Assembly (NCBI GenBank): GCA_019314375.1
Contig: JAFCZJ010000012.1
Span: forward strand, 1-64,000
DNA: 64,000 nucleotides
Direction: 5' to 3'
Source: Deltaproteobacteria bacterium
GTDB lineage: Bacteria; Myxococcota; B64-G9
Position numbers and translations under genes: made by a program. Positions 1 through 64,000 of the stretch are shown in pieces (within the stretch, counting starts at the first letter, position 1; the number at the start of each line of letters is the position of its first letter). The notes under the pieces were generated by a model. That model was given only the letters and a program-made list of their open reading frames with translations, did no database searches and was not told where the DNA came from.

Positions 1-1507
1 CGGGCACTTGCAGGACCAAGACCAGGTCCAAGATTCCGCCGGCGGGCGCGATGGGGCCCAGTTCAGGTCGTCCGTCGCCGTTCAAATCGCCAGGCAGGTT
101 TTCGAAAACGCCGTCACCGTCCGTGTCTTCGGCCAAAAGCACGCCATCGTCTGATGGATCGCCGTTGCCGTTGGGGTCGGTGTAAAGAGCGGCCGGCCAG
201 GGACTTGGGTTGTGGGTCAAGGCCAGTTCGGCCAGATCTTCAACCGTGCCGTTGTTCTGTACCCGGTGGGCGTACCAAATATGCTGACCCACCATGCCGG
301 CGCCTTCCCGGTTCGGGAAGATCGTCAGATAGCCAATGTGCAGCAGATCCTGGGCTTCATCGGAAATTTCAGGCGAAGCCAAAAGCTCGGCACGGAGATC
401 GATTCGGTCCGTGTTGGCGTCGACACCCGCGGGCACTTCCAGCCGCAGGACAAAGGGAAAGCTCTCAAGCCAGGTCAAGGCCACGTCCACGCGGCCGTCG
501 CCGTTGCTGTCAAAGGAAGCCAGGGCGGGCTGCTCCAATGCATCGTCGTAGTCGCCGTCGCCGTTCAAGTCCACGGCCAAAAGCTCGCCGTCGGTCGGAT
601 CGCCGTCACCGTCGGGATCCGAGTAAATGCTGATGGCGAAACCCAAGGAAGAAACGAAGGAGAGACTTGCTTGCGCGTCGATGTTGCCTTCATTGATCAG
701 TCGGTGAGGCAGATCGATGGTTGAAGGAGAGGCTGTGCCCAACTCCCAGGATTCTTCGATGCGCAGACCGGAAAAACCAAAAGAGCCGATGCCGCCCGAG
801 GGATCCCCCAGGTTGTCCGAGGCTTCGCTGATGGTGGTGTTGTTGTGGGCGCAGACATGCCAAAACATGGAGCTGCCAGGACTCACCAACTGACCATGTT
901 CGTCGCTAATCAGGGCCCAGGGGATGCTCTCTTCAAAGACAAAGCCGTCGGGGCCGCCGCCGTTGGGTCCGGGGATGCCTGCCACCACGGCACCCAGGCT
1001 GCCTGCCATGTCGAAGCCGTCGGCAAAGCCCGTGCCCGGGTCCACCATGGGATCGCCCTCGGCCGTGAATGGCTCATAGTAGTAGAGGGTCTTGGCCGTG
1101 GCCCGGTTGCTGCCCTGCCAGAGCACCTGAAGCACGTAATCAGAGGCTTCGGCCAGTTGGTCTCCGTCGATGTCGATGACGAAATAGAAGTTCAAGATGT
1201 TGGACGACGAACCCCATCGCTCGGCGTAGACATAGATGTTGTCGGCATCATAGGTCCAGGCAAAGAGCATCAGGTCTCGTCCCGTGCCGCCGCCCACCGG
1301 GCAATCCAAGTCCGGGCTGATGGCGCAGTCGAAGCTCGAGCCGTCTCCGTCGCGGGTCACTTGCACGGGATTGGTGAGCACCGCCGACCAGTCGCTGAAA
1401 TCGCCGTCCACGGTGATGGTGGTCCGGGTGGGTTGACCTGACTGAGCCAAAGCCTGCTCCGGCATCAAAAAGCCAAAAGCGAGCAAAGTAAGAAAAAGGA
1501 GTTTCAT
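1..1507 (-). CDS. Secreted protein with CBM9/DOMON-like N-terminal domain (3' end outside window)
   Basis: The reading frame runs open from an ATG at 1507 to the window edge, so the C-terminus is missing. A signal peptide of about 21 residues ending in ALA-Q is followed by a VDGDFSDW motif and a beta-rich domain. That layout is typical of carbohydrate-binding CBM9/DOMON-like modules on secreted proteins. Further on, several Asp/Gly-rich stretches (DPDGDGDPTDGE, DLNGDGD, DPNGNGDPSDD) look like calcium-binding loops of the dockerin or thrombospondin-3 type. The protein is probably exported and calcium-stabilised. No catalytic motif is visible in the part present, so the ligand is unknown. Confidence 0.75.
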   Translation of the reverse strand, partial: MKLLFLTLLAFGFLMPEQALAQSGQPTRTTITVDGDFSDWSAVLTNPVQVTRDGDGSSFDCAISPDLDCPVGGGTGRDLMLFAWTYDADNIYVYAERWGSSSNILNFYFVIDIDGDQLAEASDYVLQVLWQGSNRATAKTLYYYEPFTAEGDPMVDPGTGFADGFDMAGSLGAVVAGIPGPNGGGPDGFVFEESIPWALISDEHGQLVSPGSSMFWHVCAHNNTTISEASDNLGDPSGGIGSFGFSGLRIEESWELGTASPSTIDLPHRLINEGNIDAQASLSFVSSLGFAISIYSDPDGDGDPTDGELLAVDLNGDGDYDDALEQPALASFDSNGDGRVDVALTWLESFPFVLRLEVPAGVDANTDRIDLRAELLASPEISDEAQDLLHIGYLTIFPNREGAGMVGQHIWYAHRVQNNGTVEDLAELALTHNPSPWPAALYTDPNGNGDPSDDGVLLAEDTDGDGVFENLPGDLNGDGRPELGPIAPAGGILDLVLVLQVP

Positions 1508-1786
1508 TGTCCCTTGATTCGTTTTCATCATCGTCATCCTCATGCTCCGTCCCCCTGCAGGCCCGGATTAGGGGCAAAGGTTTCATTTCTCAGGCTGCAT
1601 TTTTCGCATGATTCTTGGATTTTGGCAATCCATTTGCATTTTCAGCCTGTTGACGAAAATTTTATGTTTTGCTAGAGTTCCTCAAACATTTACGAGCAAG
1701 TAATGACATCAAAATCAGGAAAAACCCGTACCCCAATAGGAACTCTTGTGCTGCGACGCATTGCGTCGCAGTGCTAGAACTTACGA
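1508..1786. other. Divergent intergenic region with a REP-like element
   Basis: This 279-bp gap lies between the divergent secreted protein and the sugar transferase. It is more A+T-rich than its neighbours and ends in a REP-like hairpin (annotated separately) only 10 nt before the GTG start at 1787. I see no convincing SD site for that gene, and no other gene here. Confidence 0.5.
1738..1777 (+). repeat. REP-like palindromic element, copy 1
   Basis: The element begins AGGAACTCTTGT and ends GTGCTAG. Between them is a perfect 9-bp stem, CTGCGACGC / GCGTCGCAG, around a 3-nt loop (1751-1771). The same flanking words surround a different stem at 9004-9043 on the opposite strand. Conserved flanks with covarying stems are the hallmark of REP elements mobilised by REP-associated tyrosine transposases. 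No such transposase is in the window. Confidence 0.7.
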
Positions 1787-3223
1787 GTGTTTCGACGCAA
1801 AGATGGCGCCGTGGAGCGGGTGGCCCGCATCCTTGTAGATTTGGCGGCACTTTTGGTGGCCTCCAACCTGGCCTTTGATCTGCGTTACCATTTGGACTGG
1901 GGCGCGTTTTTAGATCCTGGCCCGGCTCCCTGGGGTGCCTTGTACCAGGCCATACCCTATTTGCTTTTTGGCTTCTTTCTCATCTACGCCACCTTCGGAC
2001 TCTATCGCTCCCAACTGAGCCGCCGGGAAGAGCTCGCCATGCTGATCAAGGCCCAGGGCCTGGCTTTCGTCTTGATTTTCGCCGCGGCCTTTTTCTACCG
2101 TGGTTTTTCTTATTCCCGCGGCGCTGCGCTCTTTCTCATGCCCTTGGCTTTTCTTCTGACCCTGGGCGGGCGTTTCATGTTGCGCATCGGCACCGGGGCC
2201 CTGCTGCGCTTGGATCGAGTGCGTGAAAAGGTCATCTTGCTTGGCTTCGGTGAGGAGACCGGCAGGCTCATTGAGGGCTTGGCTCGTCCAGATGAGGCCT
2301 ATGCGCTTTTGGGCATCGTGCTCAGGGCCGGACGTGAGGCCCCGGAGGACATCCCGCGACTGGGGGACCTGGCTGATCTGGAGGACCTGCTGGCCGAGCA
2401 TCGCCCGGATCGGGTTTTGCTCATCAGCGGGGATTTACGCCATGCCGAGCTCATCGCCGCAATCGACACCTGCCTGGCGCAGAACACGCCATGGGCCGTG
2501 GTGCCCGATCTCTACGACATGCTGCGAGATCGGCTGATGATGGATCAGGTGGCCGGCGTGCCCGTCATGGGTCCTCATGGCAACAGCATCGTGGGACTGA
2601 ACCGTGTCCTGAAGCGGGCGGTGGATCTCTCAGTGGCCATTTTGCTGCTGCTGGTCTTGGGGCCGATCATGCTGCTGGTGGCGCTGACGGTCAAGCTGAG
2701 CTCCAAAGGACCCGTTCTTTTCCGACAAGAGCGGGTGGGGCGCCTGGGCGCTGCGTTTTCCTTGCTGAAGTTCCGCACCATGCGGGCCGACGCGGACGAC
2801 AGCCTGCACAAGCAGGTCATGGAAAAGGTCATCGACGAAGGGCAGGCGGGGGACACAGACGGCGGACAAGCCATCTACAAGCTAAAAGACGACCCGCGCA
2901 TCACCCCAACAGGGCGTTGGTTGAGGCGCTTTTCTTTAGACGAATTGCCTCAGCTTTTCAATGTCTTGTCAGGTTCCATGAGCCTGGTCGGTCCCAGGCC
3001 CGCGATTGCCTATGAAGTAGAACGATATGGCCAGCGGCATCGCCGTCGCTTAGAGGCCCTGCCGGGCATCACGGGCCTCTGGCAGGTGTCGGGCAGAAAT
3101 CGATTGAGTTTCGAAAAAATGGTCGAGCTCGATATCCACTATCTGGAGAACTGGTCTTTGGGCCTGGATCTGCGCATCTGTGCCAAAACCGTCACCGCAG
3201 TTCTATTTTCCCGGGGTTATTGA
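1787..3223 (+). CDS. Exopolysaccharide polyprenyl glycosylphosphotransferase
   Basis: This 478-residue inner-membrane protein should transfer a sugar-1-phosphate from a nucleotide sugar to undecaprenyl phosphate, the first step of exopolysaccharide or O-antigen repeat assembly (WbaP/EpsE class). About four hydrophobic segments occupy residues 14-130. A Rossmann-like central domain (about 147-260) and a re-entrant segment (about 272-295) follow. The C-terminal catalytic domain has KFRTM, SLDELPQ (about 383-389) and LVGPRP (about 399-404), all typical of bacterial sugar transferases. Length matches the family. The GTG start lies 10 nt after a REP-like hairpin and lacks a clear SD, so the GTG at 1811 is an alternative. 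No other polysaccharide genes adjoin it. Confidence 0.88.
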   Translation: MFRRKDGAVERVARILVDLAALLVASNLAFDLRYHLDWGAFLDPGPAPWGALYQAIPYLLFGFFLIYATFGLYRSQLSRREELAMLIKAQGLAFVLIFAAAFFYRGFSYSRGAALFLMPLAFLLTLGGRFMLRIGTGALLRLDRVREKVILLGFGEETGRLIEGLARPDEAYALLGIVLRAGREAPEDIPRLGDLADLEDLLAEHRPDRVLLISGDLRHAELIAAIDTCLAQNTPWAVVPDLYDMLRDRLMMDQVAGVPVMGPHGNSIVGLNRVLKRAVDLSVAILLLLVLGPIMLLVALTVKLSSKGPVLFRQERVGRLGAAFSLLKFRTMRADADDSLHKQVMEKVIDEGQAGDTDGGQAIYKLKDDPRITPTGRWLRRFSLDELPQLFNVLSGSMSLVGPRPAIAYEVERYGQRHRRRLEALPGITGLWQVSGRNRLSFEKMVELDIHYLENWSLGLDLRICAKTVTAVLFSRGY

Positions 3224-3244
3224 TTCGCCCCAAGCGAGCGAAGC

Positions 3245-3991
3245 GTGCCAAGGCTGGAAATCGACGAACAGGGAGAAACCCTGGACAAAATATGCGGAGA
3301 GCTGGAGATATTCCAGGCTCGTCGAGGCTACCGTTTCGGCATCGAGACCCTTTTGCTTTCCGCCTTCGTGAGTCCCGGTGCCAAGAAGTTGGTGGATTTG
3401 GGCACCGGTTCGGGCGTGATGCCCATAGTCATGTGTCGTTTTGATCGCAGTCAGAAGGCCTGGGGCGTCGAGATCCAGACCAGCCTGGCCGAAAGGGCCA
3501 GACGCTCGGTGGCTCACAACGGCCTCGAGGATCGAGTACAGATCATCGAAGGCGATTTTCGGGCCTTGGAGGGAATCCTACCGGCAGGCGGTTTTGATCG
3601 GGTTTTGGCCAACCCTCCTTACGAGACCGGCTTCGGTCGGATCAATGAAAACGGAGAAAAGGCAGCGGGCAGGCACGAGATCAACGGCAGCCTGGATGAG
3701 CTCGTGGCCGCGGCTGCCCGGTTGCTGAAACCGCCCGGTCGATTTGCCATGGTGGCCCCCCCCAAACGCCTGCCTGAAACCCTGGAGGCTTGCTTTAAGC
3801 ACGGTTTTCGACCCATCCGTTTGCGCCTGGCCTACGGCCGAGTGGAGCTGCCGTCCAAGCATTTTCTTCTGGAGGCCATCCGCGGGGGAAGGGCGGAATT
3901 GGCTGTCGAACCCCCTTTGATTATCTATAAAAATCCAAATAGGTACACAGATGAAGTTGAAGCGATGCTTTACCCCAGGGGTCGAGGCTGA
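3245..3991 (+). CDS. TrmN6-like tRNA1(Val) adenine-N6 methyltransferase
   Basis: This 248-residue class I SAM-dependent methyltransferase probably methylates N6 of adenine 37 in tRNA(Val), like E. coli YfiC/TrmN6. SAM-binding motif I (VDLGTGSGVMPIV) lies near residues 50-62. The N6-adenine/glutamine methyltransferase motif NPPY is at 123-126 (LANPPYETG). The C-terminal VAPPKRLPE and PSKHFLLEAIRGG segments also fit the TrmN6 family. It starts at a GTG 21 nt after the upstream transferase and may be cotranscribed with it. Family assignment is firm; substrate specificity is inferred. Confidence 0.82.
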   Translation: MPRLEIDEQGETLDKICGELEIFQARRGYRFGIETLLLSAFVSPGAKKLVDLGTGSGVMPIVMCRFDRSQKAWGVEIQTSLAERARRSVAHNGLEDRVQIIEGDFRALEGILPAGGFDRVLANPPYETGFGRINENGEKAAGRHEINGSLDELVAAAARLLKPPGRFAMVAPPKRLPETLEACFKHGFRPIRLRLAYGRVELPSKHFLLEAIRGGRAELAVEPPLIIYKNPNRYTDEVEAMLYPRGRG

Positions 3992-4000
3992 CGCAGGGGA

Positions 4001-5155
4001 TTATTCGATGCCGGCCATCCAATCCATGGAGATAATGGTCACGCCGTCGCCGAAGACCTGAAAGTCGACGTGGCCAATGGGCACCTGTTGGCCTTCGGCA
4101 TTTTGGGCCAGGCAAGCCAGGCTGTGGGTTTTGCCTTCGTCTAAGCCGATGGCGGCATAGAGCCCGTTTACGTTGGAGGCATGCAGGCCTGTGACGTCAG
4201 GTCGTGGGTTTTCGGCGTTGGTGAAGTAGACCAGCTCTTCCGGCTTTTCCACCACGCCGCAGGTGGCGTTTTTGAGTTCGCGGTATTGGCAGTCGCGCAG
4301 GGTGCCCGCCACGGCCCCTTGATGATCGGGCAGGGAGGAGATGCCCGTGGCCATCAGGATGACCCGGAATGTCGACGAGCTGATGGCGTAGCCTCTCCAG
4401 GGGTTCAGCGAAATATCCAAGCCCGTGCGCGGGTCCGTGACGGTCTCTCGGGTGTCGAAGACGAAGGTGCCGTCACCCGGATCCGAGGCCAGGTCGGCCC
4501 AGAGCACCACGTTGTACTTGTAGGTGGTCACGAAGCTATCGTCGGGGTCATAATAGGATTTGAGGATCAGGGGCGTGTTGGTGGGCACCCCGGTGAATTC
4601 AAAGGCCCCGCCGTATTCGCAGACGCTTTCGTTCACTTCCGTGGTGGCCACGTCCCAATTCGAGTTGCCGGTGGGGTTTTGGTCGGCCCGGTAGAGCGCA
4701 ACCTGCATGGGGTAGGTCACGTCCCCGATGCCGAAGGCGTCCACGCAGCCCCGGAAGGTGACCGTCTCAGGCCCTGCCGGGGCCGAGATGCCGCAGAATC
4801 CCTGGCGGCAGACCAGCTGGGTGCCCGAATTGTCGATGGGGCAGTCTGTGTCGGCGCTGCAGGCGTCTACGTTGTGGCAGCTCAAGTCCGCCTCGCCGCT
4901 GCACTGGAATTGTTCGTGCTCGTCTTCGAGGCAGCTGTCTGCTTCGAGTTCGGCCCGGGCCACGCAGACCGTTCCGGCAACGCAATCCTCGGAACCGGCA
5001 CAGGGTAGCTCGCCACAGAGATCCTCGCCTGCGTCTTCATCTGCATCGTTCAGGCCAGAATCGTGACTGCCGCCTTCCGAACTGCAGGCAGTCGCAAGGA
5101 AGAAGCAGAAGAAACAACTGAGCAATAGAGAAATACCCTTGATAGATAGCTTCAT
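4001..5155 (-). CDS. Cys-rich lipoprotein of unknown function
   Basis: The 384-residue product has a lipoprotein signal peptide ending in LATAC (Cys24), followed by an acidic linker. Residues about 45-130 hold a cysteine-rich segment of the DxDCP...LVCRQGFC type seen in several lipoproteins of this window. The remaining 250 residues look beta-rich, with segments such as GVPTNTPLILKSYYDPDD suggesting a carboxypeptidase-regulatory-like or transthyretin-like fold. No catalytic motif is visible. It lies 51 nt downstream of the DUF721 gene on the same strand and converges on the methyltransferase gene. Confidence 0.75.
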   Translation of the reverse strand: MKLSIKGISLLLSCFFCFFLATACSSEGGSHDSGLNDADEDAGEDLCGELPCAGSEDCVAGTVCVARAELEADSCLEDEHEQFQCSGEADLSCHNVDACSADTDCPIDNSGTQLVCRQGFCGISAPAGPETVTFRGCVDAFGIGDVTYPMQVALYRADQNPTGNSNWDVATTEVNESVCEYGGAFEFTGVPTNTPLILKSYYDPDDSFVTTYKYNVVLWADLASDPGDGTFVFDTRETVTDPRTGLDISLNPWRGYAISSSTFRVILMATGISSLPDHQGAVAGTLRDCQYRELKNATCGVVEKPEELVYFTNAENPRPDVTGLHASNVNGLYAAIGLDEGKTHSLACLAQNAEGQQVPIGHVDFQVFGDGVTIISMDWMAGIE

Positions 5156-5206
5156 GCTTGGTCTCCACTCATAGGGACTGGTTCGTTTTTCTTGGCTCTC
5201 GGCTGT

Positions 5207-5713
5207 TTAGCCCGGTCCGCCCTTGGCGTCAAGTCTCCGCAGGGCCGCCAGGCGTGCACGACGGATGGCGTCGCCCAGATTCTCGTCCGTCACCTGCTCG
5301 CCCAACTCGGCGGCGGCTTGCTTCATGGCTGGACTGGCCTTGGCTAAGACCAGATCGTCCGGTTCGCTTTTTGCTCCGCAAGGCAGGACCTCGCCCTGAA
5401 CGACCTTGATTTCTTTCACCCAGCCGGGAGGCACCAGGGTGTTGAGTCTTTCCAGTATTTCAGGGATTAAATAGGTCAGTTCGGCGGCCCAGGCCGCGTC
5501 CGCCACGGCCAGGCGCAGACTTCCGCGCATCAAGCGCACGGGGCTTGCGTGTTGGGCCACGTATTCTCCTGCCGCTTCGGGCCACACACGGCGCAGCCGT
5601 TCCAGTCGATGCAGGTGCTGGAATCTCCAGCGCCGTGCCTGCTTTCCCACCAATTCGGCCAGACTTGCGGGCATGGCCCGGCGTCGGCGTCTTCTTCGTG
5701 CGGCTGCGACCAT
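5207..5713 (-). CDS. DUF721 (DciA-like) protein
   Basis: The 168-residue protein starts with an Arg-rich patch. It continues with the DUF721 core: a helix ending in WRFQHLHRLERLRRVWPEAAGEYVAQHASPV, then RGSLRLAVADAAWAAELTYL. DUF721 includes DciA, which helps load the replicative helicase DnaB in bacteria without DnaC. It probably acts in the cytoplasm on DNA or the replisome. The helicase role here is inferred from the family. A later in-frame ATG (MPASLAEL) is an alternative start that would remove the Arg-rich N-terminus. Confidence 0.75.
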   Translation of the reverse strand: MVAAARRRRRRRAMPASLAELVGKQARRWRFQHLHRLERLRRVWPEAAGEYVAQHASPVRLMRGSLRLAVADAAWAAELTYLIPEILERLNTLVPPGWVKEIKVVQGEVLPCGAKSEPDDLVLAKASPAMKQAAAELGEQVTDENLGDAIRRARLAALRRLDAKGGPG

Positions 5714-5796
5714 GGCCGGGAGCTTAGCAGAACGATCGAGCCTTGCAAAGCGGAGCTGCTGGGCGTATGAGATGCGGAGCGGGGTCAGGGAGCGAG

Positions 5797-6576
5797 ATGC
5801 TGATGAACCAGACCAGTTTGAAGGCAGTGGCCGACAAAATTTTGTCCAAGCCCAAGAATGTGGCCTTCACCGGGGCCGGCATCTCAACCGAGTCGGGCAT
5901 TCCCGATTTTCGTTCACCAGGCGGCATTTGGGAGCGCTTCAACCCCATGGAATACGCCACCATCGAGGCCTTTCGGCGAGATCCCGTCAAGGCTTGGGAG
6001 ATGTTCCGCGAGCTTTCCCGCATACTGGAAGAAGCCGAGCCCAATCCGGCTCACCTGGCCCTGGCGCGCTTGGAGGAGCTGGGCCTCTTGCAGGCGGTGA
6101 TCACGCAAAATATCGACAACCTGCACCAGGAGGCCGGCTCGAAGAAAGTGGTGGAGTTCCACGGCAACGCCCGGCGCTTGGTTTGTGAATGTGGAAAGAG
6201 TGTAGAGGCCGAGCTGGTGAAGACACATTGGCTTGAGGGGCGGGATTTTCCACCCCGATGCGAGTCCTGCGGCGCCATCATGAAACCGGACGTGGTCTTG
6301 TTCGGCGAGCCCATCCCGCGCACCGCTTCCCAGGAGGCCATGCGATTGGCCCAGCACCCCAATGTCTTTTTGGTGGTGGGCACTTCGGCGGTCGTGGCCC
6401 CGGCAAGCTACTTGCCCGTGGTTGCAAACAAGACCGGCGGCTGCATTGTGGAAATCAACTTGGAGCCCACCGACCTGGCGACCGGCTACGCGGAGCACAG
6501 TCTTTACGGACCCGCGGGAGAGATCCTGCCAGCCCTGGTGGAGCTTGTCGAGGCCGGGCTGGGTTCATCCACTTGA
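5797..6576 (+). CDS. Sir2-family NAD-dependent protein deacylase
   Basis: This 259-residue sirtuin removes acyl groups from lysines using NAD+. It has the NAD-binding GAGIS-ESGIPDFRS motif (about 26-39), TQNID (103-107), the catalytic His122 in VVEFHGN and a late GTSAVV motif. Four cysteines (130, 132, 155, 158) can bind the structural zinc, although the first pair is CxC rather than the usual CxxC. I chose the ATG at 5797 because AGGGAG lies just upstream; a TTG at 5743 and an ATG at 5803 are in frame. Its stop codon overlaps the -35 hexamer of the next gene's likely promoter. Confidence 0.9.
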   Translation: MLMNQTSLKAVADKILSKPKNVAFTGAGISTESGIPDFRSPGGIWERFNPMEYATIEAFRRDPVKAWEMFRELSRILEEAEPNPAHLALARLEELGLLQAVITQNIDNLHQEAGSKKVVEFHGNARRLVCECGKSVEAELVKTHWLEGRDFPPRCESCGAIMKPDVVLFGEPIPRTASQEAMRLAQHPNVFLVVGTSAVVAPASYLPVVANKTGGCIVEINLEPTDLATGYAEHSLYGPAGEILPALVELVEAGLGSST

Positions 6577-6602
6577 CAAAAGTGCCCCAAACCCTTTAGA
6601 AA
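6573..6602 (+). promoter_or_regulatory. Sigma70-like promoter for the Ig-like lipoprotein gene
   Basis: A perfect TTGACA at 6573-6578 is followed after 18 nt by TAGAAA (6597-6602). The -35 hexamer contains the sir2 stop codon. Transcription would begin about 45 nt before the ATG at 6653, which has a strong GGAGG site at 6641-6645. Confidence 0.55.
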
Positions 6603-6652
6603 TAGGCCAACTTAATCTATCCATCTGTTCTCAACCCTTTGGAGGAAAACCC

Positions 6653-8911
6653 ATGAGGAAGTTTTTGAAAATTTTGCCCCTCGCCATGTTGGCGCTCTCG
6701 CTGATGGCCATGGGCTGTAGCAGCGACAACGGTAACACCGATGAATGCGCCGACGGCACCTTCCTGTGCGCCGATGAGGCATGCCACGCATGTTGCAACG
6801 ACGATCATTGCGACCAGGGCTTCGAATGCTCGACCGAATTCGTCTGCACTGCGGTTTGTAGCGACGCGGGTTCCGACTGCAGCGCCGACCCGGCTTCCTG
6901 CTGCGAAGGCCTGGCCTGTGATCCCTTCGATCGTGAATGCGTGACCGTATGTGGCGCTGACGCCGACTGCGTGGCCTTGCATTCGGACATGCTTTTTTCC
7001 GGTGATCTGAAATGCCAGAATGACGGTACCTGTGATTTCGATCACTGCGCCAACGACGACAACTGCCCTCCGGGTACCGTTTGTTACGGCGGCGACTGTG
7101 TCAGCCCCGTGGGCGCGGGAGACGTAGACCATTGCATCGTGGTCCCGGCCTCGGCCGTGATTCGTGAAGGCACCACCGCTGAATTCGCCGTGACGGCCTT
7201 TATGGCCAGTGGCGCTTTGGCCCCGGGCGTGACCTTTGAGTGGGCATCCGACGACACCGACGTGGCCACCGTGGCCGCGGGCGTTGTTACCGGCGGCTCA
7301 ACCACCGGCACCGCAAGCATCACGGCCAACGTGGTCAGCGGCGTCACATGCACCCCCGCGGCATCCGTGGTCAACTTCGGCGCCGTCGAGGCGGGCCACA
7401 CCCGCGTGGTGGTGGTCGACGAGATGGCCGGCACGCTCATCGCCGGCGCGACCGTGCGCATCGTGGGTGACGGTTACGACAACAGCATCGACACCAGCGC
7501 TGAAGGCATCGCCGACTTTGACGACATCGAATTGGCCGCGGCTACCCTCGGCACCGTGACGGTTTCAGCCGGCACCCATGCACCGGTGACGGTGATGGAC
7601 GTGACCAGCAACGACCTGATCCTGCATGTGGGCCTGATTCATGACCCGACCATGTCCGGCGGTTTCCGCGGCAGGTTCGACTTTGACTCCATCGTCTGCG
7701 CCCCCGGCGACACTTGTGAAGTCAAGCTGGGCCTGGCCGGCCCCTCCATCCCGGGCAACCTCTTCAACCTGAGTTTCGACATGCTCATCGGCGAGATGAT
7801 CATGACCCACATCGAGTTCGGTGGCAGCGACATGGATACCCCGCTTCCGGGCGGTTTGATCCTCGGCCTGAACGACACCTGGTTCCGTGAAATCATCACG
7901 TCCACCGGCGTGCCGGGCACCCGCGTAGCCTGGGGCTTGGGCGGCAAATTGAACCTGGGTGAGCTGATTACTCTGCTCGGCCCAATCATCTCCGGTGGCG
8001 GCGAAGACATCGACATCGGCGGCCTTTTGGTCTCCATCCTGCCTCTGTTCCAGGATTTCTACACGGGCATCAAGCCCAACGTGGATATCACGGCCATCGC
8101 CAAGGTCGTCGACGTCAACGACATCAACGGCGACGAAGACACCACCGACCTGGTGCCCGACTACGACAACTTCCCGGAACTGCAGCCTGACGGCATGATG
8201 GGCCTGGGCGTACCCATGGACCAGAGCATGACCTTCAACGTAGGCGCCTTGCCGAGCTGCGGCGACGGCTACTGCTATGATGGCATCATTCTTCTGGCCG
8301 GTGTCATGGTCAAAGACGCGGGTCTGGTGCCCTTGGGCATCACCGCCGGCATGGACAAGGTCGACGAAGAAGACACCCCGAACGGACAGATCGAAGCGAT
8401 GACCCTGTTCTTGTCGGATGTGGCCGGTCGTCTCCCCGAAGACCAGGTGCAGCGTGTCGTCGTTGCCTTGGGTCTCAACATTGGTGGCTTGATGGACGAT
8501 ACCGGTGGCGGCCTGACCATCGCCGGACAGGTTCTCTACGTCGACAGCTTCAGCGGCACCCACAGCTTGCCGGCTTTCATGACCCCGGCGGATGTGACCT
8601 TCGACGCTGCGGCTCGCACGGCTACTTTGACCGCGCTGCCCGCCGGCATCGACTACATGCACATGATCCTCGACGGCGCCGCGGCGTCGTGGCAGATCAT
8701 GGCTCCGTCGGCGACCGCCGGCACGGTCTTTGACCTGCCCGAGGACCCGGCTTCCGGTTCCTACATGGACGCTCTGAATTTCGTGGCCATCGATTTGGCT
8801 GATGGTACGAGCTTCCAGGACATCCCGGCCTTCAACGGCAGCAACATGGACAGCCTGGTTGAGTTGGTTGGCTCGTTTGTGTTCGGTACGGCTGGCGTGC
8901 CTGGCGAATAG
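6653..8911 (+). CDS. Large Cys-rich lipoprotein with Big2-like Ig domain
   Basis: The 752-residue product is a predicted lipoprotein; its signal peptide ends at MAMGC (Cys22). Residues about 30-155 are cysteine-rich, with repeated DxDC / CxxGxC units. Residues about 160-250 resemble a bacterial Ig-like (Big2) domain (VIREGTTAEFAVTAF, VTFEWASDDTDVATVAAGVVTG). A carboxypeptidase-regulatory-like segment and about 450 unassigned beta-rich residues follow. I set the start at the ATG with GGAGG 8 nt upstream; the frame stays open upstream, but that part overlaps sir2. It sits between its own promoter and a strong terminator, so it is probably monocistronic. It is likely a surface or periplasmic structural protein. 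Confidence 0.8.
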   Translation: MRKFLKILPLAMLALSLMAMGCSSDNGNTDECADGTFLCADEACHACCNDDHCDQGFECSTEFVCTAVCSDAGSDCSADPASCCEGLACDPFDRECVTVCGADADCVALHSDMLFSGDLKCQNDGTCDFDHCANDDNCPPGTVCYGGDCVSPVGAGDVDHCIVVPASAVIREGTTAEFAVTAFMASGALAPGVTFEWASDDTDVATVAAGVVTGGSTTGTASITANVVSGVTCTPAASVVNFGAVEAGHTRVVVVDEMAGTLIAGATVRIVGDGYDNSIDTSAEGIADFDDIELAAATLGTVTVSAGTHAPVTVMDVTSNDLILHVGLIHDPTMSGGFRGRFDFDSIVCAPGDTCEVKLGLAGPSIPGNLFNLSFDMLIGEMIMTHIEFGGSDMDTPLPGGLILGLNDTWFREIITSTGVPGTRVAWGLGGKLNLGELITLLGPIISGGGEDIDIGGLLVSILPLFQDFYTGIKPNVDITAIAKVVDVNDINGDEDTTDLVPDYDNFPELQPDGMMGLGVPMDQSMTFNVGALPSCGDGYCYDGIILLAGVMVKDAGLVPLGITAGMDKVDEEDTPNGQIEAMTLFLSDVAGRLPEDQVQRVVVALGLNIGGLMDDTGGGLTIAGQVLYVDSFSGTHSLPAFMTPADVTFDAAARTATLTALPAGIDYMHMILDGAAASWQIMAPSATAGTVFDLPEDPASGSYMDALNFVAIDLADGTSFQDIPAFNGSNMDSLVELVGSFVFGTAGVPGE

Positions 8912-8931
8912 GGCGCTGGAAAAAGTAATAC

Positions 8932-8968
8932 AAAACCCCATGGCGCGTTGGCGCTGTGGGGTTTTTTT
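8932..8968 (+). terminator. Rho-independent terminator
   Basis: An ACCCCA...GCGC / GCGC...TGGGGT stem with a short internal loop and GTTG apex is followed by seven T residues. It lies 20 nt after the Ig-like lipoprotein stop codon. The A-run before the stem means it could also work on the opposite strand. Confidence 0.85.
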
Positions 8969-9003
8969 GTGTGTGGTGTAGAGTGGGGCTTGGATACGGC
9001 ACA

Positions 9004-9043
9004 CTAGCACCGTGTCGCTTTGCGACACGGTACAAGAGTTCCT
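9004..9043 (-). repeat. REP-like palindromic element, copy 2
   Basis: Read on the minus strand, this copy begins AGGAACTCTTGT and ends GTGCTAG, exactly as the copy at 1738-1777. Its perfect 10-bp stem, ACCGTGTCGC / GCGACACGGT around a 3-nt loop (9009-9031), differs from copy 1 but pairs fully. It lies between the terminator and the clostripain gene. Confidence 0.7.
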
Positions 9044-9130
9044 ACTGTGTAAGGAAATGTTGGTTTGGCTGACTAAGGTGATGAGTTTGTACCTGGATTA
9101 GCAACTCTAGGGGGCCTGACGAGGAGTCTG

Positions 9131-11443
9131 ATGATGCGTGCCTGGAAATTGGTTTGGACCTTGGTGTTTTTGATGACGACTGCTTGTGGGGGAGGGGGGA
9201 CGGAGGAGCCGACGCCTCCTGAGTGTCAGGTCGACAGTTGTTCGGGGAATGGGACTTGTTCGGTTGTGGGCATGGAGCTTGCCTGTGAATGCGATGCGGG
9301 TTATCTGGGCAGCACTTGTGATGCTTGCGCTGCGGGTTTTCAAGACAACGACGAAAATGGGACTTGCGAGGCCGACTGTTTCGACTATGCCTGTGCCGCC
9401 CATTCCATTTGCGACGATTCCAGCGGCACGGCTCGCTGTGCCTGCGATGCGGGCTATCAGGATCATGATGGTGATGACCTGTGTCTGGCCGACTGCGTGA
9501 CCGCGGATTTGAACTGCAGCGAACACGGCAGCTGTGAGGACACAAGCGGCACGGCGGTTTGTGTTTGCGATGTGGCTTATTCAGGACCGCAATGCACGGC
9601 TTGCGCCACGGGCTATCAAGACCTGAACGGCGATGGTGCCTGCATGCCCGACTGCGCGACGGCGGCGCTTTCATGCGATGGGTACAGCCACTGTGAAGAC
9701 AGCACGGGCGAGGCCCTTTGCGCTTGCGACGAGGGCTACCAGGGAGAAAATTGCGATACATGTGCCCCCGGCTATATCGACCCGGAAGGCGATGGAACCT
9801 GTGAAGAGGGCGGAACCGGCTTGAGTTGCGATTCTCCCTTGGTTTTGGATCCCAGCCTCGGCAGCCTGACGGGCAACAGCACGGCCGCCAGCAACCAGCA
9901 GGAAGGAACTTGCTCCAGTGCCGATGGCCACGAGCTGGTCTACGTATTTACCTTGGCGCAAAACATGCGGGTTGAATTCTGGACCAGCGGCAGCTTCGAC
10001 ACGGTTTTGTACCTGCGCTCGAATTGCGATTCTTCGGCCAGTGAAGTGGCTTGCAACGACGACGACCAGGGTACTGATTCTCGGATTCAGGCGGATCTGG
10101 GGCCCGGCACATACTATGTCTTCGTCGACGGCTATGGCGCGGACGACCACGGCAGCTTCAGCCTGATGTTCGACTTCGAATGCGGTGCCGGTCTGTTGTT
10201 CGATGCGGCCACGGGTACCTGCGTCGACAATCCTTGCGAGCCCAACCCCTGCTCGGACTTGAACAAGAACGCCTGCGAAGTGAACACGGCGGACTACAGC
10301 ACGACTTGCTCTTGCAACGTGGGCTACATCGACGACGGTGCCGGCGGCTGCGAAGAAGACCCCAACGCCAACCAGTGGGCCCTGTTCGTGTATTTGAACG
10401 GCGACAACGATTTAGAGGACTACGCCCATTCGGATCTGGCCGAGATGGTCTCGGCCGGTGGCTCGGACGCCATGGTGCATGTGGTGCTGCTGATGGACAC
10501 CTGGGACGGCCCGGCCAATATCTACTATGTGACCGACCAGGGCACCCAGACCGTGGAAAGCTGGGGCGAGGTGGACATGGGTGACTGGGCCACCCTCAGG
10601 GATTTCGGGGTTTGGGCCGTGCAGCATTATCCGGCTCAGAAGGTGGGTTTGATCATGTGGGATCACGGCGACGGCTGGCGGTCACCCGACAGCGGCTCGT
10701 CTTTGTTGAAGGGTTTTTCTTTGGATTTCACCTCGGGCGAGAGCGAAATCTCCATCGCCAACGGTGATTACGCCCAGGCCATGTCCGCCATCACCAGCGC
10801 CTTGGGGCGCAAGCTGGATCTGGTCGGTTTCGACGCCTGCGTGATGGGCACTTGGGAAATCGCCGCGGCTACCGAGCCATACGCCGACATCCTGGTGGCC
10901 TCGTCTGAGAGCGAACCGGCCGCCGGTTGGGCCTACCACGGCTTCTTGCCCGATCTGAAAGCCAATCCCTACATGGACGCGGCCACTTTGGGTGAGGCCA
11001 TCGTGCAGTCTTATCACGACGACGCCTCCATGAATGCGACCTTGTCGGTTACCGATCTCACGACCATGGACGATTTGGTCACGGCCATCAGCAATTTGGC
11101 GGACGCCATGATGGCCGATTCATCGGCATACAACAGGGTGGAGCAGGCCCGCACGGCTTCCACCGACTTTGGCTGGGATCCGGACACGCGGGACCTGGGC
11201 GAATTCGCGTCCCGCCTGGCCAACACCAGCGGTGTGTCCGCGGCTGTAACCCAAGCAGCCACCGCCTTAGTCAACCAGATCGACATCACCGTGATCTTTC
11301 ATCTGGCCAACAGCGGCTACACCAGCACCCACGGTCTGTCGACGTATTTCCCAGGTCACGGCTTCGAGTCGGCCTATCGGGACAGCGGAGCTATATGGAG
11401 CAGCCAAAGCACCTGGGATGAATTTTTGTTGGATTATAACTAG
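9131..11443 (+). CDS. Clostripain-family (C11) cysteine peptidase lipoprotein with EGF-like repeats
   Basis: The 770-residue product has a lipoprotein signal (MTTAC, Cys19). About five EGF-like Cys repeats follow (residues 30-240; CxCDxGYxG...C). A PPC-like beta domain (about 250-350, LVYVFTLAQN...YYVFVDGYG) and another EGF-like unit come next. The C-terminal 350 residues form the clostripain domain, with catalytic His512 in WDHGDGW and Cys570 in GFDACVMG. Family members cleave after basic residues and are often secreted. It is probably a surface-anchored protease, with the EGF/PPC part mediating binding. Two adjacent ATGs (9131, 9134) follow GAGGAG. Confidence 0.87.
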   Translation: MMRAWKLVWTLVFLMTTACGGGGTEEPTPPECQVDSCSGNGTCSVVGMELACECDAGYLGSTCDACAAGFQDNDENGTCEADCFDYACAAHSICDDSSGTARCACDAGYQDHDGDDLCLADCVTADLNCSEHGSCEDTSGTAVCVCDVAYSGPQCTACATGYQDLNGDGACMPDCATAALSCDGYSHCEDSTGEALCACDEGYQGENCDTCAPGYIDPEGDGTCEEGGTGLSCDSPLVLDPSLGSLTGNSTAASNQQEGTCSSADGHELVYVFTLAQNMRVEFWTSGSFDTVLYLRSNCDSSASEVACNDDDQGTDSRIQADLGPGTYYVFVDGYGADDHGSFSLMFDFECGAGLLFDAATGTCVDNPCEPNPCSDLNKNACEVNTADYSTTCSCNVGYIDDGAGGCEEDPNANQWALFVYLNGDNDLEDYAHSDLAEMVSAGGSDAMVHVVLLMDTWDGPANIYYVTDQGTQTVESWGEVDMGDWATLRDFGVWAVQHYPAQKVGLIMWDHGDGWRSPDSGSSLLKGFSLDFTSGESEISIANGDYAQAMSAITSALGRKLDLVGFDACVMGTWEIAAATEPYADILVASSESEPAAGWAYHGFLPDLKANPYMDAATLGEAIVQSYHDDASMNATLSVTDLTTMDDLVTAISNLADAMMADSSAYNRVEQARTASTDFGWDPDTRDLGEFASRLANTSGVSAAVTQAATALVNQIDITVIFHLANSGYTSTHGLSTYFPGHGFESAYRDSGAIWSSQSTWDEFLLDYN

Positions 11444-11496
11444 ACGCTCCTGTTAGTATCGCTCTCGTTTCAAACCGATTCATGGAGTGAACGAGC

Positions 11497-12375
11497 GTGG
11501 GGCGTAAATCCAAGACGGTTGTGACGGTGATTTCCAAGATCACCGATAAGCCCGTGAGCAACGAGGCCGCTCTGGTGGTCATCTATGGTCAGGATTTGGG
11601 ACGCAAGTTCAATCTGGACAAACCCAAGATTATCATCGGTCGTTCATCCAAGAGTGACATCCAGGTCGATCAGGAATCGGTCTCTCGTTCCCATGCCAAG
11701 GTCAGCAACAACGGCGAAATCATCAACCTTGAAGACATGGGCAGCACCAACGGCACTTACGTCAACGACGGATTGCTCAAGAAGGGCATGCTCAGAGATG
11801 GGGATCTGGTCAAAATCGGCCGCACGATTTTTAAGTTTCTTTCGGGCGGCAACATCGAGAACGACTATCATGAAGAGATCTACCGCCTCACCACCATCGA
11901 CGGGCTGACCCAAACTTACAACAAACGCTACTTCATGGAGAACCTGGACCGGGAGATCTCCCGCGCCCAGCGTTATGGCCGGGAATTGTCCTTGCTGCTT
12001 TTTGATCTGGATCATTTTAAGCAGGTCAACGACACCTATGGGCACTTGGCCGGTGATCACGTCTTGAAGCAACTCTCCGAGGCGGTACGGCGCAACATAC
12101 GCCGAGAGGACATCTTCGCCCGCTACGGCGGCGAAGAGTTCGCCATCATCCTGCCGGAGATAGGCAACCCTAGGGCCTTGGTCATGGGAGAAAAGATCAG
12201 GGCCATCGTCGAGGAACATTCCTTCGTCTTTGACGAGAATGATATCAAGGTCACCATTTCGGTGGGCGTGGCCACCTATGACCAGTCATTGGATGAAGGC
12301 GAAGATTTCATCAAGTTGGCGGACAAGCATCTCTACGAAGCCAAGAACGCCGGCCGCAATAAATCCGTTGGCTAA
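11497..12375 (+). CDS. FHA-GGDEF diguanylate cyclase
   Basis: This 292-residue cytoplasmic protein joins a phosphothreonine-binding FHA domain (about 45-110; [28 protein letters not shown]) to a GGDEF domain that makes cyclic di-GMP from two GTP. The active-site motif is GGEEF (211-215). An RxxD inhibitory site (RRED, 202-205) sits exactly five residues before it, so both catalysis and product inhibition look intact. The FHA domain probably links c-di-GMP synthesis to Ser/Thr kinase signalling. The start is a GTG, and the gene ends 4 nt before the convergent acyltransferase gene. Confidence 0.92.
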
Positions 12376-12379
12376 AGGA

Positions 12380-13648
12380 CTAAGTTCGATTCGGATCGGC
12401 ATCCAATGTGCCGGGACCCAGAAACACGTGCCCGCGGGTTCGCCTTAGTTTGTCCAGCATGTCTTGTATGGTGCTTCGGGCTTGTTCGCTCCATGCCATG
12501 ACCCGAATGGGATCGTCGGCCGCCTCCGGGCCGGCGCCCTCCAGATCCATGGGCGGACCAATTTGGATCATCCATTTGGAGGGCAAGGGCAAGAGACCAA
12601 GCGGACCCAGCCAAGGGAAGGTGGGGGTCAGCGGGATGTAAGGCAGATCCAGGAGCCTGGCAAGGGAGCGGGCTCGACCCAGCATGGGATGTACTTCTTC
12701 GGCACCCACGATGGCGACCGGCAGGATGGTGGCCCCGGTCCGTAAGGCCAACTTGACGAAGCCGCCCCGGCCGAAGCGCTGCAGTTGATAGCGTTTGCCG
12801 AAGAGCTTGCCCAATCCCTTGGCTCCCTCGGGGAAGACGGCGAGGGTTTGGCCGAATTCGAGCAAACGTCGGGCGTTGTCCTGGCTGGCGCGCACGCCGC
12901 CCAAGCGATTGAGAGCGGCACCCAAGAAGGGGAAATGAAAGACAAAGTCCTCCAACAAAAATCGGACGCTGAGTCTTCCTTCGGCGCGTTCCACCGCCAA
13001 TTTCAGCATCAAGCCGTCGTAAGGCAAGCCGCCTGAATGGTTGGCCACCAGCATGACCCGCCCCCGATCGGGCAGGTGTTCGGCACCGAGGACTTCGACT
13101 CGCCAGTACTTGTCGTAGAGGCTGTCCAACAAGCTCTGGGCCTTTTTTGCGTAGACACGATCAAAACCAAAACTGTCTACCTCCAAAGAGCGGTGTTTCA
13201 GCGCCCACTGGCCCAGCTTGCGGCCATAAAAGCTGGGTTGGAGAAAGAAGGTGCTCTGTTGCAGCGCACGTCGCAAGGGATGGATTGTGTCCCCGCTGGT
13301 GTGCAGCAGTTCCTGGCAGTCGATGCGCTCGTCGTAGCTTTCGATTTCGTGCCGTTTCCGGTCGGGCTCTTTAGGTCGGCTCCAGCCTGGCAACCTGGGT
13401 GAAGCTCCGGCCGGTTTGACTGGTGCTTTTTTGACCCGGGCTTCCTGTTTGGCTTGGGTTGTTTTGGCTTGGGTTGTTTTGGCTTGGGTTGTTTTGGCTT
13501 GGGTTGTTTTGGCTTGGGCTGCTTTGGCTTGGGCTGCTTTGGCTTGGGCTGCTTTGGCCTTGGGCTTCGTTTGGGATTTGCGTTTGGGTGGGGCCGGTTC
13601 GGCTCCCGGCGACGCGAAGGGGTCACGACCCAAGACGGAATTGCTCAT
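12380..13648 (-). CDS. PlsC-like lysophospholipid/glycerol acyltransferase with low-complexity N-terminus
   Basis: The 422-residue protein carries a PlsC-type acyltransferase domain from about residue 160. Its motifs include VMLVANHSGGLPYDG (an NH...D variant) and a later LAVFPEGAKG matching the FPEG motif. It probably moves acyl groups between lipids at the inner membrane. The first 70 residues are lysine/alanine-rich and contain seven 5-residue repeats (KAAQA, KTTQA) encoded by 15-bp tandem repeats. Its ATG overlaps the SDR stop by 4 nt, so the two genes are translationally coupled and probably work on related lipids. Confidence 0.8.
   Translation of the reverse strand: MSNSVLGRDPFASPGAEPAPPKRKSQTKPKAKAAQAKAAQAKAAQAKTTQAKTTQAKTTQAKTTQAKQEARVKKAPVKPAGASPRLPGWSRPKEPDRKRHEIESYDERIDCQELLHTSGDTIHPLRRALQQSTFFLQPSFYGRKLGQWALKHRSLEVDSFGFDRVYAKKAQSLLDSLYDKYWRVEVLGAEHLPDRGRVMLVANHSGGLPYDGLMLKLAVERAEGRLSVRFLLEDFVFHFPFLGAALNRLGGVRASQDNARRLLEFGQTLAVFPEGAKGLGKLFGKRYQLQRFGRGGFVKLALRTGATILPVAIVGAEEVHPMLGRARSLARLLDLPYIPLTPTFPWLGPLGLLPLPSKWMIQIGPPMDLEGAGPEAADDPIRVMAWSEQARSTIQDMLDKLRRTRGHVFLGPGTLDADPNRT
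13451..13555 (-). repeat. Seven 15-bp tandem repeats within the acyltransferase gene
   Basis: Four copies of GGCTTGGGTTGTTTT are followed by three of GGCTTGGGCTGCTTT on the plus strand. On the coding strand they encode 5-residue Lys/Gln/Ala units. Whole-codon periodicity keeps the frame, so copy number can vary without breaking the gene. Confidence 0.9.
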
Positions 13649-14619
13649 GCTGTTCTCCCTTCACGCAGGAAACGCGCCAGGGTCTGGCGAATGTCGTGGG
13701 TTGGCTGAAAGCCAAGTTCCTTGCGGCTTCGGCTGCCGTCAGCCACCCAGAGGTAGCGCAGGTAATCCAGGAGGGCCGGTGGAATGTTGATGGCCTGGAA
13801 TGTCCACAAAAAGCCCCCCAATCGCTCGGCCAACATCGCCGGGAGGGGAAGGGGCAAACGGCCGGCCAGGCTCAGGACCGTGGACAGGGGCAATAGGCCT
13901 TCGGCCACGATGTTGAAAACGCCGTCGTGATCCTCGTCCGTCACCAGCTTCAAGGCGCGCAGGGCATCGTCTTCGTGGATGAACTGCAAGAGCGGATCCT
14001 GGCCCATGACCACCGGCACCAGGCTCAAGCGCAAAAGGCGAGCCATGAAGGTGTCCACCTCCCGGCCAAGCATGCTGCCCAAACGCAGCATGGTCGAGAC
14101 CATCTGCGGGTTTTTGGCGCGGAAGCTCGCGAACTGTTGTTCAACGTCGGCCAAGTCGCGGGCGAAGGCGCAGTCGGGATTGGGCCTTAATGGGCTGTCT
14201 TCCGTCAGGAAGTTGGGGTTGTCGGGTCGGGCACCGTAGCTCATGGTGGAACCCTGCATGATGACTTTTTTGAGATTGGCGGCTGAAGCCGCGTTCAGCA
14301 GGTGCATGGTGCCGGCCACTTGCAGTTCATGGGCGTAGCTTGAGTCGTGACTGGGATTGGACAAGAAGGCCAAGTGGACCAGGGTGTCGATGCCGTGCTC
14401 ATCGAAGAGCTCGGCCAAGCGCGATCCCGTATCCGGGCTGGTCAAGTCTACAGGCGCGAAACGAGTCTTTCTGCCCAAACGTTCCGGCTCACGTACATCC
14501 ACAGCCAGTATGCGATCATAGCGCGGATCGGTCTCCATCAAGCCCAACAACCCGGCACCCAGAAATTCGCTGGTGCCGGTGACCGCCACGGCGCGTCCTG
14601 TCTTTTTCGTCTTAGGCAT
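13645..14619 (-). CDS. NAD-dependent epimerase/dehydratase (extended SDR)
   Basis: This 324-residue protein has the Rossmann dinucleotide motif near the N-terminus (VAVTGTSEFLGAGL, a variant of TGxxGxxG), then DxREP and HLAFLSNP segments typical of extended SDRs. A conventional YxxxK catalytic pair is not obvious, so its activity is uncertain. Members of this group in related bacteria often lie next to PlsC-like acyltransferases, as here (4-nt overlap). A TATTGA box sits only 6 nt before the ATG and no SD site is visible, which suggests a leaderless transcript. Confidence 0.78.
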   Translation of the reverse strand: MPKTKKTGRAVAVTGTSEFLGAGLLGLMETDPRYDRILAVDVREPERLGRKTRFAPVDLTSPDTGSRLAELFDEHGIDTLVHLAFLSNPSHDSSYAHELQVAGTMHLLNAASAANLKKVIMQGSTMSYGARPDNPNFLTEDSPLRPNPDCAFARDLADVEQQFASFRAKNPQMVSTMLRLGSMLGREVDTFMARLLRLSLVPVVMGQDPLLQFIHEDDALRALKLVTDEDHDGVFNIVAEGLLPLSTVLSLAGRLPLPLPAMLAERLGGFLWTFQAINIPPALLDYLRYLWVADGSRSRKELGFQPTHDIRQTLARFLREGRTA

Positions 14620-14625
14620 ATGACT

Positions 14626-14654
14626 TCAATACTTCAGAGGTTGGACACTGTCAA
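14626..14654 (-). promoter_or_regulatory. Candidate promoter of the SDR-acyltransferase operon
   Basis: Read on the minus strand, TTGACA (14654-14649) is followed after 17 nt by TATTGA (14631-14626). The expected transcription start coincides with the ATG at 14619. The call rests on hexamer match and spacing only. Confidence 0.4.
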
Positions 14655-14667
14655 TCGCTTGGGTGCG

Positions 14668-14696
14668 TTGACTTTTTGCACAGCACGGCGATACCT
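14668..14696 (+). promoter_or_regulatory. Candidate promoter of the alpha-2-macroglobulin operon
   Basis: TTGACT (14668-14673) is followed after 17 nt by ATACCT (14691-14696), about 30 nt before the TTG start at 14727. The -10 match is poor. The position, at the head of a long overlapping operon and divergent to the SDR promoter, supports it. Confidence 0.3.
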
Positions 14697-14726
14697 TCTT
14701 CGGCATTGACGGATTGGAGGCTTGCA

Positions 14727-16364
14727 TTGAGGGCCAGGCTTATTGTGATGGTTTTGCTGGTCGGTGCCTGGGCGGCGACGGCCTGCAAGTGTGGCGAGGA
14801 CAAACAAATCGAAGCGGAAAAACCCAAGCTTCGGGCGGAGGCTGATTTTCAGGCCACCTTGGGCAAATTGCCTTCGGTGGCGCAAGCCGAACTGGCCGCC
14901 TGGTTGCCCGCGGACATGGACATGGCCATTGTGGCAGCCAGGCCGGCCGCGGCTTGGGCTTGGTTGGAGAAGCGGCCTTGGTTTGTCGCCTTGCGTCAAA
15001 GTCCGCTGGCAAAAGACCTGGCCTTTGCGGGTCCGCTCTACCGTCTATCCACCGCCCGGCATCGCCTGGCGGCCTTGTCTCTGGTGGACTTGCAGCGCTT
15101 GAGCGTCGATGAACTCTTGGCAAGCCCTTTGGCTCTTGGGCTCAAGAAAGACGAGCAGGGCTTCGGCTGGTTGTTGGTCAAGCAGGTGGATTTGAAAATC
15201 CAGGCTTTGGATCGTTTGGCCGAGGTTTTTAATCAGATCGAAGGTGCCGAGCGCATCAAGCTGGTCGAGGCCGGTGGGCAAGAGATTCGGGTGGTGGATT
15301 TGGGCGAGGACCTGAAGATCTACTACGCGGTTTTTTCCAATTTGCTCCTGGTGAGCAATACGCAGGCAAGGCTGGCGGCAGCCTTGATGCGGCCTGGTGG
15401 TAGCCCCTCCGACAGCCTGTCGGATTTGCCTTTATTTAAGCGTTCCTTGGCGCTTCAGCCCAAAGCGGATGTGAGCTTCTTGCTCCGTCCGGCCATCTTG
15501 GGTTCCTGGGGGCCTTCGGCCATGCCCGGTGAACGCTGGCTGGCTACCTGGACGGCCCAGGACAAGGTCCGCCTGGACTGGGTGGCCGAACCAGGCCCTG
15601 CCGCTACAGCATCCGCCAAATTGGATTTGAAAGCGCTGACGCGCATCTTGCCCGCCGACAGTCGAATGGTTTTGGCCCGTGGTGACGTGAATGTTCAAGA
15701 ATTGCTGACCCGCTTCGTCGCACAAGCAAAGGAAGAAGAAGAAAATGAAAAGGTCAAGAGCAAACCCGGCTTTGAATTGGCCAAGTTGAGCCAGGCTCTT
15801 TCAGGCCAGATTTGTCTGGCCTGGTTGGGGACGGAGAGCCAGCCGCCCCTGCCCTGTATGGCTTTGCTCGTCAAGTTGAAGGACATCAAAGAGACTGAGC
15901 TTGCGGGCATGCTGATCGAGTTTTTCGCCATGACCCTGGGCAGACGACCTGTTGCCGAGGATTTGCCCCAGGTCGGGGGCAGGCGCATATACTTGGTTAA
16001 GGGGACGGGGCTACAACCAGCCTTCGCAACGGTGGATGGCTGGTTGCTTCTGGCCTCCAGCGCCGGTGCATTGAAGGGCCTCTTGGCCACCTTTGTGGGT
16101 CAGCAACCATCCTTGGCCGATAGAAAAGGTTTGGCTACGGCCGACAAGGCAGCTTTGGGCTGGTGGTTCGCGGACATGAAGCCTTTGGCCGCGGACGTTT
16201 TGGCCTTGATGAGGGATTGGGTGGGGCGGGGAAAGAGGTACAACGCCAACGATGTGGAAGACGGTCTGGGAAGCTTCTTCGAGGCCTTGCAGGGCATGGG
16301 GGCTTTCGGCGGAGCCTGGCGGTTTTCTGATGAGGGCTTGGTCGGCGTTTTGGAGCCCCTTTGA
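14727..16364 (+). CDS. Lipoprotein, probable DUF2138 (YfaA)-like protein
   Basis: This 545-residue predicted lipoprotein (AATAC lipobox, then KCGED) opens the alpha-2-macroglobulin operon. Repeated segments such as LLVSNTQARLAAAL and WLLLASSAGALKGLL suggest two related alpha/beta halves, as in DUF2138/DUF3352-like proteins. E. coli YfaA is of similar length and holds the equivalent place beside yfaT and yfaS. I therefore suggest a DUF2138-type protein, mainly on position and architecture. The chosen TTG has GGAGG 6 nt upstream; the frame also opens at a TTG at 14676. Its stop overlaps the next start in TTGA. Biochemical function is unknown; the product is probably periplasmic and membrane-anchored. 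Confidence 0.6.
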   Translation: MRARLIVMVLLVGAWAATACKCGEDKQIEAEKPKLRAEADFQATLGKLPSVAQAELAAWLPADMDMAIVAARPAAAWAWLEKRPWFVALRQSPLAKDLAFAGPLYRLSTARHRLAALSLVDLQRLSVDELLASPLALGLKKDEQGFGWLLVKQVDLKIQALDRLAEVFNQIEGAERIKLVEAGGQEIRVVDLGEDLKIYYAVFSNLLLVSNTQARLAAALMRPGGSPSDSLSDLPLFKRSLALQPKADVSFLLRPAILGSWGPSAMPGERWLATWTAQDKVRLDWVAEPGPAATASAKLDLKALTRILPADSRMVLARGDVNVQELLTRFVAQAKEEEENEKVKSKPGFELAKLSQALSGQICLAWLGTESQPPLPCMALLVKLKDIKETELAGMLIEFFAMTLGRRPVAEDLPQVGGRRIYLVKGTGLQPAFATVDGWLLLASSAGALKGLLATFVGQQPSLADRKGLATADKAALGWWFADMKPLAADVLALMRDWVGRGKRYNANDVEDGLGSFFEALQGMGAFGGAWRFSDEGLVGVLEPL

Positions 16365-17416
16365 GCCTATCGCCTCGCAGCTTGTTGATGGCCACGGTTT
16401 TGGTGGTGGTTTTTTATTCCATGGCGGTCTTTTTGCCCATGAAGGAGCGCTTGCGCCTGGTGCCGGATGCCTTGTCCGCCGATGGATCGAGCTCAGCTCG
16501 ACTCCACTGGTCCATGGGCGGACTTTTCGGCCACAATCTACCCTTGTGGCCCTGGGCGGTGGAGCTCAAGGTGCTGAAGGGGGCCGAGCGAGTGCGAATC
16601 CTGGGCGGGGTGAGTCGTTTGGCGGGGACCGCGACCTTGGACCTGGCCCTGGTGGGCACGGGCTTGGCGGGACCTGTGGAATTGGAGCTTGTTGTCGGGC
16701 CCTGGCGCCATGCGCTGCACCTGGACATGTTGGCACCTGATCTGGATGCGGACAGGGACTCGGATGGTTTTCCGGACTCAGCCGAGCTTTTTGACCCAGC
16801 CGACCGGCGGGCTTTTACGGCCTGGTTTACGAGTATCGCGGAAAGCCAGTTCTACCGGCCAGACCCTCGCTGGGCTCGCGTGCACCGAGACTGTGCCGGT
16901 CTCGCCCGTTTCGCATACAAAGAAGCCCTGCGACCTCATCATGGAGCTTGGCTGGCCAAATCGGGCTACCTGCATCGTGTGCCCAAAGGGGACGTGGAGC
17001 GGTTTTCATATCCTCAGGTGCCTCTCCTCGGCACTCGGCTTTTCCGTAACAAGGCTGGACCCTGGCGCAGAGGCCAGGACGCGACGGATGACTTCTCGGC
17101 TTCGGCCAGCGCCCGGGTTCTGGCCGAGCACAACATGGTTTTTCTTTCCAAAGATCGTGTTTTCGCCCAGGCCGGCGACTTGTTGTTTTTTCATGATCCG
17201 GAACAAGAAGGTAGCGGCTACCACAGCATGATCTTGCTCGATGGGAATCGTGTAGTCTACCACACGGGTGGGGGCGATGGGCAGGCGGGAGAGACACGCT
17301 TGGTCCGCCTTGCCGATTTGGATGCACACAAGGACGAACGCTGGCATGTTCGTCCGGACAATCCTCATTTTCTGGGATTCTTTCGTTGGAAAATTCTCGA
17401 AGGAGGTCGGCCATGA
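16361..17416 (+). CDS. DUF1175 (YfaT-like) protein with NlpC/P60-like Cys-His motif
   Basis: The 351-residue product has an N-terminal hydrophobic segment, a beta-rich extension with DADRDSDGFPDSAE, and then a C-terminal DUF1175 region. There, RDCAGLARF (Cys178) and GYHSMILL (His288) sit like the catalytic Cys and His of NlpC/P60 cell-wall peptidases, with DLLFFHDPE between them. It may therefore be a papain-fold hydrolase; that is inference. E. coli YfaT lies next to the alpha-2-macroglobulin gene yfaS, as here. Translation starts at a TTG in a TTGA overlap with the upstream stop, preceded by GGAG. It ends in an ATGA overlap with the macroglobulin gene. Confidence 0.78.
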   Translation: MSLSPRSLLMATVLVVVFYSMAVFLPMKERLRLVPDALSADGSSSARLHWSMGGLFGHNLPLWPWAVELKVLKGAERVRILGGVSRLAGTATLDLALVGTGLAGPVELELVVGPWRHALHLDMLAPDLDADRDSDGFPDSAELFDPADRRAFTAWFTSIAESQFYRPDPRWARVHRDCAGLARFAYKEALRPHHGAWLAKSGYLHRVPKGDVERFSYPQVPLLGTRLFRNKAGPWRRGQDATDDFSASASARVLAEHNMVFLSKDRVFAQAGDLLFFHDPEQEGSGYHSMILLDGNRVVYHTGGGDGQAGETRLVRLADLDAHKDERWHVRPDNPHFLGFFRWKILEGGRP

Positions 17417-20400
17417 ACGCTTTTGCGCGATCTTGGCATGGATTCTTGATGATCTTGACTGGCTTGTTTTGCCTGGTTCCGGTGGGCAAAGCGCGAGCGG
17501 ATCAACCCCGATTCTACCTGTCTACGGACCGCATCTTCAATCCCGAAGACAAGTTGGTGACTGTGAAGCTGGAGGCCCGGGGTCTGGACTTTTTGGATTT
17601 TCGCGTCTATCGCGTCGCCGATCCGGAAGCGTTTTTCGACAAGCAACAAGATCTACATCGGGTGGTCACGCCCAACAGCGGCGGGCGGACCTCAGGCCTG
17701 GCCCTCTTGGCGGAGGGCTTTAATCAGGGCATGAAGACGGCCTTGAGTTCAGGTCGGGCCTTGTTCAGCCCACAGGCCAGACAAGCCGCGCGGGAAGAGT
17801 TTCCCGAACAAGTGGAAGGGCTGGTGGAGGCGGGTGAGGCACGGCCTGCCCGGGGCTCGGTTCTGCCGCTACTAAAGGGTTTCGATCTGGTGGACATGTG
17901 GCGGGAGCCCACCGGCAAACAAGAAGGGGAATGGGCGTACAAGAATGTCGCCATCCACGCCCGGCGACCCGGGGTTTACCTTGTCGAGGCGGTCAGCGGT
18001 CGCGAGGCGGGCACCACCGTCGTGGTGGTTTCGGGTATGGCGCTTTTGACTCGGCAAAGCCAGGATCGTTTTTTGGTTTATGCCGTGGATCCGGTCCTGG
18101 GCAAGCCACTGGTCGACGCCGAGTTGACCCTCAAGAGGGCGGGAAAAGTATTGGCCAAAGGGCGCAGCGATGCCGATGGCATTTGGGCCAAAGACATTCC
18201 CTTGACTCGTGATCTTGTGGTCTATGCGCGCCGCGGCACCGACTTCGCCTTGCTGGACCCCAGCTATCATCCGGCCCATCTGCCTGGCCGCAAGGTCTAT
18301 CTGACCACGGATCGACCGGTCTACCGGCCTGGTCACACGGTCATGTTCAAAGGCTTGTTGCGAAATTTGGTTCACGAGGCCTACGCCCTTGACCGAGAGG
18401 CCAAGACGGCCAAAGTAGAGGTCAACGATCCCAACGGTCAGCAGGTTTTTGAAGCCGATTTGCCCATCGGGCCCACCGGGGCCTTCCATGGTCGATTCGA
18501 GTTGGATGCCGAGGCCGGTCTAGGAAGCTATCGCATTGTCGCGGAACTGGACGGCAAACCCTACGCCGGCGAGTTTCGGGTCAAGAAATACCGCAAGCCC
18601 GAGTACAAGGTTTCGGTACGGCCTGAGAAGTCGGCCTGCACCGGTGGCGAGAAGGTGGGCGGGTTCGTCCAGGCCAACTACTACTTCGGCCCCCCCGTAC
18701 CCGACGCCAAGATCAAGCTGACGGTTTTCCGCAGCCGTTTCTACCTGCCCTGGTGGGTCGACGCGGATTTCTCCTGGTATTACTCGGACGCTGAATACCG
18801 AAACAGCCTCAGGGAAACGGTGGAGGAACTGGAGGGCAAGTTGGACGCGACCGGGCGTTTCGACTTCAGCTTCACCACCAGTCCGGACAGCATTGATTAT
18901 ACCTACGGCGTGGAGGCGGTGGTCACCGACGCTTCGGCGCAACCCGTCACCGGTCGGAGTCGGGTGCGTGTCACGCGGGCCCGTTTTCATTTGGCCTTGG
19001 AGCCCGAGTACATGTTGAACCGGCCTGGTCAGTCGGTCCGAATCAGGGTGCGCAGCAGAGATTTTTCAGGCAAGCCCGTGGCAGCCAAAGTTCAATTGGA
19101 GCTGCAGGCCCGGACCGGCGTTAATGCAGGGGAGGCCGAGACACAGCGATTGGCCGGGCAGAGTCTGGACACCGGAAAAAAGGGGGAGGCCTGGTTTGTT
19201 TTTGACGCCAAGGCCTCGGGTACTTACCAAATTGCCGCCAAAGCCTCAGATGGCCATGGCGGCATGCTCGAAGCCAAGACTCGGGTTTTCGTCACCTCCG
19301 AGGGCGGTGACATCCCGTATGCGCCCAAAGAGCTGGAAATCATTGCGGATAAACGTTCGTACCGAGAGGGGGAGAAGGCCCGTTTTCTCCTGCTCTGTCC
19401 CCATGCCGACGCCCATCTTCTTTTCACCGTGGAGGGCGGGCGGCTCTATCGGCATGAGGTGGTCAAAAGTCGGGGTTTCTCGGCGGTGGTGGAAGTGCCC
19501 ATCGAAAAAGCCCAGACGCCCAATTTTTTCGTCCGGGCCGCCACAATTTTCGATGGTCAATTGCATGAGCGACGCTTGGACGTGGTGGTGCCGCCGGTGG
19601 ACCGACTGCTGAATGTGGCGGTCTCCGCGGACAAGGCCGAGGCGCGACCAGGTCAGGAGGTGGCTTTCACGGTCACGGTTCTGGATCAAAATGGTCGGCC
19701 CGTGCCCAGGGCCGAGGTGGCTTTGGGCATCGTGGATGAGGCCATTTACGCCTTGAGTCCTGAGCTGGCCGTGCCCATTGGCCGATTTTTCTATCACAGA
19801 AAGCGCAACAACGTGAGGCCTTCTTGTTCTTTGGATTTTCGTTTCTATGGCTACGGGGCGGATGCCAAGGATCGCATGGCCGCCTTGGACATGCGGGCAC
19901 CTGTAGTGCCCGGGTCTTTCAAGTCCCTGGCCAGCCTCAAAGTAAGGCAGAACTTCAAAGATACATTGGACTTCCAAGCCATGCTCGTGACCGGTGCCGA
20001 CGGTCGGGTCAGCCATCGGGTCACCATGCCGGACAACCTGACCACCTGGCGGGCCACGGCTCGAGTCATCACGACGGACACCCGGGTGGGGCAGGGCCTG
20101 GGCAAAATGAAGGTGAACAAGCCCGTGGTGCTGCGCCTGGCCGCGCCTGGTTTTTTTGTTGAAGGAGACAAAAGCACCGTGACTGTGATGGTGCATAACT
20201 ACACGTCCAGCGACTTGCGGCTTACGACGAGCTTGAAAGCCGAGGGACAAGTGGCAAAACTTGAGGGACAAGACCAGGACCTGGAGGTACCCGCTGGCGG
20301 CATGAAGAGCGCCCTCTGGCGCATGGAGGCTGGAGGTGCAGGCCACATTCAGCTTTTGGCTTCGGCCACGGGGAAGGAGGCTGACGCCCTCACTGTGACC

Positions 20401-22026
20401 TTGCCGGTGACTCGCTACGGCTTGGAGCAGGTCTTGTTGGCCTCCGGGGTTTTGGATGAAACGCAGCCCAAGGCAAGCTTTACGCTGAGCATGCCCGCCG
20501 ATGCCGATCCGAAAAGCGGCAAGGCGGGCTTGACCTTGTCTTCGGGGGTGGCGCCGGCCATTTTTGCAGCCATTGATTATTTGAACGCCTATCCTTACCA
20601 CTGCACCGAGCAGACCATGAGCCGCTTTTTGCCTAATTTGGTGGTGGCCAAGGTGATGGGTGACGAGGCCATGGCGCATCGCCGATTGGCGGCGGAACTA
20701 CCCCGGCAAATCCGGACGGGCCTGGCCCGATTGGCCCGCCTGCAGCACGATGACGGAGGCTGGGGTTGGTGGTTTGACGACCCCACTCATGCCTTCATGA
20801 CGGCCTACGTGGTGCAGGGCCTGGCCACGGCCAAGCGTCTGGGGCATCCGGTGGAAGAGAACATGTTTTCCAAGGGCGTCAACCGCCTGAAAGCCCTGAG
20901 TCGATCGAGCAAACTTGGACCGACCCAGCGGGCCTATCTGCTCTACAGCCTGGCCTTGGCCGATGTGAAGTACCCGGCGATGCTGGAGAAACTCAAAGAT
21001 CGGCAAGAGGGGCTGACCGAATATGGCAAGGCGCTCTTGGCCATGGCCATGTTGGAACTGGGCATGCGCGAGCAAGCCATGGAGATTTCGGGGCAGTTGG
21101 ATCTCGCCAGTCACAAAGTGGGTTCGGGTGCCCATTGGGGGGACGAGGCCGGCATGGGCTGGGCCTCCGATCCGGTGGAGAGCACGGCAGCGGTCTTGCG
21201 AGCCCTTTTGGCCACTCGACCCGATTCGGCCCAGGTGGATTCGGCGGTGCGCTATTTAATGGCCGCAAGGCAGGGCAGCCGGTGGCATTCAACCAGGGAT
21301 ACTTCCATGGCGATTTACGCTTTGGTCGACTACCTCAAGAAGTTCGGCGCCAAGAAGATGGCCTCTACCATCGAGGTCCAGTTCAATGAACAGGCGCGGC
21401 CGTCCCGCAAGATTTCAGCGGATGACGTGTTCAAGCCAAGCATTAAGTTGTTCGAGCAACTTACTGCAAAAAAAGGAGAAAACAAGTACGAGGCGGGGCG
21501 GGATGGCCAGGGAGTTTTCTATGTGGACGCCTCTCTCTCTTTCTTTGGCCGGGCTGATCCCATCCCCGCCCGAGGGGGTGCTTTTCTCATCAGCCGCAAA
21601 CTTCAGCGGGTGATCCGCGAGCCTTCGGGCGAGGGTTTTAAGACCCGATTAGAAGCCATCAAGGGAGCCGTATCGCCCGGCGATTTGCTCCTGGTCACCT
21701 TGGACCTGACTGCTTCCCGAGACGCCGAGTTCATCATGGTTTCGGATCCCTTCCCGGCGGGTTCGGTGCCCGTGGAGCGGGACGCTGGTTACAAGATCCC
21801 GGGACTTGAGCTTGTGCAAGCCAGGATGCATCGGGCCTTCCATGATGATCACGTCGCCTTCTTTTTGACCCGAATGCCCAAAGGGCGGCGCAGGCTGGGT
21901 TATTTGATCCGGGCCACCGTGCCTGGGCAATACCGCATGCTGCCGGCCCGGGTGCAGCCCATGTACGACCCCCAATTTGCAGGTAATTCCGCTGGAGACA
22001 GCCTGCTGGTGGAGGTGGGTCCATGA
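17413..22026 (+). CDS. Bacterial alpha-2-macroglobulin, YfaS-like, with intact thioester motif
   Basis: The 1537-residue protein has a cleavable signal peptide (ending ARA-DQ) and no lipobox, so it should be a soluble periplasmic or secreted protease trap. An MG2-like domain (YLTTDRPVYRPGHTVMFKG) and further macroglobulin domains lead to the A2M domain (SHRVTMPDNLTTWRATARV). The thioester motif CTEQ follows at 1064-1067 in YPYHCTEQTMSRFLP, then an alpha-helical complement-like domain (GGWGWWFDDPTHAFMTAYVVQGL). Length nearly equals E. coli YfaS. Such proteins covalently trap attacking proteases. The ATG has AGGAGG upstream and overlaps DUF1175 by 4 nt; its own stop overlaps the next ATG by 4 nt. 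Confidence 0.93.
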   Translation: MNAFARSWHGFLMILTGLFCLVPVGKARADQPRFYLSTDRIFNPEDKLVTVKLEARGLDFLDFRVYRVADPEAFFDKQQDLHRVVTPNSGGRTSGLALLAEGFNQGMKTALSSGRALFSPQARQAAREEFPEQVEGLVEAGEARPARGSVLPLLKGFDLVDMWREPTGKQEGEWAYKNVAIHARRPGVYLVEAVSGREAGTTVVVVSGMALLTRQSQDRFLVYAVDPVLGKPLVDAELTLKRAGKVLAKGRSDADGIWAKDIPLTRDLVVYARRGTDFALLDPSYHPAHLPGRKVYLTTDRPVYRPGHTVMFKGLLRNLVHEAYALDREAKTAKVEVNDPNGQQVFEADLPIGPTGAFHGRFELDAEAGLGSYRIVAELDGKPYAGEFRVKKYRKPEYKVSVRPEKSACTGGEKVGGFVQANYYFGPPVPDAKIKLTVFRSRFYLPWWVDADFSWYYSDAEYRNSLRETVEELEGKLDATGRFDFSFTTSPDSIDYTYGVEAVVTDASAQPVTGRSRVRVTRARFHLALEPEYMLNRPGQSVRIRVRSRDFSGKPVAAKVQLELQARTGVNAGEAETQRLAGQSLDTGKKGEAWFVFDAKASGTYQIAAKASDGHGGMLEAKTRVFVTSEGGDIPYAPKELEIIADKRSYREGEKARFLLLCPHADAHLLFTVEGGRLYRHEVVKSRGFSAVVEVPIEKAQTPNFFVRAATIFDGQLHERRLDVVVPPVDRLLNVAVSADKAEARPGQEVAFTVTVLDQNGRPVPRAEVALGIVDEAIYALSPELAVPIGRFFYHRKRNNVRPSCSLDFRFYGYGADAKDRMAALDMRAPVVPGSFKSLASLKVRQNFKDTLDFQAMLVTGADGRVSHRVTMPDNLTTWRATARVITTDTRVGQGLGKMKVNKPVVLRLAAPGFFVEGDKSTVTVMVHNYTSSDLRLTTSLKAEGQVAKLEGQDQDLEVPAGGMKSALWRMEAGGAGHIQLLASATGKEADALTVTLPVTRYGLEQVLLASGVLDETQPKASFTLSMPADADPKSGKAGLTLSSGVAPAIFAAIDYLNAYPYHCTEQTMSRFLPNLVVAKVMGDEAMAHRRLAAELPRQIRTGLARLARLQHDDGGWGWWFDDPTHAFMTAYVVQGLATAKRLGHPVEENMFSKGVNRLKALSRSSKLGPTQRAYLLYSLALADVKYPAMLEKLKDRQEGLTEYGKALLAMAMLELGMREQAMEISGQLDLASHKVGSGAHWGDEAGMGWASDPVESTAAVLRALLATRPDSAQVDSAVRYLMAARQGSRWHSTRDTSMAIYALVDYLKKFGAKKMASTIEVQFNEQARPSRKISADDVFKPSIKLFEQLTAKKGENKYEAGRDGQGVFYVDASLSFFGRADPIPARGGAFLISRKLQRVIREPSGEGFKTRLEAIKGAVSPGDLLLVTLDLTASRDAEFIMVSDPFPAGSVPVERDAGYKIPGLELVQARMHRAFHDDHVAFFLTRMPKGRRRLGYLIRATVPGQYRMLPARVQPMYDPQFAGNSAGDSLLVEVGP

Positions 22027-22754
22027 GGGCATTGTTGATAGGGGTGGCCGTCTTCCTGGTGGGTCTGGCCGCCACCATGGCGGCTGAATCTGCCGAAGCA
22101 CCCACCGTGTCCATCGATACCCCCAGCGGGGGTTGGTCCACCGAACGCATCGTTGAAATCAGCGGTACGGTAAGCGATGAGGCAATCGAAAGGGCCGTAC
22201 TGGTGGTCAACGGCTATGAGCGCTGGATAGACCTGCAGGTGGGCAAGTTCAGCGCCACCTTGGTGGTGAGCCGTGGTGCCAACACCCTGGAGGTCCTGGC
22301 ACGAAACCAGGCAGGCGAGGGACGGGACAGCGTGTCCGTGTTTTCCGACGTGCCCGCAGTCGACATGCAGGTGGTTTTGAGTTGGGACACCGACAAGACG
22401 GACGTGGACCTGCACGTCACGGATCCCAAAGGCGAAGAATGCTACTACGCCCACAGGGTTACCAAGGCCGCGGGCAAGCTGGACTTGGACGACACGGACG
22501 GCCATGGGCCCGAGGTCTTCACCTTGACCCATGCGCCCACGGGCAAATACCAGGTCTCGGTCAAGTACTATTCATCCGACGGGCATCCCCAGACCCGTTG
22601 TCGTGTGCAGGTGGTGCTTTTTGAGGGCACCAACCGGGAGCGGCGCTTGGAGTTTTTCAAGATTCTGACCAAAACCGGGGACAAGGTGGAAGTGGGTCGC
22701 TTTGATCTGGCCGGCCCTTCGCGAATCGAAGACACCGGGGAGGTGAAACCATGA
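22023..22754 (+). CDS. DUF2135 (YfaP-like) secreted protein
   Basis: This 243-residue protein has a signal peptide (MRALLIGVAVFLVGLAATMAAES). An Ig-like first half (VEISGTVSDEAIERAVLVVNG, a bacterial Ig/cadherin-like strand pattern) is followed by a DUF2135 domain from about 115: VVLSWDTDKTDVDLHVTDPKGEECYY and TLTHAPTGKYQVSVKYYSS. The VDLHV-DP core is diagnostic. E. coli YfaP belongs to the same family and locus type. The conserved Asp residues and YY pair suggest a metal- or ligand-binding fold; no enzyme activity is known. It overlaps both neighbours by 4 nt (ATGA). Confidence 0.85.
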   Translation: MRALLIGVAVFLVGLAATMAAESAEAPTVSIDTPSGGWSTERIVEISGTVSDEAIERAVLVVNGYERWIDLQVGKFSATLVVSRGANTLEVLARNQAGEGRDSVSVFSDVPAVDMQVVLSWDTDKTDVDLHVTDPKGEECYYAHRVTKAAGKLDLDDTDGHGPEVFTLTHAPTGKYQVSVKYYSSDGHPQTRCRVQVVLFEGTNRERRLEFFKILTKTGDKVEVGRFDLAGPSRIEDTGEVKP

Positions 22755-23518
22755 TCCACCGGAACGAACTTGTTCAATACTGTGATGCTCTGCTCGAGGC
22801 AGGCGCTTTCCGTGACGCCTGTCCCAACGGCTTGCAGGTTCATGGGCAGGACCAAGTGGCTCTGGTGGCCACTTGTACGTCTGTTTCGGACGAGTTTTTT
22901 ACCGAGGCCATCCGGGCTGGAGCTCAGCTTGCCCTGGTTCATCATGGCCTGTTTTGGAACGGGGATGAACGCATCATCGATCCACTGATGGGCGGACGCT
23001 TGGGGAGGATTTTGACCGCGGGTTTGAACCTTCTGGCCTATCATCTGCCTTTGGACGCCCACCCGACCTTAGGCAACAACGCGCAATTGGCAGGCTTGCT
23101 GGACCTTAGCGAGCCTCGCTTCGACTTGGGGCTTATCCGGGGTCGGGCCGTGGGTTGCCGCGGGCGTTTGCCAAAAAGTCTGAGCAGTCAAGAGTTGGCT
23201 CACAAGCTCGATCAGGCTTTGGGCGGGAGCAGCCTGGTGCTACCTCAGGGTGATGGGCTCGTCGAACAAGTCGGGATTTTGAGCGGAAGCGGTGGCGATC
23301 TTTCGGTGCTCCTTGAGGCCAAGCGCCTGGGGGTTGAGCTCCTGGTGACCGGCAACCTGCACGAACAGAGCGTGGCGGCGGCTAAGGAACTGGGCTTGAG
23401 CTTGGTGGCCTGCGGTCATTACAACTCGGAGAAACTGGGGGTTCGGGCATTGGGCGACCAAATTGCTGCGCATTTCGGCATTCAGGTGATGCATGTGGAT
23501 GTGCCTAACCCCGTGTAA
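22751..23518 (+). CDS. Nif3-like dinuclear metal centre protein (GTP cyclohydrolase I type 2 family)
   Basis: The 255-residue protein matches the Nif3/YbgI family of toroidal metal-binding proteins. It has NGLQVHG near the start, a metal-ligand segment LALVHHGLFW (His64, His65), YHLPLDAHPTLGNN and a C-terminal CGHYNSEKLGVRALG. The family binds two metal ions; its physiological role is poorly defined. The protein lacks a signal peptide and should be cytoplasmic, unlike most of this operon. It may be a passenger placed between yfaP-like and kinase genes. Its ATG overlaps the upstream stop by 4 nt. Confidence 0.87.
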   Translation: MIHRNELVQYCDALLEAGAFRDACPNGLQVHGQDQVALVATCTSVSDEFFTEAIRAGAQLALVHHGLFWNGDERIIDPLMGGRLGRILTAGLNLLAYHLPLDAHPTLGNNAQLAGLLDLSEPRFDLGLIRGRAVGCRGRLPKSLSSQELAHKLDQALGGSSLVLPQGDGLVEQVGILSGSGGDLSVLLEAKRLGVELLVTGNLHEQSVAAAKELGLSLVACGHYNSEKLGVRALGDQIAAHFGIQVMHVDVPNPV

Positions 23519-23539
23519 TAAGGAGGAAGCATCGTTTTG

Positions 23540-25288
23540 ATGAAGTCTGGCCAAAAAATTGGCAACTACTTGCTGGGTGAGCAGGTAGGCCGAGGCGGCA
23601 TGGCCGAGGTCTTTCGCGCGGAGAATCTTGTCGGCGGAGGCATCCCTCGAATCGTGGCCATCAAGCGACTCTTTGCCAAGTTGGCCGGGGACCGGGAATT
23701 CGTTCAGATGTTTCTCAACGAGGCCCGGATCGCCTTTTCCTTGGAGCATCCCAATCTGGTTCGAAGTTACGACATGCTCAACGAGGGTGGCACTTACTTT
23801 ATCGTCATGGAGTACCTGGAAGGATGTGATCTGGAAGACTTGGTGGCCCGCGCCGCGCCGGGCAAGCTTTGTATGAGCTTGCCTGAAATCCTGCATGTCA
23901 TCTGCGAAGCGGCGCGAGGTTTGGCTTATGCCCATAAGGGCGGCGAGAAGTCCAAGCATGGGCCGGTCGTGCATCGCGACATCAGCCCGGGCAACATCTT
24001 GCTCGATTTGAAGGGGCGGGTGAAGATCACCGACTTCGGCATCGCCCGGGCCAGTCAGCACAGCCGGCTTACCCAGCCCGGAATCTTGAAGGGCAAATAC
24101 GAGTTCATGGCCCCCGAATATGTGGCTCGGGGTGAGTGCGACGGACGATCGGACCTGTTCAGCCTGGGGGTGGTTTTTTACGAGTTGCTCACCGGGAAGA
24201 ATCCTTTTTCCGATGTGTTGCCCGGTGATATCTGGAAGAAAATCATGGAGTTTGATCCACCTCCCGCCGGGAAGGTGGTGTCCGGCGTACCGGCCGAGGT
24301 GGACCGGGTGCTGGCATGGATGCTCGCCAAGGATCCAAAGCGTCGAGTGCCCGACGGCGGCTCTGTGCTGGAGGCCCTTGAACCGCTATATGCCTATGCG
24401 GGTCCGGATGAGACGGCTCGATTAATCGGCATGCGCGTTACTCAACAAATCAAGCCCGCTGATCCCTCGGCCATGTCTGAATATCTGCCGATAGAGGATG
24501 AGGGAGAGGAGCGGGGGGACGCCACCCAGAATATCATCAACACCGATGGTTTGCTGGGCCTGGTGGAGTCGCCTTCAGCTCCATCTGTGCCTGTGTTGTC
24601 TGAGAATATGCTCATCACCAGCATGGACGGCGAAACCACCACACCTCGGCTGCGTGATTTCAAGCGTCGTAAAATTCGATTGTGGCTTTTCGTCGCCGCG
24701 GGGATTGCCTTGATGGCCCTGGCCGGCGGATTGACCTGGGGGCTGTGGCCCGAGCCGGCCGGCAAATTGTCGGTCCGATCGGACCGGCGGGCCGAGGTAT
24801 TTGTTGATGATCGGCCCCTGGGTTTGGCTCCAATACGGGAATCGCCTCTGAGCGTGGGCGATCATGTGATTGAGGTGCGACGCCCGGGCAGTCAGCGCAT
24901 CAAGCGCTATGAACGGACACTTGTCGAAGACCAGCATTTGGAGATTCAGGTCCGCTGGGCCCGTCCCGTCAGCAAAGCCAAGGCCAGAAAACGCAGAGTA
25001 AACAGCAGTAAGAAGAAGAAGAACCGCAGGAAGAGGACCAGGAAGAAGACCAGGAAGAAGACCAGAAAGAAGACCAGAAAGAAGACCAGGAAGAAGACCC
25101 GGAAGAAGACCCGGAAGAAGACCCGGAAGAAGACCCGGAAGAAGACCCGGAAGAAGACCCGGAAGAAGACCCGGAAGAAGACCCGGAAGAAGACCAGCAA
25201 GAAGACCAGCAAGAAGACCAGCAAGAAGACCAGCAAGAAGAAGACCAGCAAGAAGACCAGGAAGAAGACCAAGAAGGGGCAAGCATGA
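23540..25288 (+). CDS. Ser/Thr protein kinase with TM, PEGA domain and (RKKT)n tail
   Basis: The 582-residue Hanks-type kinase has GRGGMAEV (about 19-26), Lys42, the catalytic loop HRDISPGN with Asp147, and DFG starting at Asp165. After the kinase domain and a linker, a single membrane span lies near 378-398. A PEGA domain (about 408-470) follows, then a basic C-terminus of about 20 near-perfect four-residue units (RKKT, later SKKT) from about residue 497. The kinase faces the cytoplasm; PEGA and the basic tail should be periplasmic and could bind anionic polymers such as peptidoglycan or LPS. It starts 21 nt after the nif3-like gene (AGGAGG at 23521) and overlaps the next gene by 4 nt. Confidence 0.9.
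   Translation: MKSGQKIGNYLLGEQVGRGGMAEVFRAENLVGGGIPRIVAIKRLFAKLAGDREFVQMFLNEARIAFSLEHPNLVRSYDMLNEGGTYFIVMEYLEGCDLEDLVARAAPGKLCMSLPEILHVICEAARGLAYAHKGGEKSKHGPVVHRDISPGNILLDLKGRVKITDFGIARASQHSRLTQPGILKGKYEFMAPEYVARGECDGRSDLFSLGVVFYELLTGKNPFSDVLPGDIWKKIMEFDPPPAGKVVSGVPAEVDRVLAWMLAKDPKRRVPDGGSVLEALEPLYAYAGPDETARLIGMRVTQQIKPADPSAMSEYLPIEDEGEERGDATQNIINTDGLLGLVESPSAPSVPVLSENMLITSMDGETTTPRLRDFKRRKIRLWLFVAAGIALMALAGGLTWGLWPEPAGKLSVRSDRRAEVFVDDRPLGLAPIRESPLSVGDHVIEVRRPGSQRIKRYERTLVEDQHLEIQVRWARPVSKAKARKRRVNSSKKKKNRRKRTRKKTRKKTRKKTRKKTRKKTRKKTRKKTRKKTRKKTRKKTRKKTRKKTRKKTSKKTSKKTSKKTSKKKTSKKTRKKTKKGQA
25028..25270 (+). repeat. About twenty 12-bp tandem repeats encoding (R/S)KKT
   Basis: Units of the form (A/C)GGAAGAAGACC or AGCAAGAAGACC repeat with 12-bp period. 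The first 14 encode RKRT/RKKT (25028-25195); the rest are mostly SKKT, one with an extra AAG codon. Copy-to-copy differences are synonymous or conservative. The array lies wholly inside the kinase gene and stays in frame to its stop. Confidence 0.92.
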
Positions 25289-26310
25289 GGCCTGAGTTCT
25301 GCATGCTGGGTTTCTTGTTCCTTTTGAGTCTATTTGCGCCCGGGGCTCGTGCTCAAGCTTTGGATGGCAAGTTGCGCGCTTGTCTGGCCGAGCGTTTGTC
25401 TGCCCGGCCGGGGCCTGAGGCCCTTGGCGAGCGGGACGCTTTCGGTCTGATGGCGGTCGACAGCGGGCACCTGCTCTGGCGTTCCCAGGGACGGACCTTG
25501 GCCCAGGTGGAGGCCGGACCCGGTTCTTTGTTCAAGGTCATCGCGGCTTACGCCGCCCTGGAGACCCGAAAGGTCAAGCCCGATCATGTGCTGCGATGTG
25601 AACCCGGCAGAAAGCCCGAGGGGCCGAAGGGGCAAAAGGTTCGCTGCTGGACGGCCGCGGGCCATGGTCCCGTCAACCTGAGCAGGGCCTTGGCTTTGTC
25701 CTGCAACCGCTATTTTGCCTGGCTGGGTGGGCAGGTGGGCACGGCGGATTTACTGCGTTCGGCCCGAGCTTTCGGGCTCGGCCAGGGTACGGGAAGCGAC
25801 CTGCCTGGTGAGAGAACCGGCAGCCTGCCGCGAGCGCCCAGTCAGGCCATGGCTGGTCGACTGGCGGTGGGGCAGGCCGAGGGTTTGATGGTAACGCCCT
25901 TGCAAATGTTGGTGGTGGCCGCGAGTCTGGCCAATGGGGGTCGGCGCTTTCGTCCTTGTTCCAAGACGCCGGCGGGTCCGCCATCTGAAGTACGGGCTGT
26001 CATCGAGTCCGGCCCGAGCCTGCGCTTCATCCGGGAGGGACTCATTCAGGCCTCGGCCTATGGCACGGGCAGCGCAAGCGGCTTGGCTCAGCTCGGCATG
26101 GCAGGCAAGACCGGCACGGCGGGCTGGGCGGGCATGAATTGGCACACCCATGGCTGGTACATGGGTTGGGCGCCCGCGGCTCGGCCCGAGTTGGCCCTGG
26201 TGGTCTTCATCCAGGAAGGTCAAGGAGCCAAGGATGCCGCGGCCGCGGCCAGGCAGATCATGGAGCAGGTTCAGCTCGAAAGAAAGGCCTGCGAAGGGGA
26301 GGACCGGTGA
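25285..26310 (+). CDS. Penicillin-binding transpeptidase-like protein
   Basis: This 341-residue protein has a signal peptide (ending ARA-QA) and a compact transpeptidase/beta-lactamase-fold domain with all three catalytic motifs: SLFK (81-84), SCN (139-141) and KTGTAG (275-280). It lacks a PBP dimerisation domain or transglycosylase, so it resembles a stand-alone D,D-transpeptidase or carboxypeptidase module of class B PBP ancestry. It should act on peptidoglycan in the periplasm. E. coli pairs its other alpha-2-macroglobulin, YfhM, with PBP1c, so a PBP-like partner here is suggestive. It overlaps the kinase and SpoIID-like genes by 4 nt each. Confidence 0.85.
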   Translation: MRPEFCMLGFLFLLSLFAPGARAQALDGKLRACLAERLSARPGPEALGERDAFGLMAVDSGHLLWRSQGRTLAQVEAGPGSLFKVIAAYAALETRKVKPDHVLRCEPGRKPEGPKGQKVRCWTAAGHGPVNLSRALALSCNRYFAWLGGQVGTADLLRSARAFGLGQGTGSDLPGERTGSLPRAPSQAMAGRLAVGQAEGLMVTPLQMLVVAASLANGGRRFRPCSKTPAGPPSEVRAVIESGPSLRFIREGLIQASAYGTGSASGLAQLGMAGKTGTAGWAGMNWHTHGWYMGWAPAARPELALVVFIQEGQGAKDAAAAARQIMEQVQLERKACEGEDR

Positions 26311-27473
26311 GAATTTTTTTGCTGGTCGTGTTGCTTGCTTGGTCTCGGCCGATTCTGGCAGATGAAGTTTTGCGTATCGGCATTCTGAGCCGTCATCGAC
26401 CTGCCGAACTCCTGGTGGAGGCCTTGCCCCAGGGAGCCAAACTGCAAGTCGAGATCGTGGCTTTGGATGGTCGGGTGGAAAAGCGCCAGGTTAAAAGGCT
26501 TGAACTGCGCTGTGGAGGGGATGCCCCGGTGATGGGTTTGGGACGTGCGGGAGCACGCTTTAGACTGCGGCCGTCCAGGGGGAAAATGCTGCGTTTGACG
26601 CTGCCTGGTAAGTTCAAGCGTAGCTATAAGGGATGGCTGGACCTATCTGAAAACAAGGGACTTTGCAGGGTCGTACTTCATTCCCCATTGGAAGCCTATG
26701 TGGAGTCGGTGGCCTGCGCCGAACTGGGTCCTGCCGCGCCGGCCGAGGCCCTCCGTGCCCAGGCCATTTTGGCCCGAACCTATGCTTTGACCAACCGGGG
26801 AAGACATGAAGCCGAGGGTTTTGAGCTTTGCGATCTGACCCACTGTCAGATGTTTACCGGAGAGCAAGCCTGCAGTTCGGCCCAACGATCGATTCTGGCT
26901 TCGGTTCGGGGTCAGGTGCTGCGTTATGGAGATAAGCTGGCCCAGGTGGCTTTTTTCTCCACCTGCGCCGGGCATACGGCCTCGGCTCGGGATGTCTGGG
27001 GACCTGCCGCGGATAGACCCTATCTGCGGGGTGTGAAAGACGGGGAATCGCAGGCCCATTGCGCCGCCTCCGATCACTGGCGATGGCGTTTTCAGCTGCC
27101 GGCGACTGAGCTTTGTGCCCGACTGCGAGGGGAGTTGCCGGGCCTGGGTGCCGGTCCTTGCAGGGTGACGGTGGCCAAGGAGGGACATGGCGGCTGGGTG
27201 CGCGAGATGAGCATCGAGGCCGCGGGTCGGGTTGAACTCAGCGGGGCGCGTTTTCACATGCTCATGGGTCGCTGGTATGGCTGGGGCAAGTTCAAGAGCG
27301 GTCGTTTTCAGGTCGAAGCCCGGGGTCCGAATTTGGTGTTTTTGGGCCAAGGCATGGGCCATGGGGTGGGTTTGTGTCAGCATGGGGCCATGGGCATGGC
27401 CAAAAAGGGCGCGGAGGCCTCGGAAATCCTCAAACATTATTTTCCAGGCACGAAGATTGGCAGGCTGCCATGA
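26307..27473 (+). CDS. SpoIID/LytB-domain protein
   Basis: The 388-residue secreted protein contains a SpoIID/LytB domain: LEAYVESVACAELGPAAPAEALRAQAILARTYAL, then FFSTCAGHTASARDVWG, PYLRGVKD and the C-terminal MGHGVGLCQHGAMGMAKKG. In SpoIID this fold is a lytic transglycosylase of denuded glycan, and in LytB it enhances amidase activity, so it probably modifies peptidoglycan. I chose the GTG at 26307 because it gives a clean signal peptide (IFLLVVLLAWSRPILA) and a GTGA overlap; the frame opens earlier inside the PBP-like gene. Together with the PBP-like protein it may fill the role of DUF2300/YfaQ in yfa-type loci; that link is untested. Confidence 0.83.
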   Translation: MRIFLLVVLLAWSRPILADEVLRIGILSRHRPAELLVEALPQGAKLQVEIVALDGRVEKRQVKRLELRCGGDAPVMGLGRAGARFRLRPSRGKMLRLTLPGKFKRSYKGWLDLSENKGLCRVVLHSPLEAYVESVACAELGPAAPAEALRAQAILARTYALTNRGRHEAEGFELCDLTHCQMFTGEQACSSAQRSILASVRGQVLRYGDKLAQVAFFSTCAGHTASARDVWGPAADRPYLRGVKDGESQAHCAASDHWRWRFQLPATELCARLRGELPGLGAGPCRVTVAKEGHGGWVREMSIEAAGRVELSGARFHMLMGRWYGWGKFKSGRFQVEARGPNLVFLGQGMGHGVGLCQHGAMGMAKKGAEASEILKHYFPGTKIGRLP

Positions 27474-28168
27474 AAAGACTGGGTTTTTTGGCTTGCTCGT
27501 TTTTGCTCCTGCTCTCGGTTCCTGCCGAGGCCCGCATCATCACGGCCTGTGACCGGGTGGAAATCCTCATGCCTCGGGAAGTCGATTCCGATCTGGCCGA
27601 GAAAATGGCCGGGGGGCTCTGCGCCGACTTGCAGCACTTGGAAAAACTCTTCGGCCTGCGTTTGGGGCCAAGGCTGCGAGTCCAAGTGGCCGTCGACATG
27701 AAAGATTATCGCCGCCGCGCGCGAAGGGACTGGGGTATCGTGGCCGTCTGGCAAGAACAAGGCATCCTGACCCAGCCAGCCCGTTCCCTGCGTCGCATCG
27801 TCGACCTGCGGGAGGTCCTGGCCCACGAACTGGTCCACGGCCTCGTCCGACGTCGCTGTGGCCGGACCTGTCCCCGCTGGCTGGAAGAGGGCCTGGCGGT
27901 CTACCTGTCCGGCCAGCGACCCCAAGGCCGCCCGCCCAGCAACAAAGCCGAACTGGCCGCTCTGGAAAACCGCCTCCGGGCGGGTCGCGCCGATCGCGTC
28001 CAAAGCCAAAAAGACTACGGCGCCTGCAGGGCCCTGGTAGAGCGGCTCATTCAGACCGTGGGCCGCGAGGTCCTGCTCGGCTCTTTGGAGCGTTTTCGGG
28101 ATTCAAAGCTGGGCTTGGGCGTCAAGCTGGGCGCGGGTCGAAGCGAAGTCTGGCTTTGGAAAAAATAG
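27470..28168 (+). CDS. Secreted HExxH zinc metallopeptidase-like protein
   Basis: This 232-residue protein has a signal peptide (ending AEA-R) and a gluzincin-like motif HELVHG (His119, Glu120, His123). EEGLAVYLSG follows about 20 residues later and can supply the third zinc ligand (Glu139 or Glu140). That pattern fits small peptidase MA-like metalloproteases. The substrate is unknown. It is the last gene of the macroglobulin operon and overlaps the SpoIID-like gene in ATGA. It may process the macroglobulin or another envelope protein; that is speculative. Confidence 0.72.
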   Translation: MKRLGFLACSFLLLLSVPAEARIITACDRVEILMPREVDSDLAEKMAGGLCADLQHLEKLFGLRLGPRLRVQVAVDMKDYRRRARRDWGIVAVWQEQGILTQPARSLRRIVDLREVLAHELVHGLVRRRCGRTCPRWLEEGLAVYLSGQRPQGRPPSNKAELAALENRLRAGRADRVQSQKDYGACRALVERLIQTVGREVLLGSLERFRDSKLGLGVKLGAGRSEVWLWKK

Positions 28169-28172
28169 AGCC

Positions 28173-28206
28173 GCACCTCTAGCCTTGGCAGCACCTCTAG
28201 CCTTGG
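28173..28206 (+). repeat. Two direct 16-bp repeats after the macroglobulin operon
   Basis: GCACCTCTAGCCTTGG occurs at 28173-28188 and again at 28191-28206, separated by CA. The pair lies between the stop of the HExxH gene and the stop of the convergent toxin gene. No hairpin with a T-run is seen. Confidence 0.8.
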
Positions 28207-28211
28207 AAGGT

Positions 28212-28604
28212 TCAACCAGGGTCCACATCATCTTCGTCCCAGTGGCCTTTCAGATCGAAGGATAATTGCAGATGGTGCTTGATGGAAAGCAGGAAAATAT
28301 CCTCACCGCGGACCGCATAGAGCAATAGATAGTCGCCGCCGATGTATTCACGGATGGTGGCGCCTTTTTTCAGAATGTTTCTGAGTTCCTCCCTTTGAGA
28401 TAAGCCTTCCACTGACCGGGGTCGCCGGGAGAGGAGGTCTCGGCCCATTTCAGGAAATTGTTGAAGGTTGGGGATGATCGTGCCGAATAGCCGCTCCAGC
28501 AGCGATTCGAACTCTTGTGGGGCCTCTTGCTCCAGGAAAAAGCGCCTGATTGCATCCAGGTTTTGGGTCAAGTTGCGCGCGATACGGATGGTGTAGCGGG
28601 GCAT
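28212..28604 (-). CDS. ParE/RelE-like toxin of a type II TA module
   Basis: This 130-residue basic protein begins MPRYTIRIARNLTQNLDAIRRFF and ends with DYLLLYAVRGEDIFLLSIKHH, the beta-strand pattern of the ParE/RelE toxin superfamily. ParE toxins poison gyrase and RelE toxins cleave mRNA; which applies here cannot be told. The gene starts 1 nt after the antitoxin stop, the usual arrangement. It is somewhat longer than typical ParE because of an acidic C-terminal tail (GHWDEDDVDPG). Confidence 0.75.
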   Translation of the reverse strand: MPRYTIRIARNLTQNLDAIRRFFLEQEAPQEFESLLERLFGTIIPNLQQFPEMGRDLLSRRPRSVEGLSQREELRNILKKGATIREYIGGDYLLLYAVRGEDIFLLSIKHHLQLSFDLKGHWDEDDVDPG

Positions 28605-28605
28605 G

Positions 28606-28896
28606 CTATCGCTTCTTGGATTTCTTGTACTTCGCTCGGAGATCGGCCACGCTCATCGTCCTTCCCGCCTCCACGTCATCCCATCCACGTCTGGCTTCCT
28701 CCAGCAACACCAGGTGGATATGCTCCTGCTCCAGGCGATGGTAGTGGTCCAGGCGTCGGGCGTCGATAAGTGCTACGTAACTCTCCCCGTTTCGGGTGAT
28801 GATCTTCTCTTTCCCTTTTCGAACCTGCTCTGCCACCTCCGAGAAACGGGCTCGGATCTGATTGATGGGAACGATGTCCTCCGAAGTGATGGCCAT
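28606..28896 (-). CDS. Phd/YefM-like antitoxin
   Basis: The 96-residue protein has the N-terminal Phd/YefM signature (IVPINQIRARFSEVAEQVRKGKEKIITRNGESYVALID), which forms the DNA-binding and dimerisation domain. A helical C-terminus of about 45 residues should wrap the cognate toxin. It precedes and nearly abuts the ParE-like gene. Such antitoxins repress their own operon, and a very A+T-rich region directly upstream is a likely operator. Confidence 0.8.
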   Translation of the reverse strand: MAITSEDIVPINQIRARFSEVAEQVRKGKEKIITRNGESYVALIDARRLDHYHRLEQEHIHLVLLEEARRGWDDVEAGRTMSVADLRAKYKKSKKR

Positions 28897-28960
28897 GATT
28901 CAACCTCGTTAATCAATTAATATATATATACAGTATCAAATTTATTAATGGATTCCAATA
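28897..28960 (-). promoter_or_regulatory. A+T-rich promoter/operator region of the TA module
   Basis: This stretch includes TTAATCAATTAATATATATATA and two ATTAAT words, against GC-rich surroundings. On the minus strand a TTGATA hexamer is followed by TATATA/TATATT boxes. A self-regulated TA promoter is expected here; the exact operator cannot be fixed by eye. Confidence 0.45.
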
Positions 28961-28996
28961 AGTTTCTCTGCGGTAGGGGTCAGGTATGCTCGGATA

Positions 28997-31060
28997 TCAC
29001 TTTTGGTCCTGCCAACGCTTTAGTTGTTGGCGTATCGAGTCGGTTAGCTTTTGATTGCCGTCGGCCAGGGCAAGGTCCAAGGCGCGCTTGGCCGTGGCCT
29101 GGGCCTCGTCGTACTTGCCTGCTGCCGCATAGGCCATGGCCAGGGTGTCCAGGGCGCCGGCCCAGCGATGGTCGGTCAGCTCACAGGCTCGTTCGGCCAG
29201 TGTGATCGCCTCTTTGGCGTCCAAGAGCGAGGGGTCCTCTTGTCCGGTCAATATCCAGGCCAGGTTGTTCAGGGTGCTGGGCTGGTCGGGCTGGCTGGCC
29301 AGCACCTGCCTGAAGCTCTGGGCCGCGGCCTTTGCCTCGCCTGCCGCAAACTGCCACTCCCCCATGGCGTTTCGCATCTTCGTGTCTTTGGGCCGAAGCT
29401 TCAGATAGGCCCTGAGTTCGGCCACCGCCTCGGCGTTTCTGCCCTGTAATTTCAGCAAAGACGCCAGGGAAGCTCGGGCATCGGCCAGGTCCGGCCGCAG
29501 TTTGAGTGCCGTCTGGTAGTGTTCGATGGCGGCATCGTGCTTCTTGTGCTTGGACTGGAGGGCGGCCAAATTAAAGTGCGCCTCGAAAAAATCGGGCTTG
29601 ATGGCAGCGGCTTGTTGGTAAAGAGCGATGGCTTTTTCTTGGTGCTGGTGTCGCTCGTGAAAGGCACCGGCGGCCAGGTAGAGCTCGGCCTCTGATACGC
29701 TTCCCTCTTCGCAAAAGGGTCCAGGCAAGCAGGCGAGCATGACCACGCCCGCCATGAAGACCAAAGCCAGCCCAATTTTCCTCAGCGCTTTTTGTTTCCA
29801 CCAGGTCCAGAGGTTCATCGCGCCCGCGCCCGCGAGGACCGCCAAGGCCGGCACCAGCGGCAGGCGATAGCGGGCCGAGACGAAGACCAGCACGATCGAG
29901 GCCGAATACAGAAAAAGAAAAAGCAGCAAAGGCCAGGGAACACGCCGCCAGGCGGTGACCAAACCCAACAGCGCAAACGGCAGCAAGAGCCCGAAGGGAA
30001 AGCCGAAGCCACCCAGTCGCCAGGTGAGCACATGCAGCAGGCTGGACCAGCGCCTGGCCAGGTAGACGTCCACATTGCGTGGAATCTCCCGGGCGATCAG
30101 GAGGCGGAGGGTTTTTCGACCCAGGCCTGAAGCGAAGTCCAAAGGCTGATCGAGGGCGTAACGGCCAACCTTTGCCAGAAAAAAGTCTTCTTCGGCCTCG
30201 GGGTCGGAGCGCACCCCGTGTTGTCCGGGCATTTTCACCAGTCTGTTCCAGGTCTCACCGGGCCTGGAGGTCACCGTCCGGCAGTAGTCCGGGTTGTTGC
30301 CGATATAGAGGTTCAGGCCGCCCGAATAGGGCAGGATGCCGAAATCCCCGGTTGTTAGATGTTTGACACCGGCCACCGGTAGCGCGACCAAACAAAAACC
30401 CAATAGGACCCCAAGGGCACCCGTTACAAGCGACCGCCACCCACCGGCTTCTTGGTATCCCGCGAGCATCAACCAGAGCAGGGATGCGGCGAAGAAGGGC
30501 GCGAAAGTCGGTCGGGTGATAACAGCCAGTCCACCCAGCAGCCCGAGCAGCCCGAAGCGCCACCAGTCTTTTTTCTCTTCAGCATGCAGAAACAACAGGA
30601 GCAGGGCCACGGACCAGAAAACAGCCCATCCCGTCGCCAGCAATTCCCCCTCGAAAAAGATCAGCGGTCCATACACAGCCACCATCGCGCCGGCAAAAAG
30701 TCCAGCCCGGCGTCCGAAGAGCCGCAGACCCAGTTTGGCGGTCAAGACGCAGGTGGCCGAGCCGATCGCCATTTGCAAGACCTTGACGAAGACGATGGAA
30801 ATCCCCGACAGCTTGTACATCAGCGAAAGAAACAGCGGGTAAAACAAGGGTTGCCAGAATAGATCCCCGCCGAGCCCGCCGCCCTGGGCCAGGCTTCTGG
30901 CCAAATCATCATAGCGGCCGGCATCGATCACCGGCGCGAAAAATGAAGGCATGTCTTGGGACTGAACGAGGAAGGCGATTCTCAAGCCAAGCGCCACAGC
31001 GAACAAGATCAAGCCTGTTTTGTTGCCCAGCTTTTCGTCTGAAGGGAAAGTAGATTTCAT
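28997..31060 (-). CDS. GT-C/PMT-like glycosyltransferase fused to C-terminal TPR domain
   Basis: This 687-residue membrane protein has about ten hydrophobic segments up to residue about 455. An early loop with SFFAPVIDAGRYDDLARSLAQGGG carries an acidic site, as in GT39/ArnT-like transferases that use polyprenyl-linked sugars. The last 230 residues are tetratricopeptide repeats (ALYQQAAAIKPDFFEAHFNLAALQ, HYQTALKLRPDLADARASLA and others). It may glycosylate a protein or envelope component, with the TPR part recruiting substrates. I prefer the ATG at 31060; a TTG at 31069 is also in frame. Confidence 0.78.
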   Translation of the reverse strand: MKSTFPSDEKLGNKTGLILFAVALGLRIAFLVQSQDMPSFFAPVIDAGRYDDLARSLAQGGGLGGDLFWQPLFYPLFLSLMYKLSGISIVFVKVLQMAIGSATCVLTAKLGLRLFGRRAGLFAGAMVAVYGPLIFFEGELLATGWAVFWSVALLLLFLHAEEKKDWWRFGLLGLLGGLAVITRPTFAPFFAASLLWLMLAGYQEAGGWRSLVTGALGVLLGFCLVALPVAGVKHLTTGDFGILPYSGGLNLYIGNNPDYCRTVTSRPGETWNRLVKMPGQHGVRSDPEAEEDFFLAKVGRYALDQPLDFASGLGRKTLRLLIAREIPRNVDVYLARRWSSLLHVLTWRLGGFGFPFGLLLPFALLGLVTAWRRVPWPLLLFLFLYSASIVLVFVSARYRLPLVPALAVLAGAGAMNLWTWWKQKALRKIGLALVFMAGVVMLACLPGPFCEEGSVSEAELYLAAGAFHERHQHQEKAIALYQQAAAIKPDFFEAHFNLAALQSKHKKHDAAIEHYQTALKLRPDLADARASLASLLKLQGRNAEAVAELRAYLKLRPKDTKMRNAMGEWQFAAGEAKAAAQSFRQVLASQPDQPSTLNNLAWILTGQEDPSLLDAKEAITLAERACELTDHRWAGALDTLAMAYAAAGKYDEAQATAKRALDLALADGNQKLTDSIRQQLKRWQDQK

Positions 31061-31208
31061 CAATTCCAAAATGTACTTTGCATGCAGGGGCTAGTAAACA
31101 AGCTTTATTCTGTAAGTCTTTTGGGCCTCGGTGTGGCCTCGGCGTAGCGGTTGACGGGATGGGTCCAACCGTGATTGGATCGGCCGAACCATTTGGAGGT
31201 GTTACCGC

Positions 31209-32066
31209 ATGGCCGAGGCCAATTCTTCTGCTAAGACCGACTACGACGAGCGATTCTTTAATGCATCCGACGGCCTGCGTCTTTATTATCGTCGCTGGGC
31301 CGCGGCCGAGCCGAAGGGCATCATCGGCCTTGTTCACGGCTTTGCCGAGCATTCGGGTCGCTATGACGAACTGGCCCTTGATTTGGTGGGCGGCGGTTAC
31401 ACCGTGGCTGCTTTTGATTATCGCGGTCACGGTCAGAGTGGCGGACGGCGGGCTCACATCGACGCTTTCGATGAATACATGGATGACTTGAAGTCTTTTT
31501 TGGTCGAGATGGAGCGGGAAGGCCTGGCGCACAAGCCCATTCTGTTGGGCCACAGCCAGGGTGGTCTTTTGGTGGCCCGCTTGGCTGAACTTGTGCCCGA
31601 GGTTGCCAAGGCCCTGGTGCTGAGTTCTCCATTTTTCGGTTTGGCCATGAAGGTGCCGGCCGTCAAGTTGGCGCTGGCCAAGGCGGTTTCCATGCTTATC
31701 CCCACCCTGTCCATGCCCAGCGGCGTGGACTCGGCCTGGTTGAGCCATGATCGTGCCGTGGTGGAGCGCTATGCGGCCGACCCCCTGGTGAGCCAGGTGG
31801 CCACGGCTCGTTGGTTCACCGAGACGGTCAAGGCACAGGCCAGCACCTTGGCCGACGCGGGCAAGATCAAGCTGCCCACGGTGGTGCTACAGGCCGGCGA
31901 CGACAAGTTGGCGAGCTTGGACGCCACGCGTAAGTTCTTTTCGGCCCTCGGTTCCGAGGATAAGCAGTTGGAAATTTACTCGGAATACTTCCACGAGATC
32001 TTCAACGAAGTAGGTCGCGACAAGGTTGTGGCTGATCTCTTGGCATGGCTGGAGGCGCACGCGTGA
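31209..32066 (+). CDS. Alpha/beta hydrolase, monoacylglycerol lipase/lysophospholipase-like
   Basis: The 285-residue protein is a serine-aminopeptidase-S33-type alpha/beta hydrolase. It has the oxyanion region GLVHGFAEHSGRY, the nucleophile elbow GHSQGG, AGDDKLAS near the catalytic Asp and a late YFHEIFNE with the catalytic His. This pattern matches monoacylglycerol lipases and lysophospholipases. No signal peptide is present, so it should act in the cytoplasm or at the membrane face. GGAGG precedes the ATG. The stop overlaps the next gene's GTG start, so a joint role in phospholipid turnover with the CDP-alcohol transferase is likely. Confidence 0.85.
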   Translation: MAEANSSAKTDYDERFFNASDGLRLYYRRWAAAEPKGIIGLVHGFAEHSGRYDELALDLVGGGYTVAAFDYRGHGQSGGRRAHIDAFDEYMDDLKSFLVEMEREGLAHKPILLGHSQGGLLVARLAELVPEVAKALVLSSPFFGLAMKVPAVKLALAKAVSMLIPTLSMPSGVDSAWLSHDRAVVERYAADPLVSQVATARWFTETVKAQASTLADAGKIKLPTVVLQAGDDKLASLDATRKFFSALGSEDKQLEIYSEYFHEIFNEVGRDKVVADLLAWLEAHA

Positions 32067-32827
32067 ACCAGGCCTGGCGGACTTTGATACCGAATCTTTT
32101 CACCGCCACCAGCGCGGTTTTCGGCATGACCTCCATGTGGCTTTCCGTCGAGGGCAATTTCTATTGGGCCTCTTGGTTCATCTTGTGGAGCGCACTTTTG
32201 GACAAGGCCGACGGCACGGCGGCGCGTTTGCTCAAGGGCTCTTCCAAATTCGGCATGGAGTTTGACTCCATGGCGGATTTGATCGCTTTTGGTTTGGCTC
32301 CGGCGATGCTGATTGCTTCGGCCGGCAGCAAACTTTGGTTTTTGGGTGTTGGGCAATGGGGCAGCATGCTTCTGTTAATAGCTTGCGGTTTTTACGCATT
32401 GATGGCCGTCGTGCGCCTGGCCCGCTTTAACTTAATCGAACCGAAGCCCGGTGAGCGCAATTTTATCGGCTTGCCCTCGACCTTGGCCGGTGTCATCGTG
32501 CCGGCGGCTTTTTTGTTGGCCACCAAATATCAGCTACCCGAGACGGTGTTGCGGTTTTTTCCGGTGCTGTTGCTGGTTTTGGCTTTGGGCATGGTCAGCA
32601 ACATGCCCGTGCCCAAGATCAAGCCCAGGGCTTCGAAGGCTTTCAATGTTTTTCAGGTGGTCAACGCGGTGGTGGTTTACACCTGCGGTGTGCTGATGGT
32701 CGGCGAGGAATATTTTTTGTTGTTGGTGGTCTCTTTTATCCTCATCGGCGCGTCTTTGGAACTCATCCGGGGCCACAGAATGCAGCGACAAGCTGGTGAA
32801 GACGCTTCGGCGGAGGCTTCGGGTTGA
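32063..32827 (+). CDS. pssA: CDP-alcohol phosphatidyltransferase, probable phosphatidylserine synthase
   Basis: This 254-residue integral membrane protein carries the full CDP-alcohol motif: Asp47, Asp50-Gly51, Ala54-Arg55, Gly64, Asp68 and Asp72 (DG-x2-AR-x8-G-x3-D-x3-D). It has about seven hydrophobic segments. The opening NQAWRTLIPNLFTATSAVFG and the MPVPKIKP segment are typical of type II phosphatidylserine synthases, which make phosphatidylserine from CDP-diacylglycerol and serine. The GTG at 32063 overlaps the hydrolase stop (GTGA) and has GGAGG at 32051; an ATG at 32045 is also in frame. The family is sure; the exact alcohol is inferred. Confidence 0.83.
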   Translation: MNQAWRTLIPNLFTATSAVFGMTSMWLSVEGNFYWASWFILWSALLDKADGTAARLLKGSSKFGMEFDSMADLIAFGLAPAMLIASAGSKLWFLGVGQWGSMLLLIACGFYALMAVVRLARFNLIEPKPGERNFIGLPSTLAGVIVPAAFLLATKYQLPETVLRFFPVLLLVLALGMVSNMPVPKIKPRASKAFNVFQVVNAVVVYTCGVLMVGEEYFLLLVVSFILIGASLELIRGHRMQRQAGEDASAEASG

Positions 32828-32842
32828 CCCATGCCAAGCGGA

Positions 32843-32872
32843 TTGACAAGGGTTGGGCGATGTTGGTATCGT
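32843..32872 (+). promoter_or_regulatory. Sigma70-like promoter of the bactofilin operon
   Basis: A perfect TTGACA (32843-32848) is followed after 18 nt by TATCGT (32867-32872). It lies in the 98-nt gap before the first bactofilin, whose ATG at 32926 is preceded by AGGAG. Confidence 0.55.
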
Positions 32873-32925
32873 GCCGACTCTAAGAGAAGCATGGGTGTTC
32901 AAACATCAACAAGGAGACAGGCGCC

Positions 32926-33270
32926 ATGGCCGCTGAAGCACCGGGTGTGATCGGCAAAGGGATCAGCATTCGAGGAAATCTCAGTGGAGGCGGGGACCTC
33001 ATCATCGAGGGGACCGTTGAAGGACAAATCGCGCTGAAAAATCATCTGACCATCGAAGAGACGGGCGTCGTCCGAGCCGACATCGAGGTCGAACGCCTGA
33101 CCATCAAGGGCGAGGCCAGCGGCAACATCGTGGCCAGCGATCGAGTGGCCATCTTGGCCAACGCCAAGGTGATGGGCGACATCAAAGCGCCGGTTGTGGT
33201 CATTGAAGACGGAGCCGGATTCAAGGGCAACGTGGACATGGACGTCCAATTGCCCGACGGCATTTTGTAA
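32926..33270 (+). CDS. Bactofilin 1
   Basis: This 114-residue protein is almost entirely one bactofilin (DUF583) beta-helix domain: short flanks around repeating strands such as SIRGNLSGGGDLIIEGTVEGQI, VVRADIEVERLTIKGEASGNI and ANAKVMGDIKAPVVVIEDGAGFKGNVDM. Bactofilins polymerise into cytoskeletal filaments that scaffold envelope synthesis, chromosome segregation or appendages. It is the first of three tandem paralogues and is followed by a 35-nt gap. The short tails resemble the Myxococcus BacN/BacO type more than BacM. Confidence 0.93.
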   Translation: MAAEAPGVIGKGISIRGNLSGGGDLIIEGTVEGQIALKNHLTIEETGVVRADIEVERLTIKGEASGNIVASDRVAILANAKVMGDIKAPVVVIEDGAGFKGNVDMDVQLPDGIL

Positions 33271-33305
33271 ACCAACCATCCATTAGAGTTTCCAAGGAGA
33301 GCATC

Positions 33306-33617
33306 ATGGCCAATGTCATCGGCAGGTCGATCGTCATCGATGGTGAAATCACGGGCGATGAGGATCTGGTGATCCAGGGCACGGTCAAGGGTAAGATCAG
33401 CCTGAAAGAGAGTCTCTACGTAGAAAATTCCGGCGTGGTGGAGGCTGATATCGAGACCCAGAACGTGGACATCTCGGGCTCCGTCACCGGCAACATTGTA
33501 GCCACGGAAAAAGTCGAGTTGAAGAGTGATGGACGCATGGTGGGCGACATCAAGGCACCTCGCATCCTCATCGCGGATGGTGCGGTCTTCAAGGGCAACG
33601 TGGACATGGACCGATAG
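33306..33617 (+). CDS. Bactofilin 2
   Basis: The 103-residue protein is a minimal bactofilin beta-helix (SIVIDGEITGDEDLVIQGTVKGKI, VVEADIETQNVDISGSVTGNI, MVGDIKAPRILIADGAVFKGNVDM). It closely resembles its two neighbours and probably co-polymerises with them. An AAGGAG site lies just before the ATG. It has essentially no disordered tails, so it may act as a structural subunit. Confidence 0.93.
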   Translation: MANVIGRSIVIDGEITGDEDLVIQGTVKGKISLKESLYVENSGVVEADIETQNVDISGSVTGNIVATEKVELKSDGRMVGDIKAPRILIADGAVFKGNVDMDR

Positions 33618-33663
33618 GGTCTTTGTTTGCTGGTAACGCTTCGCAACTGAAAGGACAAGCTCG

Positions 33664-34221
33664 ATGACGGACAGCAACACGGTCGTCGGTGAATCGATCC
33701 TGATTAAGGGCAATTTGGAAGGGGATGAGGACCTGACCGTGCAGGGGCGGATCGAGGGGTCCATCAATCTGAACAAGACCCTGATCATTGAGCCCAGCGG
33801 TGTGGTCAAAGCGGAAGTTATGGTGGCCAATGCGGTCATCAGCGGCATCATGGTCGGCAACATCAGCGCCAGCGACTCGGTGGAACTGACAGAATCCGGG
33901 CGCATGGTTGGCGATATTCAGGCCCCGCGCATCATCATCACCGAAGGTGCCTTGTTCAAAGGTCGCGTGGACATGGGCGATTTGCAGATCCCGAGGCCGA
34001 CGGCTCAAAGCAAGCCTTCCGTCGCCAGCCGGCCTGCCTATCGGCCCGCCCCCGTGGCGACACCCGCGCCTCGACCCGTGGCACCGGCCAGGGCAACGGC
34101 CAAGCCGGCTCCCTCGGTGGTCAAGTCGTCACCCGCGCAGGCCAAGCATGGCAGTAAGAAACATGTCGGTAAAAACATGCACAAGAAAAAGAAGAAGGTC
34201 GTGGTCAAGAAAAGGCGTTGA
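33664..34221 (+). CDS. Bactofilin 3 with Pro/Ala/Lys-rich C-terminal tail
   Basis: The 185-residue protein has the same bactofilin core (residues about 1-105). It then carries a tail rich in Pro, Ala and Ser, ending in a strongly basic patch of lysines (about 162-185, KKHVGKNMHKKKKKVVVKK). Such a tail could bind partner proteins, membranes or nucleic acid and probably specialises this member of the trio. The stop overlaps a TTG upstream of pyrE, suggesting possible coupling. Confidence 0.92.
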   Translation: MTDSNTVVGESILIKGNLEGDEDLTVQGRIEGSINLNKTLIIEPSGVVKAEVMVANAVISGIMVGNISASDSVELTESGRMVGDIQAPRIIITEGALFKGRVDMGDLQIPRPTAQSKPSVASRPAYRPAPVATPAPRPVAPARATAKPAPSVVKSSPAQAKHGSKKHVGKNMHKKKKKVVVKKRR

Positions 34222-34247
34222 CCTTTCGGACAACGGAATATCCCATC

Positions 34248-34823
34248 ATGAAAGCCTCGAATAAGGATGCACGCGGGCGTTTGCTCGATTTGTTCAGCCG
34301 GAAGTCCTTTCGGCGAGGCAAGGTCGTGCTGGCCTCCGGGCGTGAAAGTGATTTCTACATTGACTGCAAGCAGACTTCGCTCAGCGCGGAGGGTCATGGG
34401 CTGATTGGACGCTTGCTGCTTGATCTCTTGCGGGAGCGTTTTTCCGAGGTGAGGGCGGTGGGCGGACCCACCCTTGGAGCCGATCCCATCGTTTCAGCTG
34501 TTTCCACTATTTCAAGCCTTGAGGGCGAGGCCATCGATGCTTTCATCATTCGCAAAGAGCCCAAGGGGCATGGCACGGCTGCCTGGATTGAAGGCATGGG
34601 CAATTTGCGGCCGGACCAGCCGGTGGTGATCATTGAAGACGTGATCACGACGGGGGGCTCTACTTTGAGGGCCGTGGCTCGGGCCCGCGAAGCAGGCCTG
34701 GACGTCAAGGGCGTGATTGTGATGGTGGACCGATGCGAAGGCGGAAAAGAGGCCATCGAAAAAGAGGGCCTGAACGTTGTTAGTCTTTATACCCGTCATG
34801 ACTTCATCCCCGAGGATCCTTGA
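34248..34823 (+). CDS. pyrE: Orotate phosphoribosyltransferase
   Basis: The 191-residue enzyme converts orotate and PRPP to orotidine 5'-monophosphate in pyrimidine biosynthesis. The PRPP-binding motif VVIIEDVITTGGST is near residue 129, and SGRESDFYIDCKQTSL and FIIRKEPKGHGT are typical of PyrE. I chose the ATG at 34248 because the protein then starts like other PyrE enzymes. A TTG at 34218, in a TTGA overlap with the bactofilin stop, is an alternative. Confidence 0.9.
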   Translation: MKASNKDARGRLLDLFSRKSFRRGKVVLASGRESDFYIDCKQTSLSAEGHGLIGRLLLDLLRERFSEVRAVGGPTLGADPIVSAVSTISSLEGEAIDAFIIRKEPKGHGTAAWIEGMGNLRPDQPVVIIEDVITTGGSTLRAVARAREAGLDVKGVIVMVDRCEGGKEAIEKEGLNVVSLYTRHDFIPEDP

Positions 34824-34857
34824 CGGAAGATGCCCGCGGGGGCATTATCAGCACGGC

Positions 34858-35508
34858 ATGCATAAGCTATTTATATCGAGAATGCTTCGACTCCTGTGCT
34901 TTGGGGGTTTTTTTCTGGCCTCAGGTTGGCTGTGGAATTGCCAGCCGGTGCCCAACATGCGCGGGCCGCAGAAATTGGACCCCAAATACGAAACGCAGCT
35001 GACCCGTTGGACTAGCTCTGCCCAAATTTATCATAGCTTAGACAGCATCATGACTGTGCATGGCACCCTTGTCTCGCCTGCGTTTCGCGAGGCCCTGGGC
35101 AATCAATACGTAGAGATTTTCGGCATCGACCCGGGCAGAGTGGACAGCGACCTCGAAACCATCGCCACCTCGGTGGGGCGAGGTCACGAGTTTTTCATCT
35201 TCGCCGACACCAACGACCGTTCTTGGAACAACCTGGATGCGCGTGATTCGGTTTGGCGACTGGGGCTCTGGGGGGCCGAGGACCAACTCGGTGTACCGCC
35301 CCTGAGCATTCATCGCTTTCGCGGTCGCGGGCCCAACCTGAGAGCGTTTTTCCCTTATTTGAATGAGTTTGGGCGGTCTTATTTGGTTATCTTTCCCATC
35401 GAACAGGCCAATGGACAGCCGGTTTTAGGTCCTAAAGCGGGTTCTCTGACCTTGCGCATGTCCAGTGCTTTTGGCTCGGCCGCGATGAATTGGAAGGTGA
35501 AGGGATGA
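34858..35508 (+). CDS. Exported protein of unknown function
   Basis: This 216-residue protein has a hydrophobic N-terminus (LLCFGGFFLASGWLWNC) that is a signal sequence or anchor; the LWNC site is a poor lipobox. The rest shows no known motif but is well ordered, with Trp/Tyr-rich strands (FFIFADTNDRSWNNLDARDSVWRLGLWG and FFPYLNEFGRSYLVIFPIEQ). It lies 34 nt after pyrE and overlaps the HEAT-like gene by 4 nt. ATGs at 34777 and 34882 are alternative starts; the first would overlap pyrE. Confidence 0.6.
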   Translation: MHKLFISRMLRLLCFGGFFLASGWLWNCQPVPNMRGPQKLDPKYETQLTRWTSSAQIYHSLDSIMTVHGTLVSPAFREALGNQYVEIFGIDPGRVDSDLETIATSVGRGHEFFIFADTNDRSWNNLDARDSVWRLGLWGAEDQLGVPPLSIHRFRGRGPNLRAFFPYLNEFGRSYLVIFPIEQANGQPVLGPKAGSLTLRMSSAFGSAAMNWKVKG

Positions 35509-36263
35509 GTTTCTCGGAGTGGATGGAAAAGCGACGGGCTCGTAAGCGCCTGCGACAGATCGAACGTCACAAGAAAGGCATCAAGAACCGATACGGATAC
35601 GGTGAAGACCGGCAAAGTGCGGTTGCGTTCTTCCAGGATTTGGGTGGCCAAGATGGCGCTTTGGGTCTCTTGGAGCGCTTCATGGTCATCATCGACAAGA
35701 CCATCAAGGATGAGGAAGAAAAGGAACATCTGGCCAAGATTTTGGTGAGCATGGGGCACGATATTGTTCCCGCCATCGAGGAATACATCCACCGCAAGGA
35801 CGCGAGCAATGTGCCGATCACCTGGCCCTTGAAGATATTGGAACAGGTTTGTGAGCCATCCGAGGCCGTGGACGTCTTAGTGCGGGCCCTGGAAATCATG
35901 GGCACATCCTACACCCGCGAGCCGGAGCGCAAGGTCCTGCTGGTAAGCCAATTGGCCGAGTTCGAGGATGAGCGCGTGGTGCCCACCTTGGTTCCTTTTT
36001 TGCATGATCACCGGGACGAGGTTCAAGTCGAGGCCCTTGATGCCCTGGTGCGTCGGGCTGATGAGCGGGCCCGGGAGCCCATGCTCAAACTTCTGATCGA
36101 TGAGGAAACCCCCATGCGCTTGAGAGCGGCGGTGGCCGAATCCCTGCAACAGTTGGGCTGGACGGTCAAGGGCTATCGCAAGAAGGTCGAAGAAGTGCTG
36201 CCCGAGGGTTTGGGCGTGGATCGGGTTGGGCGCGTCAAGGGACGTTGGACCCACGGGACATGA
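35505..36263 (+). CDS. HEAT-repeat-like protein
   Basis: The 252-residue cytoplasmic protein is helical, with HEAT/PBS-lyase-like repeats, for example VPTLVPFLHDHRDEVQVEALDALVRR and EPMLKLLIDEETPMRLRAAVAESLQQLGW. Its N-terminus is very basic (MEKRRARKRLRQIERHKKGIKNR). Such solenoids bind partner proteins. It overlaps both the exported-protein gene and the first WYL gene by 4 nt (ATGA), so it is in one operon with the WYL pair; a role with these regulators is a guess. Confidence 0.75.
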   Translation: MSFSEWMEKRRARKRLRQIERHKKGIKNRYGYGEDRQSAVAFFQDLGGQDGALGLLERFMVIIDKTIKDEEEKEHLAKILVSMGHDIVPAIEEYIHRKDASNVPITWPLKILEQVCEPSEAVDVLVRALEIMGTSYTREPERKVLLVSQLAEFEDERVVPTLVPFLHDHRDEVQVEALDALVRRADERAREPMLKLLIDEETPMRLRAAVAESLQQLGWTVKGYRKKVEEVLPEGLGVDRVGRVKGRWTHGT

Positions 36264-37285
36264 AAAAAGCTGAACGCATTTTGGATCTGATCGCCTTTCT
36301 GTTGCACAGCCCAGAGCCTGTAACTTTCGAAGAGATTCGTCAGGCCTTTCCCGAAGACTATGTTGGGGAAAACGAGGCGACGGTGGCCCGCAAGTTCGAG
36401 CGAGACAAGGCGGACATCTTGGCCTTGGGCTTGCCCATCAAGCACCTGGCCGGCGATGACCACGACAAGGAAGGCTACCTCATCGAACGGGACAGTTACG
36501 GACTGCCTCCGTTGGATTTGGCTCCTGAAGAGTTGGCGTTGCTGTTTTTAGCCGGTTCGGCCGCGCTCGACATGACGGCCTCGCCATTCGTCCGCGATCT
36601 GAGCTTGGCGCTCAACAAGATAGCCTTTTCTTTTGATGCAGGCGAGGGGCAGGTTGCGACTTTGCGATCCTTGCAGCGAGGCGCAACCAAGGTTTTGCCG
36701 GAGGATGGACTCCGACAACGGGAGAACCTGGAGGCGCTGCAGCGAGCCATTCGCGATCACAAGACCGTCACCCTGTCTTACCATGGGCTGTGGCGCGATG
36801 AGATCACCAAGCGCCGGGTGGACCCTTACGGTCTGGTGTACCGGCAAGGAGACTGGATCCTGGTGGGTCATTGTCACCTGCGCGAAGCGGTACGGGTTTT
36901 TCATGTACGTCGCTTGCGAGGTTTGGCGGTCAACCCCCTCAAGCCCAAGAGTCCCGATTTCGAGGTGCCTTCCGGCTTCGAGTTGAGGCAACATGTCGCG
37001 CGTCACCCTTGGCAACTCAAAGTACACGAGCCGAAGCTCGTGCGTATACGCATGGAGGGCCCGGTGGCCCAAACCCTGGTTGCCGAGTTGGGGGAGGCGA
37101 TTTCCAAGGTCGAGGAAGATGGCGAGGCCCTCATCCTCTCTTTTTCTTGCGGCAACACCGAGGGCTTTTTGCCTCTGGTGCTTGGCCAGCGCGCCAGGGC
37201 CAGGGTTCTCGAGCCGCCCGAATTGGTGGAGCGAGTACGCGAAGTGCTTACGACCTTGAGCCAAACAGGGGAAGCACCGTCATGA
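36260..37285 (+). CDS. WYL-domain transcriptional regulator (PafB-like)
   Basis: This 341-residue protein has an N-terminal winged-helix region (MKKAERILDLIAFLLHSPEPVTFEEI). A WYL domain follows (about 170-260; HKTVTLSYHGL, RVDPYGLVYRQGDWILVGHCH, VFHVRRLRGL), then a C-terminal extension. WYL proteins bind nucleic acid or nucleotides; PafB and PafC form a DNA-damage-responsive regulator in actinobacteria. The next gene encodes a second WYL protein with a 4-nt overlap, the usual pafBC arrangement. I used the ATG in the ATGA overlap rather than the in-frame ATG at 36245. Confidence 0.85.
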   Translation: MKKAERILDLIAFLLHSPEPVTFEEIRQAFPEDYVGENEATVARKFERDKADILALGLPIKHLAGDDHDKEGYLIERDSYGLPPLDLAPEELALLFLAGSAALDMTASPFVRDLSLALNKIAFSFDAGEGQVATLRSLQRGATKVLPEDGLRQRENLEALQRAIRDHKTVTLSYHGLWRDEITKRRVDPYGLVYRQGDWILVGHCHLREAVRVFHVRRLRGLAVNPLKPKSPDFEVPSGFELRQHVARHPWQLKVHEPKLVRIRMEGPVAQTLVAELGEAISKVEEDGEALILSFSCGNTEGFLPLVLGQRARARVLEPPELVERVREVLTTLSQTGEAPS

Positions 37286-38253
37286 GCGAACTGGTTCATC
37301 GGCTCAAGACTTTGTTGTTTTTGGTCCCTTTTGTTTATCGACACCGGGGTGTGCCCGTGGTCGAACTGGCCCGGCGCCTGGGTATGGACGAGAAAGAACT
37401 GACCAAGGAAATCGATTTTCTACTGATGGTGGGTCGGCCTCCCTTCCAGCCCAACGACATGATCGACATCTACGTGGAGGGCTCGCGGGTCTTTGTGGAT
37501 CTTCCGCAGGCCTTGGACAAGCCGCCCAGCTTCACCCTGTCTGAATCCTTGGCTTTGGCCTCGGCTGCCCAACTCTTCGCAGGGGAGGAGACCATGGGTA
37601 AGGCAGCCGTGGCGGTGCGCATGGCCTTGAACAAGGTGGTCGAATCCTTGCCCGAAGAATCCCGCGCTCTTTTTGAGGAGCTGGCTGAACGCTATTTGGT
37701 GCTGAGCGGGGACGCTTTGACTCCTGTCTTGAGCAGCCTGCGAGAGGCCGTGGATGCCCGCCAGGAAGTGCGCATCAGCCATCATGTGGCCGATCGAGAC
37801 GAACTGCGCGAGCGAGTGGTGCAGCCTTATGGTCTGCATCATCGGGCGGGGGCCTGGTATCTGGTTGCCTTCTGCACGGATCGGGAAGACATGCGTATCT
37901 TCCGTCTCTCCCGTATTCGAAGCGCGAAGCTTCTCGATCGCATTTTTGATCTGCCGGCGAATTTTGATACGGCTTCCTTCGTGGAAAAGCGCCTGACGCT
38001 GCCCATCCGGGGTCAGCAAAAAATCCGCCTGCGTTTTGAGCCCGAGGTGGCCCGCTGGGTTAGCGAACGATGGGACGAACGCTACCTGGAGCCCTGCACC
38101 GACGGTGGCCTAATAGCAAGCCTCCACGACGTGTCCGACGAGTTTGTTCTGACCTATGTGGCTTCCTTTGCAGGCCGGGCGAGCATCCTCGAGCCGGCCG
38201 ATTTGGCTGGACGGCTGGCCACAGAGGCCAAGGCCGCCTTGGATTCTTATTAG
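37282..38253 (+). CDS. WYL-domain transcriptional regulator (PafC-like)
   Basis: The 323-residue partner starts with a helix-turn-helix-like region (RLKTLLFLVPFVYRHRGVPVVELARRLGMDEKELTKEIDFL). A WYL domain near residues 155-225 (QEVRISHHVADRDELRERVVQPYGLHHRAGAWYLVAFC) follows, then a C-terminal extension. It overlaps the PafB-like gene by 4 nt. The frame stays open far upstream, but the coupled ATG gives the natural N-terminus. Together the two probably form a heteromeric regulator. Confidence 0.85.
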   Translation: MSELVHRLKTLLFLVPFVYRHRGVPVVELARRLGMDEKELTKEIDFLLMVGRPPFQPNDMIDIYVEGSRVFVDLPQALDKPPSFTLSESLALASAAQLFAGEETMGKAAVAVRMALNKVVESLPEESRALFEELAERYLVLSGDALTPVLSSLREAVDARQEVRISHHVADRDELRERVVQPYGLHHRAGAWYLVAFCTDREDMRIFRLSRIRSAKLLDRIFDLPANFDTASFVEKRLTLPIRGQQKIRLRFEPEVARWVSERWDERYLEPCTDGGLIASLHDVSDEFVLTYVASFAGRASILEPADLAGRLATEAKAALDSY

Positions 38254-38265
38254 GATTGTACCCGG

Positions 38266-38281
38266 TTGACAGATCTGTCAA
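38266..38281. promoter_or_regulatory. 16-bp perfect palindromic operator
   Basis: TTGACAGATCTGTCAA is a perfect inverted repeat 82 nt before the acyl-CoA dehydrogenase ATG. It overlaps a TTGACA hexamer. Another candidate pair lies downstream (TTGCGC at 38288, then TAGCTT after 17 nt). Fatty-acid-oxidation genes are often controlled by TetR- or GntR-family repressors bound to such palindromes. No regulator gene adjoins. Confidence 0.55.
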
Positions 38282-38347
38282 AAGCAGTTGCGCCCATTTG
38301 GGCCTCATGCTAGCTTGTCGACAAATACCCCCCCCCAGGAGGATTCC

Positions 38348-40201
38348 ATGGCGACCACCGAGTTTTCGGTTCACAAGCGTGACCTGCAATTCGTACTTTA
38401 CGAGCAGCTTAATATCGAAGATTTGTGCAAGCTGCCCGCCTATAGCGAGTGCAACAAAGAGTTGTTCGAGATGGTGATCGACGAAGCCATCAAGGTCGCC
38501 ACCGACAACCTGGCTCCCATGAACAAGTTGGGCGACGAAATCGGCGCCAAGTTCGACAATGGCGTGGTCACCATGCCCGATGAGTTCAAGGCGGCCTATG
38601 GCGGTTTTGCGGAGGGTGGCTGGATCGGCATGTCGCAGAACCCGGACTTCGGCGGTCAGGGCCTGCCCAACTCGCTGAAGTACACCATTGCAGAGATATT
38701 CTCCGGCGCCAACGTGGCCTTCTACTTGACGCAAAGCTTGACCGAGGGCGCGGCCCATCTCATCGAAAAGTACGGCACCGATGAGCTTCGCAAACTATAT
38801 ATCGAGCGCATGTATACGGGCCAGTGGGCCGGCACCATGTGCTTGACCGAGCCCTCGGCCGGATCGGACGTGGGTAACTTGAAAACCACGGCCAAGAAGG
38901 AAGGGGACCACTACATCATTTCGGGCACCAAGAGCTTCATCACGGCGGGTGAGCACGATTTCACCGAAAACATTATCCACGCCGTCTTGGCCCGGATCGA
39001 AGGTGCCCCGGCGGGCACCAGAGGCATCAGCCTCTTCGTCGTACCCAAGTTCCTGGCGAACGAAGACGGTAGCCTGGGCGAGCGCAACGACATGTTCTGC
39101 GGCAACATCGAGCACAAGATGGGCATGAAGTCCTCGCCTACTTGCACGCTGAACTTCGGCGACGAAGGCAAGTGTAAGGGCTGGCTTTTGGGCGAAGAGA
39201 ACCGGGGCATGACCCTGATGTTCCAGATGATGAACGAAGAGCGCCTCCTGGTGGGCATGCAGGGATTGAGCCTGGCGACCGTGGCCTACAACAGTGCCTT
39301 GGCATACAGCTTGGAGCGCAGCCAGGGGGCCGAACTGGGCGCCAAGGCCGATGCACCCCGTGTCAACATCATCCGCCATCCGGACGTGCGTCGCATGTTG
39401 ATTCACATGAAGGCCTTCGTCGAGGGCATGCGGTCCTTGTTCTTGGCCGTGGCGACCTACATCGATCGGTCGGAAAAATCAGAAGACGAGCAAGAGCGGG
39501 CCAAGTACCAAAATTTGGTCGAACTTTTGACCCCGCTTTGCAAGGCCTACGGTACGGACATGGGCTTCCGCGTCAACGAGATGGCCATTCAGGTTTTCGG
39601 CGGCTACGGCTATTGCCAAGAGTACCCGGTAGAGCAGTACCTCCGCGATCAGAAGATTTCCTCGTTATACGAAGGCACCAACGGCATCCAGGCCTTGGAC
39701 CTTTTGGGCCGCAAGATCGCCCGCAACAAGGGCGAATTTCTGAAGCAGTTTTTGGCGATTGTCATGGAGCGACTTGGGGAGGCCAAAGGCATCACGGGCC
39801 TGGCCGAGATGGCCGGCAAATTGGAGAAGTCGGTGGGCATGGTGGGCAAGATCGCCACCGACCTGGCCGTCGGCATGGGCAAGGACCCGGCCTACGCCAT
39901 GTTGCACGCAACCCCTTTCTTGGAGCTCTTCGGCCACGTCGCGACGGCCCATTACCTTTTGGACGGCGCATGTGTAGCCCAAGAGGCCTTTGACGTCATC
40001 GCCGAACGCGAAGGCGCGATCGACGACGCGGCCCGGACCAAGTTGGTGGCGGACAATGACGAAGCCGCTTTCTACCACGGCCGGGTGGCCTCGGCGCGAT
40101 TCTTCATCGCAAGCATTCTGCCTCATGCCCACGCGATGGCCGAGGCTGCCGAGGCCATGGACCGCAGTGCCTTGGATATCCGTTTCTTCGAAGAATCATG
40201 A
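38348..40201 (+). CDS. Acyl-CoA dehydrogenase, long form
   Basis: The 617-residue FAD enzyme catalyses alpha,beta-dehydrogenation of acyl-CoA in fatty-acid oxidation. It has GGQGLPNSLKY, MCLTEPSAGSDVG, the catalytic-base segment SSLYEGTNGIQALDLLGRK (Glu442), an FGGYGYCQEYPVEQ flavin-binding region and an extra C-terminal helical domain of about 120 residues. The extra domain is typical of the larger (about 600-residue) ACAD subfamily. The ATG has AGGAGG at 38337-38342. It overlaps the following membrane-protein gene by 4 nt. Confidence 0.92.
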   Translation: MATTEFSVHKRDLQFVLYEQLNIEDLCKLPAYSECNKELFEMVIDEAIKVATDNLAPMNKLGDEIGAKFDNGVVTMPDEFKAAYGGFAEGGWIGMSQNPDFGGQGLPNSLKYTIAEIFSGANVAFYLTQSLTEGAAHLIEKYGTDELRKLYIERMYTGQWAGTMCLTEPSAGSDVGNLKTTAKKEGDHYIISGTKSFITAGEHDFTENIIHAVLARIEGAPAGTRGISLFVVPKFLANEDGSLGERNDMFCGNIEHKMGMKSSPTCTLNFGDEGKCKGWLLGEENRGMTLMFQMMNEERLLVGMQGLSLATVAYNSALAYSLERSQGAELGAKADAPRVNIIRHPDVRRMLIHMKAFVEGMRSLFLAVATYIDRSEKSEDEQERAKYQNLVELLTPLCKAYGTDMGFRVNEMAIQVFGGYGYCQEYPVEQYLRDQKISSLYEGTNGIQALDLLGRKIARNKGEFLKQFLAIVMERLGEAKGITGLAEMAGKLEKSVGMVGKIATDLAVGMGKDPAYAMLHATPFLELFGHVATAHYLLDGACVAQEAFDVIAEREGAIDDAARTKLVADNDEAAFYHGRVASARFFIASILPHAHAMAEAAEAMDRSALDIRFFEES

Positions 40202-40803
40202 AGCCGCGCAGTGACAGACTGCACCGAATACTCTCTTTTCTGATTTTTTTCTGCCTGCTTGCGGCCAGCGGAGCCGCTCAGGCCAAGCGCTGCACGGTCT
40301 ATGTCTATTTGGACCATGCCGGCAACACCCACAAAACTCGAAATCTCAAAGACGTGCCTGCCGACAAGCGCGCCTCTTTGTTGACTTACAAGGATGACTG
40401 CAAGACCAAGCTTCGCGCGGTAGAGGCTCCCGCCAAGGGATTGCCCGCGGAGGCCTTTGAGACCGATGGCAGCCTGACGGATCCGGAGCGAAACTCAGCC
40501 ACTTCCGATGAGAGCTATCAGGTACCGGATACCTGGACCGAGAGCCGCCAACCCTCGTCCTGGTTGCGCTACTTGATGTGGTTCAGCCTGCTTCTGATCA
40601 TCGGCGGCACCATCGGTGTGGTAATAGAAGCCTTCCGCCAAAGCATCCTTTGGGGTCTGGCGGTGCTCATCCTCCCCTTCGTCTGGCTGATTTTCTCCAT
40701 CCTGGCCTGGCACCGGGTCAAGGTACCCTTCCTCGCCGGGCTCGTCGGCTACATTGGCCTTGGCGTCACCAGCATGGTCATCGGCTTCAATCTGTTGTTT
40801 TGA
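40198..40803 (+). CDS. Membrane protein of unknown function
   Basis: This 201-residue protein has an N-terminal signal or anchor (IFFCLLAASGAAQA). A small exported domain contains two Cys (CTVYVYLD, DDCKTK), as in DUF4124-like proteins. Three C-terminal membrane spans follow (about 122-140, 145-165 and 178-198). It overlaps the acyl-CoA dehydrogenase stop by 4 nt. Its last 26 nt, including the stop, recur at 41836-41861. Confidence 0.7.
   Translation: MKPRSDRLHRILSFLIFFCLLAASGAAQAKRCTVYVYLDHAGNTHKTRNLKDVPADKRASLLTYKDDCKTKLRAVEAPAKGLPAEAFETDGSLTDPERNSATSDESYQVPDTWTESRQPSSWLRYLMWFSLLLIIGGTIGVVIEAFRQSILWGLAVLILPFVWLIFSILAWHRVKVPFLAGLVGYIGLGVTSMVIGFNLLF
40778..40803 (+). repeat. 26-bp direct repeat, left copy
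   Basis: This copy covers the 3' end of the membrane-protein gene including its stop codon. It matches 41836-41861 at 25 of 26 positions (C versus T at base 8). The two copies bracket about 1.03 kb containing the DUF1566-like lipoprotein gene. Confidence 0.85.
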
Positions 40804-40860
40804 TCTTCACCTGTGGTCAAAAGGCAGGCTGCGTTCCAAACCTCATTTGTTGAGATTTGG

Positions 40861-40890
40861 TTGTTGGTTCGGAAAAAAGCGTGCTAAAAA
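40861..40890 (+). promoter_or_regulatory. Weak candidate promoter for the DUF1566-like gene
   Basis: TTGTTG (40861-40866) is followed after 18 nt by TAAAAA (40885-40890), about 60 nt before the ATG at 40950. The matches are modest. Confidence 0.3.
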
Positions 40891-40949
40891 TGTACAAAGG
40901 TTTCGCCATGCGAAATAGACATCTTACGTCGATTAACTTGGAGGCAAAC

Positions 40950-41465
40950 ATGAAAGGTGGAGCGCTCTCGTTGTTGGCTGGGTGGATCGGACTGGTGACG
41001 CTGGGCATGTGCGCCTGCGGAGGTACCGATAAGGAGGAAGCGGAGGTCAAGAGCATCTCGTTCAACGGTACGCTTTTCGTGGCTCCGAGCGACAGCATCG
41101 AAGGAGCCAACACGGTCTGGGGTCTGCAGGGCACCGCCATAGGAGCGGTGTCCACCGCAGACGGAGCCGCCAACACCGTCCTGGCGGTCGACAACATGGG
41201 CGACATCGGAACCGAATTCGCTGCCAAAATCTGCTCCGAGCTGCTCTCTCACGATTTCGATGACTGGTACCTCCCGTCCAGCGAGGAGCTGAACGCGCTG
41301 TACTCGAACCGAGATGCCATCGACAACCTCGAAGCACAGTGGTACTGGAGCAGCACGGAAGCTGATGCCGACGATGCCTGGTTGCAGAACTTCGCCGACG
41401 GCTTTTCCCACTCCGCCAGCAAAGGACTGCTCGCCAGGGTTCGCTGCGTCCGCCGGGACCCCTAA
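40950..41465 (+). CDS. DUF1566-like (Lcl C-terminal) lipoprotein
   Basis: The 171-residue product has a lipoprotein-type signal ending at MCAC (Cys23 most likely). The remainder resembles DUF1566/Lcl C-terminal domains: AAKICSELLSHDFDDWYLPSSEELNALYSNRDAI, QWYWSSTEADADDAWLQNF and a closing ARVRCVRR. In known proteins this C-type-lectin-like fold is used for binding on the surface. The ATG has GGAGG 6 nt upstream. The gene lies between 26-bp direct repeats and may have arrived as an insertion. No operon partner is visible. Confidence 0.78.
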   Translation: MKGGALSLLAGWIGLVTLGMCACGGTDKEEAEVKSISFNGTLFVAPSDSIEGANTVWGLQGTAIGAVSTADGAANTVLAVDNMGDIGTEFAAKICSELLSHDFDDWYLPSSEELNALYSNRDAIDNLEAQWYWSSTEADADDAWLQNFADGFSHSASKGLLARVRCVRRDP

Positions 41466-41494
41466 GCCCCTTCACGCAGAAACCCTCTCTTTCA

Positions 41495-41526
41495 GGCCCC
41501 GCTCCCCCAGGGCCGCGCATTTTTTA
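41495..41526 (+). terminator. Possible terminator after the DUF1566-like gene
   Basis: A 5-bp stem GGCCC / GGGCC with a 10-nt loop is followed within 6 nt by ATTTTTT. The stem is short, so the call is tentative. Confidence 0.4.
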
Positions 41527-41835
41527 TTGTCCTGTGGTTGTTCAAAACTCATCCGGCGCGTCATTTTGAGCGGATTGGTTCTTTGAAGGGGATGACGGGG
41601 TAAGAGCCATGTTGGGGATGACGTGCCCCCCCCAAAAACAGTACCAGTTTCAAAAAAACACGTCAGGACCTATAATTCGACATTCGGGTTTGCGGTGGGT
41701 GGGCCTTCGGTTGGTGTCGATGATTCTGGCAATGCTCGACTTGTTTTCGTGAGGTGAGCGATATGACCGCGTCGATGCGTTTTGGAATCCTGGGGGAAAA
41801 GGTCTGTCTGCACCCTTGATCTCAAACAGGCTGGC

Positions 41836-41861
41836 TCATCGGTTTCAATCTGTTGTTTTGA
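41836..41861 (+). repeat. 26-bp direct repeat, right copy
   Basis: This non-coding copy of the last 26 nt of the membrane-protein gene (40778-40803) differs at one base. Confidence 0.85.
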
Positions 41862-41867
41862 AGCGGG

Positions 41868-42986
41868 TCACAGTCCGTCATTTGGCCAATTGCGCGGGTT
41901 GGCCAGGTATCGCTCCACCGTTTCCTGTAGCACCATGCTTGGGCGCTCGCGTTTGATCAAGGCTGTATCGAAGGTGCCGGTTTTGTCCCGGATGATGATC
42001 GTGCGTTGGAAATGTGTGGCCAGGAAAAGACCGTACTTGGTTCCATGGGAGAAAGAATCGCCGAATACGATCAGGGTTCCGGGGGGCGCGGTCGGATTTT
42101 CGAAAACATCGACTTTTTTGTAGGGTGGAATCTTTTCCTTGGTCAACTTGGGCTTTTTGGCGGGGGGCAGCACTACGGTGATGTGATCTTCTTTTAGCAG
42201 GAAGCCCAGGTTGAGCATTCGGCCCAAATCGCCGCAGGCACCGGATTGTTGCCGGACCGTTGTATGTTTGCGTGACATCGGCGCGACATCGATTGTGGGG
42301 CAGGTGGCCTGGTAGGCGACGAAGGCACCGAGATCGTTCCAATGGGTGTCGGTCTTGTGGTACAGCCTGTCTTGCTTCGCGACCTGACTCATCGCACCAT
42401 GTAGATCGGCGAGCGGGATCCCTCGCTGCTTGAGATGAGCCTGGAGGGCAAGCATGTTGCGCTTGCCAGGTCCATCGCCTTCGGGCCAGCCCGGCAGGTG
42501 CTGTGGATACATGGTGGCCTTGCTTGGCGCAAAGACGACGGCGTATCCGATGCCTTGCTGGGCGAGCCAGTTTTTTCGTCTTTGAAAAATCGTGGCGTAT
42601 TGTTCAAGTCTGTCTGCCCTGAAGGGCTTTTGGTGCAGCAAATCTCTAACGGCCGAGGAGTAGAAGAGCCAGCCGTCAGTCCCCACCGTGACTCGTTCGG
42701 CCCCGGAGACAGAAAAGACTTGGTACAAAAGCAAGTTGTGGCCGGTGATGAGGGTCTTACGAAAACCAAAATGGTCGTTGAGGAAGGATTCGAATCCATC
42801 ACGCCATGCTGGAAAGCCTTTTTCGCAAAGCAACTCGTTGCTGGGAAATCTGGACAGCTTGCGCTTCTCGGCCGGTGTCTGCCCTGGATCGAGTTGAAAT
42901 ACGGTTCCGGTCAGGGGTCCCAAGAGGATGATGGAGAAGCCACCCAACAAAACGTAGCGTGCGAGACGTGTCGGTAAGCGCTTCAT
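41868..42986 (-). CDS. AlgJ/AlgX-like SGNH-fold polysaccharide O-acetyltransferase
   Basis: This 372-residue protein has an N-terminal membrane anchor (VLLGGFSIILLGPLTG) and an SGNH-hydrolase-like domain of the AlgJ/AlgX family. The catalytic Asp-x-His is in KTDTHWND (Asp214, His216), with VVFAPSKATMYP and the late FGDSFSHGT nucleophile block. It should move acetyl groups onto an exported polysaccharide or cell-wall polymer, receiving them through the MBOAT partner. I chose the second of two adjacent starts (GTG at 42989, ATG at 42986) by SD spacing. It follows the MBOAT gene by 7 nt. Confidence 0.85.
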   Translation of the reverse strand: MKRLPTRLARYVLLGGFSIILLGPLTGTVFQLDPGQTPAEKRKLSRFPSNELLCEKGFPAWRDGFESFLNDHFGFRKTLITGHNLLLYQVFSVSGAERVTVGTDGWLFYSSAVRDLLHQKPFRADRLEQYATIFQRRKNWLAQQGIGYAVVFAPSKATMYPQHLPGWPEGDGPGKRNMLALQAHLKQRGIPLADLHGAMSQVAKQDRLYHKTDTHWNDLGAFVAYQATCPTIDVAPMSRKHTTVRQQSGACGDLGRMLNLGFLLKEDHITVVLPPAKKPKLTKEKIPPYKKVDVFENPTAPPGTLIVFGDSFSHGTKYGLFLATHFQRTIIIRDKTGTFDTALIKRERPSMVLQETVERYLANPRNWPNDGL

Positions 42987-42993
42987 CACAGCC

Positions 42994-44424
42994 TCAGAAT
43001 CGGAAGTAGATGAAAGGGTTGTAAGTACCGCTGGCCAGGGGAAGCACGCATAGCAAGAGCAGGAGGAGCAGAGTCACCGAGCTGACAAGCTGGACCAGGC
43101 CGCGGGTGGTCTCGTGGCGTTCAGCGGTCAACCATTTCTTGAGGATCGGCAGGACCGGTAACGAGCAGACCAGCCCCAGCAGCAACACCAAGATGACCAG
43201 GGGATTGGCATAGGTGCCTGGTCCATAGCGCGCGTCAGGGGCGTCGGCGAAGCCCATGAGTGAAGCATAGTATTGTCCTGCCTGGGTGAGGGTTTCGGCG
43301 CGGAACACCACCCAACCTGCCCCGAACACCAGCACCGTATAGATGTGGCGCAAGGGTCGCCATGAGCGGTCGAGGACCTGCCCAAAGGCTGTTCGTTCGA
43401 GAGCAAGAAAAATGCCGTGATAGAGGCCCCAGACCACAAAAGTCCAGACCGCGCCATGCCAAAGCCCACAGAGAAAGAACACAAGGACAAGGTTGACATA
43501 GGTCCGCATGGCTCCATGGCGGTTGCCGCCCAGAGGGATGTACAGGTAGTCGCGGAACCAGGTACTCAAGGAAATGTGCCAGCGCCGCCAGAACTCGCGC
43601 ACCGACTTCGCGACGTAAGGGTAGTTGAAATTTTCCGGGAAATCGAAGCCAAGCATGCGCCCCAGGCCGATGGCCATGTCGGAGTAGCCTGAGAAATCGA
43701 AATAGATCTGAAAAGTATAGCAAATGACGCCAAGCCAGGCCGTAGCGACGGGCAAGCTCGTGGGATCGAGTTTGAATATCTGATCGGCTGTTACAGCCAG
43801 GGTGTTGGCGATCAGGACCTTCTTGGCCAGGCCGATGATGAAACGTTGAATGCCCTTCTGGAATTTTTCGCAGTTTACTATCCGGTGGGTGATTTGTTCC
43901 GCCACCTGGTGGTATCGCACGATGGGTCCGGCGATCAGCTGGGGGAAGAGCGAAACGAACAGCGCTAGTTTGATCGGGCTGCGTTGTACTTCGCTTTGGC
44001 CGCGATACACATCAATGACATAGCTTAGTGCCTGGAAGGTGAAGAATGAGATGCCGATGGGCAGGTGTACCTGGGGGATGTCCAGGGTGCCTATTCCTGC
44101 CGCCGCCAGCAAGTGGTTGAGGTTGTCTGCCAGGAAGTTGGCGTATTTGAAAGCACCCAGGAGACCAAGGTTTATCGCCACCGCGCCGATCAGGACTCGG
44201 CGTTTTTTTCTGGGCGAGGATGTGCGGCCGAGTAGACGGCCGCAGACATAGTTGCTGGCAATGGAGACGACCATGATGCCGACATACTCGGCCTCGCCCC
44301 AAGTGTAGAACAGCAAACTTGCCAGCATGAGGAAGACGTTGCGTCCTCGGAGCGGGAGGATTAGGTAAATTGCCAGCACAAGGGGGAGGAAGAAGAAGAG
44401 AAAGGTGACCGAGCTGAATACCAT
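42994..44424 (-). CDS. MBOAT-family O-acyltransferase (AlgI-like)
   Basis: The 476-residue inner-membrane protein has about ten membrane segments and the MBOAT signature: PIGISFFTFQALSYVIDVYRG, FWRRWHISLSTWFRDYLYIPLGGN and the catalytic-His segment GLWHGAVWTF (His near 325). AlgI-type MBOATs carry acetyl groups across the membrane for alginate, cellulose or peptidoglycan acetylation. The AlgJ-like gene follows directly, forming a two-gene acetylation module. No polymer-synthesis genes adjoin, so the target polymer is unknown. Confidence 0.92.
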   Translation of the reverse strand: MVFSSVTFLFFFLPLVLAIYLILPLRGRNVFLMLASLLFYTWGEAEYVGIMVVSIASNYVCGRLLGRTSSPRKKRRVLIGAVAINLGLLGAFKYANFLADNLNHLLAAAGIGTLDIPQVHLPIGISFFTFQALSYVIDVYRGQSEVQRSPIKLALFVSLFPQLIAGPIVRYHQVAEQITHRIVNCEKFQKGIQRFIIGLAKKVLIANTLAVTADQIFKLDPTSLPVATAWLGVICYTFQIYFDFSGYSDMAIGLGRMLGFDFPENFNYPYVAKSVREFWRRWHISLSTWFRDYLYIPLGGNRHGAMRTYVNLVLVFFLCGLWHGAVWTFVVWGLYHGIFLALERTAFGQVLDRSWRPLRHIYTVLVFGAGWVVFRAETLTQAGQYYASLMGFADAPDARYGPGTYANPLVILVLLLGLVCSLPVLPILKKWLTAERHETTRGLVQLVSSVTLLLLLLLCVLPLASGTYNPFIYFRF

Positions 44425-44452
44425 CGAGCTGTTTTGCCTTTTCCTGTGCGGC

Positions 44453-44971
44453 TTAGGTCAGATCTACATCCACGCGGATTTTTAAGGTTACTTCTAGTTC
44501 TACCAGGTCGGGGGGTGGGGGGTTGAGGGTGGCTTGGACCTTGATGGCCATGTTGCCGGCCTCTAAGTAGGGTTTGAGCTCTAAGTTGTCTTCTACCTGG
44601 AACTGGACTTCACGGACGCCTTCGGCGATGGATGCCTGGAAGGCGATACGGGCCGTTGGGAGGCCATCGGCCTCGGCTGAGAACTCCATGTCCTCGATGA
44701 AACTCAGGTCTTGTGTGAGGCCTCCCTGTGAGGTCATGCGGAGGCTTACTTCCAGGACTTTCATGCTGTCTATGTCGCCGGGATCTACGTCTTTGTCGGA
44801 CAGCGCGCGCCCCAGCCCCGCTGAAAAATTGGCCATGCCGGGGAAGTACAAGCCCGCCGCGCCCACGCCGCCTGTCCCCACCAGGTCGAACTCCACCACA
44901 TCCAGGCCGCAGGCAACAGGGCCTAGGGTTAGCAAGCAAATGAGCAAGGGACGAAGCAGTTTCTTCATCAT
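44453..44971 (-). CDS. Small lipoprotein of unknown function
   Basis: The 172-residue product has a good lipobox (GPVAC, Cys21). It is followed by a beta-rich domain with alternating hydrophobic strands (SMKVLEVSLRMTSQGG, REVQFQVEDNLELKPYLEAGNMAIKVQATLN, LVELEVTLKIRVDVDLT). It resembles small LEA- or Ig-like periplasmic lipoproteins, but I cannot name a family. An AGGAGG site precedes the start. It lies upstream of the MBOAT pair on the same strand and divergent to the PAS-GGDEF gene. Confidence 0.7.
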   Translation of the reverse strand: MMKKLLRPLLICLLTLGPVACGLDVVEFDLVGTGGVGAAGLYFPGMANFSAGLGRALSDKDVDPGDIDSMKVLEVSLRMTSQGGLTQDLSFIEDMEFSAEADGLPTARIAFQASIAEGVREVQFQVEDNLELKPYLEAGNMAIKVQATLNPPPPDLVELEVTLKIRVDVDLT

Positions 44972-45025
44972 CGATTCCTCCTTGTTTGATATTCGTAGAT
45001 TTGGTTGGGGACTGCAAGGAATGCT

Positions 45026-45985
45026 ATGAATGGACCGACTGATTGGACGGGAGCACTCAGCATGGATCTCGGCATGGAACTCGGCATCTTGAATCGCACA
45101 CTGTTGGAGCAGATGCGTGAGGGTGTGTATTTGGTGGATCGTGATCGCCGTATTCAGTACTGGAACCCGGCGGCCGAGCGCATCACGGGTTTTGCTGCCT
45201 CGGAAGTTGTCGGCTCACATTGTCATAACCGGGTTCTGATGCACATGGATGAATCGGGCCATTTGCTCTGCGAGGGCGGTTGTCCGCTGCACAAGACACT
45301 TCATGACAAACAGAGCCGGGAGTTGCGGGTTTATTTCCACCACAAGATGGGGCATCGAGTACCCGTGATGGTCCGCTGCGTGCCTTGGAAGGATGAGGAT
45401 GGGGAGCTTTTGGGTGCCGTGGAGTTTTTTTGGCCCGAGGGACGGGAAGAGCAGTTGCAAGAGCGCTTGCAGGAACTGGAGCGCATGGCTTTGCTCGATC
45501 CTTTGACCCGGTTGGTGAACCGTCGGCACCTGGACGCCAGTTTGGATAGTCGATTGGGGGAATTGCGTCGCTTCGGCTGGCCTTTCGGCCTGCTTTTCGT
45601 GGACGTGGATCGCTTCAAGCAGGTGAATGATTCCTTTGGTCATGAGGTCGGTGACAAGGTCCTCAAGCTTGTGTCCTTGACCCTGGTCAACAGCGTGCGT
45701 CCTTTTGATATGGTGGGGCGTTGGGGCGGGGAAGAGTTCTTGGCCATCTTGACCAACGTCACGCCTGAACAGTTGATGCATGTGGCCGAACGGTCCAGGC
45801 TTTTGGTCGAGGGCAGCGATTTGAAAGAGGGTTCACATTTGCTGTCCGTCACCGTATCCCTGGGGGCCACCATGGCCCGGCCGGAGGACGACCCGGCGAG
45901 CTTGTTTTCCCGAGTCGACAAGCTCATGTACGCCAGCAAGCGAGCGGGGAGAAACCAGGTCACCGGCGATATCCAAGACCCTTAG
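45026..45985 (+). CDS. PAS-GGDEF diguanylate cyclase
   Basis: The 319-residue protein has an N-terminal PAS sensor domain (about 15-130; LLEQMREGVYLVDRDRRIQYWNPAAERITGF) and a C-terminal GGDEF domain. It makes cyclic di-GMP from GTP. The active site is GGEEF (234-238), and an RxxD inhibitory site (RPFD, 225-228) has the right spacing. The PAS domain contains CHNRV and CEGGCPLHK, with several Cys and His near the ligand pocket that might bind a cofactor. The ATG at 45026 has AAGGA 5 nt upstream. A PilZ gene follows 38 nt later. Confidence 0.9.
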   Translation: MNGPTDWTGALSMDLGMELGILNRTLLEQMREGVYLVDRDRRIQYWNPAAERITGFAASEVVGSHCHNRVLMHMDESGHLLCEGGCPLHKTLHDKQSRELRVYFHHKMGHRVPVMVRCVPWKDEDGELLGAVEFFWPEGREEQLQERLQELERMALLDPLTRLVNRRHLDASLDSRLGELRRFGWPFGLLFVDVDRFKQVNDSFGHEVGDKVLKLVSLTLVNSVRPFDMVGRWGGEEFLAILTNVTPEQLMHVAERSRLLVEGSDLKEGSHLLSVTVSLGATMARPEDDPASLFSRVDKLMYASKRAGRNQVTGDIQDP

Positions 45986-46023
45986 CGTTGACGGCCGGGT
46001 CGGGGGCGTGAGAGCATTCCTTC

Positions 46024-46374
46024 ATGAGCCATGATGAATTCAAAGAACGTCGTCGTCATGTCCGGGTGGAATTGGCCGCGGTGGCCAGGGTGAATTGGGG
46101 GGACGTAACCGAGACCTATCACACGAGCAACATCAGCGCCGGGGGTGTCTTCCTCCTGGCCGATAGCCTGCCCGAAGCTGAGCATGAGATTGAACTGGAT
46201 CTCTTTTTGCCGCAGGTGCACGCGCCCGTGCGGGCCAAAGGAGAGGTGGTCTGGTTCCGTCGGCAGGAACCCAGCGGTTTCGCGGTCAAGTTCACCAAGA
46301 TAAGCCAGGCTGCGGCTGAGTTGATTCGCCTGATCGTACAACGACACGGGCGGAGCATCTCGGAGCAAACATGA
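46024..46374 (+). CDS. PilZ-domain c-di-GMP receptor
   Basis: This 116-residue protein is a single PilZ domain with the RxxxR motif (RRHVR, near 10-14) and the NxSxxG motif (NISAGG). It ends with VKFTKISQAAAELIRLIVQRHG. It should bind c-di-GMP and transmit the signal by protein contact. It sits between a diguanylate cyclase gene and a large surface-protein gene (4-nt overlap), so local c-di-GMP control of that protein or its export is likely. Confidence 0.92.
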   Translation: MSHDEFKERRRHVRVELAAVARVNWGDVTETYHTSNISAGGVFLLADSLPEAEHEIELDLFLPQVHAPVRAKGEVVWFRRQEPSGFAVKFTKISQAAAELIRLIVQRHGRSISEQT

Positions 46375-49292
46375 AGGCCCGTTTCTGTTTTTTGATTTTC
46401 CTCTTGGCGCTTTGTCAAAACACATGGGCGCTGGCCGATATGGCTTGGCGCTGGGAGCGGCCTGCCCTTCATGGGCATGATCTGCAAGCCTTGCATGGAT
46501 ATCCCGGCGATTCTCTGCGACTGCTGGCGGCGGGGCAGGATGGGGCCTTGATCACAAGTCTGGATGGGGGTCAGAGCTGGCGAGTGGCCCAGGGGCCCGA
46601 CCAGGCCGACTTGCGGGCTGCTGTTTGGGCTGATTCCTGGTGGGTGCTGGCGGTGGGCAGCCAGGGTTCCATTTGGCGATCCGAGGACGCGGGCCTGCAT
46701 TTCCGTCCCCAGCGCTCCGGTCTTTCAGTCAACTTGCACGGGCTGACCTGCGTTCATCCCAGGGTTTGTTGGGCTGTCGGCGATGGCGGTCACATCTTGA
46801 GAACTTGGGATGGAGGCCGATCCTGGCTCGATCAGGACTCAGGCGCCATCCAGGATCTGCGGGCCGTAGCTGCCTTGAGTCCCTCTTTTGTGTTGGCTAC
46901 GGGGGAGGGCGGGACGCTGTTGCGGAGTACGGATGGCGGGCGGCTTTGGGAACGGATCAACACCGGCGCGTATTACACCCTGCTGGATGTCACCATCGTG
47001 GACGCCAGGCTGGCATTGGCCGTGGGACACAACGGCACCATCATTCGCAGCGGGGATGGTTTGACTTTTGGTCAAGTGGCGGGCGTGGGTACCGTGCGCA
47101 ACCTGGCCGCGGTGGCCTTCGCGGGCCGCGGCTTGGGCTGCGCCGTGGGCGAGGGCGGTACCATTCTGATAAGCCACGACACAGGCTTGAGCTGGACCGA
47201 GGTGGACTCCGGCGTGACGGCCGCATTGAATGCGGTGTGGTGGGCCGACGCCGAACATGGCTTTGTCGCCGGTGACGCGGGACTGTTGTTGATCACGTCG
47301 GACGGGGGGCTGAGCTGGCAAGTGGCAAGCGATCCGCCGGCCGGTGCCATGCATGGCTTGGCTTTTGATGAATCGGGTTTGGGACTTGCGGTCGGGGATG
47401 GGGGCGGCATGTGGTTGCGGGCGGCGGGCGATGCTCCTTGGCAGGCAATAGAGTCGCCAAGTGGAGCGCGCCTGTCCTCTGTTGCAGCCGCGGGGTCGGG
47501 CCGGTTTTGGGCGGTGGGTGCCAGCGAATCCGGCGGTGGCCGCATCCTGGCAAGCGTCGACGGGGGCGCGAATTGGATAAGCCAGATGGCGGAAGCGCCA
47601 AACGCTTTTTTCGGTGTGGACTTTGTCGATGCGGAGCTCGGCTGGGCCGTGGGATACGCAGGCAGCATTTGGGCCACCGCGGATGGCGGCCAGAACTGGC
47701 AGCCGCAAAGCGCCGAGAGTTCGGCCTGGCTGCACGATGTGGCTTTCGCGGACGGAAGCCTCGGTTTGATCGTGGGGGATGACGGTACCCTGCTGCGCAG
47801 CGCCGACGGGGGGCAGAGCTGGCAACGCATCGCTTTGTCCACCGCCGCGGATTTGCATGCTGTGACCTGGCAGGCGGGGGGTGTTTCCTGGGTGGCTGGA
47901 AGCGATGGCGGTTTGTTGAAGAGCGATGATGGGGGACTGAGTTGGGCAGAGGTAGATCTGGGTATTGAGATGGATTTTGAGGCTTTGGCCTTTTCACCCA
48001 GCGGTCTGAGGGGATTTGTAGGCGGCGAGTTGGGCCGGGTGTGGGCGACGCGGGACGGTGGATTGAGTTGGTTTGAACAGAGCTTGCCTTGTAGCCGAAG
48101 GCTTCGGGCTCTGGTCGTCCCCTCCGAGGATGCCGTTTGGGTGGCCGGCTCGGACGGCGCGATATTGTCAAGCAATAGCGCGGGTTGCGGCGTCGAAGAT
48201 CTCTGTGACGGCAAAGACAGCGACTGCGATGGCAACACGGATGAAGATTTCCGGCCGACCCTCTGCGGTGCCGGTATTTGTCGCGGCGCTACGCTCTGTG
48301 AGGAAGGCCAAGAGCGTTGCCCGGATCTTGCGAGCGGCATAGAGCTTTGCGATGGCCTGGACAACGATTGCGACGGATTGATCGACGAGGAAAGCTCGCC
48401 ATGTGCCGATGGCTTGGCCTGTCTTTGCGGTACTTGCGCCGGGGGTTGTCAGGAGGACGCGGGCTGTCCGGACTCGGATCGGATTTGTCGTCAAGGTTGG
48501 TGTGTGCCTCCTTGTTGCGGTGTTGAATGTGATCCCGGTTTTGTCTGTGTGGATGGAGCCTGTGCGGACCCCTGCGAGGATTCGAGCTGCGGGGATGAGC
48601 TGGTTTGCAGCCTGGGTGCCTGCGTGGAGAAGGATTGCTTTGACCCTGCCTTGGCCTGTACGGAATCGCAGCGATGCCTTGTGGACCCCTGGACGGGTCG
48701 GGGAAATTGTTTGCCCGATCCCTGCGCAGGCGTGGTTTGTCAGAGTCCGGCGCTTTGCCGCGAGGGTCTGTGCGTGACGCCAGCCTGTGGGGCCTGTGCC
48801 TTCTGGCAGCTCTGCATCCAGGGTGCTTGTTTGGATACCGTCTGCGCGGGTCTTGTTTGTCTGCCTGGGCAGGTCTGCCAGCAGAATCGTTGCGCGGGGG
48901 ATCCCTGCCAGGGCGTGGCTTGTCCGGATCACAGTCGCTGTCTCGATGGCTTGTGTTTGCCTGACGGTTGCGAAGCCTTGGCCTGTCCGGAAGAGAGCCC
49001 TTGTGAAGGTGGTTTTTGTGTGGTGCCTGAAGAGGACCGGGATGCGGGCTCGGACGCCGGAAGCGACGCCGGGTTGCCGGATGCAGGTGGTGATGCAGGT
49101 TTTGTTGATGGTTCGGACGGAGAAAACACAGGAGATGGAGACCATCGACCGGAACCCACCCTGGGTACCCCCACGGGCTGCGGGTGCCGGGCCGGCTACG
49201 GAGGATTCGGCTTGTCTGGTTTTGGGCTGTTTGCTTTGTGGATGTTCTTTTTGGCCTGGGGCCGAGGGAAACTCAGTCGCCGGCGTCCTTGA
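46371..49292 (+). CDS. Large surface protein: YCF48-like propeller, MopE-type repeats, Cys-rich region, MYXO-CTERM-like tail
   Basis: The 973-residue protein has a signal peptide (ending ALA-D). About a dozen YCF48/sortilin-like propeller blades occupy residues 25-600 (GxSWxxxxxG, GxxGxIWRSxDGG). Two MopE-like DCDG repeats follow (KDSDCDGNTDED, LDNDCDGLIDEE), then about 250 residues of Cys-rich CxxGxC units. An acidic Asp/Gly-rich linker leads to a GCGC motif, a hydrophobic span and a final SRRRP. That tail matches the MYXO-CTERM anchor processed by myxosortase. It probably displays a binding propeller on the cell surface. Its ATG overlaps the PilZ stop, and its 3' end overlaps the convergent FHA gene by 20 nt. 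Confidence 0.85.
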   Translation: MKARFCFLIFLLALCQNTWALADMAWRWERPALHGHDLQALHGYPGDSLRLLAAGQDGALITSLDGGQSWRVAQGPDQADLRAAVWADSWWVLAVGSQGSIWRSEDAGLHFRPQRSGLSVNLHGLTCVHPRVCWAVGDGGHILRTWDGGRSWLDQDSGAIQDLRAVAALSPSFVLATGEGGTLLRSTDGGRLWERINTGAYYTLLDVTIVDARLALAVGHNGTIIRSGDGLTFGQVAGVGTVRNLAAVAFAGRGLGCAVGEGGTILISHDTGLSWTEVDSGVTAALNAVWWADAEHGFVAGDAGLLLITSDGGLSWQVASDPPAGAMHGLAFDESGLGLAVGDGGGMWLRAAGDAPWQAIESPSGARLSSVAAAGSGRFWAVGASESGGGRILASVDGGANWISQMAEAPNAFFGVDFVDAELGWAVGYAGSIWATADGGQNWQPQSAESSAWLHDVAFADGSLGLIVGDDGTLLRSADGGQSWQRIALSTAADLHAVTWQAGGVSWVAGSDGGLLKSDDGGLSWAEVDLGIEMDFEALAFSPSGLRGFVGGELGRVWATRDGGLSWFEQSLPCSRRLRALVVPSEDAVWVAGSDGAILSSNSAGCGVEDLCDGKDSDCDGNTDEDFRPTLCGAGICRGATLCEEGQERCPDLASGIELCDGLDNDCDGLIDEESSPCADGLACLCGTCAGGCQEDAGCPDSDRICRQGWCVPPCCGVECDPGFVCVDGACADPCEDSSCGDELVCSLGACVEKDCFDPALACTESQRCLVDPWTGRGNCLPDPCAGVVCQSPALCREGLCVTPACGACAFWQLCIQGACLDTVCAGLVCLPGQVCQQNRCAGDPCQGVACPDHSRCLDGLCLPDGCEALACPEESPCEGGFCVVPEEDRDAGSDAGSDAGLPDAGGDAGFVDGSDGENTGDGDHRPEPTLGTPTGCGCRAGYGGFGLSGFGLFALWMFFLAWGRGKLSRRRP

Positions 49293-49782
49293 AGCGATCC
49301 AGCATTTCCGCGAAGGCCTGAGGACCGTAGAACAAGTAATCGCAGTCGCCGAAAGAAACGATGTTTCCGTCTCTCACAAAGACCGCTTCGCCGCTCTCGA
49401 CAAGATGTCCATTCAGGTAGGTGCCGTTGGTTGATCCCGAATCGCCTAATTTGTATGCATGTTGCTCTTCCTCGTAGACGATGAAGGCGTGGCGTTTGGA
49501 AACTGTTGAATGCTCGATGGAGAATTCACGATCTTCGCTGCGACCCACAAGCCACTTGCGTCCAGGCTTGGGTGGTGCCAGCACGTGGAAGTCCCGGATG
49601 CTCTTGGTGCTGCCGGATACGCTGGGATCCACATCCCGGTCGGCCATCTGGGTGTGGGCACTTGTGAAGTTGGATTTTCCGTGGGTGTCCGGATAGAGAA
49701 GGAATGGATGATCGTGTTCCAAGACAAATGCTTCGCCGCCGATTTCGCGATACTTTTGAAGATATTCTTGGACGGTTTCCAT
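49273..49782 (-). CDS. FHA-domain protein
   Basis: This 169-residue cytoplasmic protein has an FHA domain (about 78-155; LVGRSEDREFSI, STVSKRHAFIVYEE, DSGSTNGTYLNGH). The Ser/Arg/Asn residues that bind phosphothreonine are present. The first 75 residues are unassigned. It should read Ser/Thr kinase signals. The 3' end overlaps the surface-protein gene on the other strand. Confidence 0.85.
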   Translation of the reverse strand: METVQEYLQKYREIGGEAFVLEHDHPFLLYPDTHGKSNFTSAHTQMADRDVDPSVSGSTKSIRDFHVLAPPKPGRKWLVGRSEDREFSIEHSTVSKRHAFIVYEEEQHAYKLGDSGSTNGTYLNGHLVESGEAVFVRDGNIVSFGDCDYLFYGPQAFAEMLDRFKDAGD

Positions 49783-49850
49783 GGACGCTCCTCCATTTTT
49801 GATGATGCCAATGGTAGATCAGGCTGGGGACATGGGCAACCGCTTTCTAG

Positions 49851-49880
49851 TGGACAAGCGCATTTTTGCCGAGCCATAAT
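49851..49880 (+). promoter_or_regulatory. Candidate promoter for the DUF4177/def gene pair
   Basis: TGGACA (49851-49856) is followed after 18 nt by CATAAT (49875-49880), 24 nt before the ATG at 49904. The match is good but was judged by eye. Confidence 0.45.
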
Positions 49881-49903
49881 TCGCGGCAGACGAGGAGGTG
49901 TAC

Positions 49904-50098
49904 ATGCTCGCTTACAAGGTGGTTGAGACCAGCATCGTGACCGACGAGTCGATTGAGGAGATCATCAACCAGTGGGTGGCCGAGGGCTGGAACCTGGATG
50001 GCATTCAGTTTGCCATGCGGGAAGCATCCAAACGGCCGGCCATGGCCTTCGTGCTGTTCACGCGGCAGACAGAAGAGGGAGAAGGGGACAAAGAATGA
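49904..50098 (+). CDS. DUF4177-like small protein
   Basis: The 64-residue product (MLAYKVVETS, then IINQWVAEGWNLDGIQFAMREASKRPAMAFVLFTR) has the alpha/beta pattern of DUF4177: YKVVE near the start, a WVAEGW helix, then a hydrophobic strand. The family's role is unknown. The ATG is preceded by GAGGAGG, and the stop overlaps the def ATG in ATGA, so the two are coupled. Confidence 0.75.
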   Translation: MLAYKVVETSIVTDESIEEIINQWVAEGWNLDGIQFAMREASKRPAMAFVLFTRQTEEGEGDKE

Positions 50099-50640
50099 TT
50101 CTGCATGTGGCCAATTTGGGACATCCGGTATTGAGGCAAACCGCGGCATCCGTTTCCGACGAGGAGTTGAAAAGCGCACGTTTTCAGGCTTTCTGCGATG
50201 ATTTGATCGAGAGCATGCGTTTTCATGATGGCGTGGGTCTGGCCGCTCCCCAGGTTTTTGTCTCCAGCCGCGTGGTGGCCGTCTGGGTGCCGTCCGGGAT
50301 GGATGATGAAAAGGATGCCGGCCTTGAATCCGCGGTCTATGTGAACCCGGAAATCGAGTTGTTCGGGGAGGCCGAGGAGTTGGGCTGGGAGGGCTGTCTG
50401 TCGCTGAAGGACTTGCGAGGCCTCGTCCCTCGGCATCAAAAGGCCAGGCTCAGGGCCCTGGACCGCCACGGCAAGCCAATGGAACTGGAGCTGGAGGGTT
50501 TTGTGGCGCGGGTCTTCCAGCATGAACTGGATCATTTGAATGGCGTGGTTTTCGTCGATCGCATGGACGATATGGACAGCCTGTGTTTCTCAGCGGAACT
50601 CGAGCGCCACGGCGAAGAAGAAGATGACGACGAAGCTTGA
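50095..50640 (+). CDS. def: Peptide deformylase
   Basis: The 181-residue metalloenzyme removes the formyl group from the N-terminal methionine of new proteins. All three motifs are intact: GVGLAAPQ (46-53), EGCLS with Cys101, and HELDH with His143, Glu144 and His147; the Cys and two His bind the metal. The C-terminus ends in an acidic stretch (EEEDDDEA), somewhat longer than in E. coli Def. I chose the ATG overlapping the upstream stop. No fmt gene adjoins; instead an epmA-like gene overlaps the 3' end. Confidence 0.95.
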   Translation: MILHVANLGHPVLRQTAASVSDEELKSARFQAFCDDLIESMRFHDGVGLAAPQVFVSSRVVAVWVPSGMDDEKDAGLESAVYVNPEIELFGEAEELGWEGCLSLKDLRGLVPRHQKARLRALDRHGKPMELELEGFVARVFQHELDHLNGVVFVDRMDDMDSLCFSAELERHGEEEDDDEA

Positions 50641-51659
50641 TGACTTGCGCGAGGCCATCGGCCAGCGGAGTCGATTGCTTGCTTGCCTGCGCTCCTTTTT
50701 TGATGCCCGGGATTTTCTCGAGGTGCAAGGTGCAGACCCCGAGCCTGGTGCTGGCACCTGATCCGGCACCCCATTTAGACAGCTTCCAGACGATTTATCA
50801 TGATCCATCAGGTCGCATTCGACACCTGTATCTGCCCACTTCCCCCGAGCACCACATGAAGCGGATGCTGGCCGCGGGCTTCGAGCGCATCTACCAGATC
50901 GACTCTTTCTATCGGGATGGAGAACTGGGGCCTTTGCATAACCCGGAGTTCACCGGCCTGGAGTGGTACGAAGCGGGCGCTTCCATGGAAGACATCATGG
51001 ACTTCACCGAGGCCCTGGTGCGTCATGCGGCGCAGACCCTCTGCGGGGGTTTGCTTGTCTCTCGGCAGGGACACAAGCTGGACCTCTCCAAGCCCTTTGC
51101 TCGCGTGACCGTGCGAGAGGCCTTGATGCGATGGGCGCAAGTGGATGTGCCCGAAGACTGGAATGAAGAGGCTCTTCGCAGGGCCCTGGTTCAGGCTGGT
51201 TATCGCCTGAGTCCGGACGATGGTTTTGATGACCTGGTGAATCGACCCTTGATCGAGCGCGTGGAGCCGGCTTTGGAGGAATTGGGTCCGGCATTCCTCA
51301 CCGACTACCCCGCGCCCATGGCGGCCTTGGCCAGGTTGCGACCTTCGGCACCGGCGGTGGCTGAGCGCTTTGAGCTGTATATCGGCGGGCTGGAGCTATC
51401 GAACGGTTATGGTGAGCTCAATGACGCCAAAGAGCAGCGGCGACGTTTCAAGGAGCAATTGACCCAGAGGCGCCTGATGGGCAAATCGGATGTGCCCCTG
51501 GATGAGGCTTTTTTGCAGGCCCTGAGTCAGGGCATGCCGACCGCCGGCGGTAATGCCCTGGGGGTTGATCGTCTGCTCATGCTCTTGCTCGACAAGGCTC
51601 GTATTGAGCAGGTGATGGCTTTTTCGATGGTGGGGGAGTTGGGTTGGGGAGGGGACTAA
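50624..51659 (+). pseudogene. epmA: EpmA-like (PoxA/GenX) EF-P lysine ligase, frameshifted near its start
   Basis: EpmA is a class II lysyl-tRNA-synthetase paralogue that attaches beta-lysine to elongation factor P. From about 50737 to the stop the product matches the family: TPSLVLAPDPAPHLDSF, motif 2 in SFYRDGELGPLHNPEFTGLEWY, motif 3 in GMPTAGGNALGVDRLLMLLLDK. The matching N-terminus (SRLLACLRSFFDARDFLEVQ) is in a different frame, starting at the ATG at 50624. The frames meet at two adjacent 7-nt words, GTGCAAG (50723-50729) and GTGCAGA (50730-50736); removing one joins LEVQ to TPSLV. This could be a real null mutation, a frameshift used in expression, or a sequencing error. A shorter start (TTG 50637 or ATG 50640) would lack the true N-terminus. 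Confidence 0.82.
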
Positions 51660-52291
51660 ATATCATCCACGGGTCGGACCTCGGCTGTGAAAGTGCCCTT
51701 GATCTCATCGTCGTCGGTAGTTGAGAAACTGGAAAAGACGATGTTGCCGCCGATGACTTCGGCCACCGAGGTCTGGCCGACTGTCAGACCTTCGTTGTCC
51801 ACTTCTAGTAGCTCCACCGCCCCCATGCCTGGCCCATCAGCACCCAGGCCGATCTCCGTGTTCATCAGGCTGTTCGGGTCCACCTGGATAAGGAGGATGC
51901 GATAGAGGTTGTTGGTCAAAATGCCGTAGAGGTAGATGTTGATGTGGCTGTCGAGGCCGGGATCATATTCCACCCAACCGTCTTCCATGTAGACGCTTTT
52001 TCCGTCGATCTTGCCTGTGACCAGGGCCGCGCCGCTGTCACCGTTTAGCTCCATGCTGAAGAGTCCGTTCAGGCGGTTCACGTCCGGTTTGGGACCTGGC
52101 ACGTAGTGGCAGTATCCATCATCCTGGCAGGTTTCCGGAGAGCCGCAGTCGCTATCGTCGACGCAGGGATCCAGCCCGTTGGATGCGTCAGTTGGGTTCG
52201 TGCCGGCGTCGGTGTTGCCGTCCGACCCCCCGCATGCCATGAAGAACAATACCAAGGCCATCAGCGGCAAAGTGGCTATTTTTCGTTTCAC
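51656..52291 (-). CDS. Cys-rich lipoprotein of unknown function
   Basis: This 211-residue predicted lipoprotein (FFMAC, Cys20) has an Asp/Thr/Asn-rich linker and a short Cys motif (CVDDSDCGSPETCQDDGYC) of the type repeated across this window. A beta-rich domain of about 145 residues without a known motif follows. The 3' end overlaps the epmA-like stop by 4 nt on the opposite strand. It is the last gene of a minus-strand cluster with an outer-membrane protein and two redoxin lipoproteins. Confidence 0.75.
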   Translation of the reverse strand: MKRKIATLPLMALVLFFMACGGSDGNTDAGTNPTDASNGLDPCVDDSDCGSPETCQDDGYCHYVPGPKPDVNRLNGLFSMELNGDSGAALVTGKIDGKSVYMEDGWVEYDPGLDSHINIYLYGILTNNLYRILLIQVDPNSLMNTEIGLGADGPGMGAVELLEVDNEGLTVGQTSVAEVIGGNIVFSSFSTTDDDEIKGTFTAEVRPVDDI

Positions 52292-52375
52292 TAGCTTCTC
52301 CTCTTTTTCTCAATTGGGCTTAATTAGCCGAATTTCATTCACATTAAGCGGTTTGATGTCGCAAAGTCAATGGAC

Positions 52376-54019
52376 TTAGAACCTCAGGGTTAACTCTGTG
52401 CGCACCCCGGCGAAGGGTGGTATGACGCGACAAGCGCCGTCGATGCACTTCAATCCGCCGCGAAGCTGTCCGAATAGAAGCCGAAGTTGGGCTTGGCTCC
52501 AGAGGTTCAAGCTCAGAGATCCCGCCAGGAAAAGTTGGCGCTCCAGGGGGTCGATGTCCTGCCGATGAAAAACGGCGAAACTTTCGCCCACCGAGGGACT
52601 GTTATCATAAGCAAAGATGACGCTGGCCGTGAACCAGGGTGACCAGGCATAGCCCAAAGTCCATTCGCCTTTGTGGTAGTCCCGGGTGGGGATGAGTTCG
52701 TGCAGCATCCAGTGGGTGCCATGCAATTCCAGACTATGCCTGGCGCTTACCGGCACCTTGAGCTCGGCGTCGACATAGACCAGATGCACATGATGCCCGA
52801 AGGCGTAGTCCGGGTGTTCCTCTCTCAGACCGACTGCCAACACGGCTCGACCCGAACCCAAGAAGCGCTGCTCAGCACCCAGGCGGCTGTGGCTGATGAA
52901 GCGCTTGCCCGCTGGACCATCGTCGCCTGCGAAATAGGCCAGGGAGCCGAAGACCACCGTGTCCGCGGCCCCTGGACGCCAATCCAGCCGCAGTCGGCCC
53001 CCGGTGACGTCATGGTTGTTGACCACTTCCATTTGTTCAGGCTCCAGGGTGGGTGGCCGCAGGTATTCCAATCGAGTGGTGTTGTGCTGCCCGTCGTCCG
53101 AGGCGGTTTCCGTGTAGGCGTAGAAATCGTCGGTGCTTTTGAATTCGCCAAGCAAGGTGAAGTTGCCCAGGAAGACCGAGGCGCTCAGATAGCCAGCCCA
53201 AGCGTTTTGGAAGTCACCCTCATCCTGGCCGATGAAGGGCTTGAGTTGGCGACCCAACCAGTTGAATTCGGCGGCCAGGCTGGCCCAGCCCGCCAGGTCC
53301 GGCACGGAGAGTCCAGCCCCGGCGACCCAGCTGTGATCGGGAAGCAGGTATGCCTGATCGTTTGCATCCAGGGGATCGTACATGAAGTGGACTGCGTGCA
53401 GGCTGGCGTCGAGGATGTCGAAGAGCCTGAGCTTGGCCTGGGCCGCGCTGATCAGGTCATAAGGATCCGCCATTGTTTTTTCGTAGAGATCGGTGTTGGA
53501 GGGGTTGCTCAAACCGGAGAGGGTGACGAACTCCAGATTTCCAAAGCGGTAGCGAAGCTTGGCACCCAACAAGGTCGTGTCTTCCCCCAATTGATCGGTC
53601 TTGCGGATGCGCAGCGCGAAGCCGCGACCGATGGAGGCATAAAAATCCCCCAACTCCACCCGCAGGTCATCACCGTTCCAGATCGCCGATAGTTTTTCAG
53701 GCGCATAGCGATCGAGATAAGGAGCACGGCCAGGGGCTGGTGAGGGTTCAGAAAAAAAGCTGGTGGTGTCCAAGCGAATGGACAAAGTGAGACGCTCCAC
53801 CGCCAATTTCAAGTTCAGGCGAGAGCGCAGGTCGAAGTAGTCGTCGTTGTCGTCCACGCCGTCGTGGTTCTCGTCGTGGTAGTCGAAGACCATTGTTTCG
53901 GTGAGATCGAAGCTTGCCGGCAGGTCCAGCCATGGAAATCGAAAATCCCAAGCCCATGCGGGTTGAAGGCAGCCGGCGACGAGCAAGAAGATTGAGGCGG
54001 AGAGGAAGGTGCGGAACAT
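52376..54019 (-). CDS. Outer-membrane beta-barrel protein
   Basis: The 547-residue product consists of many alternating-hydrophobicity strands and ends in LTLRF, the C-terminal Phe signature of outer-membrane barrels. Its segments (LRVELGDFYASIGRGFALRIRK, LGAKLRYRFGNLEFVTLSG) resemble DUF6029-type porin-like proteins that often accompany redox lipoproteins. The N-terminus is ambiguous: it has both a LVAGC lipobox-like site (Cys17) and a Sec-like AWA-W site. It lies just downstream of two thioredoxin-like lipoprotein genes. The transported compound is unknown. Confidence 0.77.
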   Translation of the reverse strand: MFRTFLSASIFLLVAGCLQPAWAWDFRFPWLDLPASFDLTETMVFDYHDENHDGVDDNDDYFDLRSRLNLKLAVERLTLSIRLDTTSFFSEPSPAPGRAPYLDRYAPEKLSAIWNGDDLRVELGDFYASIGRGFALRIRKTDQLGEDTTLLGAKLRYRFGNLEFVTLSGLSNPSNTDLYEKTMADPYDLISAAQAKLRLFDILDASLHAVHFMYDPLDANDQAYLLPDHSWVAGAGLSVPDLAGWASLAAEFNWLGRQLKPFIGQDEGDFQNAWAGYLSASVFLGNFTLLGEFKSTDDFYAYTETASDDGQHNTTRLEYLRPPTLEPEQMEVVNNHDVTGGRLRLDWRPGAADTVVFGSLAYFAGDDGPAGKRFISHSRLGAEQRFLGSGRAVLAVGLREEHPDYAFGHHVHLVYVDAELKVPVSARHSLELHGTHWMLHELIPTRDYHKGEWTLGYAWSPWFTASVIFAYDNSPSVGESFAVFHRQDIDPLERQLFLAGSLSLNLWSQAQLRLLFGQLRGGLKCIDGACRVIPPFAGVRTELTLRF

Positions 54020-54028
54020 TTGGCGTCT

Positions 54029-54565
54029 TTACCGCGCGAGCAGTTTAATGATTTCTTGTTCCACGGTTTTTTCATCGCCTGGACGAAATCCCTGATGCCG
54101 GGCGAAGACCCGACCTTTCCGATCGAGCAAAACGCTGAAGGGCAGATCCATGGTGGGGTTGTAGCGGTTGGCTACCTCGGTCTCTTGATCCAGCAAAACC
54201 GGAAACTCGTATCCATAACGCCGGACGGTCTGGCGCACCAGACTCTCGGTGTCCGGTGGATCCACACAGATGCTGAGTAATTCAAAGCCCGCATCGCGGT
54301 GCTTTTTCCAGAGGGCTTGCATCTGCGTGAGTTCGGTTTGGCAAGGACCGCACCAGGTGCCCCAGAAGGCGATCAAGACCACCTTGTCCTTGTGTTGGCT
54401 CAGGCGTATCGTCTTACCCTTGAGATCCTTCAAGGAAAAATCGCGCCGGATCTCGGATTCGCCTCGATCACCGGAAATCTTGCCGCCGTGAGCCTGACAT
54501 GCCGTCAGGCCGAAGAGCAGCAGGCAAGCTACAGCAAATTGGACAGCAGCAAAGACTCTACTCAC
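54029..54565 (-). CDS. TlpA/ResA-like thiol-disulfide lipoprotein
   Basis: This 178-residue predicted lipoprotein (GLTAC, Cys23) carries a thioredoxin-like domain with the CxxC active site FWGTWCGPCQ (Cys72, Cys75) and the cis-Pro segment MDLPFSVLLD. It should reduce or oxidise thiols in the periplasm, for example in cytochrome c or metalloprotein maturation. I chose the GTG at 54565, which overlaps the upstream stop by 8 nt and gives a clean signal peptide with AAGGA upstream. Confidence 0.87.
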   Translation of the reverse strand: MSRVFAAVQFAVACLLLFGLTACQAHGGKISGDRGESEIRRDFSLKDLKGKTIRLSQHKDKVVLIAFWGTWCGPCQTELTQMQALWKKHRDAGFELLSICVDPPDTESLVRQTVRRYGYEFPVLLDQETEVANRYNPTMDLPFSVLLDRKGRVFARHQGFRPGDEKTVEQEIIKLLAR

Positions 54566-55217
54566 TGAGGATTCCTTCGATGGTGCCTTCCAAAATCCGC
54601 GAGTCGGGGATGAGGCCCTCGACCTTGTAGCGGATTTCCATCTCGTCATCCAGCAGCATGTTCAGCGGCGTGCCCGCTTCGGTGGGACGGAAGAACTGGC
54701 TGGTGGCCCTGGCGTCGGGATCGATGACCACATGGAAACTCAGCCCGTAGCGATCTTTGTATTCGCAGCAGTAGGGCAGTAAGTATTCCCGACCCGAGCG
54801 GCTTGCCTCATCCTGAAAGAGCACCAGCATGATGTCCAAACCCTGATTTTTGTAAGGGGCGTAGACCTCGTTTTCCATGCCGATGGTTTGGGTTTTGCAC
54901 ACACTACACCAACCCGCGTGCACCGTGATCATGATGGCCTTGGAGCCAAGCATGTCGCTCAAGGCAAAGGCTTGACCCAAGGGTTCCGCGCCGTCGCAGA
55001 TACACTCTTCAACTTTAAAGTCAGGTGCCGTATCGCCGTAATTGGGGCCGTAGGGTGGAGGTGGGTATTCCAGGTTTTCATCACCGCCTTGCTCGTCGGT
55101 CTGAACCTGGCCGTCCTGTTCGCCGCCGCCATCGCTTCCGGCGGTAGACTCCCAAGCACAACCCACGCTCAGAATCGAAATCATTGCCATGCAGAATGAA
55201 ATCATGAATACACGCAT
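54558..55217 (-). CDS. Redoxin (AhpC/TSA-like) lipoprotein
   Basis: The 219-residue predicted lipoprotein (LSVGC, Cys20) has an acidic Gln/Gly-rich linker, then a thioredoxin-fold domain with CxxC in HAGWCSVCK (Cys104, Cys107). ECIC and CC pairs nearby add further cysteines. The later segment (FHVVIDPDARATSQFF, TPLNMLLDDE) fits the redoxin fold. It is first in an overlapping operon with the TlpA-like gene and probably shares a periplasmic redox pathway with it. Confidence 0.83.
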   Translation of the reverse strand: MRVFMISFCMAMISILSVGCAWESTAGSDGGGEQDGQVQTDEQGGDENLEYPPPPYGPNYGDTAPDFKVEECICDGAEPLGQAFALSDMLGSKAIMITVHAGWCSVCKTQTIGMENEVYAPYKNQGLDIMLVLFQDEASRSGREYLLPYCCEYKDRYGLSFHVVIDPDARATSQFFRPTEAGTPLNMLLDDEMEIRYKVEGLIPDSRILEGTIEGILSE

Positions 55218-55578
55218 AATACCTCCTTTTGGCCCGACGTCACATTTTGGGGGGCTTTCGCTCCAGGGTCAAGAGGGAAAGCCAATTGTTTTAGTTATTA
55301 TGCATTGTTGCGCATGAAAGCGGCTTCGGAATTTTTAGTAGTAACGGAATAATTATGTCAAACGTTGACAGAATTACAGCGACAGAGTATTTTTCCCCTG
55401 GTTCCTTAGGGGGCCGGGATCCGAGACCGTCGTTCCCCCCCACGACGCCTCGGGTCCATTTTTTGTTTCAATCCAGTTGGAAAAGTGAGCAGCTTTGCCT
55501 TGGCTTGACAGGCTTAGATCAGAATGCTCAGATGGGCACCGTCAGCATAAATCGGCATAAATCGCAAAATGGAGTGAG
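55218..55578. other. 361-bp divergent intergenic region
   Basis: No gene is supported here. It contains a back-to-back promoter pair (55333-55393), a second TTGACA at 55505-55510, two perfect tandem copies of GCATAAATCG (55545-55564) close to the next gene, and a run of C residues near 55436. The small frames inside it look spurious. Confidence 0.55.
55333..55393. promoter_or_regulatory. Divergent promoters sharing an inverted TTGACA pair
   Basis: TGTCAA-ACG-TTGACA (55356-55370) places two consensus -35 hexamers back to back. Rightward, TTGACA (55365-55370) is followed after 17 nt by TATTTT (55388-55393) toward the glycosyltransferase. Leftward, TTGACA (55361-55356) is followed after 18 nt by TAAAAA toward the redoxin operon. 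Both look functional; the shared core should couple the two. Confidence 0.6.
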
Positions 55579-57945
55579 ATGCAAATGGGTGCCCGTCTGC
55601 GCAAGTTGCTCAGCCATCGAGGCCTAATCGGCGGCCTGTTCCTCGTCGTCGTGGTCTCCGTCCTTTATTTGCCCAACCTGGGCTCATACGCCTTCTGGGA
55701 TCCTTGGGAGCCTCATTACTCCCAGGTGGCTCAGGAGATGGCCGATCATGGCTCGTGGATGGATACTTGGTATCGTGGCCAGAATCGCTGGTGGTCCAAG
55801 CCCATCCTTCCCCTTTGGTCGCTTCGCCTTTCCTTTGCTCTTTTCGACGTGGCGGGCCCGGATGACCCCTGGCTACATTTTGCGGGTCGTTTTCCCTTTA
55901 TGCTCTTTGCCCTGCTGGGGGTCTTGCTCACCTACCGCTGGGTGGGGAGGCTCTACGATAGAAGGGCGGGATTCTATTCGGCCCTTGTGCTGGCCACGGC
56001 ACCCATGTATGCCCTGTTGGCCCATCAGATCATGTTCGACATGCCCTTTGTGGCCTTGTGTGCCCCGGCCGTCGGGCATTATTTCCTTGCCCGAACACCC
56101 CAGGGCAAGCCTGCGGATCTCGTTCTTTTCTTTGTGCTGACCGCCTTGGCTTTTCTCTCCAAATGGCTTCTGGCTCTCTTCATCCCGGCCGGCATTCTTT
56201 TTGCTTTCTTGGTTTTGCGTTGGGACATGGCCTTTTTTCGAAGGGTGGGTCTTCGGACCTGGCTCGTCAGCCTGGGGCTACTCGTGGCGGCGGGTTTGGG
56301 CTTCGGTTTGAGCCTGGGTGATTGGGCTTTCGCCGGCATGTTGAACCTTGTTTTGCTGGCCTTTTTGGCGGTGTTTTGGATGGGCAAGGACGCGGCGGCA
56401 GAGAATCACTTCGACGCCCGATGGCTGTGGATAGGTATGGGGGCCATGTTGGTGATCGTGGTGCCCTGGCATGCCTTCATGGTCGGCAAGCATGGTCTGG
56501 CCTTCGTGAGGGAGGCCGTCATCTACCATCACTTCGATCGGGCGGCTGGGACCATCGGCAAACCCGAGGGTAGCTTCGACATCTACGTCAAGCAACTGGC
56601 CTTTGCGCTGTTTCCCTGGGTGAGTCTCTTGCCCGCTGCCATCATACGCTTGTTGAAATGGGGGCCGGCCGACATGGAAGGCAAGGGCCGCCGCGATCTT
56701 TGGGTCTTTCTCGCGGCAGCTGTGCCCTACACGGTCTTCAGTCTTTTCCAGACCAAGTTTCATCACTACATTTTCCCGGTGGTGCCATTTTTGGCGGTCA
56801 TCGTGGGCCTTTACCTGGCGCGCATGCACAAGAACGAAGATCGGGCATGGATGCGACTGTCTTTGGCCTTGAGTTTGCCGCTGGCCGCGATCCTGACCAT
56901 GGATCTCTTGCACGACTACAAGTGGTTCATTCAGCTTTTTGACTACTACTATGGCTGGCCCTTGCCTGCGTCGGTCAACCCATATCCCGTGCTCGGCACC
57001 TTGGGTGGCGCTTGGATTCTCTTGCTGGCTGGGCTGTTTTTTTGCAAGCGCATCACTTCGTTCGTCTTCGCCGCGATGGCGGTCGTGGCGGGCATGTTGG
57101 TCCTGTATCTCGGTGCCAGCGTTTTGCCGGCCGTCACCAACACCTTTACTCAAGAGCCCCTTTATCGGGCCTATCTGAAGGCAAGCCCCAATCGGGATCC
57201 CATCGCCCAGTATAATGGCTGGTTGAGTCGATCTGCTTCTTTCTATTTCGAAAACCAGGTTCGGGATCTGTCCATGGCCGATCAACCCAACATCGACAGG
57301 GCCATCGAGTTTCTTCGTCAACCCCGACGTACATTCATGATTCTTGGCGCGGGGCACGGTCGGGACGGCAAGGCCTTGCTCGCTGATTTGCGCCCCAAGG
57401 TGCGCAAGGCCTTGGGTAAGAGCCTCTATGTGGTCTACGACGGCCACCCGTTCAGCTTGTTGGTCTCCACGGAGCGGGATCCGGCCGGTGTCCGGCGAGT
57501 TAAGGACAAAATTCTGACGGACTTGCCGCCCGGCATCAAAAGAATGAACGTCGACTTCGGCGGCAAGATCGAGTTGTTGGGATATAAGGTGGAACCTGAG
57601 GCGGTCGATGCCGGAAGCAGCTTCACCATCTCCTATTTCTTCCGTTGCAAGGAAGCCTTGGCCGATGACTGGCTGGTTTTCATTCATGGAGACGGTCCCC
57701 AGGGAGGCTCTCATCGCGTTTTTGGTGACCACGCGCCCCTGGGGGGACTGCATCCCACCAGCGAGTGGCAGGTGGGTCAGATCGTGCAAGACGATTACGT
57801 CATGGAAGTGCCCGCCAACTATCCTTACAAGGGTTTCACCCTTTGGATGGGCCTCTGGAAGGGCGACCGTCGTTTGCCTGTGGGTAAGCGCCATCAGCAC
57901 GATGGCAATGATCGGGTTCGCTCGGCTTACGTCAAGATCAAGTGA
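55579..57945 (+). CDS. ArnT-like/GT39 family glycosyltransferase
   Basis: The 788-residue integral membrane GT-C enzyme has about 12 hydrophobic segments. The first loop carries the family's acidic active-site region (FWDPWEPHYSQVAQEM), and further segments (LVLATAPMYALLAHQIMFDMPFVALCA) match PMT_2/ArnT proteins. ArnT-type enzymes transfer sugars from undecaprenyl phosphate to lipid A or proteins. A soluble C-terminal part of about 200 residues (SLYVVYDGHPFSLLVSTERD and IELLGYKVEPEAVDAGSSF) is an extra beta-rich domain. No other lipid A gene adjoins, so the acceptor is unknown. The start is the first of two ATGs (55579, 55585). Confidence 0.85.
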   Translation: MQMGARLRKLLSHRGLIGGLFLVVVVSVLYLPNLGSYAFWDPWEPHYSQVAQEMADHGSWMDTWYRGQNRWWSKPILPLWSLRLSFALFDVAGPDDPWLHFAGRFPFMLFALLGVLLTYRWVGRLYDRRAGFYSALVLATAPMYALLAHQIMFDMPFVALCAPAVGHYFLARTPQGKPADLVLFFVLTALAFLSKWLLALFIPAGILFAFLVLRWDMAFFRRVGLRTWLVSLGLLVAAGLGFGLSLGDWAFAGMLNLVLLAFLAVFWMGKDAAAENHFDARWLWIGMGAMLVIVVPWHAFMVGKHGLAFVREAVIYHHFDRAAGTIGKPEGSFDIYVKQLAFALFPWVSLLPAAIIRLLKWGPADMEGKGRRDLWVFLAAAVPYTVFSLFQTKFHHYIFPVVPFLAVIVGLYLARMHKNEDRAWMRLSLALSLPLAAILTMDLLHDYKWFIQLFDYYYGWPLPASVNPYPVLGTLGGAWILLLAGLFFCKRITSFVFAAMAVVAGMLVLYLGASVLPAVTNTFTQEPLYRAYLKASPNRDPIAQYNGWLSRSASFYFENQVRDLSMADQPNIDRAIEFLRQPRRTFMILGAGHGRDGKALLADLRPKVRKALGKSLYVVYDGHPFSLLVSTERDPAGVRRVKDKILTDLPPGIKRMNVDFGGKIELLGYKVEPEAVDAGSSFTISYFFRCKEALADDWLVFIHGDGPQGGSHRVFGDHAPLGGLHPTSEWQVGQIVQDDYVMEVPANYPYKGFTLWMGLWKGDRRLPVGKRHQHDGNDRVRSAYVKIK

Positions 57946-57951
57946 TGCGGA

Positions 57952-58887
57952 TCAGCTCAATTGGCGTGTGAGGTCATCGGATAGATCCACCCCGCCCAAT
58001 TCCTGACGGTGAATATCGTTGCCATGACCGGTCAGACTTGCGGCGAACATGCGCCCCTTGGCGCAGCCGGGACAGGTGCTCACGGACAGCACGATGCGCA
58101 CCGAAAGCTTGCCGGTCTCTTTTGCGTGAGGTTTGTGCTCGGACACGATGTCGTTGATGACCCCGGTTTGCCGGTTGCCCGCGGCTTGCCAAATTCGCTC
58201 CAGCAAATCCATGCCCGCCTGGTGAGCCACCTCATTTTCCGCCTGCCAGGCCTCGAGGGCATCGGTGTCCTTGCGTTTGAATTTGCGAGTCGGCGTGCTT
58301 GCCGGCAGCACCACCAAATCGCGGGTGCGCATGTAGACCTGACATTGTTCGCAGTAGGGTTTGGCTTTCAGCGCCAAGGGCACGACCAGTCCGCCTAGCA
58401 CGAATCCCCCCAATTCCAGGGCACGGAAGGCATAGCCCCATGCGCCCAAGGGATCGCCATAATCTGAATCGGATTCGCCCTTGAATTGGATTTGTCGGGT
58501 GGACCAGTCAAAAAAAGTGAGAAAGCCCGGGTCTTCTCCTTCGGGGCCGATCTGGGACAGCAGATGCAGGTAGTCGATGTACTGGGCCGCGAAATAGGCC
58601 GCGATTTGCAAGAGCAGCACAAGCAAGAGCAGATTCCGCGAGATGCGCACGCCGGTCCACCAGGAGCCCAGGCCGTAACCGCTGCCCGCGGCCACGCCCA
58701 CCAACAAAGCCCCCACGGGTATGATCCACAGCATGTACAAGCCCATTAAGTTGAAGTCGTCGCTGGCCAGGTTGATGCCCCAAACCGTGGCCAAGGCTAG
58801 CGCCGAGGTGACCAGGCCCAAGAGGAGGAGCAAGATCGGGTTTTTGGATTCCAAATCCGTGACGGGATCGGGGGGGGCGATTTCCAT
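57952..58887 (-). CDS. Membrane protein with CxxC motifs, unknown function
   Basis: This 311-residue protein has four hydrophobic segments (about 22-40, 48-68, 82-100 and 150-175). A cytoplasmic tail follows with two Cys pairs, CEQC and CPGC, that could bind zinc as a ribbon or take part in redox chemistry. I cannot assign a family. The ATG at 58887 (MEIAPP) is preceded by GAGG; the longer frame to 58944 would include the promoter. It is convergent to the glycosyltransferase and divergent to the REC-GGDEF gene. Confidence 0.7.
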   Translation of the reverse strand: MEIAPPDPVTDLESKNPILLLLLGLVTSALALATVWGINLASDDFNLMGLYMLWIIPVGALLVGVAAGSGYGLGSWWTGVRISRNLLLLVLLLQIAAYFAAQYIDYLHLLSQIGPEGEDPGFLTFFDWSTRQIQFKGESDSDYGDPLGAWGYAFRALELGGFVLGGLVVPLALKAKPYCEQCQVYMRTRDLVVLPASTPTRKFKRKDTDALEAWQAENEVAHQAGMDLLERIWQAAGNRQTGVINDIVSEHKPHAKETGKLSVRIVLSVSTCPGCAKGRMFAASLTGHGNDIHRQELGGVDLSDDLTRQLS

Positions 58888-58937
58888 GGCAACCTCGTTT
58901 TTTATCTCGCCTCCTGCATACCTTTGCAAACCAGGAA

Positions 58938-58952
58938 CTGTCAAATTGACAG
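58938..58952. promoter_or_regulatory. Palindrome carrying back-to-back -35 hexamers
   Basis: CTGTCAAATTGACAG is a perfect 7-bp inverted repeat with one central base. It holds two TTGACA hexamers pointing outward. Leftward, TATGCA follows after 18 nt toward the membrane-protein gene; rightward, CATTCT or ATTCTT follows after 17-18 nt toward the REC-GGDEF gene. It may be a shared divergent promoter or an operator. Confidence 0.5.
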
Positions 58953-59007
58953 GGGTTGATTATTTGGTCATTCTTAGAGCTTGGAAATTGCGTGAAATGA
59001 GAAAATC

Positions 59008-59964
59008 ATGGCAAAACGCATTCTTTTGGTGGATGGCGACGAGAAGTCGCGCAAGTTGCTTTCCAAAATCCTTTCTGAAGATGGCTATGAGATTATCGAA
59101 GGCCTGAACGGGCAAAAGGCCTTGGCCTTGGCCCGTGACGAAAATCCGGACATGGTGTTGCTGGATGTGGAATTGTCTGGACTAAGCGGCCGGGAGGTCT
59201 GCCGCATCCTTAAAGGTAACGATGATTTCGCTTGCCCGCCGATTATCCTCATCACGCCCAAAGAAGACGTGCAGTTCATGGCCGAAAAGCCGGAGTTGAG
59301 CGCCGACGATTTTTTGACCAAGCCGGTGCATCCTCTGGAACTGCAAGCTCGGGTCAGGTCCATGCTGCGTCTCAAGAAATTGCAAGACGATTTGATCCGA
59401 TCCAACGAACGACTACAGGCGGTCAACGAGCGCCTGCACGCGCTATCCAGCCTGGATAGCTTAACGGGCTTGCACAATCGTTTGTCCTTTGAGCAACGCA
59501 TGCGCTATGAGTTCCAACGCACGGAGCGCTATGGCACGCCTTTATCCATGCTGATGTGCGATCTGGATCACTTTAAGCGCATCAATGACAGTCTGGGTCA
59601 TCCCTTCGGCGACAGGGTCTTGAAGGCTGTCGCTGATTGCCTGGTTGACTGTGTTCGGGTGGTGGACCTGGTGGCCCGTTGGGGAGGGGAAGAGATGGTG
59701 GTGACCCTGCCCGAGTGTAACGCGGCAAACGCCATGATCGTGGCCGAGCGCATCCGCAAGAAGGTCGAAGCGCTGGAGGTGAGCGCCGAGGGGCAAAAGG
59801 CTGGCGTCACCATCAGCATCGGTGCATCCCAGTATCCGGACAGTCGGGTGCGCTCCGTTGCTGACATGCTGGATCTTGCCGACAAAGCCCTCTATCTGGC
59901 AAAATCCCAAGGGCGCAATCAATCGTGCTACATCCCACCCGTTTCGGATCCAAAAGAAAAGTAA
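59008..59964 (+). CDS. Response regulator REC-GGDEF diguanylate cyclase
   Basis: The 318-residue protein joins a receiver domain (residues 1-120; acidic pocket VDGDE, phospho-acceptor Asp53 in LLDVELSG, KP after DDFLT) to a short coiled-coil helix and a GGDEF domain, as in PleD-like cyclases. The active site reads GGEEM (226-230), with Met where Phe is usual. The RxxD inhibitory site (RVVD, 217-220) is intact. It should make c-di-GMP on phosphorylation by a histidine kinase that is not encoded nearby. Confidence 0.9.
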   Translation: MAKRILLVDGDEKSRKLLSKILSEDGYEIIEGLNGQKALALARDENPDMVLLDVELSGLSGREVCRILKGNDDFACPPIILITPKEDVQFMAEKPELSADDFLTKPVHPLELQARVRSMLRLKKLQDDLIRSNERLQAVNERLHALSSLDSLTGLHNRLSFEQRMRYEFQRTERYGTPLSMLMCDLDHFKRINDSLGHPFGDRVLKAVADCLVDCVRVVDLVARWGGEEMVVTLPECNAANAMIVAERIRKKVEALEVSAEGQKAGVTISIGASQYPDSRVRSVADMLDLADKALYLAKSQGRNQSCYIPPVSDPKEK

Positions 59965-59978
59965 TACAAATAATAGAC

Positions 59979-62939
59979 TTATTTGCAGCAGCGAAAGCCC
60001 AGGTCCGCCTTGCGAGCGGAAGGGGAGAGGCTGGAGCGGGACGCGCAACGAACCGCCCAATTGGGTCGGGTGGCTGATCCGCCCTTGTGGGTGCGAGCCC
60101 TGCTGTTGGGCTGGTACTTGCTAGCCGTCCATTCGCTCACGTTGCCGCTCATGTCGATGGCGCCGAAGGGGCTGCGACAGCGCTGGAAGGTCCCGCAGGA
60201 CGCCACCGAGCGGTCCTCACCCTGGGCATCTTCCGTGTTGCATCGCTTGGCATCGAAGCTTTGACCATAGGGGAAGGAGCGATTGCCCTTGCCCTTGCAG
60301 GCATACTCCCACTCATCCTCGGTGCAAAGCCGTTTGCCTTTGCGTTTGCACATGGCCCTGGCTTGTTTCCAGGACACCTTGACCCGGGGCTTGTGGCCCG
60401 CGGCGTTCGGGTATTCGTAACGATCGACGCAGAAGCCTTTGGAGAAATCCACTTTATGCAGGCGTTTCTCGCCAAAATTGCGCATGGGATCATTGGAGGC
60501 AGAGCCGATCCAGGCTCTGCCCGTCGGTACAAAAACCATACCCTTGGGGCAATTGGACTTGGCGGCGGGTTCGCTTGGGGTGGCCGCAACGGTTTCTTTT
60601 GTTTCCTTGATCGGCTCGGTGGGCACGGGTTTCGGTTCAACAGGTGCGGGAGGTGAGCCATCGTCGGGAACTTCCTCCAGGGTCGGCAGACTGGAAGCCG
60701 CCAGCCTGGCCTGTTCCGCTTTGCGTTTTGCCTCAGCCTTGCGCCGGGCGATTTCGGCCTGGCGCTTCTCCTCGGCCCTGCGTTTCGCGGCCTTGCGGGC
60801 TTCTTCGGTTCGGCGCCGCTGGTCTGCGAGGCGTTTTTCTTCAGCTTGTCGCCTTGCTTTGGCCTGGCGAGCCTGTTCGGCAAGCCTCGCCTTGTCGGCT
60901 TCAGGGGCTTTGTCCTGCTTGGCCTTGAGTGCTTCTTCTTCTTTGCGTGCCTGTTCTGCTTTGGCTTTCTGAACAGCCAAAATGGCGTCTTGGGCCCTGC
61001 GCAATTCTTCAGCTTTGCGTGATTCTTCGGCTGCTTTTTGGGTCGCAGCAATCGCCTCGGCTTTTTTGGCCGCTGCTTTCTTGGCTTCCGCATCTTTGGC
61101 GGCCAAGTCGTGTTTGGGGACGATTGGACCCGCGTCGCTCGCGGCCAGCTTGGGTTTGTCCGCCGCGGGCTGACCTCCATCGACGATGGCGGTTTGAGCG
61201 GGCGGTGTGACCAGGTTGGCTTTCAGGGTCAAAAGATAATCGATGACGAAGTAAGCCACCACGCCCACGATGATCAAGAACACCGACAAAAAAATGTAAA
61301 CCGGCGTACGCGAAGGCGCGGGCGGCGGCTGGCTATATGGGTAAGGCGGCTGCGTGCCATAGGGTGGCGGTTGGTTCGGGTAAATCGACGGACCCTGGCC
61401 GAGCGGCCCCGTGCCTGGGGTCCTGCGAATGGGCTCCGTGGCCGGACGGGGATCTGTTTGTGCCTGGATTGCCGGCATGATGGGCTGGGAAGCAGGGGGC
61501 TTCTCCAAAACCTGAACCGGCGCGGGCTCGTCTTTCAGCACGGCCGAGACGTCGTCTTCGGCATTGTCGGACTGGGCCTCTTCTATGGGTCGGGCCACTC
61601 GGGCTTTGGACGAAATCAAGGGCGCGGAACCGGTATCGGCGATGGCTGTTTCCTCGTCATCCATGCCCATGGCTTCCACGTTGTGCGGAATGCGGTCGGT
61701 GGCGTCCCGCGCCATGGCCGGCTCGGCATCGTCTCCGATTACCTCGTCGATCAGTTCGGCCTCATCGGTGATGGTCCTGGGGGGCTCGGGCTTGATGGGC
61801 GTGGGGTCTTTCTGAATGGAGGCATTGACGACCGTCGGCGGGTCGATTTTTAGTTCTTCCGGATCCAGCCCCTTGCGCCGTGGCGGTGGTGGGCCTGGAG
61901 GTCCTGACTTGGCCGGCTTGGCACTTTTGGTGCTCTTGGCTGGTTTGTCTTCTTTGCGGGAGGGCGCAGGTCGCGGGGGTTTCTTGGAGGGAGATTTGCT
62001 GCCGATGGCTTCATCGAGCTCGTCAAAGAACTCGCCGGTGCTTCGGTGTCGCTTGCCCGGGTTTTCATTCAGTGCGCGTTTGATGAGCGGCAGCAAAGCC
62101 CCCAAGGATTTGTCCAGACGAGGCAGACCCGAGGTTGCTCCCTTATAAACCTCGCCGCTGAGCATTTCGCAGAGGATGACGCCCATGGCGTAAATGTCGG
62201 CGGCCGGCTTGATGTCTCGTTCGCTGGCGCGTATCTCCGGAGCCAGGTAGGCATATCCGCCCAAATCTGTTTGCTGGGCCGCAACGAAGGGCCGCCGGGG
62301 CAGGGCATCCAAAAGCCCGAAGTCGGTGACCTTGAGCATGTCCGGCAGGACGATGATGTTTTCGGGTTTCAAATCGCCATGGACAGTTGCCTCGTGTGCT
62401 TTTTCCAGGGCCTGGCAAATATGGGAAAAGATGGGCGTGATTTCTTTCAGATTAAAGCCCTGCTCCTTGTCCTTACGCAAACCGATGATTTTCCGCAGGC
62501 TCAGCCCTTCAAGCATCTGCATGGTGAAGAAGACACGCCCCTCGTCGGAGTCCTCGTCATAGAGGCGGATGACGTTGGGGTGGTTGATCTTCCGGGCGGC
62601 GCGAATTTGTCCAAGGAAGGTTTTTTGGTCTTCTTTGGTCTGCAGAAGTTTGGGTGACAGCATCTTCAGGGCCACCACCACGTCGATTTCCAGATCATGA
62701 GCTCGATAGACCGAACCCACCGGTCCATGGCCCAAGAGGCTCTTGATCTCGTAGCGTTCGGCTACCTGGCTGCCGATTTCCAAGACCACGCCTTCATCAA
62801 CAGGGACGGCCTTGGCCGAGGCCTTCTGTTGAGACGAAGACTCGGAGCTGGCCGCCTCGCCACCCAAGAATTGTTGCCCACATTGGCTACAAAATTCGCT
62901 ACCATCGGGGTTGTGGCTGCCACAGCGAAAACAAAGCAC
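59979..62939 (-). CDS. Fusion: zinc ribbon, Ser/Thr kinase, coiled-coil and SUMF1-like domain
   Basis: The 986-residue protein starts with a zinc ribbon (Cys3, 6, 17, 20). A Hanks-type kinase domain follows (ATP-site lysine 92 in VALKML, DFG at 206-208). The catalytic loop reads HGDLKPEN (187-194), so the usual Arg of HRD is Gly. A Pro-rich linker leads to one membrane span (about 545-570), a long Ala/Lys/Glu/Arg-rich coiled coil (about 610-770, TolA-like) and a C-terminal SUMF1/formylglycine-generating-enzyme-like domain (about 795-986; GMVFVPTGRAWIG, GKRLCTEDEWEYACKG, NVSEWTASKY, RCASRSS, GFRCCK). The kinase is cytoplasmic and the SUMF1-like part periplasmic; whether the latter is catalytic or only binding is unclear. 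The GTG start has AAGGAG upstream. Confidence 0.88.
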   Translation of the reverse strand: MLCFRCGSHNPDGSEFCSQCGQQFLGGEAASSESSSQQKASAKAVPVDEGVVLEIGSQVAERYEIKSLLGHGPVGSVYRAHDLEIDVVVALKMLSPKLLQTKEDQKTFLGQIRAARKINHPNVIRLYDEDSDEGRVFFTMQMLEGLSLRKIIGLRKDKEQGFNLKEITPIFSHICQALEKAHEATVHGDLKPENIIVLPDMLKVTDFGLLDALPRRPFVAAQQTDLGGYAYLAPEIRASERDIKPAADIYAMGVILCEMLSGEVYKGATSGLPRLDKSLGALLPLIKRALNENPGKRHRSTGEFFDELDEAIGSKSPSKKPPRPAPSRKEDKPAKSTKSAKPAKSGPPGPPPPRRKGLDPEELKIDPPTVVNASIQKDPTPIKPEPPRTITDEAELIDEVIGDDAEPAMARDATDRIPHNVEAMGMDDEETAIADTGSAPLISSKARVARPIEEAQSDNAEDDVSAVLKDEPAPVQVLEKPPASQPIMPAIQAQTDPRPATEPIRRTPGTGPLGQGPSIYPNQPPPYGTQPPYPYSQPPPAPSRTPVYIFLSVFLIIVGVVAYFVIDYLLTLKANLVTPPAQTAIVDGGQPAADKPKLAASDAGPIVPKHDLAAKDAEAKKAAAKKAEAIAATQKAAEESRKAEELRRAQDAILAVQKAKAEQARKEEEALKAKQDKAPEADKARLAEQARQAKARRQAEEKRLADQRRRTEEARKAAKRRAEEKRQAEIARRKAEAKRKAEQARLAASSLPTLEEVPDDGSPPAPVEPKPVPTEPIKETKETVAATPSEPAAKSNCPKGMVFVPTGRAWIGSASNDPMRNFGEKRLHKVDFSKGFCVDRYEYPNAAGHKPRVKVSWKQARAMCKRKGKRLCTEDEWEYACKGKGNRSFPYGQSFDAKRCNTEDAQGEDRSVASCGTFQRCRSPFGAIDMSGNVSEWTASKYQPNSRARTHKGGSATRPNWAVRCASRSSLSPSARKADLGFRCCK

Positions 62940-63089
62940 GGCTCGCTCCTTAGCAGATCATGAACAAAATTCGAACAGACGCTCAATTAACACAAATTCT
63001 GACGATCAATCAAGGTTTTTGGGCTTAGGTGTGATGGCTGAAGTTTGCAACATTGGCATTTTCAAGAGGTGCGCAATTGTGCCAAGTGC

Positions 63090-64000
63090 CTATTCCGGCC
63101 GCTTTTTCGACCAAAGGATATTTTTCTTTACGGTTTGGACCATCTCCTCCACGGGCCCTCTCAATTCGCCGGGGATGTCATCCAGGACCCTCTGAGCCCT
63201 AATCACGGATGCCCCTTTTTTTTTCTCAGCGGCAAAGTACTGCGTGTAATAATCCAAAACGTATTCCAGAGGCTTGAGCACTACCCCCACATCGGGTGAA
63301 ATCTCTCCCAGACCTTCTGAGTACGCCTTGATATCCTCGATTGTATCCTGACATGTGACATCCACAAGGAGGTCCAGCAAGTCTCCAAGAACTTCGCGTT
63401 TTGCCTCCTTGTCAATACCTTTCAGCAGTTCGGAACCGGCCTCCAGGTCTTTTGAAAAGGGCGTTCTGTCTCCATTGTGCAAAAAGACCATGGCACGCAA
63501 AAAGTGGATAAAGGCCCTAAAGTCATCAGTGGCCTTCTTGATGGACAACGCCTTTTCCAGGAGGTCCAGAGGTTCAATGACAACATTACCTGACAGATGG
63601 AACTCGCAGAGAAGCGAGTAAGTTTCTGCCTGCATTTCGTTAATGTGTATGCCCTTACGCAGGCAATCGCCTGCCGCAGCAAATTTGTAGTTTTTGTATG
63701 ATGTGAAAGCCAAAGTTCGCCATGCTTCGCTATTTTCCGGGTCAAGTTCTACCGCTTTTGAATAGGCTTCTTCTGCTCCCGCGTGGTTATCTTGGATTCC
63801 CTGGGCAGAACCAAGATTCATCCAGGCTTTGGCATTTTCCGAGTCAAGCTCCACGGCCTTTGCAAAGGCCTCTTCAGATCCCACGTAATTCTTCTGATGC
63901 CAGCAAGCATGACCAAGACTCATCCAGGATCCGGCATCTTTCGGTGCAAGATCCACCACCTCTGCAAAGGCATCTGCGGCCCCGGCGTGGTTCTCCTGAC
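63090..64000 (-). CDS. TPR-repeat protein (5' end outside window)
   Basis: The reading frame is open to the right edge, and bases 63960-64000 continue the same repeat pattern (QENHAGAADAFAE), so the N-terminus is missing. At least four tetratricopeptide repeats follow (SEEAFAKAVELDSENAKAWMNLGSAQ, AEEAYSKAVELDPENSEAWRTLAF). The last 180 residues are helical and unassigned. TPR proteins act as protein-interaction scaffolds. Base composition is somewhat lower in G+C than the neighbours, suggesting a different history. It lies 150 nt upstream of the kinase fusion gene on the same strand. Confidence 0.85.
   Translation of the reverse strand, partial: QENHAGAADAFAEVVDLAPKDAGSWMSLGHACWHQKNYVGSEEAFAKAVELDSENAKAWMNLGSAQGIQDNHAGAEEAYSKAVELDPENSEAWRTLAFTSYKNYKFAAAGDCLRKGIHINEMQAETYSLLCEFHLSGNVVIEPLDLLEKALSIKKATDDFRAFIHFLRAMVFLHNGDRTPFSKDLEAGSELLKGIDKEAKREVLGDLLDLLVDVTCQDTIEDIKAYSEGLGEISPDVGVVLKPLEYVLDYYTQYFAAEKKKGASVIRAQRVLDDIPGELRGPVEEMVQTVKKNILWSKKRPE

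Follow-up and report, generated by a model that had tools for sequence, protein, structure and literature searches.

The nine genes at positions 14727-28168 of the window (the whole 64,000-nucleotide stretch of DNA that was analysed) are best read as a seven-gene alpha-2-macroglobulin operon of the Mag/Yfa type that encloses a resident NIF3-kinase pair, a reading to which, taken jointly with the envelope-guard mechanism proposed below, we assign a probability of about 0.6. Judged by their sequences, the seven mag genes are those for YfaA, MagC/YfaT, a thioester macroglobulin, YfaP, a transpeptidase, a SpoIID-type protein and an HExxH protein, and the last three correspond to the domains of YfaQ/MagE (DUF2300) in unfused form. 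The order, content and identity of the array, conserved across sister genera, speak for this reading. An earlier sequence-only reading had described an "expanded" operon and knew of no described system with this full composition; once DUF2300 is recognised as a fusion of three domains, seven of the nine genes match the mag/yfa operon and make it complete, the other two being residents, so that both statements call for revision.

Organization and recurrence of the nine-gene array

All nine open reading frames lie on the + strand, with start sites at 14727 (TTG), 16361 (TTG), 17413, 22023, 22751, 23540, 25285, 26307 (GTG) and 27470. Recomputing the starts and junctions bore out the layout first described, with 4-nt overlaps at seven of the eight junctions and a 21-nt gap at the remaining one, before the kinase gene; from these overlaps, co-transcription of the nine genes is likely. 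A scan for sigma-70 promoters gave no signal above that of shuffled sequences, and an Rfam search returned zero matches. The genes of the array and the block downstream are as follows.

14727..16364, +: YfaA/MagB-type (DUF2138) protein, predicted lipoprotein with an AATAC lipobox (profile match to YfaA); opens the array, as yfaA does the E. coli locus
16361..17416, +: DUF1175 protein, YfaT/MagC, with an NlpC/P60-like domain, an N-terminal TM and a beta domain (Pfam 3.6e-59)
17413..22026, +: YfaS/MagD-type alpha-2-macroglobulin with MG2, bMG10, A2M, bait and TED domains (Pfam) and an intact thioester motif, YPYHCTEQ
22023..22754, +: DUF2135 protein, YfaP/MagF-type, secreted (Pfam 1.5e-5)
22751..23518, +: DUF34/NIF3 protein, cytoplasmic (Pfam 3.8e-52)
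23540..25288, +: Ser/Thr kinase, followed by a TM, a weak PEGA match and a Lys/Arg-rich tail (Pfam 3.3e-42)
25285..26310, +: secreted class B PBP-type transpeptidase domain, T (P0007; Pfam 5.1e-43; motifs SLFK, SCN and KTGT)
26307..27473, +: SpoIID-type predicted lytic transglycosylase, S (P0008; Pfam SpoIID 4.1e-18; TIGR02669 6e-54)
27470..28168, +: secreted HExxH (gluzincin-like) putative metallopeptidase, H (P0009; weak Pfam Peptidase_MA match)
31209..34823, +: downstream resident block of alpha/beta hydrolase, CDP-alcohol phosphatidyltransferase, three bactofilins and pyrE (Pfam)

Three further genera of this family (genomes G001, G003 and G006) also have the full nine-gene order, and G007 has it without the NIF3 gene, while G002 and G005 carry consistent partial arrays interrupted by contig ends. 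Protein identity between the window array and those of the sister genera is about 40-70%. This recurrence shows that the array exceeds chance. The host lineage is a poorly known, myxobacteria-like group.

Genes shared with the mag and yfa operons

A Pfam search gave no match for the first open reading frame (14727..16364). Comparison of its family profile with that of YfaA gave 96.9% (E 1.6e-10, 431 columns), against E 0.097 for an unrelated control profile. This DUF2138 gene stands upstream of the DUF1175 gene, which is itself immediately upstream of the macroglobulin gene. The DUF1175 protein matches the structure of P. aeruginosa MagC (PDB 7bk8; phmmer 4.2e-24; Foldseek 4.5e-12, TM 0.81 on target), and its residues D177, C178, H288 and H301 are invariant in 28 sequences. 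The macroglobulin is nearer to YfaS (1e-72) than to YfhM (1e-39), and a tree also places it with the YfaS/MagD type. Its CxEQ thioester motif is retained across nearly all lineages compared in a motif table, and the thioester-less "Type II" state of Mag/Yfa macroglobulins is suggested to be derived, through loss in Enterobacterales and in some Pseudomonas. The DUF2135 protein aligned with YfaP by hhalign at 99.6% (E 5.7e-25). The likeness of these four genes to yfaA, yfaT, yfaS and yfaP, first proposed from the sequence, was thus upheld, by Pfam for DUF1175, the macroglobulin domain set and DUF2135 and by profile-profile comparison for DUF2138.

The transpeptidase, SpoIID and HExxH genes

Pfam also recovered the Nif3-like, Ser/Thr kinase, PBP transpeptidase and SpoIID identities given earlier, at the values listed above, and the HExxH protein, with its weak Peptidase_MA match, keeps a HELVH...WLEEG motif in all relatives. 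The transpeptidase has the SxxK, SxN and KTG motifs, and its relatives in the PDB are PBP2, FtsI and SpoVD; Pfam matches the catalytic domain only (residues 74-327 of 341), the N-terminal pedestal domain of class B PBPs being absent. P0008 matches the SpoIID structures 4rwr and 5i1t, with an invariant Glu and a C-H-C motif. Several further SpoIID-type genes exist in Myxococcota genomes.

Beside this macroglobulin, the three domains occur as a TS fusion with separate H (Archangium and Acidobacteriota), as TSH, and, in other Myxococcota, as the permuted fusion HTS. Split and TS forms alike have kept the catalytic motifs of T and S whole, and the TS and HTS fusions have, like the window genes, a transpeptidase with SxxK, SxN and KTGT and a SpoIID part with Glu and C-H-C; from these motifs, the wall proteins of the operon are predicted to be enzymatically active. 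One genome (G014) holds T next to a SpoIID-HExxH fusion at a locus separate from its macroglobulin, which accordingly lacks the module at its own locus, as do the macroglobulins of G105 (L141) and of a Spirochaete (L065). Some lineages (L083, L103 and L105) have kept only H. Both kinds of exception speak against the reading given at the outset. Overall, the comparison supports the view that T, S and H accompany this macroglobulin family repeatedly: in Myxococcota, in Acidobacteriota and, as the fused DUF2300/YfaQ, in Proteobacteria.

The relation to DUF2300 was seen at the profile level. The fused transpeptidase-SpoIID profile matched a DUF2300 profile of 28 sequences at 97.7% (E 2e-12) over 356 collinear columns, with controls at E 0.04-0.55; hhalign template columns were set by the default rule, alike for real matches and controls. 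The Pfam SpoIID model matches YfaQ at 26.8 bits (cut-off 23), and the predicted structure of YfaQ (pLDDT 90) fits the serine beta-lactamase/PBP fold. For H, the profile was not significant against YfaQ alone (E 0.2) and reached 26% (E 7e-4; reversed control 0.63) against the DUF2300 C-terminus with a larger profile; this relation is weak by itself, and collinearity and the motif, HEYLH being near-invariant in DUF2300, argue for it. The transpeptidase part of DUF2300, which in Proteobacteria joins all three domains in one protein, has lost KTG. Its Pfam model, PF10062, matches none of 193 genomes of the phylum, the source genome among them; since the three domains are nevertheless there as separate genes, the window operon is a variant and not a plain member. 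When the window proteins were compared with the E. coli locus by blastp, YfaQ stayed unmatched, so that profiles are needed to see the relation. Our literature search found no publication stating that DUF2300 is a transpeptidase-SpoIID-HExxH fusion; it found DUF2300 unnamed and SpoIID unlinked to macroglobulins, save for one unrelated proteome paper.

A possible guard complex of the envelope

We infer a mechanism that combines a protease trap with wall editing, in which the operon products would together form an envelope-guard complex. YfaA would anchor the macroglobulin to the inner membrane, with DUF1175 keeping it close to peptidoglycan, which MagC is reported to bind (Zouhir 2021, as cited in PMC10318531). 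An incoming protease would cut the bait region, exposing the thioester and becoming covalently captured, and attackers other than proteases may be captured too. At the trap site the T-S-H unit would act on the wall: SpoIID, a protein reported to cleave denuded glycan and to require the conserved Glu (PMC6221140), would remove stripped glycan strands and the transpeptidase would re-crosslink, and the HExxH domain would most likely act as a protease in maturing or activating the macroglobulin. Where T-S-H is fused and its transpeptidase has lost KTG, as in Proteobacteria, the role of the unit may lie more in wall binding and maturation. In favour of the mechanism count the reported protection by MagD against peptidoglycan-targeting T6SS effectors (PMC12663445) and the fall of MagD, with higher-mass forms remaining, when MagE is lost (PMC5764988). 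Against it, MagE was earlier placed in the cytoplasm (PMC5764988), a poor fit with such an enzyme, and DUF1175 has been termed inactive (PMC10318531).

It is possible, and we put it forward tentatively, that Mag/Yfa macroglobulins at large do the capturing for a peptidoglycan guard-and-repair machine and are not primarily inhibitors of host proteases, with T-S-H as the enzymatic arm. That arm would have been overlooked since E. coli and Pseudomonas carry it in a fused, partly decayed form, DUF2300, and the thioester may then target wall-attacking enzymes or peptidoglycan itself. The identity of T-S-H, read from motifs and profiles, ties a family of bacterial macroglobulins to predicted cell-wall work and places wall enzymes within the Mag system in several phyla. 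The reported shielding by MagD against T6SS effectors that target peptidoglycan (PMC12663445) gains a candidate enzymatic partner, and YfaQ/MagE as a transpeptidase-SpoIID-HExxH fusion, with separate, motif-intact versions in Myxococcota, offers three concrete testable activities.

Alternative explanations

The sequence-only reading had suggested a trap machine wired to cell-wall sensing and repair, and all nine genes could form one machine, its kinase detecting damage to the wall and signalling on behalf of the trap and repair genes. The likely co-transcription and the gene order conserved in the family agree with this, as does the kinase, all of whose orthologues (topology of seven) span the membrane and have a basic tail in the periplasm. 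Pfam, however, found no PASTA repeats, a feature of PknB/Stk1, in this protein, and the tail is basic also in G004, a genome of the same family that lacks this macroglobulin. There the NIF3 gene, single-copy in each genome, and the kinase gene directly precede the hydrolase-bactofilin-pyrE block, as does the kinase gene in the likewise macroglobulin-less G008; both genes are also absent from mag operons outside the family. From their place before that block in macroglobulin-less sisters, NIF3 and kinase are residents surrounded by mag genes, and because both occur without this macroglobulin they were rejected as default parts of the machine, a nine-gene version of which we consider improbable. 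What survives of the wired machine is the link between macroglobulin and wall, through the recurrence of T-S-H across phyla, and not the signalling; in the neighbourhood comparison that had been proposed, the five extra genes are all found again in sister genera, but only the three wall genes outside the family.

Could those three be unrelated neighbours, chance passengers in one lineage? The several other SpoIID-type genes of Myxococcota genomes would favour this, but in several phyla this macroglobulin has the same three domains, variously fused, as its neighbours, a recurrence that would have to be a search artefact, and we hold the idea to be highly improbable. Less improbable, though still rather unlikely in our estimate, T-S-H may be mainly a maturation and assembly factor of the macroglobulin: HExxH would trim or activate it, and the folds of the transpeptidase and SpoIID would do no more than bind peptidoglycan to position the complex. 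Retention of HExxH as the only part in reduced lineages fits maturation better than wall repair, and the near-invariant HEYLH of DUF2300, its missing KTG, and the fall of MagD with persistence of higher-mass MagD forms on loss of MagE (PMC5764988) point the same way. Intact SxxK, SxN and KTGT together with the SpoIID Glu and C-H-C, in the window and in the TS and HTS fusions, would be unexpected for domains that only bind.

Comparison with known systems

The P. aeruginosa mag operon (magABCDEF) shares with the window DUF1175 (MagC, structure 7bk8) and a YfaS/MagD-type macroglobulin, and loci of P. viridiflava and other Pseudomonas have the gene order YfaP-YfaA-YfaT-A2M-YfaQ-YfaP. In Pseudomonas, however, MagE (DUF2300) is one fused protein whose transpeptidase part lacks KTG, whereas the window has separate genes; NIF3 and kinase, both in the window, are missing, and the thioester kept in the window is lost in part of the genus. 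Formation of an inner-membrane complex by Mag proteins has been shown in P. aeruginosa only (PMC5764988). In E. coli yfaA-yfaT-yfaS-yfaQ-yfaP, the genes shared with the window follow its order, as do the domains T-S-H within YfaQ; unlike the window, YfaQ is fused, and yfaS, a pseudogene in K-12, has lost the thioester.

The YfhM-PbpC pair (Type I macroglobulin and PBP1C) resembles the window in linking a thioester macroglobulin to a wall-building enzyme, and a trap-and-repair hypothesis was proposed for it (Budd et al. 2004, as described in PMC5764988). Its macroglobulin belongs to another clade and PbpC is a bifunctional class A PBP, none of which adjoins the window macroglobulin, P0007 being a class B-like transpeptidase domain only; a true YfhM-PbpC-type pair is found elsewhere in the source genome (L135). 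With the SpoIID/SpoIIP engulfment machinery the window shares the SpoIID fold, the catalytic Glu and the C-H-C metal motif, but not the SpoIIP amidase, and here the nearest companion of SpoIID is the NlpC/P60-like DUF1175 protein.

Conservation of the nine-gene array

The nine ORFs claimed in the sequence-only reading are real: by their start and stop positions, neighbouring genes overlap by 4 nt at seven junctions, and 21 nt separate the kinase gene from the one before it. Most of its gene names agreed with Pfam and NCBIfam; ORF1 found no match in Pfam, and the match of the HExxH protein was weak. Profile-profile comparison assigned ORF1 to YfaA (DUF2138; E 1.6e-10; control 0.097). Within the family, the complete nine-gene order recurs in G001, G003 and G006, G007 keeps the order with NIF3 missing, and the partial arrays of G002 and G005 are ended by contig ends. 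A close relative of the window macroglobulin was not found in the sister genomes G004 and G008 of this family. Named matches were MAGs labelled Deltaproteobacteria, Myxococcales or Myxococcota. Two other window genes were annotated:

9131-11443, peptidase of the clostripain family, carrying EGF-like and pre-peptidase C-terminal domains
12380-13648, - strand, acyltransferase whose N-terminal part bears a long repeat of AKTTQAK type

Elsewhere, the window's own genome carries a second, YfhM-like macroglobulin adjoining a PbpC-like PBP, the classical pair (contig C280, locus L135, 3751-11949), and four more bait-domain matches.

Transpeptidase, SpoIID and HExxH genes as counterparts of DUF2300

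The E. coli locus reads yfaA-yfaT-yfaS-yfaQ-yfaP, in which YfaQ (tandem DUF2300; MagE in Pseudomonas) is the sole gene without an obvious partner in the window. Split-gene profiles matched a single YfaQ sequence around SLWK and SCG (transpeptidase, 3.7e-5) and around EEYV...EAAKAM...RTF (SpoIID, 1.1e-4), a sequence likeness that hinted at homology. A survey of 80 named loci revealed intermediate architectures: in Archangium and Acidobacteriota, DUF1175-macroglobulin-DUF2135 is followed by a transpeptidase-SpoIID (TS) fusion and a separate HExxH gene. Compared with a profile built from 28 DUF2300 sequences, the TS-fusion profile matched at 97.7% (E 2e-12), collinear over 356 columns, and YfaQ scores above the Pfam SpoIID model's own cut-off. 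The predicted AlphaFold2 structure of a YfaQ (pLDDT 90) had PDB matches to beta-lactamases of classes A and D and to PBP3. The relation of HExxH to DUF2300 is weaker (E 7e-4; reversed control 0.63), and HEYLH is near-invariant in DUF2300 at the expected C-terminal position.

In other Myxococcota, DUF2135-DUF1175-macroglobulin is followed by a 735-762 aa protein of permuted order, HExxH-transpeptidase-SpoIID (HTS; hhalign E 3e-5, 2e-10 and 9e-14; controls at least 0.36). G141, G165, G169 and G177, the last being the bearer of Archangium locus L061, are among the large f8 genomes with both a family-type mag locus and a permuted HTS-type DUF1175 locus. The HExxH part alone is kept at three loci, in Competibacteraceae, Schekmanbacteria and Magnetococcales. 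In the macroglobulin tree the permuted, split-or-TS and TSH (transpeptidase-SpoIID-HExxH) architectures form separate groups, with HExxH-only forms nested within TSH. As counter-examples, the three-part module was not beside the macroglobulin in G105 (L141), one spirochaete (L065) or G014, where a transpeptidase gene adjoins a SpoIID-HExxH fusion at a locus separate from the macroglobulin. DUF1175 is present in 87 of the 195 genomes of the phylum. SpoIID-type genes alone are common (189 genomes of this set), and the evidence therefore rests on linkage and fusions.

A resident NIF3-kinase pair

NIF3 is single-copy in 7/9 family genomes. The gene order is NIF3-kinase-hydrolase-bactofilins-pyrE in G004 and kinase-hydrolase-bactofilins-pyrE in G008. 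Three window features are relevant here:

25027-25276, 12-bp tandem repeat, 20.6 copies of CAGGAAGAAGAC, encoding the kinase's basic (RKKT)n tail
28212-28604 and 28606-28896, - strand, ParE-type toxin gene and upstream small gene resembling its antitoxin, an insertion separating the HExxH gene from the hydrolase block
31209-34823, hydrolase-bactofilins-pyrE block, 3' of the HExxH gene, past the ParE-type pair and a TPR gene

The hydrolase also follows HExxH at L057, L058, L060 and L140. Given the G004 and G008 orders and the position of this block in the window, the mag genes flank a resident NIF3-kinase pair on both sides; either they were inserted around the pair, or G004 and G008 have lost them. 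A TM helix and a basic tail, differing in sequence from the window's (RKKT)n, occur in all kinase orthologues; since G004 is included, this design is not macroglobulin-specific.

Catalytic motifs and proposed mechanism

MagB anchors and stabilises MagD, the macroglobulin, at the inner membrane (PMC5764988), MagD gives protection from VgrG3 and Tae1, two effectors that target peptidoglycan (PMC12663445), and MagC (DUF1175) is NlpC/P60-like and peptidoglycan-binding according to Zouhir 2021 as cited in PMC10318531. We propose that the macroglobulin would capture through its bait and thioester, that SpoIID and the transpeptidase would edit the wall locally alongside capture, and that the HExxH protein may mature the macroglobulin. 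Every split and TS transpeptidase has intact SCN and KTGT, SxxK is intact in the window and those inspected, and the permuted form has all three; DUF2300 retains SxxK and SC and has lost KTG (GGxAGW instead). The SpoIID Glu and C-H-C motif are invariant in 13/13 aligned split, TS and HTS sequences and line up with solved SpoIID structures; in vitro activity of C. difficile SpoIID requires E101, C140 and H145 (PMC6221140).

The main rival is that the three-part unit does no more than mature and position the macroglobulin. Loss of MagE leaves less MagD, with higher-mass forms remaining (PMC5764988), and of the published findings, the placement of MagE in the cytoplasm by earlier work counts most strongly against a role at the wall. 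The macroglobulins of Enterobacterales and of some Pseudomonas have lost CxEQ, which is kept in the window's family, in Archangium and Acidobacteriota, in most beta-proteobacteria and in the other Pseudomonas; because of this distribution of the motif, the thioester-less state looks derived.

Relation to known systems

In the literature searched we found neither an identification of DUF2300 as a fusion of transpeptidase, SpoIID and HExxH nor a description of the intact split genes of the window's family, of the permuted fusions or of NIF3-kinase as separate from the mag system. The Mag operon itself is already known, and trap-and-repair has already been proposed for the YfhM-PbpC pair.
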